Position numbers and translations under genes: made by a program
Part shown: positions 1-41,687 of the stretch, in pieces
Layout: every line of letters starts with the position of its first letter
Position numbering within the stretch: position 1 is the first letter of the stretch
Source of the DNA: Yersinia frederiksenii ATCC 33641
GTDB taxonomy: Bacteria; Pseudomonadota; Gammaproteobacteria; Enterobacterales; Enterobacteriaceae
Length of the DNA: 41,687 nt
Assembly: GCF_000754805.1 (NCBI RefSeq)
Contig: NZ_KN150732.1
Location: 1-41,687 of the forward strand
Direction of reading: 5' to 3'
The notes under the pieces: generated by a model
What the model saw: the letters and a program-made list of their open reading frames with translations, nothing else
What the model was told of the DNA's origin: nothing
The model's database searches: none

Positions 1-39
1 GGTATAGGAGACCGCTGTTGTTATATTGCTCATTTTCAT
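1..39 (-). CDS. Pinholin, 5' part (split by the window ends)
   Basis: This minus-strand frame starts at ATG 39 behind a strong ribosome site (GGAGGGGGAG, about 4 nt upstream) and runs off the left end after 13 residues, MKMSNITTAVSYT. It continues in frame from position 41687 into the segment that ends at 41511. The joined product is 71 residues with two hydrophobic segments and a charged C-terminus, and it lines up by eye with the phage 21 pinholin S21, also 71 residues. Pinholins form small pores in the inner membrane and depolarise it, which releases SAR endolysins; a SAR endolysin gene follows directly. The two methionines at positions 1 and 3 recall the dual start of S21, where the longer form acts as antiholin. 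The family call rests on my memory of the S21 sequence. Confidence 0.85.
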   Translation of the reverse strand, partial: MKMSNITTAVSYT

Positions 40-103
40 AGTCTCCCCCTCCCGGACGGGCTGGGCGTGTAGTGGAAATAAAAAAGGCCACCATCCGGCA
101 GCT

Positions 104-832
104 CTACTTGTTCCCTCCCGGTTTTGGATATGGGAGAGGTTTAAACAGCTTCGTGTTGAGCCGTTTTCTTGCCCGCTTATTGAGAAACTTGATATAGCGG
201 AACTGGGTAAATTTATGTGCTGTTGCACGGTGAAAATTAGCTTGAAGATGCAAGCCCCGCGCACCTGCTTTACTGGCCTTGGTTGTTAAAGCAATTTTGT
301 GGTACCACTCGCCGTCTAATTCGTAGAACGTGCTTTGATGGCTACCCACATAATCAAAGTTGCTAGCCTGATACACCACCCCGAAGCGACCGCACCGCTC
401 ATCAGCAAATGTCTGCACCCACTCAACACCGGGGTGAAGCAATTTGATAGTTTTGAGTGCGTAACTGATCGCCCGTGATTCCGTATTCGTCAGCATGTCG
501 TCGTGTACCCAGAGTCGGTTTAACTCCATGTATTGCCTGTTACCTGTTCCCTCAACGACTCGCCCTCCGCTGCTGGGGTTCATTGCGTAACCCCATTGCA
601 TAACGCCAACTAGATCGCGCCCGGAGAAAATACCGAGGTGCAAATATGAGTTGTTCACTATGCGCTTGCTGTAATGAAAGTGGATAATAACGAGGCGAGC
701 CAACCAGACGGGGATTGTGGCAACGTGCAGGTCTGAACATCCGTACCCCACGGTTACGCCGTCATAAACTACCGGAGCAGGCTTACCCACGGCGCGGGAT
801 GCGTTTTTGTAACTTAACTTTTTCATGGTCAT
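104..832 (-). CDS. mom: Mom-like adenine modification protein (methylcarbamoylation family)
   Basis: This 242-residue protein resembles the Mom family of phage Mu. Mom is a GNAT-fold enzyme that converts adenines in phage DNA to N6-(methylcarbamoyl)adenine and so protects the DNA from many restriction enzymes. Family-like stretches are [17 protein letters not shown] near the middle, [19 protein letters not shown], and the C-terminal [11 protein letters not shown]; the tail is rich in Lys/Arg. The gene lies between the predicted late promoter and the pinholin, so it should be expressed late, as in Mu. No com-like zinc-finger gene, the translational activator in Mu, is visible upstream. ATG 832 and ATG 826 are both possible starts and neither has a strong ribosome site, which would fit translational control. 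Confidence 0.8.
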
Positions 833-977
833 ATATACAGTATTCCGTTAGGATACCACCGCTGACGTTAGCAGGGTGGGCCTTGGTTATACTCATGACC
901 GGAAACATGGGTGTAATGGCCTCTGCATGGTGCAAACATGCCGGGGTCGCCCATTTCTAACGAGTGATAGATGATAG

Positions 978-1008
978 CCGCTTGACTCAAAAGGTCAGGC
1001 GGTTTTTT
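978..1008 (+). terminator. Rho-independent terminator, plus-strand direction
   Basis: The 9-bp stem CCGCTTGAC / GTCAGGCGG (one G-T pair) has a 7-nt loop and is followed by six T on the plus strand. It would stop plus-strand transcription heading into the late promoter region. Read from the other strand it is only a hairpin in the late leader upstream of mom. Confidence 0.7.
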
Positions 1009-1028
1009 GTTGAGAGGCAGAAATAGAA

Positions 1029-1051
1029 AAACCCGCACAGATGGCGGGTTT
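1029..1051 (-). terminator. Leader terminator of the late operon (tR'-like)
   Basis: The 8-bp stem AAACCCGC / GCGGGTTT with a 7-nt loop runs into TTTTTCTATTT on the minus strand. It lies about 45 nt downstream of the predicted late promoter start, the arrangement of pR' and tR' in lambdoid phages, where Q lets polymerase read through. It could also work in the plus direction (TTTCTTTT). Confidence 0.7.
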
Positions 1052-1092
1052 CTTTTAATTTCGTCGCTTGCGTGTACAGCTCCGCGAGCTTA

Positions 1093-1127
1093 TGTCTAAA
1101 TCATATATTTTTTGTTCAAATAGTCAA
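1093..1127 (-). promoter_or_regulatory. Predicted late promoter (pR'-like)
   Basis: On the minus strand TTGACT (1127-1122) and TATGAT (1105-1100) are separated by 16 nt, each one mismatch from consensus. The promoter overlaps the end of the DUF1133 gene and points at the leader terminator, mom and the lysis genes. Just downstream, at 1078-1090, lies the perfect inverted repeat AGCTC-CGC-GAGCT, a possible Q-binding or pause element. The role is inferred from position. Confidence 0.65.
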
Positions 1128-1688
1128 AGTTTTTTTCTCAAATCTTTTTATGTCTTTATCAAAGGCATCACTCATCGGGCGATAAAGCATATATTCGGCA
1201 GTGCTAATCCAGGCATCAATACGGCGGCGACACGTTGAAATGGAAAGCTCTGGGTGTGCCTCCTGCATTTCCTCCGCCATCGTGTAACGTTTCTTTTTAT
1301 AAATGTAATGCTGCTGCAGTATCCCAATTAACCCAGGGGTCGATTGTAGAACCAGGCCAACAACCGAATCCATTAATAGCCCCTCATCATCCGTACAATA
1401 GATTAGATTACTATGGGCCTTGGGGTTGTTAAGGTCGCCAAATATCTCGAACAATTCCTCTTTTGATAAGCCTGATTTTCTCAGTTGGCTAATAGCGGCT
1501 TTTAATGCGGCTTTAGTTATTTGTTGTTTTGCCAATAATCGAGAAAATACCCCCTGAGCCCCTCCTGATTTCGCTATACGTGACCAGCGCCCCCACATCT
1601 TCAACTTACCCTTGAGCCAAATAAGCTCTAACGTATTTAAGTGTAACTCGTTGCCATCAGCCTTACCGCACGTTGTCGGATAAATCAT
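1116..1688 (-). CDS. DUF1133 family protein, Q-position late antiterminator candidate
   Basis: This 190-residue protein looks like the DUF1133 family, common as the last early gene of lambdoid phages at the place held by Q. The start ATG 1688 follows a GAGGGG ribosome site and overlaps the end of the DUF1364 gene by 4 nt. The family-like opening MIYPTTCGKA and the block GKLKMWGRWSRI are visible. The middle is helical and charged, and the segment RYTMAEEMQEAHPELSISTCRRRIDAW could form a helix-turn-helix. Directly after it come a good minus-strand promoter and a leader terminator, so the late antitermination role is well supported by context but is not shown by any catalytic motif. Confidence 0.75.
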   Translation of the reverse strand: MIYPTTCGKADGNELHLNTLELIWLKGKLKMWGRWSRIAKSGGAQGVFSRLLAKQQITKAALKAAISQLRKSGLSKEELFEIFGDLNNPKAHSNLIYCTDDEGLLMDSVVGLVLQSTPGLIGILQQHYIYKKKRYTMAEEMQEAHPELSISTCRRRIDAWISTAEYMLYRPMSDAFDKDIKRFEKKTLTI

Positions 1689-1969
1689 AATTTCCCCTCC
1701 TTTCTCAATATATTCTGTGTGCGCATAACGCCCTCTGCGTGATATAGCCGCGCCGTGTCGCCATCAATTAAACGAGTGCGCCGATCACATTCGTCATGAC
1801 ATGCACTACATCCCCATGCGGCCTGTTCATCAGAGGGTTTAATTCCGGTACCGCAGGTTCCTGCCAGTCGGTAATGAGTGAGCACCACGGTTTCAGGGTT
1901 GCCATTGCATACACCCGGAATACGGATCTGGCACTCGCGGCCCCTTGCCTCTTTGCGTAAATTAGCCAT
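1685..1969 (-). CDS. DUF1364 family protein, YbcO-like putative nuclease
   Basis: This 94-residue protein is rich in Cys and His: CQIRIPGVC near the N-terminus, THYR in the middle and CSACHDECDRR at residues about 55-65. This is the pattern of the DUF1364/YbcO family, small zinc proteins with an HNH-like fold that usually stand in the nin region before Q and are thought to cut DNA at branched or single-stranded structures. The start ATG 1969 has AGGGG just upstream and follows the DUF1367 gene by 8 nt. Neighbours on both sides are typical of this region in lambdoid phages. The nuclease role is taken from family knowledge. Confidence 0.75.
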   Translation of the reverse strand: MANLRKEARGRECQIRIPGVCNGNPETVVLTHYRLAGTCGTGIKPSDEQAAWGCSACHDECDRRTRLIDGDTARLYHAEGVMRTQNILRKEGKL

Positions 1970-1977
1970 GATTGCCC

Positions 1978-2571
1978 CTAAGCCGCATAACTCATTAATT
2001 GACTGGCGGCGTTCTCTGCCTCGGATGGATGACTGAATGATTTACTGAGAATGAAAGTCCATAGAACATTCAGCACTGCTTTGTATAAATCGTTGAATTC
2101 CAACTCGTCCATTTTCGAGAATGAAATAGAGCGAGGTTCGCGCAGCGTTGAGCCGTCCGGTAGTTCGTATAGGTCATAATGTCCCGACTCAACGGTTACC
2201 CAACGACGGAAAGCGTGGAATGATTTTGCAGTGGATAAATTCGCAGTCCGTTTACCGGCCACCAGCGCCAGATAATCATCAGCTATTTCATGAAGTACGC
2301 CCTCATTCCCCACATAGGAAATAAGTTGGCTTACATAACCGCGCAGGAATTTAAGTTCGAATGGTGATATCGCCCCGCCCCTTGGCTCCCAATATTCAAA
2401 ACCAAGGTTGAGCAGCGAGAAGAATTTACGATGAAACGGCGCATTACGCACACGTTTAAATTCGCCAGTGACAATAGTCCCCAGCTTGGTGTTTTTGACA
2501 AAATCCTCAGCATCCGGCGTGGCCGGTACCAAGATCCCACCTGTTGATTTGGTAAAACTATACTGTGCCAT
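1978..2571 (-). CDS. DUF1367 family protein
   Basis: This 197-residue protein matches the DUF1367 family found in the nin-like segment of many enterobacterial phages. Recognisable parts are the opening MAQYSFTKS, the stretch FKRVRNAPFHRKFFSLLNLGFEYW (about residues 38-61), and the later SISFSKMDELEF. No catalytic motif is obvious and the family function is unknown. A link to recombination or DNA metabolism is suggested only by its neighbours, the DUF1364 nuclease-like gene and the Q-position gene. The start ATG 2571 follows GGGGGCGGAA. A gap of about 100 nt separates it from DUF2513 upstream. Confidence 0.75.
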   Translation of the reverse strand: MAQYSFTKSTGGILVPATPDAEDFVKNTKLGTIVTGEFKRVRNAPFHRKFFSLLNLGFEYWEPRGGAISPFELKFLRGYVSQLISYVGNEGVLHEIADDYLALVAGKRTANLSTAKSFHAFRRWVTVESGHYDLYELPDGSTLREPRSISFSKMDELEFNDLYKAVLNVLWTFILSKSFSHPSEAENAASQLMSYAA

Positions 2572-2676
2572 TTCCGCCCCCGGATATATGGCACAGCAGC
2601 ACGATATTTAGGTTATCGGGTGTTCAATCCGACACTTATATAATAACAGAATCAATCGAATTATTTTCAATAAGTT
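2572..2676. other. Intergenic AT-rich segment between DUF2513 and DUF1367
   Basis: This short AT-rich stretch lies between two minus-strand genes. It contains GGCACAGCAGC followed by CGATA and TTAGGTT, a pattern also seen in the leader at 11913-11941 upstream of the 50-residue gene. No clear terminator or well-spaced promoter was found. Confidence 0.3.
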
Positions 2677-3096
2677 TTAACTGACATCAATACCAGTAAG
2701 ATCTTTAATTTTCTTCTTAGCAAACCCTTCCGCAAGAGATTTAGTCACTGACATTAATGTTGATAATCCCTCATCTTTAAAGCCAGTCTTGATTGTCTGC
2801 CAAACTTCTTTCTGTCTTAAGTCAGCAATGAAATCATGGCCCCTAGCTGTTAGCCGAAGAGGAAGTAATACCCAGTCATATCCTTCATCATCAGAATTAG
2901 AATAAACGATACCAAAGCCTTGTCCACCATCAATACGGCAGATTAACCCTTGGTCGTCGAGTAATCTCATATGAAAAACGAAATCTTCATCACACTTAAA
3001 ACCTTTTAACTCTAACTCTTCAATATTAGTTTCAGGCTTTTCCGATGACTCAAAGGCATCAAGTAAATTACGCAAATACTCGTGATTAATTTTCAT
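2677..3096 (-). CDS. DUF2513 family protein
   Basis: The protein has 139 residues from ATG 3096, chosen because AGGAG lies 7-8 nt upstream; an upstream in-frame start at 3120 would overlap the palindrome and has no ribosome site. The sequence resembles DUF2513: MKINHEYLRNLLDAFESSEKP, then a winged-helix-like FVFHMRLLDDQGLI and LRLTARGHDFIADLRQKEVW. The family is widespread in phages and may bind DNA, but its role is unknown. The gene is AT-richer than its neighbours and has non-coding flanks of 28 and 105 nt, so it may have been inserted as an independent unit. A copy of the TGTGACATGTCA palindrome sits directly on its ribosome site. Confidence 0.7.
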   Translation of the reverse strand: MKINHEYLRNLLDAFESSEKPETNIEELELKGFKCDEDFVFHMRLLDDQGLICRIDGGQGFGIVYSNSDDEGYDWVLLPLRLTARGHDFIADLRQKEVWQTIKTGFKDEGLSTLMSVTKSLAEGFAKKKIKDLTGIDVS

Positions 3097-3107
3097 TAAA
3101 TTGCTCC

Positions 3108-3121
3108 TGTGACATGTCATA
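3108..3121. repeat. Palindrome copy A (near-perfect)
   Basis: The sequence TGTGACATGTCATA contains the perfect 10-bp palindrome TGACATGTCA and lies immediately before the AGGAG ribosome site of DUF2513. It matches 12 of 14 positions of the palindrome at 10407, 12536 and 30812. Confidence 0.7.
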
Positions 3122-3124
3122 TCA

Positions 3125-3478
3125 CTATATATTTAATTTAGTCTCATGCCAGCCAAGAGTTTGCCAGCATTCACTTTCACCGATAAATGCGCAACCAAGA
3201 CTATCACCCGGTAGAGCATCACCACACTTACCACACCTGCGCCCCGCTTGCTGTTTGAGCAGCGCCTGCAGCTCGGCGTTATCTTTTCGGATCAGCATAG
3301 TGATGTATTCGTCCATGTCGTACGGTTCACGCTGTGGGCGGCGTAGGGCACAGTTCTGCTGTAACATTTCTTTCTCTTGCTGGTCTATCGTCGCTATTAA
3401 TTTATAGCTGCCACTATCACGCTCTTTCTGACGCTGTAGGCGTTTACGGGCCGCAGCCCGCTCTTTGGTATCAGTCAT
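3125..3478 (-). CDS. Hypothetical protein with four-cysteine C-terminal motif
   Basis: The protein has 117 residues from ATG 3478; the in-frame upstream ATG at 3499 is less likely because it lies deeper inside the adenine methylase gene. The N-terminus is strongly basic and alpha-helical (KERAAARKRLQRQKERD). The C-terminus carries CGKC and two further cysteines about 14 and 22 residues later, a possible zinc ribbon. The start overlaps the end of the Dam gene, so translation is probably coupled. No family was recognised with confidence. A DNA-associated role is only a guess from the basic helix and cysteines. Confidence 0.6.
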   Translation of the reverse strand: MTDTKERAAARKRLQRQKERDSGSYKLIATIDQQEKEMLQQNCALRRPQREPYDMDEYITMLIRKDNAELQALLKQQAGRRCGKCGDALPGDSLGCAFIGESECWQTLGWHETKLNI

Positions 3479-4310
3479 GCGGATGCTCCCGTTTATCAAT
3501 GTTAGGGCTGAACCATAGGCATTCTATTTTGGTGACCGTGCCGCCCATACCAGCGCTGGCCTGTGCTGATTTTGTTTCTTTGCACCACCCGGCCAGCATG
3601 TCGTTATACAGTTCGCTGTCATAACCGGAAATGATCGACATACCTTTCAATTTTCTGACCGGCTCGAGTAATTCAATATGGTCTTGCTCGGTCATTTCAT
3701 GGCGATATGAATAACCAGTTGGTTTCCAACGTTGGCGCGTTTCCGGCAAATATGGCGCATCAATGTAATTCAAAGTGCTGTCAGTATCATGATCCAGTAA
3801 CACCTGAACGGCTGGGCGGTTCTCTATCAATACGCCAAGTAAACGCGAACCAATGGCGGCTAAATTATCAGGATAAGACGCCCATAACTGCTGGGCTGTC
3901 GAATATTCTCGTTTGGTATCAGTCCTAAACCCTGATTTATTGGCTGTGGCCGATGCTGAACTAAATCCCATTGTGGCCTTAATTACCGTCCTGCGGGCCT
4001 GTTCCAATTCATCATCAATAGGCTCATAGGCAAAGTTAAACTCTTCACGGCTATATGGTGTCAGCACACATAAATCACGTAAACGTATGTTCATTACTGG
4101 ATCTTGCAGCACTCGGAATAGGTTCACAATTTCGCCATCAAGATCATTATAAACCTCAGCGTGGGAGCGGGCCTTTCTCAGTAGAACTGATGCCGCCCCC
4201 CCGAACGGCTCAACATAGCAACGGTGAGCAGGGAAAAAACTGGTTATCCATTTCGCTAATCGGAATTTTCCGCCGTGATATCTGATGACCGGATGTTTTA
4301 TCTCTGTCAT
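3471..4310 (-). CDS. Phage DNA N6-adenine methyltransferase (Dam, D12 class)
   Basis: This 279-residue enzyme should transfer methyl groups from S-adenosylmethionine to adenine N6. Motifs of the D12 class appear in order: YHGGKFRLAKW (residues 11-21, motif X), YVEPFGGAAS (32-41, SAM-binding motif I), and NYIDAPYLPETR with the catalytic tetrad DAPY at about 184-187, where most members have DPPY. The start is ATG 4310, which follows GGAGGGTGG and forms an ATGA overlap with the cytosine methylase stop, so the two methylases are translationally coupled. Target specificity (possibly GATC) cannot be read from the sequence. It probably protects phage DNA from restriction or changes gene control, for example of mom. 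Confidence 0.85.
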   Translation of the reverse strand: MTEIKHPVIRYHGGKFRLAKWITSFFPAHRCYVEPFGGAASVLLRKARSHAEVYNDLDGEIVNLFRVLQDPVMNIRLRDLCVLTPYSREEFNFAYEPIDDELEQARRTVIKATMGFSSASATANKSGFRTDTKREYSTAQQLWASYPDNLAAIGSRLLGVLIENRPAVQVLLDHDTDSTLNYIDAPYLPETRQRWKPTGYSYRHEMTEQDHIELLEPVRKLKGMSIISGYDSELYNDMLAGWCKETKSAQASAGMGGTVTKIECLWFSPNIDKREHPHD

Positions 4311-6502
4311 GCCGCCACCCTCCAGATACACAGCTCTGGCATATTCGCCCTTACCAGTGCCTCGGCAAAGGGAGGCGGTACTGCATTACCACACCTTGCC
4401 ACCTGCTCAGATTTAGGCCAGATTGTGCCGTCAATATCCCGGTCAATAATGTAATCTGGCGGGAACCCGCTGGCGTTGTACAGCTCGCGGGCAATCAACA
4501 TGCGCATGCATATATCAACGATGATGTATTCGCCCACAGATAGATATTGTGGTCGTGGCGCGGGGAATAAATGCCAGTCGTCCGGTAAATCGCTGAAATG
4601 ATCCACCAGTCGTGCGCAGTTCCATGCGTTGTAGCGCTGCTTGTCGGTCAGTGGTTCGGCATCAAGATTGCTTTCTACCAAGCCAAAACGTTCTTTGGTT
4701 GTCACAGCATGTATCGGCTCTGATAAATCCACCGCGCCGCCAGTGCCGTAATACTTGGTCAGAAATGCGTTTACCAGTCCGACATGATTACCGCCCGCGG
4801 TTAAAGTCGGTACCGGTTCGGTGATGGGTTTACCATCGCGACATGTACCACGCAGTTGTACCAGGTGAGATGTACAAAGCGCATGGTGATCAACCGTGGT
4901 GATGGTGTGTAATGGCTCGTTAATATCGATGCCTGCACCGGTATAATTGCCGCCATAATGTTTTACCAGATGAGCGGCCACCATTCCCATTGCATGACCA
5001 TTACCACCGGGGCGAATCGATGTACCGGCCGTGATAGTCGATAATGGCTCATCACATTGTTGGCCTATAGCGCCGGTCCTAAATTTGGTTATATGCGGTG
5101 CCAGTATTGCACTGGCTAACTGGCTTTTACCGCCCCCACCCGCCGTAACGGTACCCAGTGGAGTATTGATATCATTTGCCGTGCTGTTGCCGAACTGACG
5201 CACAACCACCGGCGCAGCGATAGCAAAACCATGTGTTCTAGTGATTGTTTGTAACGGGTCACGCAATGATTGCCCACGGAAACAATCATATTTGGTTTTA
5301 GTGCTGGTGTGGTTGCACTTCACTGCATACGGCTCCAGCAACAAATGCTCAGCCTTGCTGGTGATAGTGGTTAGCGGCTGATCTAGCGGATACTGCAGAC
5401 GGTCGCCACCGAAACCGGTTTGGCCCAACCTCACAATAAATGGATCAGGGTTATCGATAACAAAGCGTTGCAGCCCTTTGACGATGCGCCGCAAGGTATT
5501 ATCAGCCAAATCCTTTTTGCGACCGAAAATAGAGCGTGTTGGCTGGCTCCAGTCGATACACTCGGCCGCCGTGCGCCAAGGTTGCAACATGCCAGAAAGC
5601 ACATCTGCAGAGTTTGGTGCGCCGTGGCTTGGCTCTGGCCATACAACCGACTCGCCGTCACAACGCCCAACCACAAACAACCGCTTTCTGATAGTGGGTG
5701 TACCGTAATCACAGGCTTTTAGCTCCCGGTGATCCACGTTATACCCCAACCCCGAAACCAGTTTCACCGCCTCAGGACTATTGATATCTATCTTCAAGAA
5801 TTCACATACTTCTGCTAGTGCCGGGTGATTGCCATCAATACCGGTACCTAGCATGCCAATAAACGCCTTGAACGTTTCACCTTTACGGGCTGGATCAGGT
5901 CGGTGATTACCCTCACTATCCGTTAACAATGGCCCCCAGCCGCGAAACTCTTCGACATTTTCCAGCATCAGAAAACGTGGGCGAACTGCCAGCGCCCAGC
6001 GTAATACCACCCAGGCTAAACCACGAATTTCTTTCTTAACTGGCGTGCCACCCTTAGCTTTGGAGAAATGGCGGCAATCAGGACTGAACCAGCCAAGCAA
6101 TACCGGCAGACCGCCGGTAGATATCAGCGGGTCGACACTGAAAATATCCTCAGGATAATGCAACGTTCGCGGGTGATTAATGGCATGCATCGCCATGGCT
6201 ACCGGATTATGGTTCATCGCGATGTGTGGTTCATAGCCTAATGCTTGCTTGATTCCCTCGCAGCTCCCACCGCCACCAGCGAACCCAACGACAACCAGAC
6301 CATCCTGCAAATCAGGTCGTGCAACTGTAATTTCTTTGCGCCGCGCCCATGCATGAGCCGCCTTTTGAATGTTGCGCGGATCTTCCCGCGTCAAAAACAT
6401 TTCGTTCATCTTGGCCAGTAGCTGCTGTTGCTCTGACTCACTCATTGGGTGAACAGGAATGACTGACGAGGCGCATTGCTGAACTTCAGTAGGCCAGATC
6501 AT
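4307..6502 (-). CDS. DNA cytosine-C5 methyltransferase with tandem-repeat insert
   Basis: This 731-residue enzyme has the C5-methyltransferase motifs in order: VVGFAGGGGS (residues 71-80, SAM binding), SPDCRHFSKA with the catalytic Cys143, ENVEEF (181-186), a QxRxR-like region around YGTPTIRKR (266-274), and CGNAVPPP (about 704-711, motif X). Motif IV is variant, PDC instead of PPC. Between motifs VIII and IX, residues about 355-605, lie seven tandem units of 32-44 residues, each ending in a P-(L/V/I)-x-(T/A)-(I/V/L)-T box. The unit ends fall near 376, 416, 448, 486, 530, 563 and 596. This is where the target recognition domain normally lies, so the repeats may read DNA. The gene overlaps both neighbours by 4 nt. 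Confidence 0.9.
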   Translation of the reverse strand: MIWPTEVQQCASSVIPVHPMSESEQQQLLAKMNEMFLTREDPRNIQKAAHAWARRKEITVARPDLQDGLVVVGFAGGGGSCEGIKQALGYEPHIAMNHNPVAMAMHAINHPRTLHYPEDIFSVDPLISTGGLPVLLGWFSPDCRHFSKAKGGTPVKKEIRGLAWVVLRWALAVRPRFLMLENVEEFRGWGPLLTDSEGNHRPDPARKGETFKAFIGMLGTGIDGNHPALAEVCEFLKIDINSPEAVKLVSGLGYNVDHRELKACDYGTPTIRKRLFVVGRCDGESVVWPEPSHGAPNSADVLSGMLQPWRTAAECIDWSQPTRSIFGRKKDLADNTLRRIVKGLQRFVIDNPDPFIVRLGQTGFGGDRLQYPLDQPLTTITSKAEHLLLEPYAVKCNHTSTKTKYDCFRGQSLRDPLQTITRTHGFAIAAPVVVRQFGNSTANDINTPLGTVTAGGGGKSQLASAILAPHITKFRTGAIGQQCDEPLSTITAGTSIRPGGNGHAMGMVAAHLVKHYGGNYTGAGIDINEPLHTITTVDHHALCTSHLVQLRGTCRDGKPITEPVPTLTAGGNHVGLVNAFLTKYYGTGGAVDLSEPIHAVTTKERFGLVESNLDAEPLTDKQRYNAWNCARLVDHFSDLPDDWHLFPAPRPQYLSVGEYIIVDICMRMLIARELYNASGFPPDYIIDRDIDGTIWPKSEQVARCGNAVPPPFAEALVRANMPELCIWRVAA

Positions 6503-7005
6503 TGCGCCCCCTCACGTAGTCTTGCTGCGAAATCAAGAATATTGGAAATCTCGCCTGTATCTGCCATTACACCAACGTCAAAAGCTTGTACGTGACGGTG
6601 CTGCGCAAATTTTTCAACACCCCCCGCCTCCACATCATTAAGAGCCAGAATGGTTGCAGGGACACTAATTACTTCGTATAGCGCCTCAAATGCATCTTCT
6701 TCATAGTCGCCACATGAAGAGATGCCATCTACCGTATTCAGATGCCCCCTGTTGTAACCGGCGTTATATACATGGACGCAGGCTTGTTGGAGTGCTGCGT
6801 TCTCGGCAACAATCACATTATATTTCCCCTGCCACTCCAAACACTCCCGCTCGTAGTGCTTTGCTGTGCGCCGGTTCTTATTAGCTGATGCCACCAACTC
6901 CGCTATACGGTCAGCGATGCCGTTTAACACCTCACTTTCACGTGGTTCCACTCTTTCCGCTGCTGAACGAATTGCAGCAATCATGCCATCGGTTGATATA
7001 TTCAT
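6499..7005 (-). CDS. Hypothetical early protein, possibly Ea22-like
   Basis: This 168-residue protein has a long charged helix near residues 35-75 (KNRRTAKHYERECLEWQGKYNVIVAENAALQQA), probably coiled coil. Its second half, with ISVPATILALNDVEAGGVEKFAQHR, recalls the C-terminus of Ea22-type proteins from lambdoid early regions. That resemblance is weak and the function is unknown. The start ATG 7005 is preceded by GAGGCGAGACCAA, a one-base variant of the repeated initiation cassette of this genome. Its stop overlaps the cytosine methylase start (ATGA). Confidence 0.6.
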   Translation of the reverse strand: MNISTDGMIAAIRSAAERVEPRESEVLNGIADRIAELVASANKNRRTAKHYERECLEWQGKYNVIVAENAALQQACVHVYNAGYNRGHLNTVDGISSCGDYEEDAFEALYEVISVPATILALNDVEAGGVEKFAQHRHVQAFDVGVMADTGEISNILDFAARLREGAQ

Positions 7006-7253
7006 TTGGTCTCGCCTCTGTGGTCTCTGCGGTCACGCCAGTAATTTAAGCGCTCTTTAAAAAACTCTCGGTAATGCACCGGTACCCGTTCAATCGCTTC
7101 AAGTACATGAGCGCGGTTGGTCCTGCGCTCGTACAGGTTTTTGATTAAGCCGCTGGCTCTCAAATCAAGATTTAGCTTTTCTTGGTATTCCTGAGGCCAG
7201 AGGCAAATGTTGTACGGGAGTCCGGGCGGGAGATAATCCGATTGCCCGGTCAT
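7002..7253 (-). CDS. Hypothetical early protein, 83 residues
   Basis: This small soluble protein has a proline-rich start (SDYLPPGLPYNICLWPQEYQ) and a basic second half (YERRTNRAHVLEAIERVPVHYREFFKERLNYWRDRRDHRG). The start ATG 7253 has GGGAG 9-10 nt upstream, inside the end of the preceding gene, and the stop overlaps the next start by 4 nt. I do not recognise a family. The close packing and overlaps show that it belongs to the early operon. Confidence 0.6.
   Translation of the reverse strand: MTGQSDYLPPGLPYNICLWPQEYQEKLNLDLRASGLIKNLYERRTNRAHVLEAIERVPVHYREFFKERLNYWRDRRDHRGETK
7006..7018 (-). promoter_or_regulatory. Initiation cassette copy, variant GAGGCGAGACCAA
   Basis: This element sits directly before ATG 7005 on the minus strand and differs by one base from GAGGCAAGACCAA. 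Upstream on the transcript, 7029-7038 forms a GCG-TGAC-CGC hairpin, again showing TGAC in the loop. Confidence 0.6.
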
Positions 7254-7257
7254 GGTA

Positions 7258-7638
7258 TTAACTCCCCATGCCTACCGTGCTCATCAGTTGATTTATCCGA
7301 GATACTCGCAAGCAGTACGCCAGCTCCTTGTCATCAAATGGCATTCTGGCGGGCTTGGTTCGGGGTTCGCTTTTGTTGCGTTTTACTTGCGTGTCAGAGA
7401 ATCGGAAAAAATCCTCTGAGATACTGTTGAGGGTGTATTGAGTCTTTCGACCATTGCGGCGGGTAATGTCTGCGTGGGGTGATCGAACCATACCCTGTAC
7501 TCGGTAGCGCAAAACGCTAATCGGCATTTCAGCATTAGGAAATTTTAAAGTAATAGCCTCGATAATCTGGCTGTAGTTCATGCTTTGGCCCAGCATAACC
7601 GCTGCCAATTCACGGGTAGTTAGTTCACGTTTTTTCAT
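7258..7638 (-). CDS. Hypothetical early protein, probably DNA-binding
   Basis: This 126-residue basic protein begins with a helix-rich segment, TTRELAAVMLGQSMNYSQIIEAITLKF, followed by PISVLRYRVQGMVRSP, which looks like a helix-turn-helix or winged helix. A Lys/Arg-rich middle (RRNGRKTQYTLN, QVKRNKSEPRTKPAR) follows. It stands directly after the helicase gene, where small replication accessory proteins are common; that role is inference. ATG 7638 follows the GAGGCAAGACC initiation cassette immediately, which fixes the start. Confidence 0.6.
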   Translation of the reverse strand: MKKRELTTRELAAVMLGQSMNYSQIIEAITLKFPNAEMPISVLRYRVQGMVRSPHADITRRNGRKTQYTLNSISEDFFRFSDTQVKRNKSEPRTKPARMPFDDKELAYCLRVSRINQLMSTVGMGS

Positions 7639-7649
7639 GGTCTTGCCTC
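7639..7649 (-). promoter_or_regulatory. Initiation cassette copy, GAGGCAAGACC-ATG
   Basis: On the minus strand GAGGCAAGACC abuts ATG 7638. The transcript upstream (7667-7679) can form CGC-CTGACCA-GCG, with loop CTGACCA, between the helicase stop and this ribosome site. Confidence 0.7.
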
Positions 7650-7682
7650 TTTTTTGGTTACTTAAACGCTGGTCAGGCGCGG

Positions 7683-9056
7683 TTAAAATTTTGGTGTTGA
7701 ATAGTGTTTTTCTTTGGCCGGTGGCCTTGATGCCTCTTTTGCCATTCGGCTGGCTTCTTTTGCCACCAGTTGATCCACCGGTAGAAAGTGGCCGTTTTTA
7801 AATTCCTGATAAACGGTACCAGGCTCGCCAAATCGGTTTTTGGTTACTATGGCCTCAGCAAATCTTGCTGCCGGACTATCTGCGTTATAAACCGCTTCTC
7901 GATACAGCATGATGATGCTGTCGGCGTCCTGCTCGATTGAACCTGAGTCCCTGAGGTCGGAACTGATTGGCCTGCGGCTACCTGGTGGCCGTTCATCCAC
8001 TTTTCGCGACAACTGGCTTAGTGCAAAAATCGGGGTGTTTATCCGACCGGCCAGCGTTTTTAATCCGCGTGAAATTATTCCGATCGACAGGTCATTACGC
8101 TCCGCCTTTGGTTTCGTAATCAGGCCAAGGTAATCAACCATCACCATTCTCAGTTTCGGGTACCGGCGCTTGTGCGTTTCTGCGATAGCCCGTATCTGAT
8201 CGATGGTTAGCTCACTGGCATCAACGATCCAAATATCACGACCATTCAATGCCTGTAGCGCGGAGTTAATACGCGCCCAGTCCTCATCACATAACGTTTT
8301 AGGGTCGCGTAATTTAGACACTGGCAAGTTACCAGCACCGGCAACGGAACGCTCAACCATCTGTAGGGAGGCCATTTCCATACTGAATATCAGCGCACCA
8401 CCGCCGTTCTGTGTAGCACCCTCAACAATCTTTAATGCAAACTCAGTCTTACCCATCCCCGGACGCCCAGCGATGACAACCAAGTCCTGAGGGTTAAAAC
8501 CGCCCGTTATTGCATCCAGCTCGACAATGCCGCTTTGCAGGTTCATCGACTCAATCTCACCATTCATGCGCTTATCGAGCATATCCATGTAGTTGGGTAA
8601 CAAATCGTTCAGATGTACGGGGATGATGCCGCCGCTGTCTGCCGTCATATCGATCAGTTGTGTTACCGCACCCTGTATTACCTGATCGCGCTGTTCCTGA
8701 TTGTTAGCCCCTCGGATGCCGTCAGCAGCGGTCTGGAATAATGCGGTCATGGTTCGGCTATACCAGGTCTTACGGGCATGTGCGGCATATCCTTTCAGAT
8801 TCGCTACGTTTCCCGGCATACGGACGATTTCAGACAGAGTGGCCAGACTACTGCCGCCCAATGCCTCACTGACAAACAGGACATCGATCAACCCTTTAGT
8901 CAGTGCCTGCTTTTTAATTTCCGCATACGCAGAACGGTATATTCTTATGCTGAATGCTTCCTCTGGCAGTGTGGCAATCACCTCCAGTGCATCGGGGGTA
9001 GAACCGCCATAAAGCAGACCAGATAAAATTGCTGCTTCCAATTCTTGAGGCTTCAT
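7683..9056 (-). CDS. Replicative DNA helicase, DnaB-like
   Basis: This 457-residue hexameric-type helicase should unwind DNA ahead of the replication fork. It has an N-terminal DnaB-like domain (about 1-105) and a RecA-like ATPase domain: Walker A GRPGMGKT at 197-204, ALIFSMEMA (221-229), Walker B LRMVMVDYLGLI with Asp308, then SQLSRKVDERPPGSRRPISSDLRDSGSIEQDAD, the typical DnaB loop and arginine region. Its length is close to that of cellular DnaB. It overlaps the initiator gene upstream by 4 nt (ATGA), so the two are made together. Carrying its own helicase, the phage probably needs only host primase and polymerase. Confidence 0.93.
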   Translation of the reverse strand: MKPQELEAAILSGLLYGGSTPDALEVIATLPEEAFSIRIYRSAYAEIKKQALTKGLIDVLFVSEALGGSSLATLSEIVRMPGNVANLKGYAAHARKTWYSRTMTALFQTAADGIRGANNQEQRDQVIQGAVTQLIDMTADSGGIIPVHLNDLLPNYMDMLDKRMNGEIESMNLQSGIVELDAITGGFNPQDLVVIAGRPGMGKTEFALKIVEGATQNGGGALIFSMEMASLQMVERSVAGAGNLPVSKLRDPKTLCDEDWARINSALQALNGRDIWIVDASELTIDQIRAIAETHKRRYPKLRMVMVDYLGLITKPKAERNDLSIGIISRGLKTLAGRINTPIFALSQLSRKVDERPPGSRRPISSDLRDSGSIEQDADSIIMLYREAVYNADSPAARFAEAIVTKNRFGEPGTVYQEFKNGHFLPVDQLVAKEASRMAKEASRPPAKEKHYSTPKF

Positions 9057-10093
9057 AGCGCACCATCACGGGTTTTTCTTAAGACTTCCGGTTTCATCAG
9101 ATAATCAAAGTTTGCCCGCCAGCCTGCCCCATCATCACCACCGAAATAAAACACGGTTGCCTGTCCGCGAAAGGCTTCGAAGTAGCTCTGGAACGCTTCA
9201 AGGTCTTTGGTTTTGAGGTATTGGAGTAATTCGCGGATGGCGTGTTTACGGTCCTGATCGATTTCAGCCGGTGGCAAAACATCGCTGAATACAAGGTTAT
9301 ACGCAGTAATGACCTCATCGCAATCAATCCGCCCAGCAGACTCAGACCATGCACGGGCATCAGCCAGATAACCATCGAACCGGTTTACACGGCAGATATT
9401 CGCAGGTTTGGCATACTTGCCGTTGCGGGGTTTCCAGGTATTTACTACCCAGAGGGCCACTAATTTCAAATCAGCCAGCGCGTAGGCTTTGCGTGATTTC
9501 GTTGCCGTCAGCAAGGTTTCGAATGGGCTAGAATCTTCACACCGGGTATGGGTGAGTTCGTTGTAATACGCCAAAGCCCTTTCAGCGTCAGCGAGAGTAT
9601 TTTCGGTTTCCCCTTGAGGGGTAAGGGGTGTTTTATTCTTTGTAGTATTCTTTGTAGTATTCTCTTGTAACATTTGGTCATTCTGACTAGATGTGATCTT
9701 GTCATTCTGACCTGCTCCCAATTGGTCATTTTGACCAGATGCATTTGTAGAATTAAGCAACTCCAATTGGTCATAATTTATCGAATACCACTTAGTGCGG
9801 TTATAGGGATCACTGAGCAACACTTTATGTAACTGACCAACTGAAATTAGTTTCATTTCCAGCAGGTTTGCCAACGTGCGTTTAATCGTACTATCAGACC
9901 AAAAGCCTAATTCATCGGCCCATTCAGCCGCCGATTTATAAAACCACTTCCGGCCTTCATGACGGTGATCCGACCGACATAGCCAATAATGAATTTGCTG
10001 AACGAGTATGGCTTCATTGAGGCCAATCTCTTTTGCAAGCGAGGGTAGTACTTGCAGCGGAGGTTCATTAATTAACAGCTTGGCGCTATTCAT
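9053..10093 (-). CDS. Replication initiator (lambda O / DnaD-like) containing the origin
   Basis: The protein has 346 residues from ATG 10093, chosen because GGGGG stands 7 nt upstream; a TTG start at 10099 is also possible. The N-terminal 110 residues look like a winged-helix replication domain (LPSLAKEIGLNEAILVQQIHYWL, WADELGFWSDSTIKRTLANLLEMKLI). A low-complexity linker with three QND units and NTTKNTTKN follows at about 118-155. The C-terminal part (ALAYYNELTHTR to NICRVNRFDGYLADARAW) resembles the conserved phage C-terminal domain of such initiators. The linker is encoded by DNA repeats that look like iterons, so the origin probably lies inside the gene, as in lambda O. The helicase follows with a 4-nt overlap. 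Confidence 0.85.
   Translation of the reverse strand: MNSAKLLINEPPLQVLPSLAKEIGLNEAILVQQIHYWLCRSDHRHEGRKWFYKSAAEWADELGFWSDSTIKRTLANLLEMKLISVGQLHKVLLSDPYNRTKWYSINYDQLELLNSTNASGQNDQLGAGQNDKITSSQNDQMLQENTTKNTTKNKTPLTPQGETENTLADAERALAYYNELTHTRCEDSSPFETLLTATKSRKAYALADLKLVALWVVNTWKPRNGKYAKPANICRVNRFDGYLADARAWSESAGRIDCDEVITAYNLVFSDVLPPAEIDQDRKHAIRELLQYLKTKDLEAFQSYFEAFRGQATVFYFGGDDGAGWRANFDYLMKPEVLRKTRDGAL
9610..9841. other. Predicted replication origin: iterons plus AT-rich tandem repeats
   Basis: Inside the initiator gene the plus strand carries TTGGTCATTCTGAC (9674-9687), TTGTCATTCTGACC (9699-9712), TTGGTCATTTTGACC (9722-9736) and a half-copy TTGGTCATAA (9767-9776). They start 25, 23 and 45 nt apart, about two helical turns or a multiple. 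An inverted relative, AACTGACCAAC, lies at about 9831-9841. Next to them is a T-rich stretch with the 12-bp tandem repeat ATTCTTTGTAGT (9635-9658), a good unwinding element, and the palindrome CCCCTTGAGGGG (9610-9621). This copies the layout of the lambda origin. Function is inferred. Confidence 0.7.
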
Positions 10094-10095
10094 CT

Positions 10096-10320
10096 TCAAA
10101 CCCCCAGCGCTTCCGCTATTTGCCGACAGGCAGACTGATAATCGTCAGCTGATAGGTTCATCAGGCGCAGGTCTGCTTTCTTCTGCTCGTACTGTTCCCA
10201 CACGCTATATGCGGCAACCTGACGCCCTGCAAAAATTGGCTCTATGTCAGCTATGCTTGCCGGTTGCCCGTTCAGCCGGAACCCGTTGCAGTAGGTAATT
10301 TTATCGATAGATGTAAGCAT
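10096..10320 (-). CDS. Hypothetical early protein, 74 residues
   Basis: This small acidic protein (MLTSIDKITYCNGFRLNGQP, later AAYSVWEQYEQKKADLRLMNLS) was not assigned to a family. It lies between the CII-like regulator and the replication initiator. Its start ATG 10320 directly follows GAGGCAAGACCA, and its stop overlaps the possible TTG start of the initiator. It is probably an early regulatory or replication accessory protein by position only. Confidence 0.55.
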   Translation of the reverse strand: MLTSIDKITYCNGFRLNGQPASIADIEPIFAGRQVAAYSVWEQYEQKKADLRLMNLSADDYQSACRQIAEALGV

Positions 10321-10332
10321 TGGTCTTGCCTC
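10321..10332 (-). promoter_or_regulatory. Initiation cassette copy, GAGGCAAGACCA-ATG
   Basis: On the minus strand GAGGCAAGACCA abuts ATG 10320. Nine nt upstream on the transcript, 10342-10354 reads CGG-CTGACCA-CCG, the same CTGACCA loop with a 3-bp stem as at 7667-7679. Confidence 0.7.
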
Positions 10333-10336
10333 TGTT

Positions 10337-10801
10337 TTATACGGTGGTCAGCCGGTGGTGTTGTGGTCTGATTGCGTGAAGTGCCGCAACAGCGCCCGAT
10401 ATTCTTTGTGACATGTCACAGCCATCTAATAGAACAGCGCTAATTGCTGCGGCAAACTCTCTGCTGGCAATCGAAACCAAATAATTAACGGTCTCGCCAT
10501 TTACTCTGGCCCGCCGTTCTGCTGGGAGCGCCGCTTTAAGTACCGGTGATAATTCCAAGACCTTTCGCATTGATGCTTTTGAATCCCCGCGCAACCAACG
10601 GAATAACTGCTGCCGGTTGTTGTTGATAGACTTCCAATCAGCGTTGCCCTCCTCGTCTTCAATGGGAGTGAGGCGTACTGAATCCGTACTGATATTAAGC
10701 AAGAAAAACATTCTGCTGATCTCGATAGCTACATGCTCCTGCCCCCGTTCTGCTGCCCACGCCTGTACTTCAGCTTTAAGGGCGTTAACTTGTTGTTCCA
10801 C
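10337..10801 (-). CDS. ydaT: YdaT-like regulator (CII position)
   Basis: The protein has 154 residues from GTG 10801, with AGGAGA 6-7 nt upstream. The central part QQLFRWLRGDSKASMRKVLELSPVLKAALPAERRARV matches the YdaT family of Rac-type prophages, called a toxin because overexpression harms the cell but more recently described as a CII-like regulator. It follows the YdaS-like gene, as in Rac, so the two are probably the Cro and CII of this switch. A perfect 14-bp palindrome, TGTGACATGTCACA, lies inside the gene and encodes CDMSQ. Confidence 0.7.
   Translation of the reverse strand: MEQQVNALKAEVQAWAAERGQEHVAIEISRMFFLLNISTDSVRLTPIEDEEGNADWKSINNNRQQLFRWLRGDSKASMRKVLELSPVLKAALPAERRARVNGETVNYLVSIASREFAAAISAVLLDGCDMSQRISGAVAALHAIRPQHHRLTTV
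10407..10420. repeat. Palindrome copy B, TGTGACATGTCACA
   Basis: Perfect 14-bp palindrome inside the ydaT-like gene, read as Cys-Asp-Met-Ser-Gln. The identical 14 bases occur at 12536-12549. Confidence 0.85.
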
Positions 10802-10861
10802 GTTGCGTCTCCTGTCGCAGGAAATTGATTATTGATAATCAGATTTTAAAAGTGGGTTTGG

Positions 10862-11047
10862 TTAAGCTGCGCTCTGATACATCGATGGGTCATATTTCAA
10901 TTCGCCATGAGTAATGCGTTCAATCTTCATTGCTTGTTTCTCAGGGATAATTTCCCCCCAGCGACAAACTGCCGGGTGTTTTATTCCTAAGGCCATCGCG
11001 GTATTTACTACACCGCCAAAAAACTTGACTACCTCTTTCTTGTTCAT
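10862..11047 (-). CDS. YdaS/Cro-like repressor
   Basis: The protein has 61 residues from ATG 11047, chosen because AGAGGAG stands 5 nt upstream; the frame is open further upstream but runs across the operator. MNKKEVVKFFGGVVNTAMALGIKHPAVCRWGEIIPEKQAMKIERIT is a helix-turn-helix of the YdaS_antitoxin/Cro type. It lies divergent to the CI gene, the Cro position, and is the first gene of the minus-strand early operon. It should bind the shared operators and turn down cI expression once lytic growth starts. Confidence 0.85.
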   Translation of the reverse strand: MNKKEVVKFFGGVVNTAMALGIKHPAVCRWGEIIPEKQAMKIERITHGELKYDPSMYQSAA

Positions 11048-11073
11048 AGGGACTCCTCTTTGATCATAAAGCG

Positions 11074-11138
11074 AAGGTAACAAAAGGTACATAACAATGC
11101 AAACACTTTTCACCACACTATCGCGTAACATTGGTTAC
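11074..11138. promoter_or_regulatory. Early promoter pR (minus) with CI/Cro operators
   Basis: On the minus strand TTGCAT (11102-11097) and TACCTT (11079-11074) are 17 nt apart and drive the Cro gene. Two operator-like repeats occur: GTAAC-AAAA-GGTAC (11077-11090), between the promoter boxes and touching the -10, and the perfect GTAAC-ATTG-GTTAC (11125-11138), which ends at the base before the cI start codon. The same site in the same relation to a promoter is found at 11880-11893. Confidence 0.75.
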
Positions 11139-11801
11139 ATGAAAACTGAAATGAATGACCGCATCCGTATTCGCAGACTGCAACTGGATCTCACTCAAGT
11201 CCAATTAGCCAAGGCTATTGGAGTGAGTCGAGTATCAGTTACGAAATGGGAGTCAGGGATAACCAAACCAGATGGAGAGAATCTTCACCGACTGGCGCAA
11301 GTACTTTCATGTACGCCAGAATGGTTACTCTATGGTACCGGGGATTTACGCCAGGTTGATGATACAAAAATCAAGCCTCTCACCGCCGTGCCTAATGCCA
11401 TACCTGTTATTTCATCAGTTCAAGCAGGCACTTGGACTGATACATATTCAGCGGCCCGAATTTCTGATGTTCTTAGATGGTGTACTACCACAGTGAAGGT
11501 TTCTGAAAACGCTTTTGCCTTAGATGTTCGTGGTGAGTCGATGACAAACCCCAATGGGTCACCTTCTATACCTGAAGGTTCTACAGTCATCGTCGAGCCT
11601 AACTATGGTTCTATTGAAGATTTATACGGCAAGATAGTGGTGGCCATTATTGATGGTAGTTCCGAGGCCACAATTAAAAAGCTAGTCGTCGATGGACCTA
11701 ATAAATATCTCATGCCATTAAACCCTAACTTTAGACCGATCGAAATCAACGGCAATTGCCGTATTCTCGGTAGAGTAGTACAGGTCACCCAAGACCTGTA
11801 A
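11139..11801 (+). CDS. cI: CI-like repressor with S24 autoproteolytic domain
   Basis: The protein has 220 residues from ATG 11139. The frame is open further upstream but crosses the operator, so the start beside the operator is preferred; a start at 11151 is possible. The N-terminus is a classic XRE helix-turn-helix (LTQVQLAKAIGVSRVSVTKWESG). The C-terminal domain has the cleavage pair A96-G97 in SSVQAGTW, Ser134 in RGESMTN and a lysine at 180/181 in ATIKKL, the S24/LexA autocleavage set. It should keep the prophage silent and be cleaved with help of activated RecA. No ribosome site is visible, so the cI message may be leaderless as from lambda pRM. Confidence 0.92.
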   Translation: MKTEMNDRIRIRRLQLDLTQVQLAKAIGVSRVSVTKWESGITKPDGENLHRLAQVLSCTPEWLLYGTGDLRQVDDTKIKPLTAVPNAIPVISSVQAGTWTDTYSAARISDVLRWCTTTVKVSENAFALDVRGESMTNPNGSPSIPEGSTVIVEPNYGSIEDLYGKIVVAIIDGSSEATIKKLVVDGPNKYLMPLNPNFRPIEINGNCRILGRVVQVTQDL

Positions 11802-11807
11802 TCAATA

Positions 11808-11830
11808 GCCCATCACCTCGGTGGGTTTTC
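11808..11830 (+). terminator. Possible terminator after cI
   Basis: A short stem, CCCATC / GGTGGG with a 5-nt loop and one G-T pair, is followed by TTTTCTT just after the cI stop. It is weak but well placed. Confidence 0.5.
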
Positions 11831-11844
11831 TTACGCCCTTAAAT

Positions 11845-11896
11845 GTAACTTATGGAACATCTATCTATTGACATGGTAGGTAACTATAGGTACATT
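11845..11896 (+). promoter_or_regulatory. Early promoter pL-like (plus) with two operators
   Basis: TTGACA (11868-11873) and TACATT (11891-11896) are separated by 17 nt. The operator GTAAC-TATA-GGTAC (11880-11893) covers the spacer and the first three bases of the -10. A second, GTAAC-TTAT-GGAAC (11845-11858), lies upstream. The arrangement mirrors pR on the other side of cI, so one repressor can shut both early operons. Confidence 0.8.
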
Positions 11897-11982
11897 CACG
11901 ATATCAACACGGCACAGCAGCCGATAAGCAGTTTAGGTTTAGTACGTTCTGGCAGCCGGGAAGACGGCAAAAGAGGAAGGTT

Positions 11983-12135
11983 ATGAAAGCAACTAAAAAG
12001 AAAACGAGTAAATTCCAGATCCAATATCGCTACTGTGGAATGTGGGCTAACGGAAATACTTACTCAACGCGCAAAGAAGCTGATGATTACGCACGTAATA
12101 CTGGCCGTGATTATCAAGTAGTCAAAGTACGGTAA
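11983..12135 (+). CDS. Small basic protein, first gene of the pL-like operon
   Basis: This 50-residue protein starts at ATG 11983 behind AGAGGAAGG. It begins MKATKKKTSKFQIQYRYCG and ends RDYQVVKVR. It is strongly basic at the N-terminus and contains KEADDYARNTGRDYQV, probably a helix and strand of a compact fold. I do not recognise a family. As first gene of a repressed early operon it could be an antitermination or host-takeover factor, but nothing in the sequence shows this. Confidence 0.65.
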   Translation: MKATKKKTSKFQIQYRYCGMWANGNTYSTRKEADDYARNTGRDYQVVKVR

Positions 12136-12246
12136 CAACAGAATTTGGGTTGTTGCATTGGAGGAGAACCCCGCGCCAAGGCTCGGCATGATTACCACAG
12201 TGCAGCAGCCCAAACCAATAACGTAGCCACGACGGGAAAGTGTGGT

Positions 12247-12259
12247 GAGGCAAGACCAA
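12247..12259 (+). promoter_or_regulatory. Orphan initiation cassette GAGGCAAGACCAA
   Basis: Exact copy of the repeated cassette with no start codon downstream: an ATC stands where ATG would be expected. Possibly the remains of a lost gene start. Confidence 0.6.
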
Positions 12260-12313
12260 AGATCTGACCCGCTGGCCCGGCGTAATGGGCACCAAATTAC
12301 AGACGTAAAAAAA

Positions 12314-12327
12314 CCCACCTAAGTGGG
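12314..12327 (-). terminator. Hairpin with T-run, minus direction
   Basis: The stem CCCAC / GTGGG with a 4-nt loop is followed on the minus strand by seven T; in the plus direction only CTTCTTT follows. It could stop antisense transcription or attenuate the pL-like operon. Confidence 0.5.
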
Positions 12328-12368
12328 CTTCTTTACCCCGGGTCACCGACCAAAGTTAACCGGGAAGC

Positions 12369-12404
12369 TAACGGGGACCAACCCGTTAACAGAGGCAAGA
12401 CCAA
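12369..12404 (+). promoter_or_regulatory. GACCAA-loop hairpin followed by initiation cassette
   Basis: A perfect 7-bp stem, TAACGGG (12369-12375) / CCCGTTA (12382-12388), presents the loop GACCAA. Three nt later comes GAGGCAAGACCAA (12392-12404). No ATG follows directly; the next gene starts at 12449 with its own AGGAG. The same pairing of elements occurs at 15544-15579. Confidence 0.7.
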
Positions 12405-12448
12405 CGGCTTACGCCATCAATCTTAAAAACAGTATATCAGGAGTTGCT

Positions 12449-12784
12449 ATGACAGCACTACAGATAACCACCCAGCTATACATCCATGTAAATCCGCATT
12501 CAACAATGAAAGCTAACCGCTTTATTGTGAGTACCTGTGACATGTCACAATCAACACCAGCATATGCGTTACTTGAAACCCGCGAAATCACTATCGCTTT
12601 CGACGAACCCGATCCATTTGAAATCATCAGTAAGCAGGTTGATTCACTACGCGCTCAAAAAGAGCGGCTGGCGGCTGAATCATATCGGCATCAGTTGCTA
12701 ATTGATGATCAGATTCAGGCATTGCTATGCATCGAGCACAGTACTCCATCGAACGTATCTGATGATACCGAAATTCCTTTTTAA
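12449..12784 (+). CDS. Hypothetical early protein, 111 residues
   Basis: The start ATG 12449 is set by CAGGAG 6 nt upstream. The protein begins MTALQITTQLYIHVNP, has a middle with TCDMSQ encoded by palindrome copy C, and a charged helical second half (EIISKQVDSLRAQKERLAAESYRHQLLIDDQIQ) that is probably coiled coil. No family was recognised. It is the second likely gene of the pL-like operon and precedes the recombination gene. Confidence 0.6.
   Translation: MTALQITTQLYIHVNPHSTMKANRFIVSTCDMSQSTPAYALLETREITIAFDEPDPFEIISKQVDSLRAQKERLAAESYRHQLLIDDQIQALLCIEHSTPSNVSDDTEIPF
12536..12549. repeat. Palindrome copy C, TGTGACATGTCACA
   Basis: Identical to copy B and again read as Cys-Asp-Met-Ser-Gln, inside an unrelated gene on the opposite strand. 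Confidence 0.85.
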
Positions 12785-12825
12785 TTAGTCATACATCAAA
12801 GACCAAGATCCGTTTAAAAACCAAA

Positions 12826-12839
12826 GAGGCAAGACCAAC
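12826..12839 (+). promoter_or_regulatory. Initiation cassette copy, GAGGCAAGACCAAC-ATG
   Basis: Exact cassette directly before ATG 12840 of the RecE-N/annealing-protein fusion. An AAGACCAAG motif lies about 30 nt upstream, but no stable hairpin was found. Confidence 0.7.
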
Positions 12840-15038
12840 ATGACTGTATTTATTTGTTTATTCGAGCCGAAAAAAGCGGCTCTCAAAAATGGGGCTATAC
12901 CACTGGTTATAGCTCTGGAAGCCATAAATAAGAAAATGGCATCCGCACTGGCCATCGGGAAATTATGGGAAGCCTACCCCGCTGCCGGTGATAACTTTGC
13001 TGATCCGAAAATCTGTGAGGATACTGTCGGGCAACCGCGCCCTGCTGTGGGTGATTTCGATGAGCAGTTCGCACAGGATAATACCTTTGATGGCAAAGTA
13101 TGGACGCCAAATACCGTGGCATCGCCAGAGGATGAGGATGATAACGACGGCGACGAACAAGGCGATGATTCTGGCTTGGTGAACTACGCCAAGTTGGGCA
13201 TTGATGTCAAAGTTGGCAAGATCCTAATGTATGGCTTGCGTGACATTGGTACACACGAACTATCACTAGTGTATGACCTGATTAACGACGACGAGGGTGA
13301 TGCTGGGCTGCGTTCAATTATAACGGCGTTGGCTGGTATACCGGCTGTAGGCGCAATGTATCAGGAGTCGGTCAAAGAACTGGTCGACGCCATTAATGTG
13401 AAGTTTCCTAAGACCCCTCAATTTCCTGAAGTACAGAAGTTTGCCCAAAAATGGGTTGATGAACCCAATAAGCGGGACGAGTTAACTGGAACGAAGAAAG
13501 TTACCCGTATAAACACACCCACGCCTGATGCGCCAATTAAACGCGGCTTTGACCACACCTATAAAACGCTTGATCTCGAAGTCGCCCTCGCCTTGGTACC
13601 CACTGTTTTGAACTGTTGGGAAATCTACTCAGCAGAAATGAGGCAGGCAAAAGAGCTGATGGATAGCAATGATGATGCCTGGCGCAAGTGGTCTACCGAA
13701 TTGCGCGTTCGCAGCGATGCGTTGTCTATTCCGCGTGAAACCATCTTTGAGATGATCCGCGCGGGTAAAGAAAAACCTATCTTCCTAACCGATGCCGCAG
13801 CCAGGAAAGAATTTATCTCACAATATTTAGCCGTTAAAGGCCCACAGCCCGCAGTTAAAAATCTAGGCGACGGCAAGTTCTCTATTGATGGTCTGGTCGG
13901 TGGTGAACAGCCAGCGGCAAACAGTGAAACAAAACTGGCATTGGTTGCCAATTCTGGGCCAGAAACTGAAACAAAACCGCCAATTGTTGCAACAGAACAG
14001 GAAAACCCTTCACAGGAACCTATCTCCGATAATGCCGCTCAACAGGCTAAAGAGACATTGGATAAGTTGGGTTACAGCGTTTATGCCTCAACTGATGAGA
14101 AGCCAGCAGAGATAATTGAGACGGCACAGCAAAATGACGTTGCTACCGTAGCGGTTACGGCTGATGAGTTCCAACACCGCGCCGGGTTGATTGAGCAAGA
14201 GATTGCGCAGAAATCCCCTGCGGAGCAAGAAAACCTGCATATCTGGAAATCAGTACAACGCACAGATCCACGCTTTACCAAACCTGTAGAGGGTGCGGGA
14301 TATGTAGCTACAAGCATTAACGCTGAATATATGTTTATGCGAGCCACCGAAGTATTCGGCCCAGTTGGTGAGGGTTGGGGCTATACCATTCTTGAAGAAA
14401 AGATGCTTTCAGGCGCGCCAATGTCCGAGGCTATTTACGACGATAACAAGAAATATGTTGGTAACCGGCTTATTCGTGATGCCGATGGCACATTGATATG
14501 CGAACAAAATCACTCGATCAAAATTCAATTCTGGTACTCAGTCGAGGGTGATGTGCGTGGCGAGATCGAAAGTTACGGAGCCACCCCTTACATGTATAAA
14601 ACCAATAAAGGAATTAAGGCAGATAGCGAGGTAATCAAAAAGAGCCTCACTGACGCCATTAAGAAAGCATTATCTATGCTGGGCTTTAGCGCCGACGTAT
14701 GGCTCGGCATGCACGATAACCCCGAGTATAAAGCAGAAAATGACATTGAGTTTGCTATCAAGAACGCCAGTGAAAAAGCTGGTGACTCAGTTCGTCTGCG
14801 CAAAGAACTGGATGAGAAGTTAACCAAAGTAGGCAATACCATTACGAGCGCCGTCACCACCAACGAAGTGAACAAGGTTTATAGCACCATTGCGCGTGAA
14901 GTTGATGTACATCGCAAAGATGCCGAAGCCAAAGCCGATCACGAACACGCCAATTACCTCAAAACCCGCCTGCTTGCGTTACACCGCTTAACTGAAAAAC
15001 GGGTTGCTGAACTTACCGCACAGGAGCCGACATTATGA
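12840..15038 (+). CDS. Fusion of RecE-like N-terminal domain and Rad52/ERF-like annealing protein
   Basis: This protein has 732 residues. The first 85 or so (KAALKNGAIPLVIALEAINK to FDGKVWTP) resemble the N-terminal domain of E. coli Rac RecE, a part with no nuclease activity. An acidic stretch (about 98-111), a middle region, and a linker (about 370-420) follow. From about 466 there is a single-strand annealing domain: FGPVGEGWGY (about 505), then a central beta region, and SLTDAIKKALSMLGFSADVW (about 601-620), typical of phage annealing proteins. The C-terminus is charged and helical. The RecE exonuclease domain is missing and no separate exonuclease gene is visible. It probably anneals DNA ends for recombination or circularisation. 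The next gene overlaps by 4 nt. Confidence 0.75.
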   Translation: MTVFICLFEPKKAALKNGAIPLVIALEAINKKMASALAIGKLWEAYPAAGDNFADPKICEDTVGQPRPAVGDFDEQFAQDNTFDGKVWTPNTVASPEDEDDNDGDEQGDDSGLVNYAKLGIDVKVGKILMYGLRDIGTHELSLVYDLINDDEGDAGLRSIITALAGIPAVGAMYQESVKELVDAINVKFPKTPQFPEVQKFAQKWVDEPNKRDELTGTKKVTRINTPTPDAPIKRGFDHTYKTLDLEVALALVPTVLNCWEIYSAEMRQAKELMDSNDDAWRKWSTELRVRSDALSIPRETIFEMIRAGKEKPIFLTDAAARKEFISQYLAVKGPQPAVKNLGDGKFSIDGLVGGEQPAANSETKLALVANSGPETETKPPIVATEQENPSQEPISDNAAQQAKETLDKLGYSVYASTDEKPAEIIETAQQNDVATVAVTADEFQHRAGLIEQEIAQKSPAEQENLHIWKSVQRTDPRFTKPVEGAGYVATSINAEYMFMRATEVFGPVGEGWGYTILEEKMLSGAPMSEAIYDDNKKYVGNRLIRDADGTLICEQNHSIKIQFWYSVEGDVRGEIESYGATPYMYKTNKGIKADSEVIKKSLTDAIKKALSMLGFSADVWLGMHDNPEYKAENDIEFAIKNASEKAGDSVRLRKELDEKLTKVGNTITSAVTTNEVNKVYSTIAREVDVHRKDAEAKADHEHANYLKTRLLALHRLTEKRVAELTAQEPTL

Positions 15039-15535
15039 GCAATACAGCAATCGCATTAGCCGCAGACCTTTTCAAACTGCAACAGTTGGTTGAGTCCTCA
15101 GAGGAACTCACGCCAGAAATGATCGCCGATACGCTTGAGGGGTTAGAGGGTGCCCTGGGGGATAAGCTGGATGCAACCTACGTCTTTGTTCGCAATCTTG
15201 AAGGGCAAGCAAAGACCTGTGATGAAGAAGCGAAGCGCCTAGCTGATCGTAAGCGATCGTTCGAGAACCGGGCAAAGTCGATCAAGCAGTATGTGCTTAG
15301 CTGTTTACTGGCTGCTGATATGAACACATTGAAAACGCCGTATAACACATTCACCGCTCGTAAAGGTGTGGCTAATGTGGTCATCGATAACGAGGATTTG
15401 TTGCCAAGTGAACTGGTAACGGTACAGACCATCGTAGCGCCGGATAAAAAGGCCATCAAAGAAGCCATAGAAAATGGCGTTGATGTTAAAGGTGCGCATA
15501 TCGAAATAGGTAGTCGTAGCCTGCAAGTTCGATAA
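15035..15535 (+). CDS. Gp157-family protein
   Basis: This 166-residue protein matches the siphovirus Gp157 family: an N-terminal helical half with ALGDKLDATYVFVRNLEGQAKTCDEEAKRLADRKRSFENRAKSIKQYV, probably coiled coil, then LKTPYNTFTARKG and LLPSELVTVQTIVAPDKKAIKEAIENG near the end. Members usually stand beside recombination genes; in some streptococcal phages Gp157 has been linked to resistance to superinfection. The start ATG 15035 overlaps the stop of the recombination gene, so both are made together. Confidence 0.85.
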   Translation: MSNTAIALAADLFKLQQLVESSEELTPEMIADTLEGLEGALGDKLDATYVFVRNLEGQAKTCDEEAKRLADRKRSFENRAKSIKQYVLSCLLAADMNTLKTPYNTFTARKGVANVVIDNEDLLPSELVTVQTIVAPDKKAIKEAIENGVDVKGAHIEIGSRSLQVR

Positions 15536-15543
15536 TTTATCCA

Positions 15544-15579
15544 GCCCCGGACCAACGGGGCATTATTGAGGCAAGACCA
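15544..15579 (+). promoter_or_regulatory. GACCAA-loop hairpin followed by initiation cassette
   Basis: The perfect stem GCCCCG (15544-15549) / CGGGGC (15556-15561) presents the loop GACCAA. Six nt later comes GAGGCAAGACCA (15568-15579), directly joined to ATG 15580. The stem differs completely from that at 12369 while the loop is identical, which points to selection on the structure and loop. Confidence 0.75.
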
Positions 15580-15753
15580 ATGCTAAGAAAGACACAAAAG
15601 CGGCACGAACTGGCCTATATAACACTCCCAGACGGAAGAACGGGAACCATCCACACCGATCGCCGCTGTGATGTTCACTATGATTTTCCAACTGATGTGC
15701 GCATTAGTAGCACACCACCGCAGCCAACCGCTGAAAAGGAGGCCAGGCAATGA
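15580..15753 (+). CDS. Small hypothetical protein, 57 residues
   Basis: The start is fixed by the initiation cassette touching ATG 15580. The protein begins MLRKTQKRHELAYITLPDGR and ends TAEKEARQ. It is basic, with DRRCDVHYDFPTDV in the middle. No family was recognised. The stop overlaps the next start (ATGA), suggesting coupled translation. Confidence 0.6.
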   Translation: MLRKTQKRHELAYITLPDGRTGTIHTDRRCDVHYDFPTDVRISSTPPQPTAEKEARQ

Positions 15754-15905
15754 TCCGTTCTCAACTGGCCGTGTTCTTTATCACAGCAGGAGCAGCCTTA
15801 ACTCTAATTTATGGGGCTGAGGTCAGCGCTGTAGCCGCGTTTTCATTTGGTACCGGTTTGGCTGTGGGGTGCTGGAGGCGTAGAAAAGTACCAACCAAAA
15901 GTTGA
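15750..15905 (+). CDS. Small membrane protein, 51 residues
   Basis: This protein starts at ATG 15750 with GGAGG upstream inside the previous gene. It has two short hydrophobic segments, LAVFFITAGAALTLIYG and VAAFSFGTGLAVGCW, and a basic C-terminus (RRRKVPTKS), so it is probably a two-pass inner-membrane protein with a cytoplasmic tail. Such small early membrane proteins in phages often act in exclusion or host control, but no specific role is shown here. Confidence 0.6.
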   Translation: MIRSQLAVFFITAGAALTLIYGAEVSAVAAFSFGTGLAVGCWRRRKVPTKS

Positions 15906-15941
15906 TTTTGCTTAATCAGAAATAATCAAGCTGCCGCGCTA

Positions 15942-15979
15942 GCATGATGGTAAACCAACACCAGGGAAAACCATCATGC
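15942..15979 (+). promoter_or_regulatory. Perfect 10-bp hairpin covering the start codon at 15976
   Basis: The arms GCATGATGGT (15942-15951) and ACCATCATGC (15970-15979) are exact reverse complements around an 18-nt loop. The right arm contains the ATG of the next gene (15976-15978), and the loop contains its AGGG ribosome site. In RNA this would hide the start codon until something opens the stem. Confidence 0.75.
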
Positions 15980-16182
15980 AGCAATGGCAACCAGGCAAGC
16001 GTCTATTGACCGACTTCGATATTAAGATCGGTAAATTATCAGCCAGCGTACGAAAGCAGCAACTCACCGACCAAGATATACAGCGGGCCTGTTCTGCGAC
16101 CGACAGAGCAATAACCCAAATGATACAGGGGCAAGACCATGAAAAACGACCACGACATAATCACCAAAGAGGAGATGATTGA
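15976..16182 (+). CDS. Hypothetical protein, 68 residues, start codon in a hairpin
   Basis: ATG 15976 follows AGGG by 9 nt. The sequence begins MQQWQPGKRLLTDFDIKIGK and contains SVRKQQLTDQDIQRACSATDRAITQMIQ, which could be a small helical DNA-binding fold. The end overlaps the DUF4224 gene by 44 nt. Position just before the excisionase-like gene suggests a regulator of integration or excision; this is inference. Confidence 0.5.
   Translation: MQQWQPGKRLLTDFDIKIGKLSASVRKQQLTDQDIQRACSATDRAITQMIQGQDHEKRPRHNHQRGDD
16128..16138 (+). promoter_or_regulatory. Initiation cassette copy, GGGGCAAGACC-ATG
   Basis: One-base variant of the cassette directly before ATG 16139. The preceding 40 nt include a weak CTGT / ACAG stem with GACCG in the loop. 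Confidence 0.6.
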
Positions 16183-16372
16183 GCTGACCGGGTATCATAT
16201 CCCTTCAAAGCAATGTGAAGCACTTAAAAATGCTGGGATATTTTTTATAATCCGTAGAGATGGCCGTCCGCAAACTACATGGGGCCATTTTCAAGATCCC
16301 CTATCTCTTCGTCATACCCCCAAAGCAGCGACTGAAATATCTGTTGAGCCTAACTTCGGAGCATTAGATTAA
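16139..16372 (+). CDS. DUF4224 protein, excisionase position
   Basis: This 77-residue protein contains TKEEMIELTGYHIPSKQCEALKNAGIFFIIRRDGRPQTTW, the DUF4224 pattern (L-T-G-Y-x-x-x-S-K-Q, then a GRP turn). Members are small winged-helix-like proteins encoded just before phage integrases and often take the place of Xis. The start is fixed by the initiation cassette. The last base of its TAA stop is the first base of the integrase ATG. Confidence 0.75.
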   Translation: MKNDHDIITKEEMIELTGYHIPSKQCEALKNAGIFFIIRRDGRPQTTWGHFQDPLSLRHTPKAATEISVEPNFGALD

Positions 16373-17382
16373 TGGGGAGAAAACGCAGTAACCCACAAGA
16401 CAACTGGATGCCTCCACGAACATGCAGGGGGCGTTCTGCATTTGAATTTAAGCCTAAGCTCGGGGGAACGATAAGGCTCTGCGGATTCGATGCCAGTCCG
16501 GCCCAAGTATGGGCAGCGTATGAGGCGTTAATAAATGATAAACAGAATGAAAATGTCTTTAATTGGCTTGTTAGTCGATTCTTTCTATCTGCCGATTTTA
16601 TAGAGCTAGCTGTTGAGACACAGAAAGATTATCGGAAATATGCGGTAAAAGTATTATCTGTTTTCGGCGAGGTCCATCCAGATGCAATAAAACCTGAGCA
16701 TATTCGCAAGTATATGGATAAGCGTGGCGTAAAAAGTCGCACTCAGGCTAATAGGGAAAAAGCCTTTACATCCCGTGTCTTTCGATGGGCCTATGAGAGA
16801 GGGATGGTGAAAATGAACCCATGCAAAGGCGTGAAGCAATTTAAAGAAACCAGCCGTACACGTTATATAACCAATAAAGAATACGATGCGCTTTATCAAG
16901 TTTCCCCGCCAGTAGTTCAGGTCGCAATGGAACTGGCATATTTATGCTGTGCACGACAAGCCGATATTTTAGGCATGAAGAAGAACCAACTAATTGATGA
17001 TGGGATCTTAATACAACAAAGTAAAACGGGTATTTCTCAAATCAAAGCATGGGGACCGCGTTTAACCGCAGTTATAAAGCTCGCCAGTCAACTACCGTTA
17101 AACAGAGGAATGAGCAGCATCTTTGTTATCCACCAACAATCCGGTGCCAGATATACAAGAGATGGTTTTAATAGCCGATGGCTGAAAGCCAAAGCGGAGG
17201 CAAAAGAGAAGTATCCAGAATTAGAGTTTAATTTCACTTTTCACGATTTGAAGGCAAAAGGAATCTCTGATTTAAGCGGATCGCTTTACGAAAAACAGGC
17301 GATATCAGGACACAAGAATGCAGCTCAAACAGCACGATATGATCGTAAAATTGCGATAGTGCCAGCGGTAGGAGACCAGTAA
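16372..17382 (+). CDS. int: Tyrosine integrase
   Basis: This 336-residue phage-type tyrosine recombinase has an N-terminal arm-binding region, a SAM-like core-binding domain (about 85-150) and a catalytic domain. Catalytic residues are Arg195 (CARQAD), Lys218 (QQSKTG), His291 (HDLK), His314 (SGHKN) and the nucleophile Tyr323 (ARYDRK). The usual second arginine of H-x-x-R is lysine (Lys294). The gene lies about 115 bp from a tRNA-Leu-derived attP core, so it should integrate the phage at that tRNA gene. It is the last gene of the pL-like operon, as in lambda. Confidence 0.93.
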   Translation: MGRKRSNPQDNWMPPRTCRGRSAFEFKPKLGGTIRLCGFDASPAQVWAAYEALINDKQNENVFNWLVSRFFLSADFIELAVETQKDYRKYAVKVLSVFGEVHPDAIKPEHIRKYMDKRGVKSRTQANREKAFTSRVFRWAYERGMVKMNPCKGVKQFKETSRTRYITNKEYDALYQVSPPVVQVAMELAYLCCARQADILGMKKNQLIDDGILIQQSKTGISQIKAWGPRLTAVIKLASQLPLNRGMSSIFVIHQQSGARYTRDGFNSRWLKAKAEAKEKYPELEFNFTFHDLKAKGISDLSGSLYEKQAISGHKNAAQTARYDRKIAIVPAVGDQ

Positions 17383-17436
17383 AGCAGAAATAATATTATG
17401 AAGGGATATTATGAAAGGTGATTTCAGGCACAAAAA

Positions 17437-17454
17437 AACCGCCTCTCGGCGGTT
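17437..17454 (-). terminator. Terminator between int and attP (minus direction)
   Basis: The 7-bp stem AACCGCC / GGCGGTT with loop TCTC runs into TTTTT on the minus strand (17436-17432). It would block transcription entering from the attachment side, and in a prophage from the host chromosome. It is not a good terminator for int itself. Confidence 0.7.
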
Positions 17455-17498
17455 AACGACATACTCATACTACTTTGTTTTACTTAGATTTGTTTCCA

Positions 17499-17553
17499 TG
17501 GTGCCCGGGGCGGGACTTGAACCCGCACAGCCATAAGCCGAGGGATTTTAAAT
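17499..17553 (-). other. attP: attP core: 3' half of tRNA-Leu(UAA)
   Basis: On the minus strand this segment reads from the anticodon loop (ATTTAAAATCCCT) through a variable arm and the T arm with GGGTTCAAGTCCC to GGGCACCA. It matches the 3' half of enterobacterial tRNA-Leu(UAA) (leuZ type), including the CCA end. The 5' half of the tRNA is absent, so this is not a working tRNA gene but the phage copy that restores the host gene on integration. AT-rich DNA at about 17555-17630 may hold IHF or arm sites. Confidence 0.85.
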
Positions 17554-17673
17554 TGCCATTGGTTTTAAGTTAAAACAATGAGTTAGATATGATATTCATA
17601 ATATATTAACTTTTTTATGATCTTTATAATCAGCGGGTTATGTCAGACGGTAGCCCGCTATTATGAATCCCTA

Positions 17674-17710
17674 TTGATAATCACCACCACTTTACTGTAT
17701 AAAAACACAG
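17674..17710 (+). promoter_or_regulatory. Promoter with perfect LexA box
   Basis: TTGATA (17674-17679) and TATAAA (17698-17703) are 18 nt apart. Overlapping the -10 is CTGT-ATAAAAAC-ACAG (17695-17710), a perfect match to the LexA consensus CTGT-N8-ACAG with the usual flanking TA. The two DinI-like genes downstream should be induced by DNA damage, independently of phage CI. Confidence 0.85.
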
Positions 17711-17732
17711 TTACTTAATGAGGTGTGAAATC

Positions 17733-17975
17733 ATGAAAGTTGAACTGGTTTACGATAAGCGAAACGTGAAAGAGATTCCGGGTGCCAACGAGCTGATCCT
17801 GGCTGAACTAACCAAGCGTGTGCGCCGTGTCTTCCCTAAAGCTGAGGTCAAGGTTAAGCCCATGCAAGCGAATGGCATCAATACCGACGCCAGCAAAGGT
17901 GATAAGGCCATCCTCAGCCGACTGGTTGAGGAAATGTTTGATGAAGCAGATCAGTGGCTAGTTATCGATATTTAA
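17733..17975 (+). CDS. DinI-like protein 1
   Basis: The protein has 80 residues from ATG 17733, chosen for GAGG 9 nt upstream and the family-like start MKVELVYDKRN; a start at 17718 is less likely. It shows the DinI pattern: beta strand, LAELTKRVRRVFPKAEVKVKPMQANGI, then an acidic helix, KAILSRLVEEMFDEADQWLV. DinI binds RecA filaments through its acidic helix and tunes co-protease activity and thus SOS. It is the first of two DinI-like genes behind a LexA box, next to attP and outside the CI-controlled operons, so it can be made in a lysogen. Confidence 0.8.
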   Translation: MKVELVYDKRNVKEIPGANELILAELTKRVRRVFPKAEVKVKPMQANGINTDASKGDKAILSRLVEEMFDEADQWLVIDI

Positions 17976-17988
17976 TTGAGGGGGATTT

Positions 17989-18234
17989 ATGCTGCGTGTC
18001 GAAGTGACGATAGATAAGCTGAATGCGAAGAGCTTTCCGGTTGGCTACACTAATGCTCTGACAGAAGAGTTAACAAATCGCCTCAGTCGGAAATTTAGCG
18101 ATTTTGACGTGAAAGTAAGATTTGCGGGCGCGGATGGATTAACCGTTCTAGGTGGGATGCCTGATGACAAAGAAGTGATTCAGGAGATTTTGAAGGAGAC
18201 GTGGGAAAGTGCAGATGATTGGTTTCAGGCGTGA
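17989..18234 (+). CDS. DinI-like protein 2
   Basis: This 81-residue protein is closer to cellular DinI than its neighbour: MLRVEVTIDKLNAK, LTEELTNRLSRKFSDFDVKVRFAGADGL, and the acidic C-terminal helix VIQEILKETWESADDWF. The start ATG 17989 has GAGGGGGA upstream and follows the first DinI-like gene by 13 nt, so both probably share one LexA-controlled message. A terminator hairpin follows at 18263. Two different DinI homologues in one phage may act on RecA at different stages of induction; this is inference. Confidence 0.85.
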   Translation: MLRVEVTIDKLNAKSFPVGYTNALTEELTNRLSRKFSDFDVKVRFAGADGLTVLGGMPDDKEVIQEILKETWESADDWFQA

Positions 18235-18262
18235 ACTGTCAGTTAATAAAGTAGATGAATAG

Positions 18263-18282
18263 ACCGGGCCATTAAGCCCGGT
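18263..18282. terminator. Bidirectional hairpin between dinI-like genes and tail fibre operon
   Basis: The 7-bp stem ACCGGGC / GCCCGGT with a 6-nt loop lies between converging genes. T-runs are poor on both sides (ATTGTATTTATT on plus), so efficiency is uncertain. Confidence 0.55.
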
Positions 18283-18318
18283 ATTGTATTTATTATACTG
18301 GCATCCCTGCCATATCAG

Positions 18319-18501
18319 TTATGGATAGATAGGCGTAGGTAAACTCACTTGAACATAGTCCGGCATCTTTTCATAAAACACTATGTAGCGGGGGTCATCC
18401 ACCTCAACTTCTCCCAAGAACGAATAATAAATTGGATCTTGCTGGCAGCAGAAATAACTAATAATGACTGCCTCAGTAGCGTCTGCAAATTGAACATACA
18501 T
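18319..18501 (-). CDS. Small conserved protein after the tail fibre gene
   Basis: This 60-residue acidic protein begins MYVQFADATEAVIISYFCCQQDP and contains EVEVDDPRYIVFYEKMPDY. Short proteins of this pattern (M-Y-V-Q-F start, C-x-x-D-P, then D-D-P-R-Y) are common directly after tail fibre genes in enterobacterial phages; their function is unknown and could be fibre assembly. It follows the fibre gene by 13 nt and is the last gene of the late operon. Confidence 0.65.
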   Translation of the reverse strand: MYVQFADATEAVIISYFCCQQDPIYYSFLGEVEVDDPRYIVFYEKMPDYVQVSLPTPIYP

Positions 18502-18514
18502 AGCATTTCCTCTC

Positions 18515-19738
18515 TTAGAACGTGTACCCGTTTATATCAATAACGAATAGAGACACCGTACCGTTTGAGGCCGCCTTATAATAAACCGCCTGCGGGGTAA
18601 TGATGGGGATTTCAGGTAGAGATGCGTTTAATGTTGTTATCTGGGCCGACTGAATCAAATGCTCATAAATCCCTGACGCTGATGACGCGACAAAAATCTG
18701 ATTATTTGCCGGGCCCGTTGTCGTTATCCCTACCCAACCATTAACCGATTTAGCATTAATAGGAACAGTAGCAGCAAGACCGAGGGCCACATAATTTGCA
18801 GGCAAACTAGTCGATGTTGTTACTGGCACAACTGGCGTAATTATTTTCCTATCCGCCTGGTACCCAATAACAAACTGACTACTCGCTATTCTCCATACAC
18901 TAACTAATGCCGAGGCTGTATATCCTGACGGCATAATCCCCGCGCAAACCTCCGGAGCTAACACCGATGTTGTATTAACAGCCAACAATGCAGAGGCTTG
19001 AGTGGATGGGTTGTAAATCGCATACAGCGCGACAAATCCCGTAACCGGAACTGCGCCAGTGTCCATACCGCCAGCGCCAGTGGTCGCCAAGTTAATCGTT
19101 TTGTTGAAGCCAGTTAGCTTGTACTGAAGCCCACCTAACGCCGTTTGCACGATTAATTCATCTGCCGTGAAAGTGGCTGTTGTCGAAGTTGCCGGAATGT
19201 ACATTCGCGCATTGCGTGAAGTTCCCACCACGCCAGTTAATTGCGGCAAATGTGCGACGTCGCTTAAACCAAGGTTGGTGAGAGTGGTATTGACCGCCCC
19301 CAGGCCAGCCGCTGCAATCTCAGCCAGGTTGCTCGATATTTTTAAGGTGGCATCACTTACTGTTTTAATGGCTTTTGGTGTTGCAGCTAATGCTTCACTG
19401 TTGCTGGTTATGGAACTACTTAGCTGTGCAATACCTGCGATAGATGTTGATGCTGCTGGCAGGCTGGCGTTAGCATATGTCTTAATAGCCAGTTCCAGAT
19501 TTGTTAGCAGCGTTGCTGTATCACCATCATCCAGTACATCATGCGCTGAACGGTTCGCAATGAATTGAGCCAGTACGGACGCCACAAATGCGGATTGACG
19601 CCAAATTTTATTTAGCTGCTCAGACTTAGCGACTCCCGATGAGAAACCACCAGAACGCGCCGCCAGCGCCTCATATTGCTCTTGCGTCATTACATTCGAT
19701 TCAACGCCAAGTCCGAACGGGAGAATTTCATTAGTCAT
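18515..19738 (-). CDS. Tail fibre / receptor-binding protein
   Basis: This 407-residue protein has an N-terminal region typical of fibres attached to the baseplate (EILPFGLGVESNVMTQEQYEALAARSGGFSSGVAKSEQLNKIWRQSAFVASVLAQFIA). A repetitive Ala/Ser/Thr-rich shaft (LPAASTSIAGIAQLSSS, DATLKISSNLAEIAAAG) follows, then a beta-rich distal part from about residue 170. The gene is the second last in the late operon after baseplate genes. The C-terminal part should contact the host surface, probably lipopolysaccharide. The fibre is short for a myovirus. Confidence 0.85.
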   Translation of the reverse strand: MTNEILPFGLGVESNVMTQEQYEALAARSGGFSSGVAKSEQLNKIWRQSAFVASVLAQFIANRSAHDVLDDGDTATLLTNLELAIKTYANASLPAASTSIAGIAQLSSSITSNSEALAATPKAIKTVSDATLKISSNLAEIAAAGLGAVNTTLTNLGLSDVAHLPQLTGVVGTSRNARMYIPATSTTATFTADELIVQTALGGLQYKLTGFNKTINLATTGAGGMDTGAVPVTGFVALYAIYNPSTQASALLAVNTTSVLAPEVCAGIMPSGYTASALVSVWRIASSQFVIGYQADRKIITPVVPVTTSTSLPANYVALGLAATVPINAKSVNGWVGITTTGPANNQIFVASSASGIYEHLIQSAQITTLNASLPEIPIITPQAVYYKAASNGTVSLFVIDINGYTF

Positions 19739-20405
19739 TTGCTGCCCTTAATGGTGAACCCCAGGATGCACTATCGAACCCTCGGGAATATTCGTTATCT
19801 AAATCGAAGCCGAATAACGCACCGGCCTCAGTTGAAATGATGTAATTAGTGACGCCTACGCCTGCCGGTTTAACGTCTAAATATCCTTGTGCAATAACCG
19901 CCCGCATCACCGATGAGATTTGCTCGCCAGCAATGTAAATAGTCATGGTCATGTCGAAGTTATCGACAGCGAAAATCTTGGTTCGCCCATCAGGGAAAAT
20001 ACTCTGGTAAATATCACCGAGGGTTTCCACTGTGCCATCCCAGTGATTGGCCTGGATCTTTGCCCGAAGTATCGTGCGGTAAGTCTCATCGTCCAATCGA
20101 GTGAAGCCTGTTAACGAGTCATATGGCCCTTTCCAACTCCCCAGATCAAATCCAAGCCCCTCGGTATCCAGTGAGAAATACACATCGGTGATTGGCGTTC
20201 TGATGTTTCGCCCAATACCTACCCATAGCCCGACCGCATCCTCTTGATTGCCTATTGAGCTATCGAGATCAAAGTCGTTTGTGAGTTGATTTGTCGTCTG
20301 CTGGATACCGAGGAACGGTGCGGTGATTAGGGATATATGATCGTAAAACTTAGGCTTCTTTTTATGATATGGCGTGATGAGACGTTGATATTTAGTCTCA
20401 TTCAT
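19731..20405 (-). CDS. DUF2612 baseplate wedge / tail protein
   Basis: The protein has 224 residues from ATG 20405, which overlaps the stop of the baseplate J gene (TAATG). The opening MNETKYQRLITPYHKKKPKFYDHISLI, followed by DSSIGNQEDAVGLWVGIGRNI and DDETYRTILRAKIQANHWDGTVETL, is characteristic of DUF2612. The family occupies the place of P2 gpI between gpJ and the fibre and is thought to join fibre and baseplate. It overlaps the fibre gene by 8 nt. Confidence 0.85.
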   Translation of the reverse strand: MNETKYQRLITPYHKKKPKFYDHISLITAPFLGIQQTTNQLTNDFDLDSSIGNQEDAVGLWVGIGRNIRTPITDVYFSLDTEGLGFDLGSWKGPYDSLTGFTRLDDETYRTILRAKIQANHWDGTVETLGDIYQSIFPDGRTKIFAVDNFDMTMTIYIAGEQISSVMRAVIAQGYLDVKPAGVGVTNYIISTEAGALFGFDLDNEYSRGFDSASWGSPLRAAND

Positions 20406-21592
20406 TAGGTCACCACTAAGGTTATATTCTCCGGCACACAAGCTGCTGCGTTGTTAAATGCTATCTCAATGTTGTTTTCAGATAACGCCACAGGATAAAT
20501 GCCGATTTCCAACAAAGTAATATCGTAAGTCAGCCGTTCAATGCTGCCATTTAATTGCGCAGGTAGATCAAGTCGCTTAATACGTACCGGATCGCCAATT
20601 TCTATTTCATTAATATATTCCGCTATTGAGTTTTTAATAGCGGTACCGATTGATGAGGTATAGCCCTGTAGCGCCTTAATTTCTAATCTGACATAAATCT
20701 GTACGGTACCTTTGCGGAAGAAATTAATCGGGTGAACAATCCCATACTTATCCGTAATCGGGATCGTGGTGGTGCCATATGTCCCCGAGCCTGGGCCTTT
20801 TTTCAATGCAATGGATTGGGCGATCTCTGTCGCATCACCGCCATCAACTACGATAGAGATCGAGTGACTGGGTATTCCGTTGCCATCGGTAATGCTAGTG
20901 TCGTTCTCATAGCCGCGATACCGCTCAACGCCACTGATGCCCGCAATAGCCCCTAAGATACCATCCAGCACCGTACGTGACGGTAGCGCCACTGATACTG
21001 CCTGCCTGACACGCAACTCCGCATCTACTTCTACCGGTTTACCCAGAGTAGCGCCTGTTGGGTTATTGACGGTTAACCAGCCTCGCGTCGGTGTCGCTAT
21101 CTCTTTTACGGTATTGGCCAGTGCGACAATTGCGCCCGGTACCGAGCAAATCGCCGTAGCAGTTGCCGTGCCATCTAGACCAATAATCACGCTGGCCGGT
21201 AAATCCCACCGAACACCATCAGCATCACGCGCTGCGCCGTTGGTAATCTCTAACCCGACATTGCCGGTGATCAGCACATCAACAGTTGAATTGGTCTCCT
21301 TGTCCCGCTTAATGCCGTTAATTTTTACATTACTGGAAAGCCCATTTCCGACTGCGGTTGCCGGAGAAAACGAGTTATATACCGCAATGGCGCTATTGTT
21401 AGCATCGTGGATTCCCAGCGCATACAGAGTGACCATCTGCCCGTCTTTACTGTCAGCATCCAGATAGCTGTCACCGCCGTAAATCTCTTGGAAATAACTG
21501 ACAAGGGTGCTGCGGATGGTCTCAAAATCGGGCGCAGTTATCCCCGTAGCGCTGACAATTGCATTCAGCCCTAACGTATCAAGGTTTAACAT
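20405..21592 (-). CDS. Baseplate J / gp47-family protein
   Basis: This 395-residue protein is a baseplate wedge component related to P2 gpJ and T4 gp6/gp47. Typical parts are IRSTLVSYFQEIYGGDSYLDADSKDGQMVTLYALGIHD near residues 25-60, the LPSRTVLDGILGAIAGISGVERYRGYEND segment, and SHSISIVVDGGD. Wedges link the tail tube to fibres and change shape when the sheath contracts. The start ATG 21592 lies directly against the stop of the gp25-like gene. Confidence 0.9.
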   Translation of the reverse strand: MLNLDTLGLNAIVSATGITAPDFETIRSTLVSYFQEIYGGDSYLDADSKDGQMVTLYALGIHDANNSAIAVYNSFSPATAVGNGLSSNVKINGIKRDKETNSTVDVLITGNVGLEITNGAARDADGVRWDLPASVIIGLDGTATATAICSVPGAIVALANTVKEIATPTRGWLTVNNPTGATLGKPVEVDAELRVRQAVSVALPSRTVLDGILGAIAGISGVERYRGYENDTSITDGNGIPSHSISIVVDGGDATEIAQSIALKKGPGSGTYGTTTIPITDKYGIVHPINFFRKGTVQIYVRLEIKALQGYTSSIGTAIKNSIAEYINEIEIGDPVRIKRLDLPAQLNGSIERLTYDITLLEIGIYPVALSENNIEIAFNNAAACVPENITLVVT

Positions 21593-21946
21593 TTATGCCT
21601 CGCTGGTAACGGTGGTGGTGCCGTAAATAGTGTCTATTGTTGCGGTGAAAGTGACACGACGATTTTCGCCGGTATAGCTGGCTTCAAATTCCAGAATTGC
21701 GCTAACGCCCTGCGTATCAAGAATACGCTCACGGATAGCCAGGATATAAACATCAGACCGTTGCTTACCGAGTACTGACTGAATATAGGGCGTACCCTCA
21801 GTTAAATCTAAAAACCACTGGCCTCGCCATAATTCAAAGCGGGTTTTTACCGCCTGAGCGACCGCCTCCGGTGAGTTAATAAGGAAGGTGTTATCACCCT
21901 GACCGAATGTGTAATCGCCGTTCTCGTCCTCTCTGCGATAGCGCAT
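21593..21946 (-). CDS. Baseplate wedge protein, gp25-like
   Basis: This 117-residue protein is placed between the spike and baseplate J genes, where P2 gpW / T4 gp25 homologues stand. It contains AQAVKTRFELWRGQWFLDLTEGTPYIQSVLG and AIRERILDTQGVSAILEFEASY, the latter matching the conserved strand-helix of gp25-type proteins. gp25 starts sheath polymerisation and joins wedge to hub. The gene is 1 nt from the spike start and touches the J gene. Confidence 0.75.
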   Translation of the reverse strand: MRYRREDENGDYTFGQGDNTFLINSPEAVAQAVKTRFELWRGQWFLDLTEGTPYIQSVLGKQRSDVYILAIRERILDTQGVSAILEFEASYTGENRRVTFTATIDTIYGTTTVTSEA

Positions 21947-21947
21947 A

Positions 21948-22685
21948 TCAATTTACCTCGCCTGAGTTACCGGTTCCTGGCTGCACGTCTTTGTGGGTGT
22001 GAGTATCGTCAATCGTCTTGCCGTTAGAGGTCAGGGTGCCGACAAACTCGATAGCGCCAGTGATTTTCGCAGAAACGCCCGCCGCCGCACTCCCCACCAG
22101 CCCGCCAAGGAATGTAAACAAGCCATTAACCAGAACCTCAGCGGAGAATTCCGCTTTAGGTGTCACCACATCGAGGCCACCAGGTGCCACGATTTTAATT
22201 TTCTTGGTCGTCGGATTTATTTCAAAGTAGGTTGATCCATCGTCACTACGGAACTGCGCGGCGCTGGTACTGATGCCACTAATTTTCTTTGCCTGTGACT
22301 GGGGGCCAATGATGGCGAACGCATCCGATAAATCATGCTGACGCTCATCAACAGTTTCCTGTATGTCGCCTGACTGGTGCCAGAAATCAATACACCGATC
22401 ACCAAAAACCAATAAGCACTCATCCCCAGCCTTAATGGGGAATGTCATGGTGACACCACCACCGCGCGGGAATACAACCGGAACGCTAGTTAGCACCGAG
22501 AGGTTTGTTGATTCCCCGCCTGATTCGCCTTTAATGCCGATCTGAATGTCGCAAGTCACGCTGTCAGCATCAAAGGACTGAACAATCCCCGGCATCGATA
22601 CGCGCAATTGAGACGATACTGATGATTGTAATGTTCGCAGTGTTTCGGCTAATTCTCCCGAACGGGAGTCTGTTGATACCGTCAT
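21948..22685 (-). CDS. Membrane-puncturing tail spike, Gp138 / gpV-like
   Basis: This 245-residue protein has an N-terminal OB-fold-like domain (VSMPGIVQSFDADSVTCDIQIGIKGE, VVFPRGGGVTMTFPIKAGDECLLVFGDRCIDFWHQSG) as in the Gp138 family. A beta-helix stretch follows, ending in THTHKDVQPGTG, the His-x-His iron-binding tip known from P2 gpV and phi92 gp138. The trimer forms the needle tip that pierces the outer membrane. A terminator hairpin stands directly before the gene (22700-22723). Confidence 0.88.
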   Translation of the reverse strand: MTVSTDSRSGELAETLRTLQSSVSSQLRVSMPGIVQSFDADSVTCDIQIGIKGESGGESTNLSVLTSVPVVFPRGGGVTMTFPIKAGDECLLVFGDRCIDFWHQSGDIQETVDERQHDLSDAFAIIGPQSQAKKISGISTSAAQFRSDDGSTYFEINPTTKKIKIVAPGGLDVVTPKAEFSAEVLVNGLFTFLGGLVGSAAAGVSAKITGAIEFVGTLTSNGKTIDDTHTHKDVQPGTGNSGEVN

Positions 22686-22699
22686 GGAAAAACTCCAAT

Positions 22700-22723
22700 A
22701 AAAAACCCGCTCAGTGGCGGGTT
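22700..22723 (-). terminator. Terminator copy 1 inside the tail operon
   Basis: The stem AACCCGC / GCGGGTT with a 6-nt loop runs into at least six T on the minus strand. All 24 bases are identical to 24481-24504. It would cut off the spike and baseplate genes unless polymerase is antiterminated. Confidence 0.8.
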
Positions 22724-22745
22724 CGAGAATTAAATTCAGGCAACT

Positions 22746-23120
22746 TTATTTAATAACTGAACATGTTTTATTTATTGCATCACCGCGAGGACGATTATCT
22801 GCATCTAGTAGCTGTACTACTTGTTTGATTGATTTTGAATCTTTCGGGAATATCGTCGTGTAATGATTGTGCATTCCACCGTTAGCCCCCCACACATCAA
22901 ACGTAATAACAAATGCATCACCTAGATCACCGTATGAATACTCATCAACAGTTACATTCTCGGTGAGTTCATTGTTAATAAGCACGGCATGTTTGGTTTC
23001 CGATGCATTCACATGTATTGAAAAAATATTATTTCCGCACTTGAACTGCATGGGTTGATTAGCGAAAGAACTAATCGGGAAAAGAATTAATATGCAAAGC
23101 AACAGTTTCTTCATTGACAT
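22746..23120 (-). CDS. Secreted hypothetical protein B
   Basis: This 124-residue protein has a clear Sec signal peptide (MSMKKLLLCILILFPISSFA, then cleavage before NQP). The mature part has one cysteine early (FKCGNN) and one near the end (KTCSVIK), probably a disulfide. Its strands are beta-rich and it contains DVWGANGGMHNHYTTIFP. I do not recognise a family. It follows secreted protein A by 5 nt inside the tail gene cluster, where exported proteins are unexpected. A periplasmic role such as superinfection exclusion or inhibition of a host or rival lysis enzyme is possible but unproven. Confidence 0.65.
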   Translation of the reverse strand: MSMKKLLLCILILFPISSFANQPMQFKCGNNIFSIHVNASETKHAVLINNELTENVTVDEYSYGDLGDAFVITFDVWGANGGMHNHYTTIFPKDSKSIKQVVQLLDADNRPRGDAINKTCSVIK

Positions 23121-23125
23121 TACCC

Positions 23126-23455
23126 TTAATCTGGCAATTTCTTACATGGGAACGAACCGATTATCTTTATAGCATCCATATTATTTTGTAGTAGTTGAAC
23201 GTTGAGCCATGATTTACCATCACGCTTGATAAACTGGAAGCCGTACATGTTGCCATCACGGGCAGGCATGATAGCCATATCCATTTTCATCTGCGTATCA
23301 TCGCCTTTAGCACCAAGGTACGTGACTTTTTGTGAGGTAACAGTTTCACCATTAATAACTGTCATGCCATCACCAGTCAGGCGATAACCACCACACTGAA
23401 TAGCAGCTGAGGCCGGCAAAACGATGAATAACATTAGTGCCCACAAAAACTTCAT
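23126..23455 (-). CDS. Secreted hypothetical protein A
   Basis: This 109-residue protein has a Sec signal peptide (MKFLWALMLFIVLPASA, cleavage before AIQCGG). The mature part of about 90 residues has an early cysteine (IQCGGY) and a late one (FPCKKLPD), the same spacing plan as protein B, so the two may be distant relatives. It is beta-rich, with MKMDMAIMPARDGNMYGFQFIKRDGKSWLNV. The start overlaps the hub protein stop (TAATG), so it is made along with a baseplate protein. No known family was recognised. Confidence 0.65.
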   Translation of the reverse strand: MKFLWALMLFIVLPASAAIQCGGYRLTGDGMTVINGETVTSQKVTYLGAKGDDTQMKMDMAIMPARDGNMYGFQFIKRDGKSWLNVQLLQNNMDAIKIIGSFPCKKLPD

Positions 23456-24468
23456 TACAGTCCCCTTTCTCTCGATGCATTAGTTACCAAATCCTTAGCC
23501 CCCCGCGCTTCACACATCATGTCCATATAAAACGGGTTCCCGCGCGTATCGCCAGTATAGCTAATCCCCCTGACGATATACACACCATCGGTCGCAATGC
23601 TGGCCGGTGGGTTAACAAGGCCGTTTACGGTCACGTTGCCATTATCGTTTTGATCTTCAAGCCTGCCGCCTGACATTTGAACATCGCGGCTGGAGAGCGT
23701 CGCACGATATACTGACTCTTGGTTTAGTTGAATGAGGCCATTTAAGCGAATGTTAGGGTTGATCAGGCAACGAACGTTAACACCAGATCCAATGGTTTGT
23801 TGTGGCATGCCAATCAAGCCGGTATTGCTATTCAGTACAATGGCCTCATGCACATACTTATCGTTCGGTACCATATCAACTTTGCCGTTCACAAACTGCC
23901 AAGTGGCTTTGCATTGCTTGGCGACGTTATCCAGATAATCCCGCGTCATGCCGTACATAGTTTTACCGCGTGGGAATACCGTGGGTGGCATTTCCGGCAT
24001 GATCCCCTGAGTTATACCGAACGGGGCAAGGTTACGCATAAGCAGATTGTTAATATCGGCCACGGTATAACCCGCTGCTACAGTCTGGTTTATTGTGGCG
24101 TTAATAAATGCGTTATGACCATCAATAGCCTGAATCAAAATAAAAGTATCCGTGGGGTTATCTCTGCCGGTAATGGTATAGCGGATATCACCCGAGAAAA
24201 TCTCACCGAAGTTAGCATCTTCCTTTTGGCCGTCTGGTGAGGTTGAACCATCGTAACCGGCTATCAATCGTAACTTTGAGAACTCGGTACCGGTGATCCG
24301 GTTCACGGTATTTTGTGACAGGTTATAAATCTTGAAGATGGCAGTTCGAGGGAATGAAGTGTTGTACCACTCAATATTAAACGTCACTTTAAAATCAGTG
24401 AAATTAATCCCCTTACCTTCATTATCCAATAGCATCAATTCAAAGTGGCGTATCCAATTCTTACTCAT
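23455..24468 (-). CDS. Baseplate hub protein (gp27/gpD-like)
   Basis: This 337-residue protein is in the place of the P2 gpD / T4 gp27 hub, before the spike. Features include KVTFNIEWYNTSFPRTAIFKIYNLSQNTVNRI and LRLIAGYDG near the N-terminus, FSGDIRYTITGRDNPTDTFILIQAIDG, ATWQFVNGKVDMVPND, and VNGLVNPPASIATDGVYIVRGISYTGDTRG near the end. This order is typical of baseplate hub proteins in this tail type. It should form the trimeric socket for the spike. A terminator hairpin stands directly before it at 24481-24504. Confidence 0.8.
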   Translation of the reverse strand: MSKNWIRHFELMLLDNEGKGINFTDFKVTFNIEWYNTSFPRTAIFKIYNLSQNTVNRITGTEFSKLRLIAGYDGSTSPDGQKEDANFGEIFSGDIRYTITGRDNPTDTFILIQAIDGHNAFINATINQTVAAGYTVADINNLLMRNLAPFGITQGIMPEMPPTVFPRGKTMYGMTRDYLDNVAKQCKATWQFVNGKVDMVPNDKYVHEAIVLNSNTGLIGMPQQTIGSGVNVRCLINPNIRLNGLIQLNQESVYRATLSSRDVQMSGGRLEDQNDNGNVTVNGLVNPPASIATDGVYIVRGISYTGDTRGNPFYMDMMCEARGAKDLVTNASRERGL

Positions 24469-24480
24469 GAAAACCTCATA

Positions 24481-24504
24481 AAAAAACCCGCTCAGTGGCG
24501 GGTT
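24481..24504 (-). terminator. Terminator copy 2 inside the tail operon
   Basis: This 24-bp element is identical to 22700-22723 (stem AACCCGC / GCGGGTT, then a T-run on the minus strand). It lies between the baseplate plug and hub genes. The two copies bracket exactly the hub gene and the two secreted-protein genes. Confidence 0.8.
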
Positions 24505-24521
24505 AAATTGCGTGGATTGAT

Positions 24522-24830
24522 TTAGCTATTCTGCACAAAATATAAATGGCTACCGGTGCCAAGGTTGGTTTTTGTCGGGTATTCCTCCCGGCTATCATCA
24601 CTGAGCACAGCAAAAACACCATTGATACCCAGATCAGGATATTGCTCAATCAGGTCAACACCAACCACCAGCGGAACGCCGCAAAGCATGTCAGCACCGC
24701 CGCTATCTCTCACGTCCATTATCCAGCCTGCGACATCACGATAGACCAGGCGCAGGTTAAGTGAGATTTCTCCAAGGGTGATATTAAAAAACTGATTATT
24801 GGCCGTTAACGGGATTTCTTGAACATTCAT
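24522..24830 (-). CDS. Baseplate plug protein, Pam3 gp18-like
   Basis: This 102-residue protein starts MNVQEIPLTANNQFFNITLGEISLNLRLVYRD, then GWIMDVRDSGGADMLCGVPLVVGVDLIEQYPDLGINGVFAVLSDD. This pattern is that of the cyanophage Pam3 gp18 plug family, which seals the tail tube at the hub until infection. It overlaps the Dit-like gene by 4 nt and lies directly before the hub gene. Confidence 0.82.
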   Translation of the reverse strand: MNVQEIPLTANNQFFNITLGEISLNLRLVYRDVAGWIMDVRDSGGADMLCGVPLVVGVDLIEQYPDLGINGVFAVLSDDSREEYPTKTNLGTGSHLYFVQNS

Positions 24831-25408
24831 TTAAAGTTCTCCGTTACCCAATCAAGACCAGATTTTAACAGTGAATTGTTTGCTGGGGCCGGTGCTTTGG
24901 TGCCGGTATTTTGCATAGCCGAAGTGCTTACCCCTTCCTGCATGTTTTCTTTGTCGGCCACTTTGACCGATTCAGTTTGAGACATAATGACTTCACGTAG
25001 GGTAAGAACGCACATCAACACGTTTTCACTGGTTTTATCGGTTGTGACCTCAATGCCACGGATCAGCATGTTGCTATACTTTCGCTTACCGGTAATGACA
25101 TCGAATGGCTGTCTGCTTTCCTGTAAATCGCGGAGTTCTTGATAAACCTCCTCCGGGCTTTTACCCAGACTTAACCCTATGGTTGAGGTATCCACAAAAT
25201 CCAGCAATGAACCGCCACCGGCAAAACCCACCTCCATTGTCACCTCAGGGGCGCGCTTATAAGCGTGATCGTTAACTGCGGCCCCAACCTCAACGGGGTG
25301 TTCTGTTATCTCCAGTGCGTCTTGATGCTTTTCAGAGATAATCACACTGGGTACCAGCAACCCAATTTTTCGCGTTTGCTGCCGAAAGAGGGCAGAAAGA
25401 ATATCCAT
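24827..25408 (-). CDS. Dit-like distal tail protein
   Basis: This 193-residue protein contains SVIISEKHQDALEITEHPVEVGAAVNDHAYKRAPEVTMEVGF (about 21-62), which is the N-terminal pattern of Dit-like phage tail proteins. RQPFDVITGKRKYSNMLIRGIEVTTDKTSENVLMCVLTLREV follows. It probably forms the ring that joins tail tube and baseplate. The last 45 residues are a linker rich in Ala, Thr and Pro. It sits between the tape measure and plug genes. Confidence 0.82.
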   Translation of the reverse strand: MDILSALFRQQTRKIGLLVPSVIISEKHQDALEITEHPVEVGAAVNDHAYKRAPEVTMEVGFAGGGSLLDFVDTSTIGLSLGKSPEEVYQELRDLQESRQPFDVITGKRKYSNMLIRGIEVTTDKTSENVLMCVLTLREVIMSQTESVKVADKENMQEGVSTSAMQNTGTKAPAPANNSLLKSGLDWVTENFK

Positions 25409-25416
25409 TCACCCTC

Positions 25417-27423
25417 CTATCGGGTTGGTGTACTTAATTGCTGAGTAAGTTTTGCATTAACGCCGGTCTGCCTGCCGGCGACTTCATTACCTGCAGATAC
25501 CGGATCAGATACACCGGATATATAGATGTTCGTTTCCTGCTGTAACCCACCAGATGGCATATTGCTACGCACCTTCGGAATGTAATTACGGGTTTCTCGG
25601 GGCATCAGGTCTAAACCGTGCTTCTGAACATTGCCAATTCCCCAGTTATAGGAGGCTAGTGCTTTATCCAGATCGCCTCCATTCATCTTCAGAAGCATGC
25701 TCAGATATTTCGCGGCGGCGGCGGCTGATTTTTCGGGGTCGAAAACATCATTGCCTTTAAGTCCCATATCTTTCGCTGTCGGGTCCATGAACTGAAACAG
25801 CCCTTTAGCGCCCGCACCAGAGATAGCGAATTGATTACCACCAGACTCCGTTATCGCCACACTGCGCAACAAACCCGCTGGTAGGTTATTTAATGCTTCT
25901 AACTTAGTGAGGGTGGGTTGCAGCCAGCCTAAAAGGGCTGCGCCTGACGCTGACGCGGTTGGCCTTTTTACTGACTGTGCATACTGGTCCGGCTCCGTCC
26001 CATTACTTTCACCGCGCAACCACCGGCCAACGCTTCTAGGGTCAAACCCGGTTTTATCTTTAACCCAATCGGCGGCGCTATTCGCGCTATCGGTTACGGC
26101 GGGCATTGCATCTGGCTGATCGCTACCCTGACTTAACAACGCTTTTCCTATCCTGGCCACCTCACCCCAATTGCCCTCTTTCAATGCATTAATCAGGTCA
26201 CCGATCATCGATAACATCTTGCCGAACTCGCCGAATTGCTTCGTCAGGTTCTCGATGTCACCTTTTAGCGTCCAGTTTTTCAGATTAATGTTGAGTAGCC
26301 TAGCAACCTCAACGCCAACGCCTTTAATGGATTTAGTTAACTCATCCATTCCTTTTAGCGCAGCGTTTATTTCTTGTTCCCACTGCCCCCAATCAATCAG
26401 GCTATTACCGCCCTCTTTCCATGTTTTATAGTCGTCATACAGGGCAAAAATCGCCGCGCCCAGCGAGAGCACAATGCCCACTGGCGATGTCAGGAACGCA
26501 GTGTTGAGTAAACGCCATGCCAGCAGCAAGCCGCCAAACAACATAATGAGTTGCTGCGTTATCGGGTCTAGCTTTTTAAACCAGTTGATGACATCACCGA
26601 CCGCCTGACCGGTGCGCCATAATACGCGCGTAACCGCATCCCCCGCCCATAGAACGCCCTTAATAACTTTCATCAACACTGTTTCAATCTTCGGCCAGTT
26701 ATCCAGAAGTTGCTTACGCAGAGAATCAATATCCCCCGCCAGCCCATCAGCCAGATTTGAACCTATTTTGTCTCTCGCCTGACCGAGTGTCATCGAGAGA
26801 TCACGCATGGACGTCATGAAGCGGTTAGATTGTTTGGCAGCAACCTCAGCATTAAAGCCGATCTTTTTAGCGGTTAGCGCATACTCAGAACTGAACTGCC
26901 CCAGCCCCTTACGCATTGCCATTAGCGTATTTTCATCAATACCCAGCATCTGCGCGTATTGGTTAGCACGGTAATACGGCATGCTGCTCAGTTTTGCACT
27001 GAGTCCGGTAAAAATGGCTGATGTGTCGCGCATACTGCCGTTCGCGCTGCGAGTCTGAATGCCAAGTCGATTAAGGAAACCCTCGGCCCCCGGACTGTTA
27101 CGGATAAATCGAGCAAGGCTTTCGAGTGAGCCTTGTGCTGATGCGGCATCTACGCCAAGTTGCGAAGCGGCATAACCTAACGCCTTGATACCCGCCACCG
27201 ATGCGCCCGTACGCTGCGAAGCGAAATAAACCTTATCCAGACCGTCAGCAATCTTGGTGGTAAAACCAACAACGGCCAACGCTGCCCCTTCGACCACTGC
27301 GCCCATTTTCAGTACATTGGCCGTGACGCCGGCGACCACAGCGGAGAATTTCTTCTCCCCCGCCTCATCCAGTTCAAAGCCAAGACTGACCAGGAAATCC
27401 TTAATGGTTTCAGCGTTGCTCAT
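25417..27423 (-). CDS. Tape measure protein with lytic transglycosylase domain
   Basis: This 668-residue protein has a mostly helical N-terminal two thirds with hydrophobic segments (LIMLFGGLLLAWRLLNTAFL and SPVGIVLSLGAAIFALYDDY, about 285-335). It ends in a lysozyme-like transglycosylase domain of about 110 residues: LRSVAITESGGNQFAISGAGAKGLFQFMDPTAKDMG, with catalytic Glu526 in ITESGG, then a YLSMLLKMNGGDLDKALASYNWG core. It sets tail length and probably cuts murein during DNA entry. The start overlaps the end of the small tail gene upstream by 4 nt. Confidence 0.92.
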   Translation of the reverse strand: MSNAETIKDFLVSLGFELDEAGEKKFSAVVAGVTANVLKMGAVVEGAALAVVGFTTKIADGLDKVYFASQRTGASVAGIKALGYAASQLGVDAASAQGSLESLARFIRNSPGAEGFLNRLGIQTRSANGSMRDTSAIFTGLSAKLSSMPYYRANQYAQMLGIDENTLMAMRKGLGQFSSEYALTAKKIGFNAEVAAKQSNRFMTSMRDLSMTLGQARDKIGSNLADGLAGDIDSLRKQLLDNWPKIETVLMKVIKGVLWAGDAVTRVLWRTGQAVGDVINWFKKLDPITQQLIMLFGGLLLAWRLLNTAFLTSPVGIVLSLGAAIFALYDDYKTWKEGGNSLIDWGQWEQEINAALKGMDELTKSIKGVGVEVARLLNINLKNWTLKGDIENLTKQFGEFGKMLSMIGDLINALKEGNWGEVARIGKALLSQGSDQPDAMPAVTDSANSAADWVKDKTGFDPRSVGRWLRGESNGTEPDQYAQSVKRPTASASGAALLGWLQPTLTKLEALNNLPAGLLRSVAITESGGNQFAISGAGAKGLFQFMDPTAKDMGLKGNDVFDPEKSAAAAAKYLSMLLKMNGGDLDKALASYNWGIGNVQKHGLDLMPRETRNYIPKVRSNMPSGGLQQETNIYISGVSDPVSAGNEVAGRQTGVNAKLTQQLSTPTR

Positions 27424-27602
27424 TTATCGGATCTCCACTTGTCTATTTTCGCCTGGTTCTCAGCCTCCAGATCGAGGTAATCATTCAACAATGCAATATC
27501 GAGTAAGTCGATATTCCCGCTTTTGATTTCCCCCATGGTCGTGAGCTGATGCTTTACCGGGCGCAAGATAAAATCCTCCCCGCCCGGCAAGGTATCCAGC
27601 AT
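27420..27602 (-). CDS. Small tail protein before the tape measure
   Basis: The protein has 60 residues from ATG 27602, which overlaps the stop of the chaperone gene (TGATG); a TTG one codon earlier is the alternative. MLDTLPGGEDFILRPVKHQLTTMGEIKSGNIDLLDIALLNDYLDLEAENQAKIDKWRSDK is acidic and helical, so only its role by position is clear: the second tail assembly chaperone, which many phages make by frameshifting. Here it has its own start, and no slippery sequence was noted at the joint. Confidence 0.7.
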   Translation of the reverse strand: MLDTLPGGEDFILRPVKHQLTTMGEIKSGNIDLLDIALLNDYLDLEAENQAKIDKWRSDK

Positions 27603-28000
27603 CAAGCCGCTGGCGGTTCCGCTGGTGCGCTCTCTTGGAGTTCGTGCAAAAAATTTCCCATTGAATCACCCACCACCCGACCGACGATTTGCAACATAGC
27701 CATCAGATCAATGTCATCAAACATCAGTGCGTTATTGGTGAAAATCGGGGTATAGGCGCTGCCGTGCTTGCGCGACACCCCCTCTAAACAAGGGTGAATA
27801 ATGGCGTTGCAGTCCTCGTCGCTGATATCGGAAAGTGACTGGGCGATACTGGGTAAAGCCGTTTCAATCGTCACGGTACCGCTTCGCAGGTCTTTGAGGA
27901 TGCCCGCCAGCAAAGGCAGCAATTTACGGGATACTTTCAATTGTGCGAATACATCGAGTTTCTGAGAGCGGTACTCGATACCTTTAATCGTGAATTCCAT
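27602..28000 (-). CDS. Tail assembly chaperone
   Basis: This 132-residue protein lies between tube and tape measure genes. It begins MEFTIKGIEYRSQKLDVFAQLKVSRKLLPLLAGILKDL and contains FDDIDLMAMLQIVGRVVGDSMGNFLHEL, typical of the chaperone that coats the tape measure protein before the tube forms. Its 3' end overlaps the start of the small gene that follows, giving translational coupling in place of the usual frameshift. Confidence 0.75.
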   Translation of the reverse strand: MEFTIKGIEYRSQKLDVFAQLKVSRKLLPLLAGILKDLRSGTVTIETALPSIAQSLSDISDEDCNAIIHPCLEGVSRKHGSAYTPIFTNNALMFDDIDLMAMLQIVGRVVGDSMGNFLHELQESAPAEPPAA

Positions 28001-28010
28001 TAATTACTCC

Positions 28011-28451
28011 TTAAAAAGTACCCAGCAGCTGATCGACTTTGATGCAGTCAAATACCCATGGCACCGTTGCGCCATCTTTGGCGTTCTGCCAATCGGGTTG
28101 TTTTTGAAACGCACAACCACGCGCCGCAAACGTGTCACCGCTGGCAGTGTTGCGCATCAGAATGATGTTATTGCCCCACGTTGCACTCGATTGAGATTGT
28201 GCGTTATACATGACCGATAACTTCCGATTGGTCGGACTGGTTTTCAGCAGATTTACCGTCACCGTGCCGCCTTTACCTGCATGTAAGCTGTGCATCCCCT
28301 CACCGTCAGCGCCAATGGTCATGGTGTTTTTATTCTCGATCATTGAGGTGGTGATCCCCTCTTCGGCCACGGCTGCGCCATAACCCAGATCGAATGAGCC
28401 GCCCACACCAACAATAGAGGCGGTAAAGTCCATAAAGCTATAAGTAGACAT
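28011..28451 (-). CDS. Tail tube protein, DUF3277
   Basis: This 146-residue protein matches DUF3277: MSTYSFMDFTASIVGVGGSFDLGYGAAVAEEGITTSMIENKNTMTIGADGEGMHSLHAGKGGTVTVNLLKTSPTNRKLSVMYNAQ is the typical start of this tube family, followed by ITMRNTASGD-like and CAFQKQPDW segments. It should polymerise into the rigid inner tube inside the sheath. It follows the sheath gene by 11 nt. Confidence 0.88.
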   Translation of the reverse strand: MSTYSFMDFTASIVGVGGSFDLGYGAAVAEEGITTSMIENKNTMTIGADGEGMHSLHAGKGGTVTVNLLKTSPTNRKLSVMYNAQSQSSATWGNNIILMRNTASGDTFAARGCAFQKQPDWQNAKDGATVPWVFDCIKVDQLLGTF

Positions 28452-28462
28452 TCATCAGCTCC

Positions 28463-29938
28463 TTAGCGGTTAACATTGATAATGGCATCGGCATAGTGAA
28501 CAGCACCGGCCAGCTTGATTGCGGACTGCATCACCGGCGCTTTACGTCCCTCGCGGTCAGCCTGTGCCTGTGATGCCACTGGTGGGGCGTAAACGTAATA
28601 TCCCTTAGTCAGGGTGTCGCCGGTTTCCAACACGCCGAAACTATCACCACCCCATACACCGGGAGCCACCAGCCCGTTAGTGACCGACTGATCCAGTGAT
28701 TTCTCTACATTGGCTAGCAAACGGGTTACGCCTGCATCTGTTTGTGGGATTTTGGTGGTGCTGGTAAATAGCAGGTTGTAGAGGTTGTTCTGTACGTAGT
28801 TCTGCAACCAGTCGAGGCCGTGGCGCTCATCAAAGAAATCGCCATTACACATCACACCTTCCTGAATAATTGCCGTGTCGTTGTCGTAATTGACGAACAC
28901 ATTGCAATTCTTCGCTTTCAGCGCATTGGCTTGCGACTGGGAAAGTGATTCAGCGGTAATGCCAGGCTGTTGTTTAAACTTCAGCGTGATGGTGGTGTTA
29001 TTGCCGTTAAAGTTCACGGTAAAGGCACGACCAAAGATAGAGGCAGCGGCATACGGGCTGGAACTGGAATACTGCACCAGGGTACGAGCATAATTTGCCG
29101 ACTTAAGCTTGCTGGCGATATCCGTATCAATGTCTGCATCCAGCGCAGAGGTTACCTGCGTGGTGTGGCCGTAAATCCGTGATACATCGTCGCTTTGGAT
29201 AAATGAGGCGATGCTGACCACATCAGCATCACTCAATGACGGGTCAGCAATAATCAGCCCATACCAGCGGGTAGACATATCGGCCAGTTTATAAATACAC
29301 GCCTGAATGGTTTCCATCGTCAAGCCCTGAACGGGCAGCGCTCCGGCGCTCTCAATCAATCCCATCAGTGCAGAAATATCGGTGCCTGTGGTATTAGCTG
29401 AGCCATAACCTACTGCCGAATCTTTGCCTGTGGTTTTGGATGTAATGATAAAGCGGCTACCATTCCAGATAACGGTTGCTGTGGTGAGCTTATCAGCCAC
29501 ACGCGCCGCAACACCGTTCAGGTTGGTTTCCGCTGACCAGTCAACGCCAGTTACTGTCTTGACCGTACCATCTACCGTGATTTTCATCGAACCATCTACC
29601 ACGGCGGTAAAGTTAGCCATAAGCTGCTGCGTCGGGTTCAAAATCGCCCCGCGCAACAATCCGGCCGCATCTTCTTTCACCCAGCGCCCAACATAGGAAT
29701 CAATCGGTTGCGGTGACTGCTGATAATACAAATTCGCGGCTTTATACTCTGGTGCATCCAGACCAAAGTCAGATGCAATATCCGTCGCACTGGAATAGCT
29801 GCGCAGGCGTTCGTGAGCATCGATAACAGGCGACGGGCCAACCACCAGCAGGGAACCAAAGTTCCGAGCCATGGCAGCACGCACAGCCATATTCACCGTC
29901 ACATTGACGATGTTAGAAACAGGTAATCCCTGCGACAT
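28463..29938 (-). CDS. Contractile tail sheath protein, DUF3383
   Basis: This 491-residue protein matches DUF3383, the sheath-type protein of this tail class. It begins [34 protein letters not shown], has [32 protein letters not shown] near residues 48-79, and ends with [47 protein letters not shown] sheath gene before a tube gene shows that the phage is a myovirus. The ATG 29938 is preceded by GGAGAA. Confidence 0.9.
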
Positions 29939-29942
29939 GAGG

Positions 29943-30491
29943 TTATTCTCCGAAGAATTTAACGGGTGCGGAGGTCAGCGATTTAATGCCGTACTCGCGT
30001 ATCACTTTGCGGCGTAACTTGATGGTGATATCGAAACGACGTACCCATTTGTTATTAATGAGTTCAGGAAATGGCGTAATGTGACTGCATCGGGCCAGAG
30101 AAAGCCCCATCGTTACCAGTTCGTCGTTATTTTGGGTGATTGTCAGACCGTCACGAAATTGGGCTGCATAACGCTGACCACTAGGGCCGTAGAAACTCGC
30201 CATACATTCTATTTCTTCGTGTCGCCATAACTCGGTACTGTTTTCTGTTTGGTTCTCAAAGGCTGGGCCGGAATCGTCGGGTATGTCAATAATCCCAAAA
30301 CCACACCAATTAACATTAGCCTCCATGATTGGGGGTTGGACTGCGGTCCATCGTGGGCGAACGTAACCATCGGGTAACCCGGAGACTCCCCTCAACCATT
30401 GGCTAAGTTGTCGCTCCAGTGCCTCATCATATGAGGGGCCCTCAACGATTGGCGTTAGCCATCCAGCCTCATTACTGCTGTTGTTGCTCAA
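29943..30491 (-). CDS. Neck terminator protein, gp12-like
   Basis: The best start is TTG 30491 with GGAGGG 7-8 nt upstream; it gives [13 protein letters not shown], the usual opening of this family, in a 182-residue product. An in-frame ATG at 30506 lacks a ribosome site. Family-like parts are [68 protein letters not shown] and [25 protein letters not shown]. The protein should cap the tail at the neck. It lies between the joining protein and the sheath. Confidence 0.75.
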
Positions 30492-30870
30492 TGGGAATCC
30501 CTCCATCGAACGGCAGGAGTTCACAGTGCGCCTGAACGAATCCCGCACCATACGCCGTATAGGGGTCAACAAACGTCACACGATAATCACGATTCTGGTA
30601 GGTCACGATATCGGCATCACGCCCCGTTTGTCCTTGGGTCAATCTCTCGACGGTCACAATAAGAATTGCACCACCAATAACATTCCCTGACATCATCCGG
30701 CGCGATTCAAGCGAGCGGTCTATGGTAACCACACCCGCGAAACCCTTTTCAATGACGGTATTGGTGGCGAATCCGTCAGCATCAACCGTTTGAATGTTTC
30801 GTTTAACGACCAGTGACATGTCACAGAAGTCCGGATCAAACAGCACGTCAGTAACATCAAGATTTGGCAT
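30472..30870 (-). CDS. Head-tail joining / neck protein
   Basis: This 132-residue protein begins [25 protein letters not shown] and contains GGAILIVTVERLTQGQTGRDADIVTYQNRDYRVTFVDPYTAYGAGFVQAHCELLPF. Beta-rich and of the right size for a head-tail joining protein, it overlaps the HK97 gp10-like gene by 14 nt and the neck terminator gene by 20 nt. The FCDMS stretch is encoded by palindrome copy D. Confidence 0.7.
   Translation of the reverse strand: MPNLDVTDVLFDPDFCDMSLVVKRNIQTVDADGFATNTVIEKGFAGVVTIDRSLESRRMMSGNVIGGAILIVTVERLTQGQTGRDADIVTYQNRDYRVTFVDPYTAYGAGFVQAHCELLPFDGGIPIEQQQQ
30812..30825. repeat. Palindrome copy D, AGTGACATGTCACA
   Basis: The 12-bp core GTGACATGTCAC is a perfect palindrome and matches copies B and C at 13 of 14 positions. 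Read on the coding strand it again gives Cys-Asp-Met-Ser, here in a late gene. Confidence 0.75.
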
Positions 30871-31450
30871 TTTTACTCCTCACAACATACGTCATGGCGC
30901 GGCGATACTGCCCCTCATCAATCAGTGGGCGAGCGTTGGTATTACTGATTAACTGACCAGAGTCATTCTTATCCATAATGGCTCCCTCTGCTGCTCGTCG
31001 GGCTAATTCCCTTGCTGCGCCCTTTCGTCCACGCCGAGCCCTTGCTGCGATCGTACTATCAGCCAAAGGAACGAGATTGGTGACAGTCATGTAGCGCTTG
31101 ACGGCATTGCTGGCGATTAACCCCGCCTGATTAAGTGCTTTATCTGCAGCCCCTGAGTTACCATCAAATGTGGCCTGCGCTGCCTGCTTGAGTTTTTCTA
31201 TCGTCCTATCCTGTACAGATTGAACGCCAGGTTGCAGATGGGGCCGCGCTGGGATGTTTTGAGCGGGAGAGCCGTACTCGTTTATGTAACCTATTTGAGC
31301 ATTACCTATTGTTACCTTCTCTCCCTCCTCTGGGCTTCGTCCACTAGTTGACTCGGGAATACCCACCAGCACATCCTTATTACCGATGGCCTTAAGTGCC
31401 GCCAGCACATCATTTGTTTTATCTACCCGTACCTTTAAGCCGCTTTTCAT
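30857..31450 (-). CDS. HK97 gp10-like / neck protein
   Basis: This 197-residue basic protein has [51 protein letters not shown] at about 26-76, the G-x-P, N-E-Y-G and I-P-x-R-P-F/H-L-x-P pattern of gp10-type head-tail completion proteins. The C-terminal half is helical and rich in Arg ([23 protein letters not shown]). It overlaps both neighbours by a few bases. Confidence 0.8.
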
Positions 31451-31851
31451 AGCTGCCGCCCCCCAGCGCCAAACATGAGGATGATCTGGTAGAACTCAGC
31501 GCCGTAGCGGGTGAAATTCCAGAATCCGGCGTCAGGGTTCAGCGTGGCGCTATTGTCATAGCTCACCGAAACCTTATCGACACTCTTAGAAGCCGCTACA
31601 CCACTCGTTGCTCCACTAGCACCGCCCAGCGCCGCCGATTGCATGTCTTTCGCTTGCAATGTCATGTAATGAGCGACAAATAACTCAACCAGATAGGGGA
31701 ACATATTACCTAGCAGGTTCTCATCAAGAAGGTTGTCAGCAAGCGATAAGCGGAATTGTATTGCGGTGTTCGTGTATCGGGCCTCATTCTCAAACTGAGG
31801 GAAATCAGTCCTGAACTGCGCTGGTGTCGGTAGGTTTTTGTTCCTTGCCAT
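31447..31851 (-). CDS. DUF4054 head-tail connector protein
   Basis: This 134-residue protein begins [44 protein letters not shown] and has [46 protein letters not shown]. This is the DUF4054 pattern, an adaptor that binds the portal ring (gp6-like). It overlaps the gene upstream by 47 nt in another frame. Confidence 0.82.
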
Positions 31852-32146
31852 TTACTTTCACCTTCGGCTTAGTCAGCTCATCGATTTGCTTCTGCATCTC
31901 AAGGATGGTGTGATCACGCGCCGCAAGTTCCAGAACTTGATCATCGATTTGCTTCTGCATCTCAAGGATGGACGCTTGCAGGTCGGTATTACTTTGTTCA
32001 ATCTCGCCGTCAATAACCTCCGCGTGTGCCAGAGTGAACCAGTGCTCAGCAACGTCTTTGGTGACCGTGTGAGTGCCAACGAGAAAGGCGATATCTTGCT
32101 GTCCAGGCAGGGACAATTTAAAAGGGGTGTGTACTGCAATTTTCAT
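31805..32146 (-). CDS. STY1053-like head protein with coiled-coil duplication
   Basis: The protein has 113 residues from ATG 32146 (AAGGTGAA upstream; an ATG one codon earlier is possible). The start [46 protein letters not shown] resembles the STY1053 family of phage-associated proteins beside capsid genes. The second half is a coiled coil in which LEMQKQID occurs twice, 21 residues (three heptads) apart, because of an exact DNA duplication. Function is unknown. Confidence 0.7.
31878..31971. repeat. 31-bp direct repeat, 63-bp period
   Basis: Positions 31878-31908 and 31941-31971 are identical over 31 bp. The period of 63 bp equals 21 codons, keeping the frame and the heptad register of the coiled coil. 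Confidence 0.9.
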
Positions 32147-32186
32147 CATTTCACCTTACTGGCCTCCTGCGAGGCCATCAGAGTTA

Positions 32187-33131
32187 TTAAATGCCGTCGA
32201 AATAAGCCAGCGTTTCGATGTAAGGGGCTTCAACCACACCCAACTTCCCGTAATAGGTCACCAGCTGCCACAGTCCGCGATACTGGATCGGGATGCTGGT
32301 CAGCGGCACTAATGGGAATCGCACATATTTACGGTCGTTGGTGTAGGCCACCATCCGATCTTTACCCGCCACACCTGCACCTTTTAGCCACTTCACCGCG
32401 CGGATATTCAGAGGAATACCGTTTTGATGGAAAGCGATAGTGTTCGTGGTCAAATAGGTTAGCAATGACTGATTACCGGCATCAGACACGATAACCTGCG
32501 CCAGATAAGCGTATTGCTCAGGTGGTAACAGCAGGTCTTTCGGTACTACGGTATAGCCAGATGCAGCCCATGCATCGGAAAGCACCTTGTTAATGGAATC
32601 GCGAATTTCCGCAACGGTCGAGGTCAACCACGGTTTCACCGCATTACCAATCGCCACACCGTTGTAGTTGGCCAGACCTTTTACGCCCAGATCGGTATCA
32701 CCGCGATAAACCTGTTCATCGGCATCCATATGCCATTTCAACACCATGCCGTCATATTTCTGCGTATCAATTGGACGGCCCACTTGTTGAGCGGCAGCTA
32801 ATTCAATCACTGTCCAACCCAACTCCATCCCCCACAAGGTCAGCGGGAAACCTTTTTTATCGATATCAACATTAACACCTGCGAGTGCCGTTGATTCCTG
32901 ACTAACCCAGTTCTTACCTTTTGGATTGGCACCGGTACCAGCAACACCAAAGCCGGTTTTAGTGAATGAGCTGATCTCGTCAGCAATATTCACATCTTCA
33001 CGAAATTGAATGTCACGGGTGTAAGTTGTCCCCACCAACGGCAGGTTAATCTCTGGGTCTAATCGCTCCAGTTCCCCGATGAGGAATGCGCCGCTGGCAT
33101 CAATGGTGCGCTGGCTGTCGTAAGTGATCAT
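32187..33131 (-). CDS. Major capsid protein (DUF2184-like, HK97 fold)
   Basis: This 314-residue protein begins MITYDSQRTIDASGAFLIGELERLDPEINLPLVGTTYTRDIQFRED and contains GFPLTLWGMELGWTVIELAAAQQVGRPIDTQK and FPLVPLTSIPIQYRGLWQLVTYYGKLGVVEAPYIETLAYFDGI at the end, the DUF2184 pattern of capsid proteins in this phage group. It follows the decoration-like and protease/scaffold genes as expected. No N-terminal delta domain is evident, so the scaffold is probably supplied by the DUF2213 protein. Confidence 0.88.
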   Translation of the reverse strand: MITYDSQRTIDASGAFLIGELERLDPEINLPLVGTTYTRDIQFREDVNIADEISSFTKTGFGVAGTGANPKGKNWVSQESTALAGVNVDIDKKGFPLTLWGMELGWTVIELAAAQQVGRPIDTQKYDGMVLKWHMDADEQVYRGDTDLGVKGLANYNGVAIGNAVKPWLTSTVAEIRDSINKVLSDAWAASGYTVVPKDLLLPPEQYAYLAQVIVSDAGNQSLLTYLTTNTIAFHQNGIPLNIRAVKWLKGAGVAGKDRMVAYTNDRKYVRFPLVPLTSIPIQYRGLWQLVTYYGKLGVVEAPYIETLAYFDGI

Positions 33132-33143
33132 ATTGATTGTTCC

Positions 33144-33635
33144 TTAAATCTTGTAAGAGATTTCAGTGTTACCAGCGGCATCACCGGCACCCGTGAAATA
33201 AGCGTTAGGTAGCACTACGGTAGTGTCAGCAATCGCGGTAGCCAGCACAGAACCCAACGGGCTAGCGTCGGTAGCATCAGCGATACGGATGTAGACAGGC
33301 GCGCCCTTAGTCACACCCGCAGCTGTAGCCCCAATATTGACCGACATGTAACCGCGCTTTAGCGCATCACCAGCGAAGTTGTTGCTGGTACCGATTTGGC
33401 GCACTTTGTCTGGCGTTGATGTGGTAGGGAATGGTCGGACAAAGATGCCGACGATTTTGTCTGCGGTATCGTCCTCTTCCAGCGGTACAAAGAAATTGCC
33501 ACTGAATTTACCGGCCAGCCCGTACTGGATAAATGGATCGGCCGTATTAATCAGTACCGGCTCAATAGTCAGATCCTGAGGGCGCGAAACGGCCCCGGCA
33601 ATGCCCGCAGGCATCCGGAATAAATATGCTGTCAT
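33144..33635 (-). CDS. Probable capsid decoration / cement protein
   Basis: This 163-residue protein lies between the protease/scaffold gene and the major capsid gene. It begins MTAYLFRMPAGIAGAVSRPQDLTIEPVLI and ends GDAAGNTEISYKI. The middle, NNFAGDALKRGYMSVNIGATAAGVTKGAPVYIRI, is beta-rich like structural cement proteins of other phages. The call rests on position and general look. Confidence 0.65.
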   Translation of the reverse strand: MTAYLFRMPAGIAGAVSRPQDLTIEPVLINTADPFIQYGLAGKFSGNFFVPLEEDDTADKIVGIFVRPFPTTSTPDKVRQIGTSNNFAGDALKRGYMSVNIGATAAGVTKGAPVYIRIADATDASPLGSVLATAIADTTVVLPNAYFTGAGDAAGNTEISYKI

Positions 33636-33638
33636 GAA

Positions 33639-34865
33639 TTAGTTTCCTTTTTTAGCCCAGAACGCGGCGTTCTGTTTATTGAGGTCGGCGGCGGTAGGTC
33701 GGCGATTTGGAGAAGCAGAATCAGTGGTTCGGTGGTTCAACTGAATGTTATTGCGGCCCTTGGCGATCTCGCTGGCGGCAATGAATGCCGCATCAAGGGA
33801 GAGTTTCGGCATCTTGGCAAAGTCTGGCTTATCGCCAACAATGCCTTTCAGCAATTTCTCGCCCTCGGTGGTTTTAAACGCCGCATCCAATACAGTTCGT
33901 TTAAAGGATGCCAGCTTTCCACCCTCTGGCAATTTAATGCCAGGTACAATCAATTCAGCACGGGAAACAACATCCTGATGATAAGCAGCATCGCTGGTAA
34001 TACGTCGGCCCTCTTCCTCCTCATCCGGATCGGAGTCGGTGGTTGAACCCAATTTTTCCAGAATCGCAGCTAAGGTCGTCTCCATAGCAGCAACACGGGT
34101 TTCGATATCACCACTATCGTTAGTCGCTATAGCATCTAATTCAGGTTCCTGTTTCGGTAACGGCTGTTGCGGGTTAATGGTGATATTGATGGCCTTTGGC
34201 AATTCGCCAGTACCTTCATCATTAGTCAGCTCAGTAGGGACGCTTTCCATTGCCTCCTCCATCGCTGCCGCGTCTTTGGTTTTAATTGCTCGGCGTAGCT
34301 TAGCTAGCCAGGTGTTATTGGTTGTCATACGTTTACTATCTCCAATTGAACAGCGTTTCCCTGCGCGTCCCGTAGGTACGAGGGCAACATGGTTAGCTAT
34401 AATGTCGTGCTGACGGGCTTTGCCTACGGCGGTTTGCTGATATTCGGCATCGTAGCCAGCCGAAATCTGATCGACACCATCGTCAAGAATTGCCGATATT
34501 GCTTCGGCCTTCTTCACCACGATGTCGGCGATCATTAAATCTGATTGGTCACCGGTTCCGCGCCTGACGTTTTGAACGTGTCCAACGGCATAGCGCCCCC
34601 AGTTGTCAGGGGTGACATCTTCGATGGGGTGGGAAACTGTGAACGTCATTCCCTCAAAGCTGGCGAGTGTCTCAGGGCGAAAAACATCCGCCTCAGACCT
34701 TTCAACGAGAATTTCTCCGTCACTGTCAGGTTCGATATCGTCCAGCTCTTCACCGCCATAAAGCTGTACCCCGGTTCGGCCTATTGGCACGTCTTTGCAC
34801 AATAGGCCACCGTCGCTCATGGTGAAGCGTGTCTCCCCTAGGCGGGAGTTATAGAAATATTGCAT
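33639..34865 (-). CDS. DUF2213 prohead protease / scaffold protein
   Basis: This 408-residue protein has an N-terminal domain of about 180 residues that matches DUF2213 (MQYFYNSRLGETRFTMSDGGLLCKDVPIGRTGVQLY, ASFEGMTFTVSHPIEDVTPDNWGRYAVGHV, QISAGYDAEY, IIANHVALVPTGRAG), thought to be a capsid maturation protease. Candidate catalytic residues are His88 and Ser139 or the late His. The rest, with a coiled-coil stretch near TRVAAMETTLAAILEKLG, looks like an internal scaffold. It lies between portal/MuF and capsid genes. Confidence 0.8.
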   Translation of the reverse strand: MQYFYNSRLGETRFTMSDGGLLCKDVPIGRTGVQLYGGEELDDIEPDSDGEILVERSEADVFRPETLASFEGMTFTVSHPIEDVTPDNWGRYAVGHVQNVRRGTGDQSDLMIADIVVKKAEAISAILDDGVDQISAGYDAEYQQTAVGKARQHDIIANHVALVPTGRAGKRCSIGDSKRMTTNNTWLAKLRRAIKTKDAAAMEEAMESVPTELTNDEGTGELPKAINITINPQQPLPKQEPELDAIATNDSGDIETRVAAMETTLAAILEKLGSTTDSDPDEEEEGRRITSDAAYHQDVVSRAELIVPGIKLPEGGKLASFKRTVLDAAFKTTEGEKLLKGIVGDKPDFAKMPKLSLDAAFIAASEIAKGRNNIQLNHRTTDSASPNRRPTAADLNKQNAAFWAKKGN

Positions 34866-34868
34866 GGG

Positions 34869-35633
34869 TTATCTTTCCGGAATGATGACTTCGCAGTAAC
34901 AACGACAGTTAGGTAATGCACCCGCATGCCCCGTCATGCCGTCAAGAGTTGGCGGGTTATCCCAGCGAACAAACTTACCCTCCATTTTCTGATGTGAATG
35001 ACGGACATCGCTATCCTCGGCTGTGCGCCAGATGTAACCACTGGAACCGATAGAGAGCGAACGGGCCTGAGTTAGTGCCGTTGATGCCCGCCCTATTTCT
35101 GTACGGGCGATCATGTTGGCGCGAGATACTGCCACATCGCCAGATTTAGCTATTTCTTTAGCAAATGGTCCGGACCGCCCTCCGTTGATTACCGCCTCTA
35201 TCGCCTGATTATGGATATCTTGCACCCGGTCAGCGGCTTGCAATGGCAGTGACTTGATGAGTTTTATCTGTTCTTCAACGATACTGCGCGCTACCTGCCC
35301 CACTGATGTGTTTTCTACTATCTGGCGCAAACCAACGGATATTTCCTGCGAATTACTGCGCCACATCGCGACGTCTTTTGCGTTAACAGCATCAAACATC
35401 TTGCTGGCGGTGGTTCTGGCCCATCCGTCAATCAGGTCTGAATAACGGTTAAGGCTATCCATAACGTTATAAACAGAATCATTAGAACCATCGTAAGTAC
35501 CATTTACGATATCCCCGACCATTCGCGCTATCTTTCGTAGCTGCGTTTGATATTGGATTTCTGCGCGCCGTGATTTCAGGCGGGTTGAGATCTGCGTTTT
35601 CGCCGAGGTTCGGCGGGTCGATGTCTTTCGCAC
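34869..35633 (-). CDS. Head morphogenesis protein, Mu gpF-like
   Basis: The protein has 254 residues from GTG 35633 (GAGGA upstream). The C-terminal half has the MuF signature: SRANMIARTEIGRASTALTQARSLSIGSSGYIWRTAEDSDVRHSHQKMEGKFVRWDNPPTLDGMTGHAGALPNCRCYCEV, with the usual H-x-x-x-x-G and P-N-C-R-C ends. Such proteins are minor head parts bound to the portal. Its first 152 nt overlap the end of the portal gene; a start at 35522 would still overlap by 41 nt. Confidence 0.88.
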   Translation of the reverse strand: MRKTSTRRTSAKTQISTRLKSRRAEIQYQTQLRKIARMVGDIVNGTYDGSNDSVYNVMDSLNRYSDLIDGWARTTASKMFDAVNAKDVAMWRSNSQEISVGLRQIVENTSVGQVARSIVEEQIKLIKSLPLQAADRVQDIHNQAIEAVINGGRSGPFAKEIAKSGDVAVSRANMIARTEIGRASTALTQARSLSIGSSGYIWRTAEDSDVRHSHQKMEGKFVRWDNPPTLDGMTGHAGALPNCRCYCEVIIPER

Positions 35634-36954
35634 TCTCTATATCCTCATCGCTGATGCTTGAGCCGATACCGATAATGCCTGCTTTGTCCCTGAGTTCAGT
35701 CATGCCGCCCTGTAACGTCAGCAAGCCTGAGTCCATTGCAGCATTGATAGTATTGACGGTTTGCTCTGCCACAGTCGCCCGGTCAGGTTCGGTCATCTGC
35801 CAAAGAGGGTTGAAATCAAAGGAGAAGCCGTCAGGCAGTGCCGTACCAAACTCGGAGTGGTGGATCACTTGAAATAATCGGCGCAGTGGACGACGCAAAC
35901 GACGCTCTTGTTGAGTACCGATATTGTCGTAGTAGTTAGCCAGGTCAGCATCACCGGTTGAGAACCCCGCAGGGGACTGACCAAACAAACGCACCAACGG
36001 GATACCAATGGCACCGGCTATCTGTTGGGCAAACTGCGCCATCACATCAGACAGACCACCGAATGCGTAACTGTGGGTTTCAAACGTATCGGTCGCATCC
36101 ATGAGGGTGAGGCCCTCCGTACTTTGGAATTGCCGGATCATGTCCATGCTTTTCATTAGCCCATCAAATGCCTTGCCCCCCATGGCGACCAGCTCACGAA
36201 ACTTATTGATTTTGTAGGTGCGTAAGTGCGCCTTAAAAATCAACTGAGCCGCGCCAGTCGAGGTGCTATCGAATGCTAGCAACCTGTCAAACAGCCGCTC
36301 TATAACCGACATGCCCCATTCGTTTTCTGTTCGCTTTTGCTGGTATGGGAGACCAACACCATCAAGGCGGATCACCCTGCTGTGGTGTATTTTCATACTT
36401 GGGATGCCGCTGCCCGTGGTCACCACCTGATAATATTTAGGCATGCCGAGATCTGGACCCATTTCTGTCACTCTATCGCTGATGGTTGGGTTAACCATCC
36501 ATCGGTCGAGCACCAGCAAGCCTTTAAACGCATCTTTACCGATGGTCTCTACCCGCATAGGGGTTTCAGGCGCTTGACCGTCAATCATGATGAAACCAAT
36601 TGCGCCACCGTACAGTCGTGACCATTTGATCGTATCGTTGATAGCATCCCAGAGTGATAGCTCTTCCCAGCGCCCCTCAATCCGCATCTTGGCATCCGGT
36701 GCCATCTTAGAGGTGATGTTAATCCCCTTACGGGTCATATCATCAGCGATAGTGTCAACCGCCGCGCCCACCAGCCATGACGACCGGTAAGCGTTTTCTA
36801 TCAGTTGGCGGTTGCGAGACGTCCAATTCGGTTGGTAGCTATAATCCGCGCTCTGGTTCTCGGTGCGCAGCCCATAGCGAGCGGTGAGGTTTTGATAGCT
36901 ATCGGTGGTTCTCTGCGGTGATGACGCCTTGCCTGTTCTACGTTTTCTCGACAT
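35482..36954 (-). CDS. Portal protein, DUF1073
   Basis: This 490-residue protein has parts typical of DUF1073 portals: RNRQLIENAYRSSWLVGAAVDTIADDMTRKGI, WSRLYGGAIGFIMIDGQ, YYQVVTTGSGIPSMKIHHSRVIRLDGVGLPYQQKRTENEWGMSVIERLFDRLLAFDSTSTG, IAGAIGIPLVRLFGQSPAGFSTGDADLANYYDNI. The dodecameric ring is the door for DNA packaging and exit. In databases this domain is also named after the anti-CBASS protein Acb1 because some members are fused to an Acb1 phosphoesterase; no such H-x-T motif pair is seen here. The start abuts the terminase stop. Confidence 0.9.
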   Translation of the reverse strand: MSRKRRTGKASSPQRTTDSYQNLTARYGLRTENQSADYSYQPNWTSRNRQLIENAYRSSWLVGAAVDTIADDMTRKGINITSKMAPDAKMRIEGRWEELSLWDAINDTIKWSRLYGGAIGFIMIDGQAPETPMRVETIGKDAFKGLLVLDRWMVNPTISDRVTEMGPDLGMPKYYQVVTTGSGIPSMKIHHSRVIRLDGVGLPYQQKRTENEWGMSVIERLFDRLLAFDSTSTGAAQLIFKAHLRTYKINKFRELVAMGGKAFDGLMKSMDMIRQFQSTEGLTLMDATDTFETHSYAFGGLSDVMAQFAQQIAGAIGIPLVRLFGQSPAGFSTGDADLANYYDNIGTQQERRLRRPLRRLFQVIHHSEFGTALPDGFSFDFNPLWQMTEPDRATVAEQTVNTINAAMDSGLLTLQGGMTELRDKAGIIGIGSSISDEDIESAKDIDPPNLGENADLNPPEITARRNPISNAATKDSANGRGYRKWYLRWF

Positions 36955-38570
36955 TACGCCCCCCCGAGCCGTAGCCAGATATCCAGCGCGTTATCCATTG
37001 GTGCATATAAAATCATTGCTGAATCCGCCAGGTTAGGTGACTTGGTGCCGTCAGGTTTTTTATCCACCACAATTTTCCCTACGCCATTAACTGAGTAGGT
37101 AGGTTGCGATAATTCAGAAGTTAATTTGGTCAGGTTTTTGAGGTCTTTCGGAATAGAGATAATCTCATCGGGATCGAACTCCATATTTTCCTTAACTGCC
37201 CGATAAGTTTTCTGGAACCGGGTGCGCAAACTCCACCAGCCTTGCGCTTTGGCGTTAGCAAAGAAGTCTTTGTTAAGCCTCCCTTGCTGTCCGTTATCGC
37301 CGGGGACCGCCTCATCATCTGGGTCGGTTACGCCACCGCTACCACGGAACGGCGTGGCGACGATATGCCGTCTGCGTTGTTCTTCTCGTTGTTCATTGAT
37401 AACCCGAGCATCACCGCGTGCACCAGCTCCCAATCCATCGGTATCAAAGCGGAAAGTTTCGAGGTTTTGCGCATCACAAATATCAAAGGCTTTCTGTACG
37501 GTACCGAAAATATCATCGCCTTTACCCGACCACTCTTCGATGCTTTCAAGTAAGAAGCCATGACGACCAGCAAACGAATTAGTGTCCTTACCCTCGTCAG
37601 CGATATCGAGAGCACCTAAGCGCTGGCCAGTTGGCACAATACCCAACACCTCATGCGCGTTGATTGCCGCCTGCACCCATGCGGACGGAATCAATACGCC
37701 CTCAACCGAGGCGCTGTAGTTGATATCAATTTCTTGCGCCACTGTAACGGGGTCGAGGTTCTCAACCTGCTTTTGATACCAGGCATCATCTTTGCGCGGG
37801 TCATCACGCCAGTGAAAGGTGAATACTTTAATCTTGCCGCTGTGCCGCCGTTCAGCGAATGAGTTAGCCATACCATTTGGCGTTGATACATCCTGCCGAC
37901 AGTTGGTTGTCGCAGACAATGACGCATCGACCAGATAAGGCCGCTCCAGGAACGCTGACTCATCGACTATGTAAAAGCTGGTGCGGTCACCGCGCCCTAT
38001 CCCATCCCCCGCCTCGCCAGTCATGGCCGATTCAGTTTCTGGGAATAAGATACGCATGTGCGGTGCATGCTGTTTTAGGCTCCAACCACCACGAAACTCA
38101 GTGGGCAGCAGAGATATGAAGTTACGGGCCTTATCGAATAGCGATTTAGGTGAACCGATTTTATCGACATACTCTTCTTTGCGAGAGCCGAACCCAGCGA
38201 ACACGCCACGGTTAAACAGGCAAAGCGAGGAAGCCATGCCAACCGTTAACCAAGACATACCCATGTCACGGGTTTTCTCTGTAATGCCCGGTTCAGCATT
38301 ACGCCAGCGATCGACAAACCACTCGATCCACTCCTCCTGTTTTGGAAATAAGAGGAACGGGATACGGGCAGGTAATCCGCGCTCAACGTTGCGGGGGTCA
38401 ACTGTCATACCCCAGTCGATTATGAACTGAGCGGGGTTATCTTTATAAAACGCTCTCATAATCGGTAATATTTCAGGCTGCTGACGAATGCGCTGCAATC
38501 GCTCCATTCGCCACTCAAAAACCTGCATGTAATCCGGGTTTTTGAAGTCAAAAGGGAACGGAATAGGCAT
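36954..38570 (-). CDS. Terminase large subunit
   Basis: The protein has 538 residues if it starts at ATG 38570 ([14 protein letters not shown]); the frame stays open up to 38660, no candidate has a good ribosome site, and a start at 38528 is also possible. ATPase motifs are the Walker A-like [10 protein letters not shown] and Walker B-like FYIVDESAF. The nuclease domain includes [23 protein letters not shown] and the late DSAMILYA. It pumps DNA into the prohead and cuts the concatemer. The type is that of headful-packaging phages, which would agree with circular permutation, but this cannot be decided by eye. Confidence 0.9.
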
Positions 38571-38799
38571 GTTGGGTTTTACTCGATAAATGTGTGAATT
38601 TCGGGACTTTTTAACATAATGACCGTTACCCGCATCGAGCGCACAGCACTCATCGAACAAGCAGCGTGAGAGGCTTATTTGTCAGGGTTAACGTGTCAGA
38701 GTGTTAGATAATTGAGTGCATAAACCATGCATAAAACACCCTCCATTTTGCATAGAGGATTTATCAAGCTAACGGGTTATTTCTGGATGTTTACCACAA
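38571..38799. other. Spacer between small and large terminase genes
   Basis: Up to about 230 nt with no convincing gene if the large subunit starts at 38570. It contains the tandem-like TGCATAAACCATGCATAAAA near 38718-38737 and AT-rich DNA; no clear promoter or terminator was identified. It may simply hold an upstream start for the large subunit. Confidence 0.3.
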
Positions 38800-39819
38800 T
38801 CAGCCCATAAGCTTGCGATAAGCTTCGGCGGCTTCATCTGGGGTCATATTTACCGTCTCAGTTTTAACCGGGCCACCATCAGGGCCACTAATTTCTGTTT
38901 TGTTTTTCAGCATTCCCAAATGTTGGGCAACCATTTTCAAAGCTTCATCCTGATTGCGGGTAATTGCCTCAATACCAAACTTACCCTCTTTCACTCCAGA
39001 GAACAGGCGACGAGCTGCACCGCGCAGATCCCGCGTATCATGAAAGTGAGTACGCCCAACCCCCTCACCATTACAACGCGGGCAATCAGGGTTAGGATCA
39101 AGCGTGGCATCAAAACCGTAACCGCCAACGTCTAATGGTTCTCGCTTTTTGCTCTCCACCGCTTTCAATCGGGCTTCTTCAAACTCAACAGCATCACGCC
39201 ACTGATATTGATAACCAAATCCCCAGCAATGTCGGCAACACAAACGGCGTAGCTCAGTAATTTGGCTAGCATCGGCTGTGGCAATATCCCACCACCATTT
39301 CAGTACAGCATCTTGGGTAATCTGGGTGCGCCTTTCCCTAGCATCCAATGCGTCGCGAATGGCCCGGCTAACCTTAGCATTCCTGTACATGCGTGAAGCG
39401 TTAACGTAAGCCGTATTGCCCTCTCCTTTGCCGCCAGACCTTTTATATGCAGCCGTGCTATTCAAGTCGATCAGGTATTCACTCACGAAACGAGCCTGCA
39501 TATCATTAAGCCCGTACTCCTCAGGTTTTAATGTGAATTCTGGTTCGTCACTACCATCTACCAGGTATTCTGAATCTATTTCACTTTCAACGTGAACCGT
39601 TGGTTTTCTACGTTTGGTTCGCAGGTTCTCATTTTGGTTCGCACTTATTGCCTGCGAACTTACATTGCGAACCTGTTCATGTTTGGGCCACTCCTCAGCC
39701 TTTGCCCTCTTCCTTACCGCTGTATCACTTACACCGTATTTCTTGGCAAGCTCTCTGATGGAAAGAGCGCCGGAACGGTAGTCACGCTCTATGCCTCTCC
39801 AGTCAGTGTCTTTTGCCAT
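38800..39819 (-). CDS. Terminase small subunit with zinc-binding insert
   Basis: The protein has 339 residues. The N-terminus has a helix-turn-helix (GALSIRELAKKYGVSDTAVRKRAKAEEW). A terminase-small-subunit core follows: LNDMQARFVSEYLIDLNSTAAYKRSGGKGEGNTAYVNASRMYRNAKVSRAI. Then comes CCRHCWGFGYQY and, about 55 residues later, CPRCNGEGVGR, four to five cysteines that probably bind zinc. It recognises the packaging site and feeds the large subunit. Length is above the usual 150-200 residues because of the zinc region. Repeats inside its 5' part may be the pac site. Confidence 0.87.
   Translation of the reverse strand: MAKDTDWRGIERDYRSGALSIRELAKKYGVSDTAVRKRAKAEEWPKHEQVRNVSSQAISANQNENLRTKRRKPTVHVESEIDSEYLVDGSDEPEFTLKPEEYGLNDMQARFVSEYLIDLNSTAAYKRSGGKGEGNTAYVNASRMYRNAKVSRAIRDALDARERRTQITQDAVLKWWWDIATADASQITELRRLCCRHCWGFGYQYQWRDAVEFEEARLKAVESKKREPLDVGGYGFDATLDPNPDCPRCNGEGVGRTHFHDTRDLRGAARRLFSGVKEGKFGIEAITRNQDEALKMVAQHLGMLKNKTEISGPDGGPVKTETVNMTPDEAAEAYRKLMG
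39616..39673. repeat. GGTTCGCA repeats inside terS, candidate pac site
   Basis: GGTTCGCA occurs at 39616-39623 and 39636-39643, and inverted copies TGCGAAC(C) at 39653-39659 and 39666-39673, four half-sites in 58 bp. Packaging sites of several headful phages lie inside the small terminase gene and carry such repeats. Function is inferred. Confidence 0.55.
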
Positions 39820-39888
39820 GATGTTCCCTTAGTGTCATTACACAGTAACCTTGTTAGGTTGCTCTGTGATGATATTTAGGCGTAAAAA

Positions 39889-39906
39889 AACCAGCCGAAG
39901 CTGGTT
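39889..39906 (-). terminator. Strong terminator inside the late operon
   Basis: The stem AACCAGC / GCTGGTT with a 4-nt loop (TTCG on the minus strand) is followed by seven T. It stands between the lysis module with its small genes and the terminase genes, so late transcription of head genes must pass it. Confidence 0.85.
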
Positions 39907-39933
39907 GATTGTATATTCATATACTTGAAGAGA

Positions 39934-40140
39934 TTACTTACCTAAAGCAGCTTGAATGGCGTCAGCAAGTTTGCCGACCTCATCAGAGGCGTGCTGCACC
40001 TCAATTTTAACTTTACTGACGCCTTGATAGGCAGTGGATGCGCTTACTGATGTTTGAATTACTTCTAGCGCTGCCTGTACAGCAAGGAGTCTCTTTTTCT
40101 GTTCATCGGTGTAATCAATTCCAAAGTAACTTTCTAACAT
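39934..40140 (-). CDS. Hypothetical protein, 68 residues
   Basis: ATG 40140 follows AAGGGG by 8 nt. MLESYFGIDYTDEQKKRLLAVQAALEVIQTSVSAS and KIEVQHASDEVGKLADAIQAALGK suggest an all-helical acidic protein. It stands between the lysis genes and the terminase and ends just before a strong terminator. I do not recognise the family. Confidence 0.6.
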   Translation of the reverse strand: MLESYFGIDYTDEQKKRLLAVQAALEVIQTSVSASTAYQGVSKVKIEVQHASDEVGKLADAIQAALGK

Positions 40141-40243
40141 TGCAATCCCCTTTTGATAAATAGAACTATTAAGTTAGCAGGTGGAATCATCAGCGCTAGT
40201 TTTATAGTGGGTATTATTGATAACTCTCAACAAATACCCTTAA

Positions 40244-40429
40244 TTAGGCTCTCACGATATCGACATTCGTTATCGTCAGCTTACGGATGCGGCGGGTTGC
40301 TTCGCGAGAAATGGCGCTCAGATTCTTGGGAGTGGCTTTCACCTTTGCATATTTGCGCAATAGGTTATCAGTTACCTCGCTAATCTGTTTCTCCGTGGGA
40401 GGGATAATGCTTACCTGTAGCTTATGCAT
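40244..40429 (-). CDS. Hypothetical protein, 61 residues
   Basis: ATG 40429 has AAGGAA upstream (9 nt). The protein is basic (MHKLQVSIIPPTEKQISEVTDNLLRKYAKVKATPKNLSAISREATRRIRKLTI) and helical, perhaps DNA-binding. It lies between Rz1 and the 68-residue gene. No family was recognised; it may be a late accessory gene. Confidence 0.5.
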   Translation of the reverse strand: MHKLQVSIIPPTEKQISEVTDNLLRKYAKVKATPKNLSAISREATRRIRKLTITNVDIVRA

Positions 40430-40450
40430 CTGCTGTTCCTTATTTGAGGG

Positions 40451-40759
40451 TTAAGTTTTACTCCCTACTCTCTGCCGCCAGTCGATAACCTCATCAAGCC
40501 GGCCTTTGCAGATTCGTAGTTCTCTCTTTAATTCCATCGCATACAATCCGCCATCCCCCCATGTAATACCGGTAAATTCTGGAACTTCACAAGGGGTAAG
40601 CGCTGACTCTGGGGGCAATAATAGTGCGGGTTCGGCAACAAGCGGTTTAGCTGGCTTATTCGCGCATGACGTTAATGACATCACCAGGCATAGGCTTGAT
40701 AGAACAATCATCACTCGCCGCAGCTGCTTTAAACCGTGCAACCTGTAATTCACTGGCAT
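40451..40759 (-). CDS. Rz1-like outer-membrane spanin lipoprotein
   Basis: The protein has 102 residues from ATG 40759 (GAGGAA upstream). A lipobox, SLTSC, lies at about residues 27-31 after a hydrophobic stretch (MIVLSSLCLVMSLTSC), followed by a proline-rich mature part (NKPAKPLVAEPALLLPPESALTPCEVP), the usual look of Rz1. A shorter start at 40711 is possible. It overlaps the Rz gene by about 100 nt in another frame. With Rz it fuses inner and outer membranes at the last step of lysis. At roughly 72 residues, the mature protein is longer than lambda Rz1. Confidence 0.8.
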   Translation of the reverse strand: MPVNYRLHGLKQLRRVMIVLSSLCLVMSLTSCANKPAKPLVAEPALLLPPESALTPCEVPEFTGITWGDGGLYAMELKRELRICKGRLDEVIDWRQRVGSKT

Positions 40760-40988
40760 TGCGTAACTTCCTCTCGTTTTCGAGTTGTCGGGTGGTGGCG
40801 GCTCTATTTGCAGAATCATTCACCTGGTATGCATCAATGATGTTTCCCAGAACCGTGTTTGTGTTTTGCTCTGCTACCAGCTTCGCTTCCGTTTTTTCGA
40901 CCTTATTTGAGAGGCGGTAATTGTTAAAAAATAGAGCCGACACAATAACCACCAGCACAGCAATGAGTATCCCAATGGCTTTATTCAT
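40656..40988 (-). CDS. Rz-like inner-membrane spanin
   Basis: This 110-residue protein has an N-terminal membrane anchor (IGILIAVLVVIVSALFF) followed by a periplasmic coiled coil (NYRLSNKVEKTEAKLVAEQN, TTRQLENERKLRNASELQVARFKAA). This is the i-spanin layout. It overlaps the endolysin gene by 8 nt and the Rz1 gene by about 100 nt, completing the cassette pinholin, endolysin, Rz, Rz1. Confidence 0.85.
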   Translation of the reverse strand: MNKAIGILIAVLVVIVSALFFNNYRLSNKVEKTEAKLVAEQNTNTVLGNIIDAYQVNDSANRAATTRQLENERKLRNASELQVARFKAAAASDDCSIKPMPGDVINVMRE

Positions 40989-41511
40989 CCAGCCCCCAGC
41001 ATGTCAGCTCGCTTTCTTGCGCTCGGCGTTCTATCTGCCCGTAACAGTTATTTGAGCGAATATTGCAATCCTTGCCGCCGTCATATACCCAGCGTTTGAT
41101 TTCAGCGCATGCACCTTTACGGTCGCCAGCGTTGAGTTTTTTATAGAACGTGGAGGTGAAACACTTGCCTGGGCCGATGTTATAGGGGCAAAACGAAGCG
41201 ATACCTGCAATCTGTGGTTCAGTCAGCGGTACCCGGACATTTTTCTTTACCCAGCTTATAGCCTTATCAGCCTCCAACTGATTCACCGCAGCACACTTAT
41301 CAGCTGACAGCTTCATCCCTTTCACTACCGGTTTGCCATCAACTTGAGTAGCACCACGGCAAATAGTCCAAATCCCCTTTCCATCTGGATAAGCTACCAG
41401 CCGGTTGCCCTCTTTCTCATCCAAAAGCTGATCAAGAATTATGGTGGCCGGTGCTGCAACAATAATCAGAGCCAGGACAGCCGCGCTTAATTTGCTTTTT
41501 GTCGAGGCCAT
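40981..41511 (-). CDS. SAR endolysin (lysozyme, GH24, phage 21 R type)
   Basis: This 176-residue protein has an N-terminal signal-anchor-release segment (LSAAVLALIIVAAPATIIL, weakly hydrophobic with Ala/Pro), then the GH24 catalytic triad Glu34, Asp43, Thr49 (E-8-D-5-T) in DEKEGNRLVAYPDGKGIWT. Seven cysteines in the mature part suggest disulfide control on release. It is held inactive in the membrane until the pinholin collapses the potential, then degrades murein. ATG 41511 overlaps the pinholin stop (TAATG). Confidence 0.92.
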   Translation of the reverse strand: MASTKSKLSAAVLALIIVAAPATIILDQLLDEKEGNRLVAYPDGKGIWTICRGATQVDGKPVVKGMKLSADKCAAVNQLEADKAISWVKKNVRVPLTEPQIAGIASFCPYNIGPGKCFTSTFYKKLNAGDRKGACAEIKRWVYDGGKDCNIRSNNCYGQIERRAQESELTCWGLDE

Positions 41512-41687
41512 TACTCACCATCCGGTTTATAGCCGTGGCGGCGATCCCAAATCTTGACGCCAGCATTAAGCAAAAATGTCAGGGCCATAAAAAACAAAGA
41601 GCCAAGTACGCCGATAACTGTCCACTCATCAGGGGTGAATCCAGCTATCAGCTCTTTAACCCAAAAAATGAAACTACCACCCGACAC
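41511..41687 (-). CDS. Pinholin, 3' part (split by the window ends)
   Basis: Minus-strand codons enter at 41687 without a start and run to TAA at 41511-41513, giving 58 residues. They include the second membrane segment, DEWTVIGVLGSLFFMALTFL, and the charged tail KIWDRRHGYKPDGE. The block IGVLGSL is also present in phage 21 S. With the 13 residues at 39-1 it forms a complete 71-residue pinholin. The stop overlaps the endolysin start by one base. Confidence 0.88.
   Translation of the reverse strand: MSGGSFIFWVKELIAGFTPDEWTVIGVLGSLFFMALTFLLNAGVKIWDRRHGYKPDGE

Follow-up and report, generated by a model that had tools for sequence, protein, structure and literature searches.

The window, i.e. 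the whole stretch of 41,687 nucleotides analysed here, carries one short cassette, GAGGCAAGACCA, in front of several early phage genes, which raises the question of what recognizes it. A sequence search of the window located six exact copies, at 7649-7638(-), 10332-10321(-), 12247(+), 12392(+), 12826(+) and 15568(+); all six exact copies in the 4.94-Mb genome lie on this 41.7-kb phage contig, with none on the other contig. When up to two mismatches were allowed, 11 cassette sites were found, compared to a mean of 2.62 in shuffled sequences, none of the 100 shuffles reaching 11; the repetition described in the initial annotation is thus real. It had been presented as the same cassette at every start, and this holds for 7638, 10320, 12840 and 15580, whereas the copies associated with 7005 (GAGGCGAGACCA, 7018-7007(-)) and 16139 (GGGGCAAGACCA, 16128(+)) each have one mismatch. 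Copies 12247 and 12392, already recognized as orphans, have no start codon behind them. The cassette copies inside one phage resemble each other. Beyond this phage, megablast of window positions 6500-16500 against phages and plasmids returned no match, and the exact cassette is absent from the phages with a Rad52-like domain VvAW1, AH02, HU1 and PMG1 (for the latter, the first 50 kb of 54 kb); VvAW1 and PMG1 hold two one-mismatch matches, neither of which, by eye, precedes a start. None of the matches listed in an exact-letter literature search concerned, by title, this motif in phages. The sites and the hairpins upstream of them are given below, with the predicted energy of cofolding with the small RNA introduced thereafter (R1 is a search model of that RNA).

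10321..10332, minus strand: target cassette of gene 10320-10096 (74 aa, phrog_2465); cofold -30.3 kcal/mol
7638..7649, minus strand: target cassette of gene 7638-7258 (phrog_4183); cofold -17.8 kcal/mol
7007..7018, minus strand: target cassette with one change, gene 7005-6499; cofold -16.6 kcal/mol
12826..12837, plus strand: target cassette of the exonuclease/annealing gene 12840-15038, which is followed by an overlapping Gp157 gene; cofold -16.9 kcal/mol
15568..15579, plus strand: target cassette of gene 15580-15753 (phrog_2482); cofold -10.7 kcal/mol
16128..16139, plus strand: target cassette with one change, excisionase-like gene 16139-16372; cofold -15.9 kcal/mol
12247..12258, plus strand: second orphan cassette, with a weak R1 match at 12278-12165(-), 22.7 bits
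15544..15561, plus strand: target hairpin with loop GACCAA, perfect stem of 6 bp, upstream of 15568
7666..7680, minus strand: target hairpin gcgc-CTGACCA-gcgt, 4 bp, upstream of 7638
10342..10354, minus strand: small target hairpin cgg-CTGACCA-ccg, 3 bp, upstream of 10320

The six cassette-bearing genes head early gene chains concerned with replication, exonuclease/annealing and excision: the 74-aa gene is followed by the O-like and DnaB-like genes, whose starts overlap, and an integrase-like gene overlaps and follows the excisionase-like gene.

Inside the window, opposite the orphan copy at 12392, lies a candidate RNA gene that the first reading of the sequence had missed. Its elements are the following.

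about 12424-12307, minus strand: proposed small RNA of ~118 nt, comprising hairpin 1, seed, hairpin 2, hairpin 3 and a terminator-like hairpin
12431..12436, minus strand: -10-like box TATACT (from the sequence)
12397..12424, minus strand: hairpin 1, with UUGGUC in its 3' arm (from the fold and from covariation with U.G/G.U pairs)
12392..12404, minus strand: seed UUGGUCUUGCCUC, the plus strand here being the 'orphan' cassette
12369..12388, minus strand: hairpin 2, loop UUGGUC, GACCAA on the plus strand (from the fold and covariation)
12338..12364, minus strand: hairpin 3, loop region UUUGGUCGG (from the fold)
12307..12328, minus strand: terminator-like hairpin, then seven U (from the sequence)

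The predicted fold of this RNA has an energy of -60.3 kcal/mol (z -6.8) and leaves the seed partly hidden by hairpin 1. The R1 match at 12423-12307(-) scores 95.4 bits, the window's own sequence being a member of the model. A generic promoter scan listed no sigma-70 promoter at the RNA start, where the -35 region is poor, and a generic terminator scan listed the 12307..12328 hairpin only for the plus strand, on which the T-run is interrupted. The right-operon leader also carries boxB-like repeats.

Comparison with related loci indicates that it is the minus strand whose structure is conserved. The consensus fold reaches -34.84 kcal/mol on the minus strand versus -12.4 kcal/mol on the plus strand, and in the minus-strand alignment double changes occur at 20 of the 30 pairs (154 cells, as against 47.8 in shuffles). 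This alignment contains 32 of 38 RNAs, L069, L231, L245, L298, L302 and L343 being excluded as near-copies or long-insert forms; L241 had also been left out and L227 dropped. The invariance of the seed and first-loop letters in alignment A1 is partly due to selection of the sequences. Hairpin 1 contains a U.G pair in 28 and a G.U pair in 20 of the 32 sequences, pairs that the plus strand cannot form, and over the leader stems wobbles number 25 on the minus strand versus 5 on the plus strand. Beyond the terminator-like hairpin, the minus side is the T-richer one in all 41 contexts that have such a hairpin among the 47 collected, with the qualification that two of the 41 (L123 and L241) are probably not terminators and that a few loci among the 47 came from a pattern that includes the A-run; the plus side likewise shows at least five T of eight in 28 contexts. 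A -10-like box is present on the minus strand in 40/40 leaders examined; for this count, as for the RNA alignment, six contexts judged to be non-leaders were left out by hand and one was lost to a short flank. Thus the locus combines a conserved structure with terminator and promoter elements, as expected of an sRNA gene, although the generic scans list neither element on the minus strand. In all ten genomes with cassette clusters, the RNA lies inside the cluster. In a class-wide search of 369 genomes, 17 genomes besides the own one gave matches at 26-31 bits, which we take to be terminators.

At the six early genes, it is the Shine-Dalgarno sequence and spacer that are complementary to the seed. 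Within a sample of 12 starts chosen by the analyst, cofolding with the RNA gave -10.7 to -30.3 kcal/mol for the six targets and -2.7 to -8.1 kcal/mol for five other starts; by far the strongest partner is the fully complementary right-operon leader (-47.1 kcal/mol, start region of gene 12449). The output of duplexfold on 214 start regions was set aside because it joined distant pieces. Seed and sites also change together. Among the matches listed, which are redundant loci, leaders with an A have 275 targets with A, one with G and none with C, and leaders with a C have 270 targets with C, one with T and none with A; the two sets come from separate scans that left the target base free, the loci overlap, some being fragments of the window or of a single phage, and L006, although flagged as a leader, is in fact a target. 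Phages with another RNA seed have ribosome-binding sites altered to correspond: in a nonredundant table of five seed classes, again among the matches listed, 142 entries fall on the diagonal and 4 elsewhere (G162, with seed UCGGUCUUUCCUA, does not figure in it), and a structure-based search yielded three genomes that have different seeds and, in each case, start sites in agreement with the seed. Some classes, AATAACC and CAAAACC, alter most of the GACCA core. The 31 single differences between target and seed comprise 15 G.U-compatible transitions, 5 incompatible ones and 11 transversions, i.e. no enrichment for G.U-compatible changes. Complementarity to several separate targets, co-changing with the RNA, is the mark of a trans-acting sRNA.

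The hairpins reported with a GACCAA loop are indeed perfect, with 7 bp at 12369-12388 and 6 bp at 15544-15561; the CTGACCA loops on the minus strand do exist upstream of 7638 and 10320, on stems limited to 4 and 3 bp. It had been suggested to look for a fixed loop on changing stems. Among the matches listed, 95 of 219 nonredundant target cassettes, a set that includes stray metagenome matches, carry GACCA no further than 45 nt upstream, as against 5% in shuffles. A stem of at least 4 bp surrounds it in 63 of these 95, versus 7% in controls; the pattern therefore holds where the hairpin exists, whereas 124 of the 219 have no upstream GACCA. The wobble counts of the target hairpins (11 GT versus 16 AC on the sense strand) favour neither strand.

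Altogether, the repeated cassette looks like the docking site of the phage's own small RNA. What is observed in the sequences is a conserved minus-strand structure, a terminator-like end, a -10-like box and the joint change of seed and sites. The initial annotation had left the choice between a protein and a small RNA; we are confident, on these comparisons, that a small RNA is the best explanation, with a ~118-nt molecule pairing with the early-gene cassettes of both operons and lowering their translation. According to this model, (i) the RNA would be transcribed from the minus strand of the right-operon leader; (ii) its seed would pair with GAGGCAAGACCAA, the Shine-Dalgarno sequence plus spacer of the six genes that head early chains; (iii) pairing would hide the ribosome-binding site and reduce translation of the replication, exonuclease/annealing and excision genes; (iv) since starts overlap, genes behind the targets would also be lowered through translational coupling; and (v) the UUGGUC loops of the RNA would probably kiss the GACCA loops upstream of part of the targets. 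Its most likely activity is repression of early-gene translation in trans, and the core idea of a so far undescribed regulon, in which early genes of the two operons are coordinated at translation, is well supported.

One regulator serving many start sites is known from the proteins CsrA/RsmA and T4 RegA, CsrA using sites in a loop and at the Shine-Dalgarno sequence. By the same logic, a phage protein could bind GACCA in hairpin loops and ribosome-binding sites, the leader being its own control site or a sponge: GACCA stays constant in loops upstream of many targets despite changing stems, and also occurs in the leader and start sites, and a protein of changing specificity that binds leader and targets would likewise give joint change. 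However, CsrA/RsmA and RegA have other motifs, the CsrA-type motif being GGA and the fixed loop motif here GACCA, of which the AATAACC and CAAAACC classes retain little; no candidate RNA-binding protein was recognized among ten early proteins scanned, several of which belong to families of no known function; and a protein leaves unexplained the terminator-like end, the -10-like box, the wobbles formed by the minus strand only, and the agreement with isrB in position and strand (see below). We regard this reading as very unlikely; recognition by a CsrA-like protein was our first working hypothesis and was dropped because of the terminator-like end, the -10-like box and these wobbles. It is still harder to believe that the cassette is merely a good ribosome-binding site, or a linker spread by descent. 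Phages are mosaic, boundary sequences do serve as linkers at which their modules recombine, and the cassette stands at gene borders in copies that are alike within a phage; but the ribosome would need no more than GAGG, the spacer letters are conserved or altered as one block, in step with a structured RNA on the opposite strand, the 12392 copy lacks a start codon, and the neighbouring-protein tree requires at least three class changes, long-branch warnings applying to it.

Finally, the RNA may be real but exert most of its effect in cis, on the right-operon leader, or be a gene activator, or serve in antitermination or replication, trans repression being minor. Its full complementarity to that leader and the boxB-like repeats there are in line with such roles. 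Nevertheless, its sites are placed exactly at the start codons of other genes, where they vary along with the seed, and sRNA pairing over a Shine-Dalgarno sequence normally blocks initiation, so that we deem this possibility very unlikely.

Among the known systems closest to the trans-acting RNA proposed here is the isrB family, reported by 2008. Rfam isrB (RF01386) matches the window at 12394-12308(-) with 34.8 bits, just below the cut-off of 35, and the same-genus genome G392 with 38.4 bits, above it. IsrB of Salmonella Gifsy-2/Gifsy-1, which is expressed, has the same place, just upstream of recE/sbcA, and the same antisense orientation; in the window, the small gene 12449 lies between the RNA and the exonuclease gene. 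IsrB shares the terminator and the UUUGGUCGG hairpin with the window's RNA, and R1 matches the Gifsy-2 locus with 28.3 bits, although by eye this locus lacks the seed, hairpin 1 and hairpin 2. In a scan of the whole Gifsy-2 record, the 23 early start regions listed all lack the cassette, so isrB there is without this target set. Enrichment of isrB with Hfq is weak (2 vs 4 reads for isrB-1, none for isrB-2), and the literature searched yielded no isrB targets.

The P4 CI RNA provides immunity at the RNA level, its loops pairing with phage mRNA, and both it and the c4 RNA are processed out of the leader of the very operon that they regulate. The present RNA differs from this same-strand processing in that it is on the opposite strand, with sites at many starts. 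In the review PMC12197685, the P1/P7 c4 RNA is likewise described as an immunity RNA whose loops pair with phage mRNA, and P22 sar as blocking translation initiation. Like the RNA proposed here, sar and lambda OOP/aQ are small phage RNAs acting on the phage's own mRNAs, but each of those acts on a single neighbouring gene, whereas the present RNA is matched to six genes, spread over two operons, via a repeated site. The section of PMC12197685 on VpdS (phage VP882) and PreS (lambda) presents them as sRNAs that phages encode and whose targets are several or distant; both act on host mRNAs, VpdS on phage mRNAs too, and that section mentions no repeated cassette. In the open-licence literature searched, we found no description of a layout in which one phage RNA is matched by a ribosome-binding-site cassette repeated across the two early operons.

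What the RNA would do for the phage, namely hold back early genes in lysogeny or superinfection, is the most speculative part of the proposal. Tentatively, it could be a second, RNA-based phage repressor that silences the early effector chains and spares the cI/cro/cII switch, the seed types (C, A, CAAAACC, AATAACC, TATGACC and others) defining orthogonal immunity groups and IsrB being a shortened or redirected descendant. If so, a prophage would block only superinfecting phages of its own seed type. The locus offers a lead for isrB, a family without targets in the literature searched, and a natural series of apparently orthogonal sRNA-target sets in which to study how a regulator and its many targets shift specificity together.

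The window is one entire contig (C2, 41,687 bases) of a two-contig genome and, from tail and head genes recognised by eye, appears to be a contractile-tailed temperate phage; judged by its exonuclease/annealing protein, it is closest among named phages to Pectobacterium phage ZF40 and the Stenotrophomonas phages BUCT708/709. The repetition before early-gene starts reported in the initial annotation was confirmed: the cassette GAGGCAAGACCA, which covers the Shine-Dalgarno sequence and spacer, occurs in six exact copies plus two with one change, a number never reached in shuffles, and the exact form is absent from the genome's other contig. Start codons lie behind six copies and none behind those at 12247 and 12392. 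Clustered cassettes followed by ATG were found in many prophages among the matches listed, including ZF40 (five exact copies), BUCT709 (four copies of the form GAGGAAAGACCA) and the E. coli strain 44 prophage (seven copies of the latter form).

In the right-operon leader, the minus strand of the block around the orphan cassette at 12392 has the layout of a small RNA gene (about 12424–12307), with the following elements in order:

12436–12431, minus strand: -10-like box TATACT, from sequence
then hairpin 1
then the seed UUGGUCUUGCCUC, complementary to the cassette
then hairpin 2, with loop UUGGUC
then hairpin 3, with UUUGGUCGG
then a GC hairpin and seven U

The leader block folds to -60.3 kcal/mol on the minus strand (z -6.8) versus -36.3 kcal/mol on the plus strand (z -2.0). 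A generic scan gave no promoter at the start of the RNA and reported its terminator hairpin solely on the plus strand; in the minus-strand fold, the U run pairs with the A-rich 5' side of this hairpin, which may be why it was missed on that strand. Among 47 nonredundant leader contexts, picked by GACCAA hairpin and cassette, 41 (two doubtful) contain an upstream terminator-like hairpin, whose T-richer side is without exception the one read on the minus strand; the plus side also has at least 5 T of 8 in 28 of them, and the minus side keeps at least four U where the plus side lacks any T run (e.g. BUCT709, locus L245). A -10-like box (0–1 mismatch) lies on the minus strand 22–48 nt before the seed in 40/40 leaders examined. 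Wobbles in leader stems read as G.U 25 times on the minus strand versus 5 times on the plus strand. In hairpin 1, 28/32 sequences have a U.G pair and 20/32 a G.U at another position, both impossible for the plus strand. Consensus folding gave -34.8 kcal/mol for the minus strand versus -12.4 kcal/mol for the plus strand, with double changes at 20 of the 30 pairs (154 cells versus 47.8 in shuffles). Note that L245 carries the RNA gene twice, about 1 kb apart (11144–11258 and 12179–12317; 102.6 and 70 bits).

With target position 5 left free, loci whose leader has A at that position have 275 A, 1 G and 0 C targets, and those with C have 270 C, 1 T and 0 A, these larger counts coming from redundant loci; the nonredundant counts are 66 A plus 1 G, and 51 C. 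R1, a covariance model of the RNA searched against 392 genomes of the family, matched 20 at E <=1e-6, 14 of them at >=79 bits. Clusters of at least two cassettes within 15 kb occur in 10/392 genomes, with the RNA inside the cluster in 10/10; cassette matches are single or unlinked in 16 others. Four genomes have the RNA at >=79 bits without a cassette cluster, three of them with other seeds, each matched by neighbouring start sites:

G344: other seed; neighbouring start sites match it, GAGGCAAAACCA
G155: other seed; neighbouring start sites GAGGAATAACCA, seed copy itself AAGGAATAACCA
G162: other seed; neighbouring start sites TAGGAAAGACC, last base variable
G012: locus interrupted by contig end

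Six weaker matches (39–42 bits) include G031, G113 and G171, with seed UUGGUCAUACCUC and sites GAGGTATGACCA; seed and sites were assigned in these three only, the others being G266, G305 and G109. Altogether, five seed classes set against site classes gave nonredundant diagonal counts of 61, 64, 7, 3 and 7 and four off-diagonal matches, of which L248 seems to be a true target carrying a mismatch and the others appear, by eye, to fall within genes. Because the seed classes need at least three changes on the tree of neighbouring phrog_2479 proteins (G155 unplaced; long-branch warning from the program), seed and sites seem to have shifted together repeatedly. By itself, joint change would fit equally a protein recognising leader and targets, since it would have binding sites in both; the strand evidence, however, does tell RNA from protein, namely the minus-strand terminator-like end, the -10-like box and the wobble pairs. 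The initial annotation, which proposed an element recognised by a protein or a small RNA, was thus right in part: the multi-gene target set stands, and the actor is probably a phage small RNA, a putative repressor whose targets change with it.

The GACCA-loop hairpins also described there are real at a subset of targets. GACCA lies within 45 nt upstream of 95/219 nonredundant target cassettes (5% in shuffles; the set includes stray metagenome matches), leaving 124 without it. In 63 of the 95 it is enclosed by a stem of 4 bp or longer (controls 7%), nearly always 13–30 nt upstream. The BUCT709 leader hairpin has the same GACCAA loop on an unrelated stem. Three GACCAA copies also occur among repeats inside the O-like replication gene (9674–9772, minus strand), possibly origin iterons.

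Other elements accompany the leaders. The second orphan cassette (12247–12258) keeps its sequence without a start codon and overlaps a weak R1 match (12278–12165, minus strand, 22.7 bits); it may be the remnant of a second RNA gene or a target within the leader. A 50-aa ORF (11983–12135) precedes the leader. The perfect palindrome TGTGACATGTCACA, which may bind a phage regulator, occurs at 10407–10420 inside the CII-like gene and at 12536–12549 within the 111-aa leader gene, the latter copy lying some 100 bp upstream of the -10-like box; relatives (e.g. L252, L260) keep a copy at similar distance, and GTGACATGTCAC is present in 179/461 loci. Repeats of the form CTGACAGCYCGGAAAGACGGGC (GC stem, GAAAGA-like loop) lie upstream of the terminator in relatives' leaders (e.g. 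L013, L081, L168) and resemble a lambda boxB/nut site. Rfam RprA is matched below its cut-off of 70 in the leaders of BUCT709 and of the prophage of E. coli strain 44 (L252 10650–10769, plus strand, 50.2 bits; L260 9369–9269, minus strand, 48.3 bits), possibly prophage copies of a host sRNA.

Rfam isrB (RF01386), a Salmonella prophage RNA family, matches the strand of the RNA at 34.8 bits, just missing the cut-off of 35, and reaches 38.4 bits in a genome of the same genus; reciprocally, R1 matches the Gifsy-2 isrB locus at 28.3 bits. By eye, that locus lacks the seed, hairpin 1 and hairpin 2, and the cassette is at 0/23 Gifsy-2 early start regions inspected; IsrB may therefore represent a shortened version of the RNA or one redirected to other targets. 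In the excerpted text of PMC2515195, Salmonella isrB-1 and isrB-2 adjoin sbcA on the opposite strand, and an Hfq pull-down gave few isrB-1 reads (2 versus 4) and none for isrB-2; excerpts of PMC7067206 have IsrB-1 expressed in one strain, 4/74. The open-licence literature searched yielded no IsrB targets. Excerpts of PMC12197685 describe phage sRNAs whose targets are single phage genes or host genes, and VpdS, which targets both phage and host mRNAs, and mention none with a repeated target site; prophage sRNAs are likewise the subject of PMC12803456 and PMC13192938, as far as their excerpts go. A term search of the ZF40 genome paper (PMC3391216) found no hairpin, stem-loop, Shine-Dalgarno, promoter or terminator.

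A 12–13 bp seed–cassette duplex would block translation initiation because it would cover the Shine-Dalgarno sequence and spacer. Among 12 chosen starts in the window, cofolding with the RNA gave, for the six targets, -10.7 to -30.3 kcal/mol and, for five starts that the cassette does not cover (cII, O, dnaB, Gp157, int), -2.7 to -8.1 kcal/mol; the -47.1 kcal/mol at the 12449 start region arises because this region overlaps the RNA's own complement. The cassette-covered genes lead chains in which each start overlaps, or lies almost against, the stop of the gene before it:

10320, then the O-like gene (10099), then DnaB (9056)
7638, then 7253
7005, then 6502
12840, then 15035
15580, then 15750
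16139, then 16372

Since the cassette stands at these chain heads and at none of cI, cro, cII and the 111-aa leader gene in the window, a single RNA could quiet the effector genes of the phage while sparing its switch genes, which might serve lysogeny, timing or superinfection immunity.
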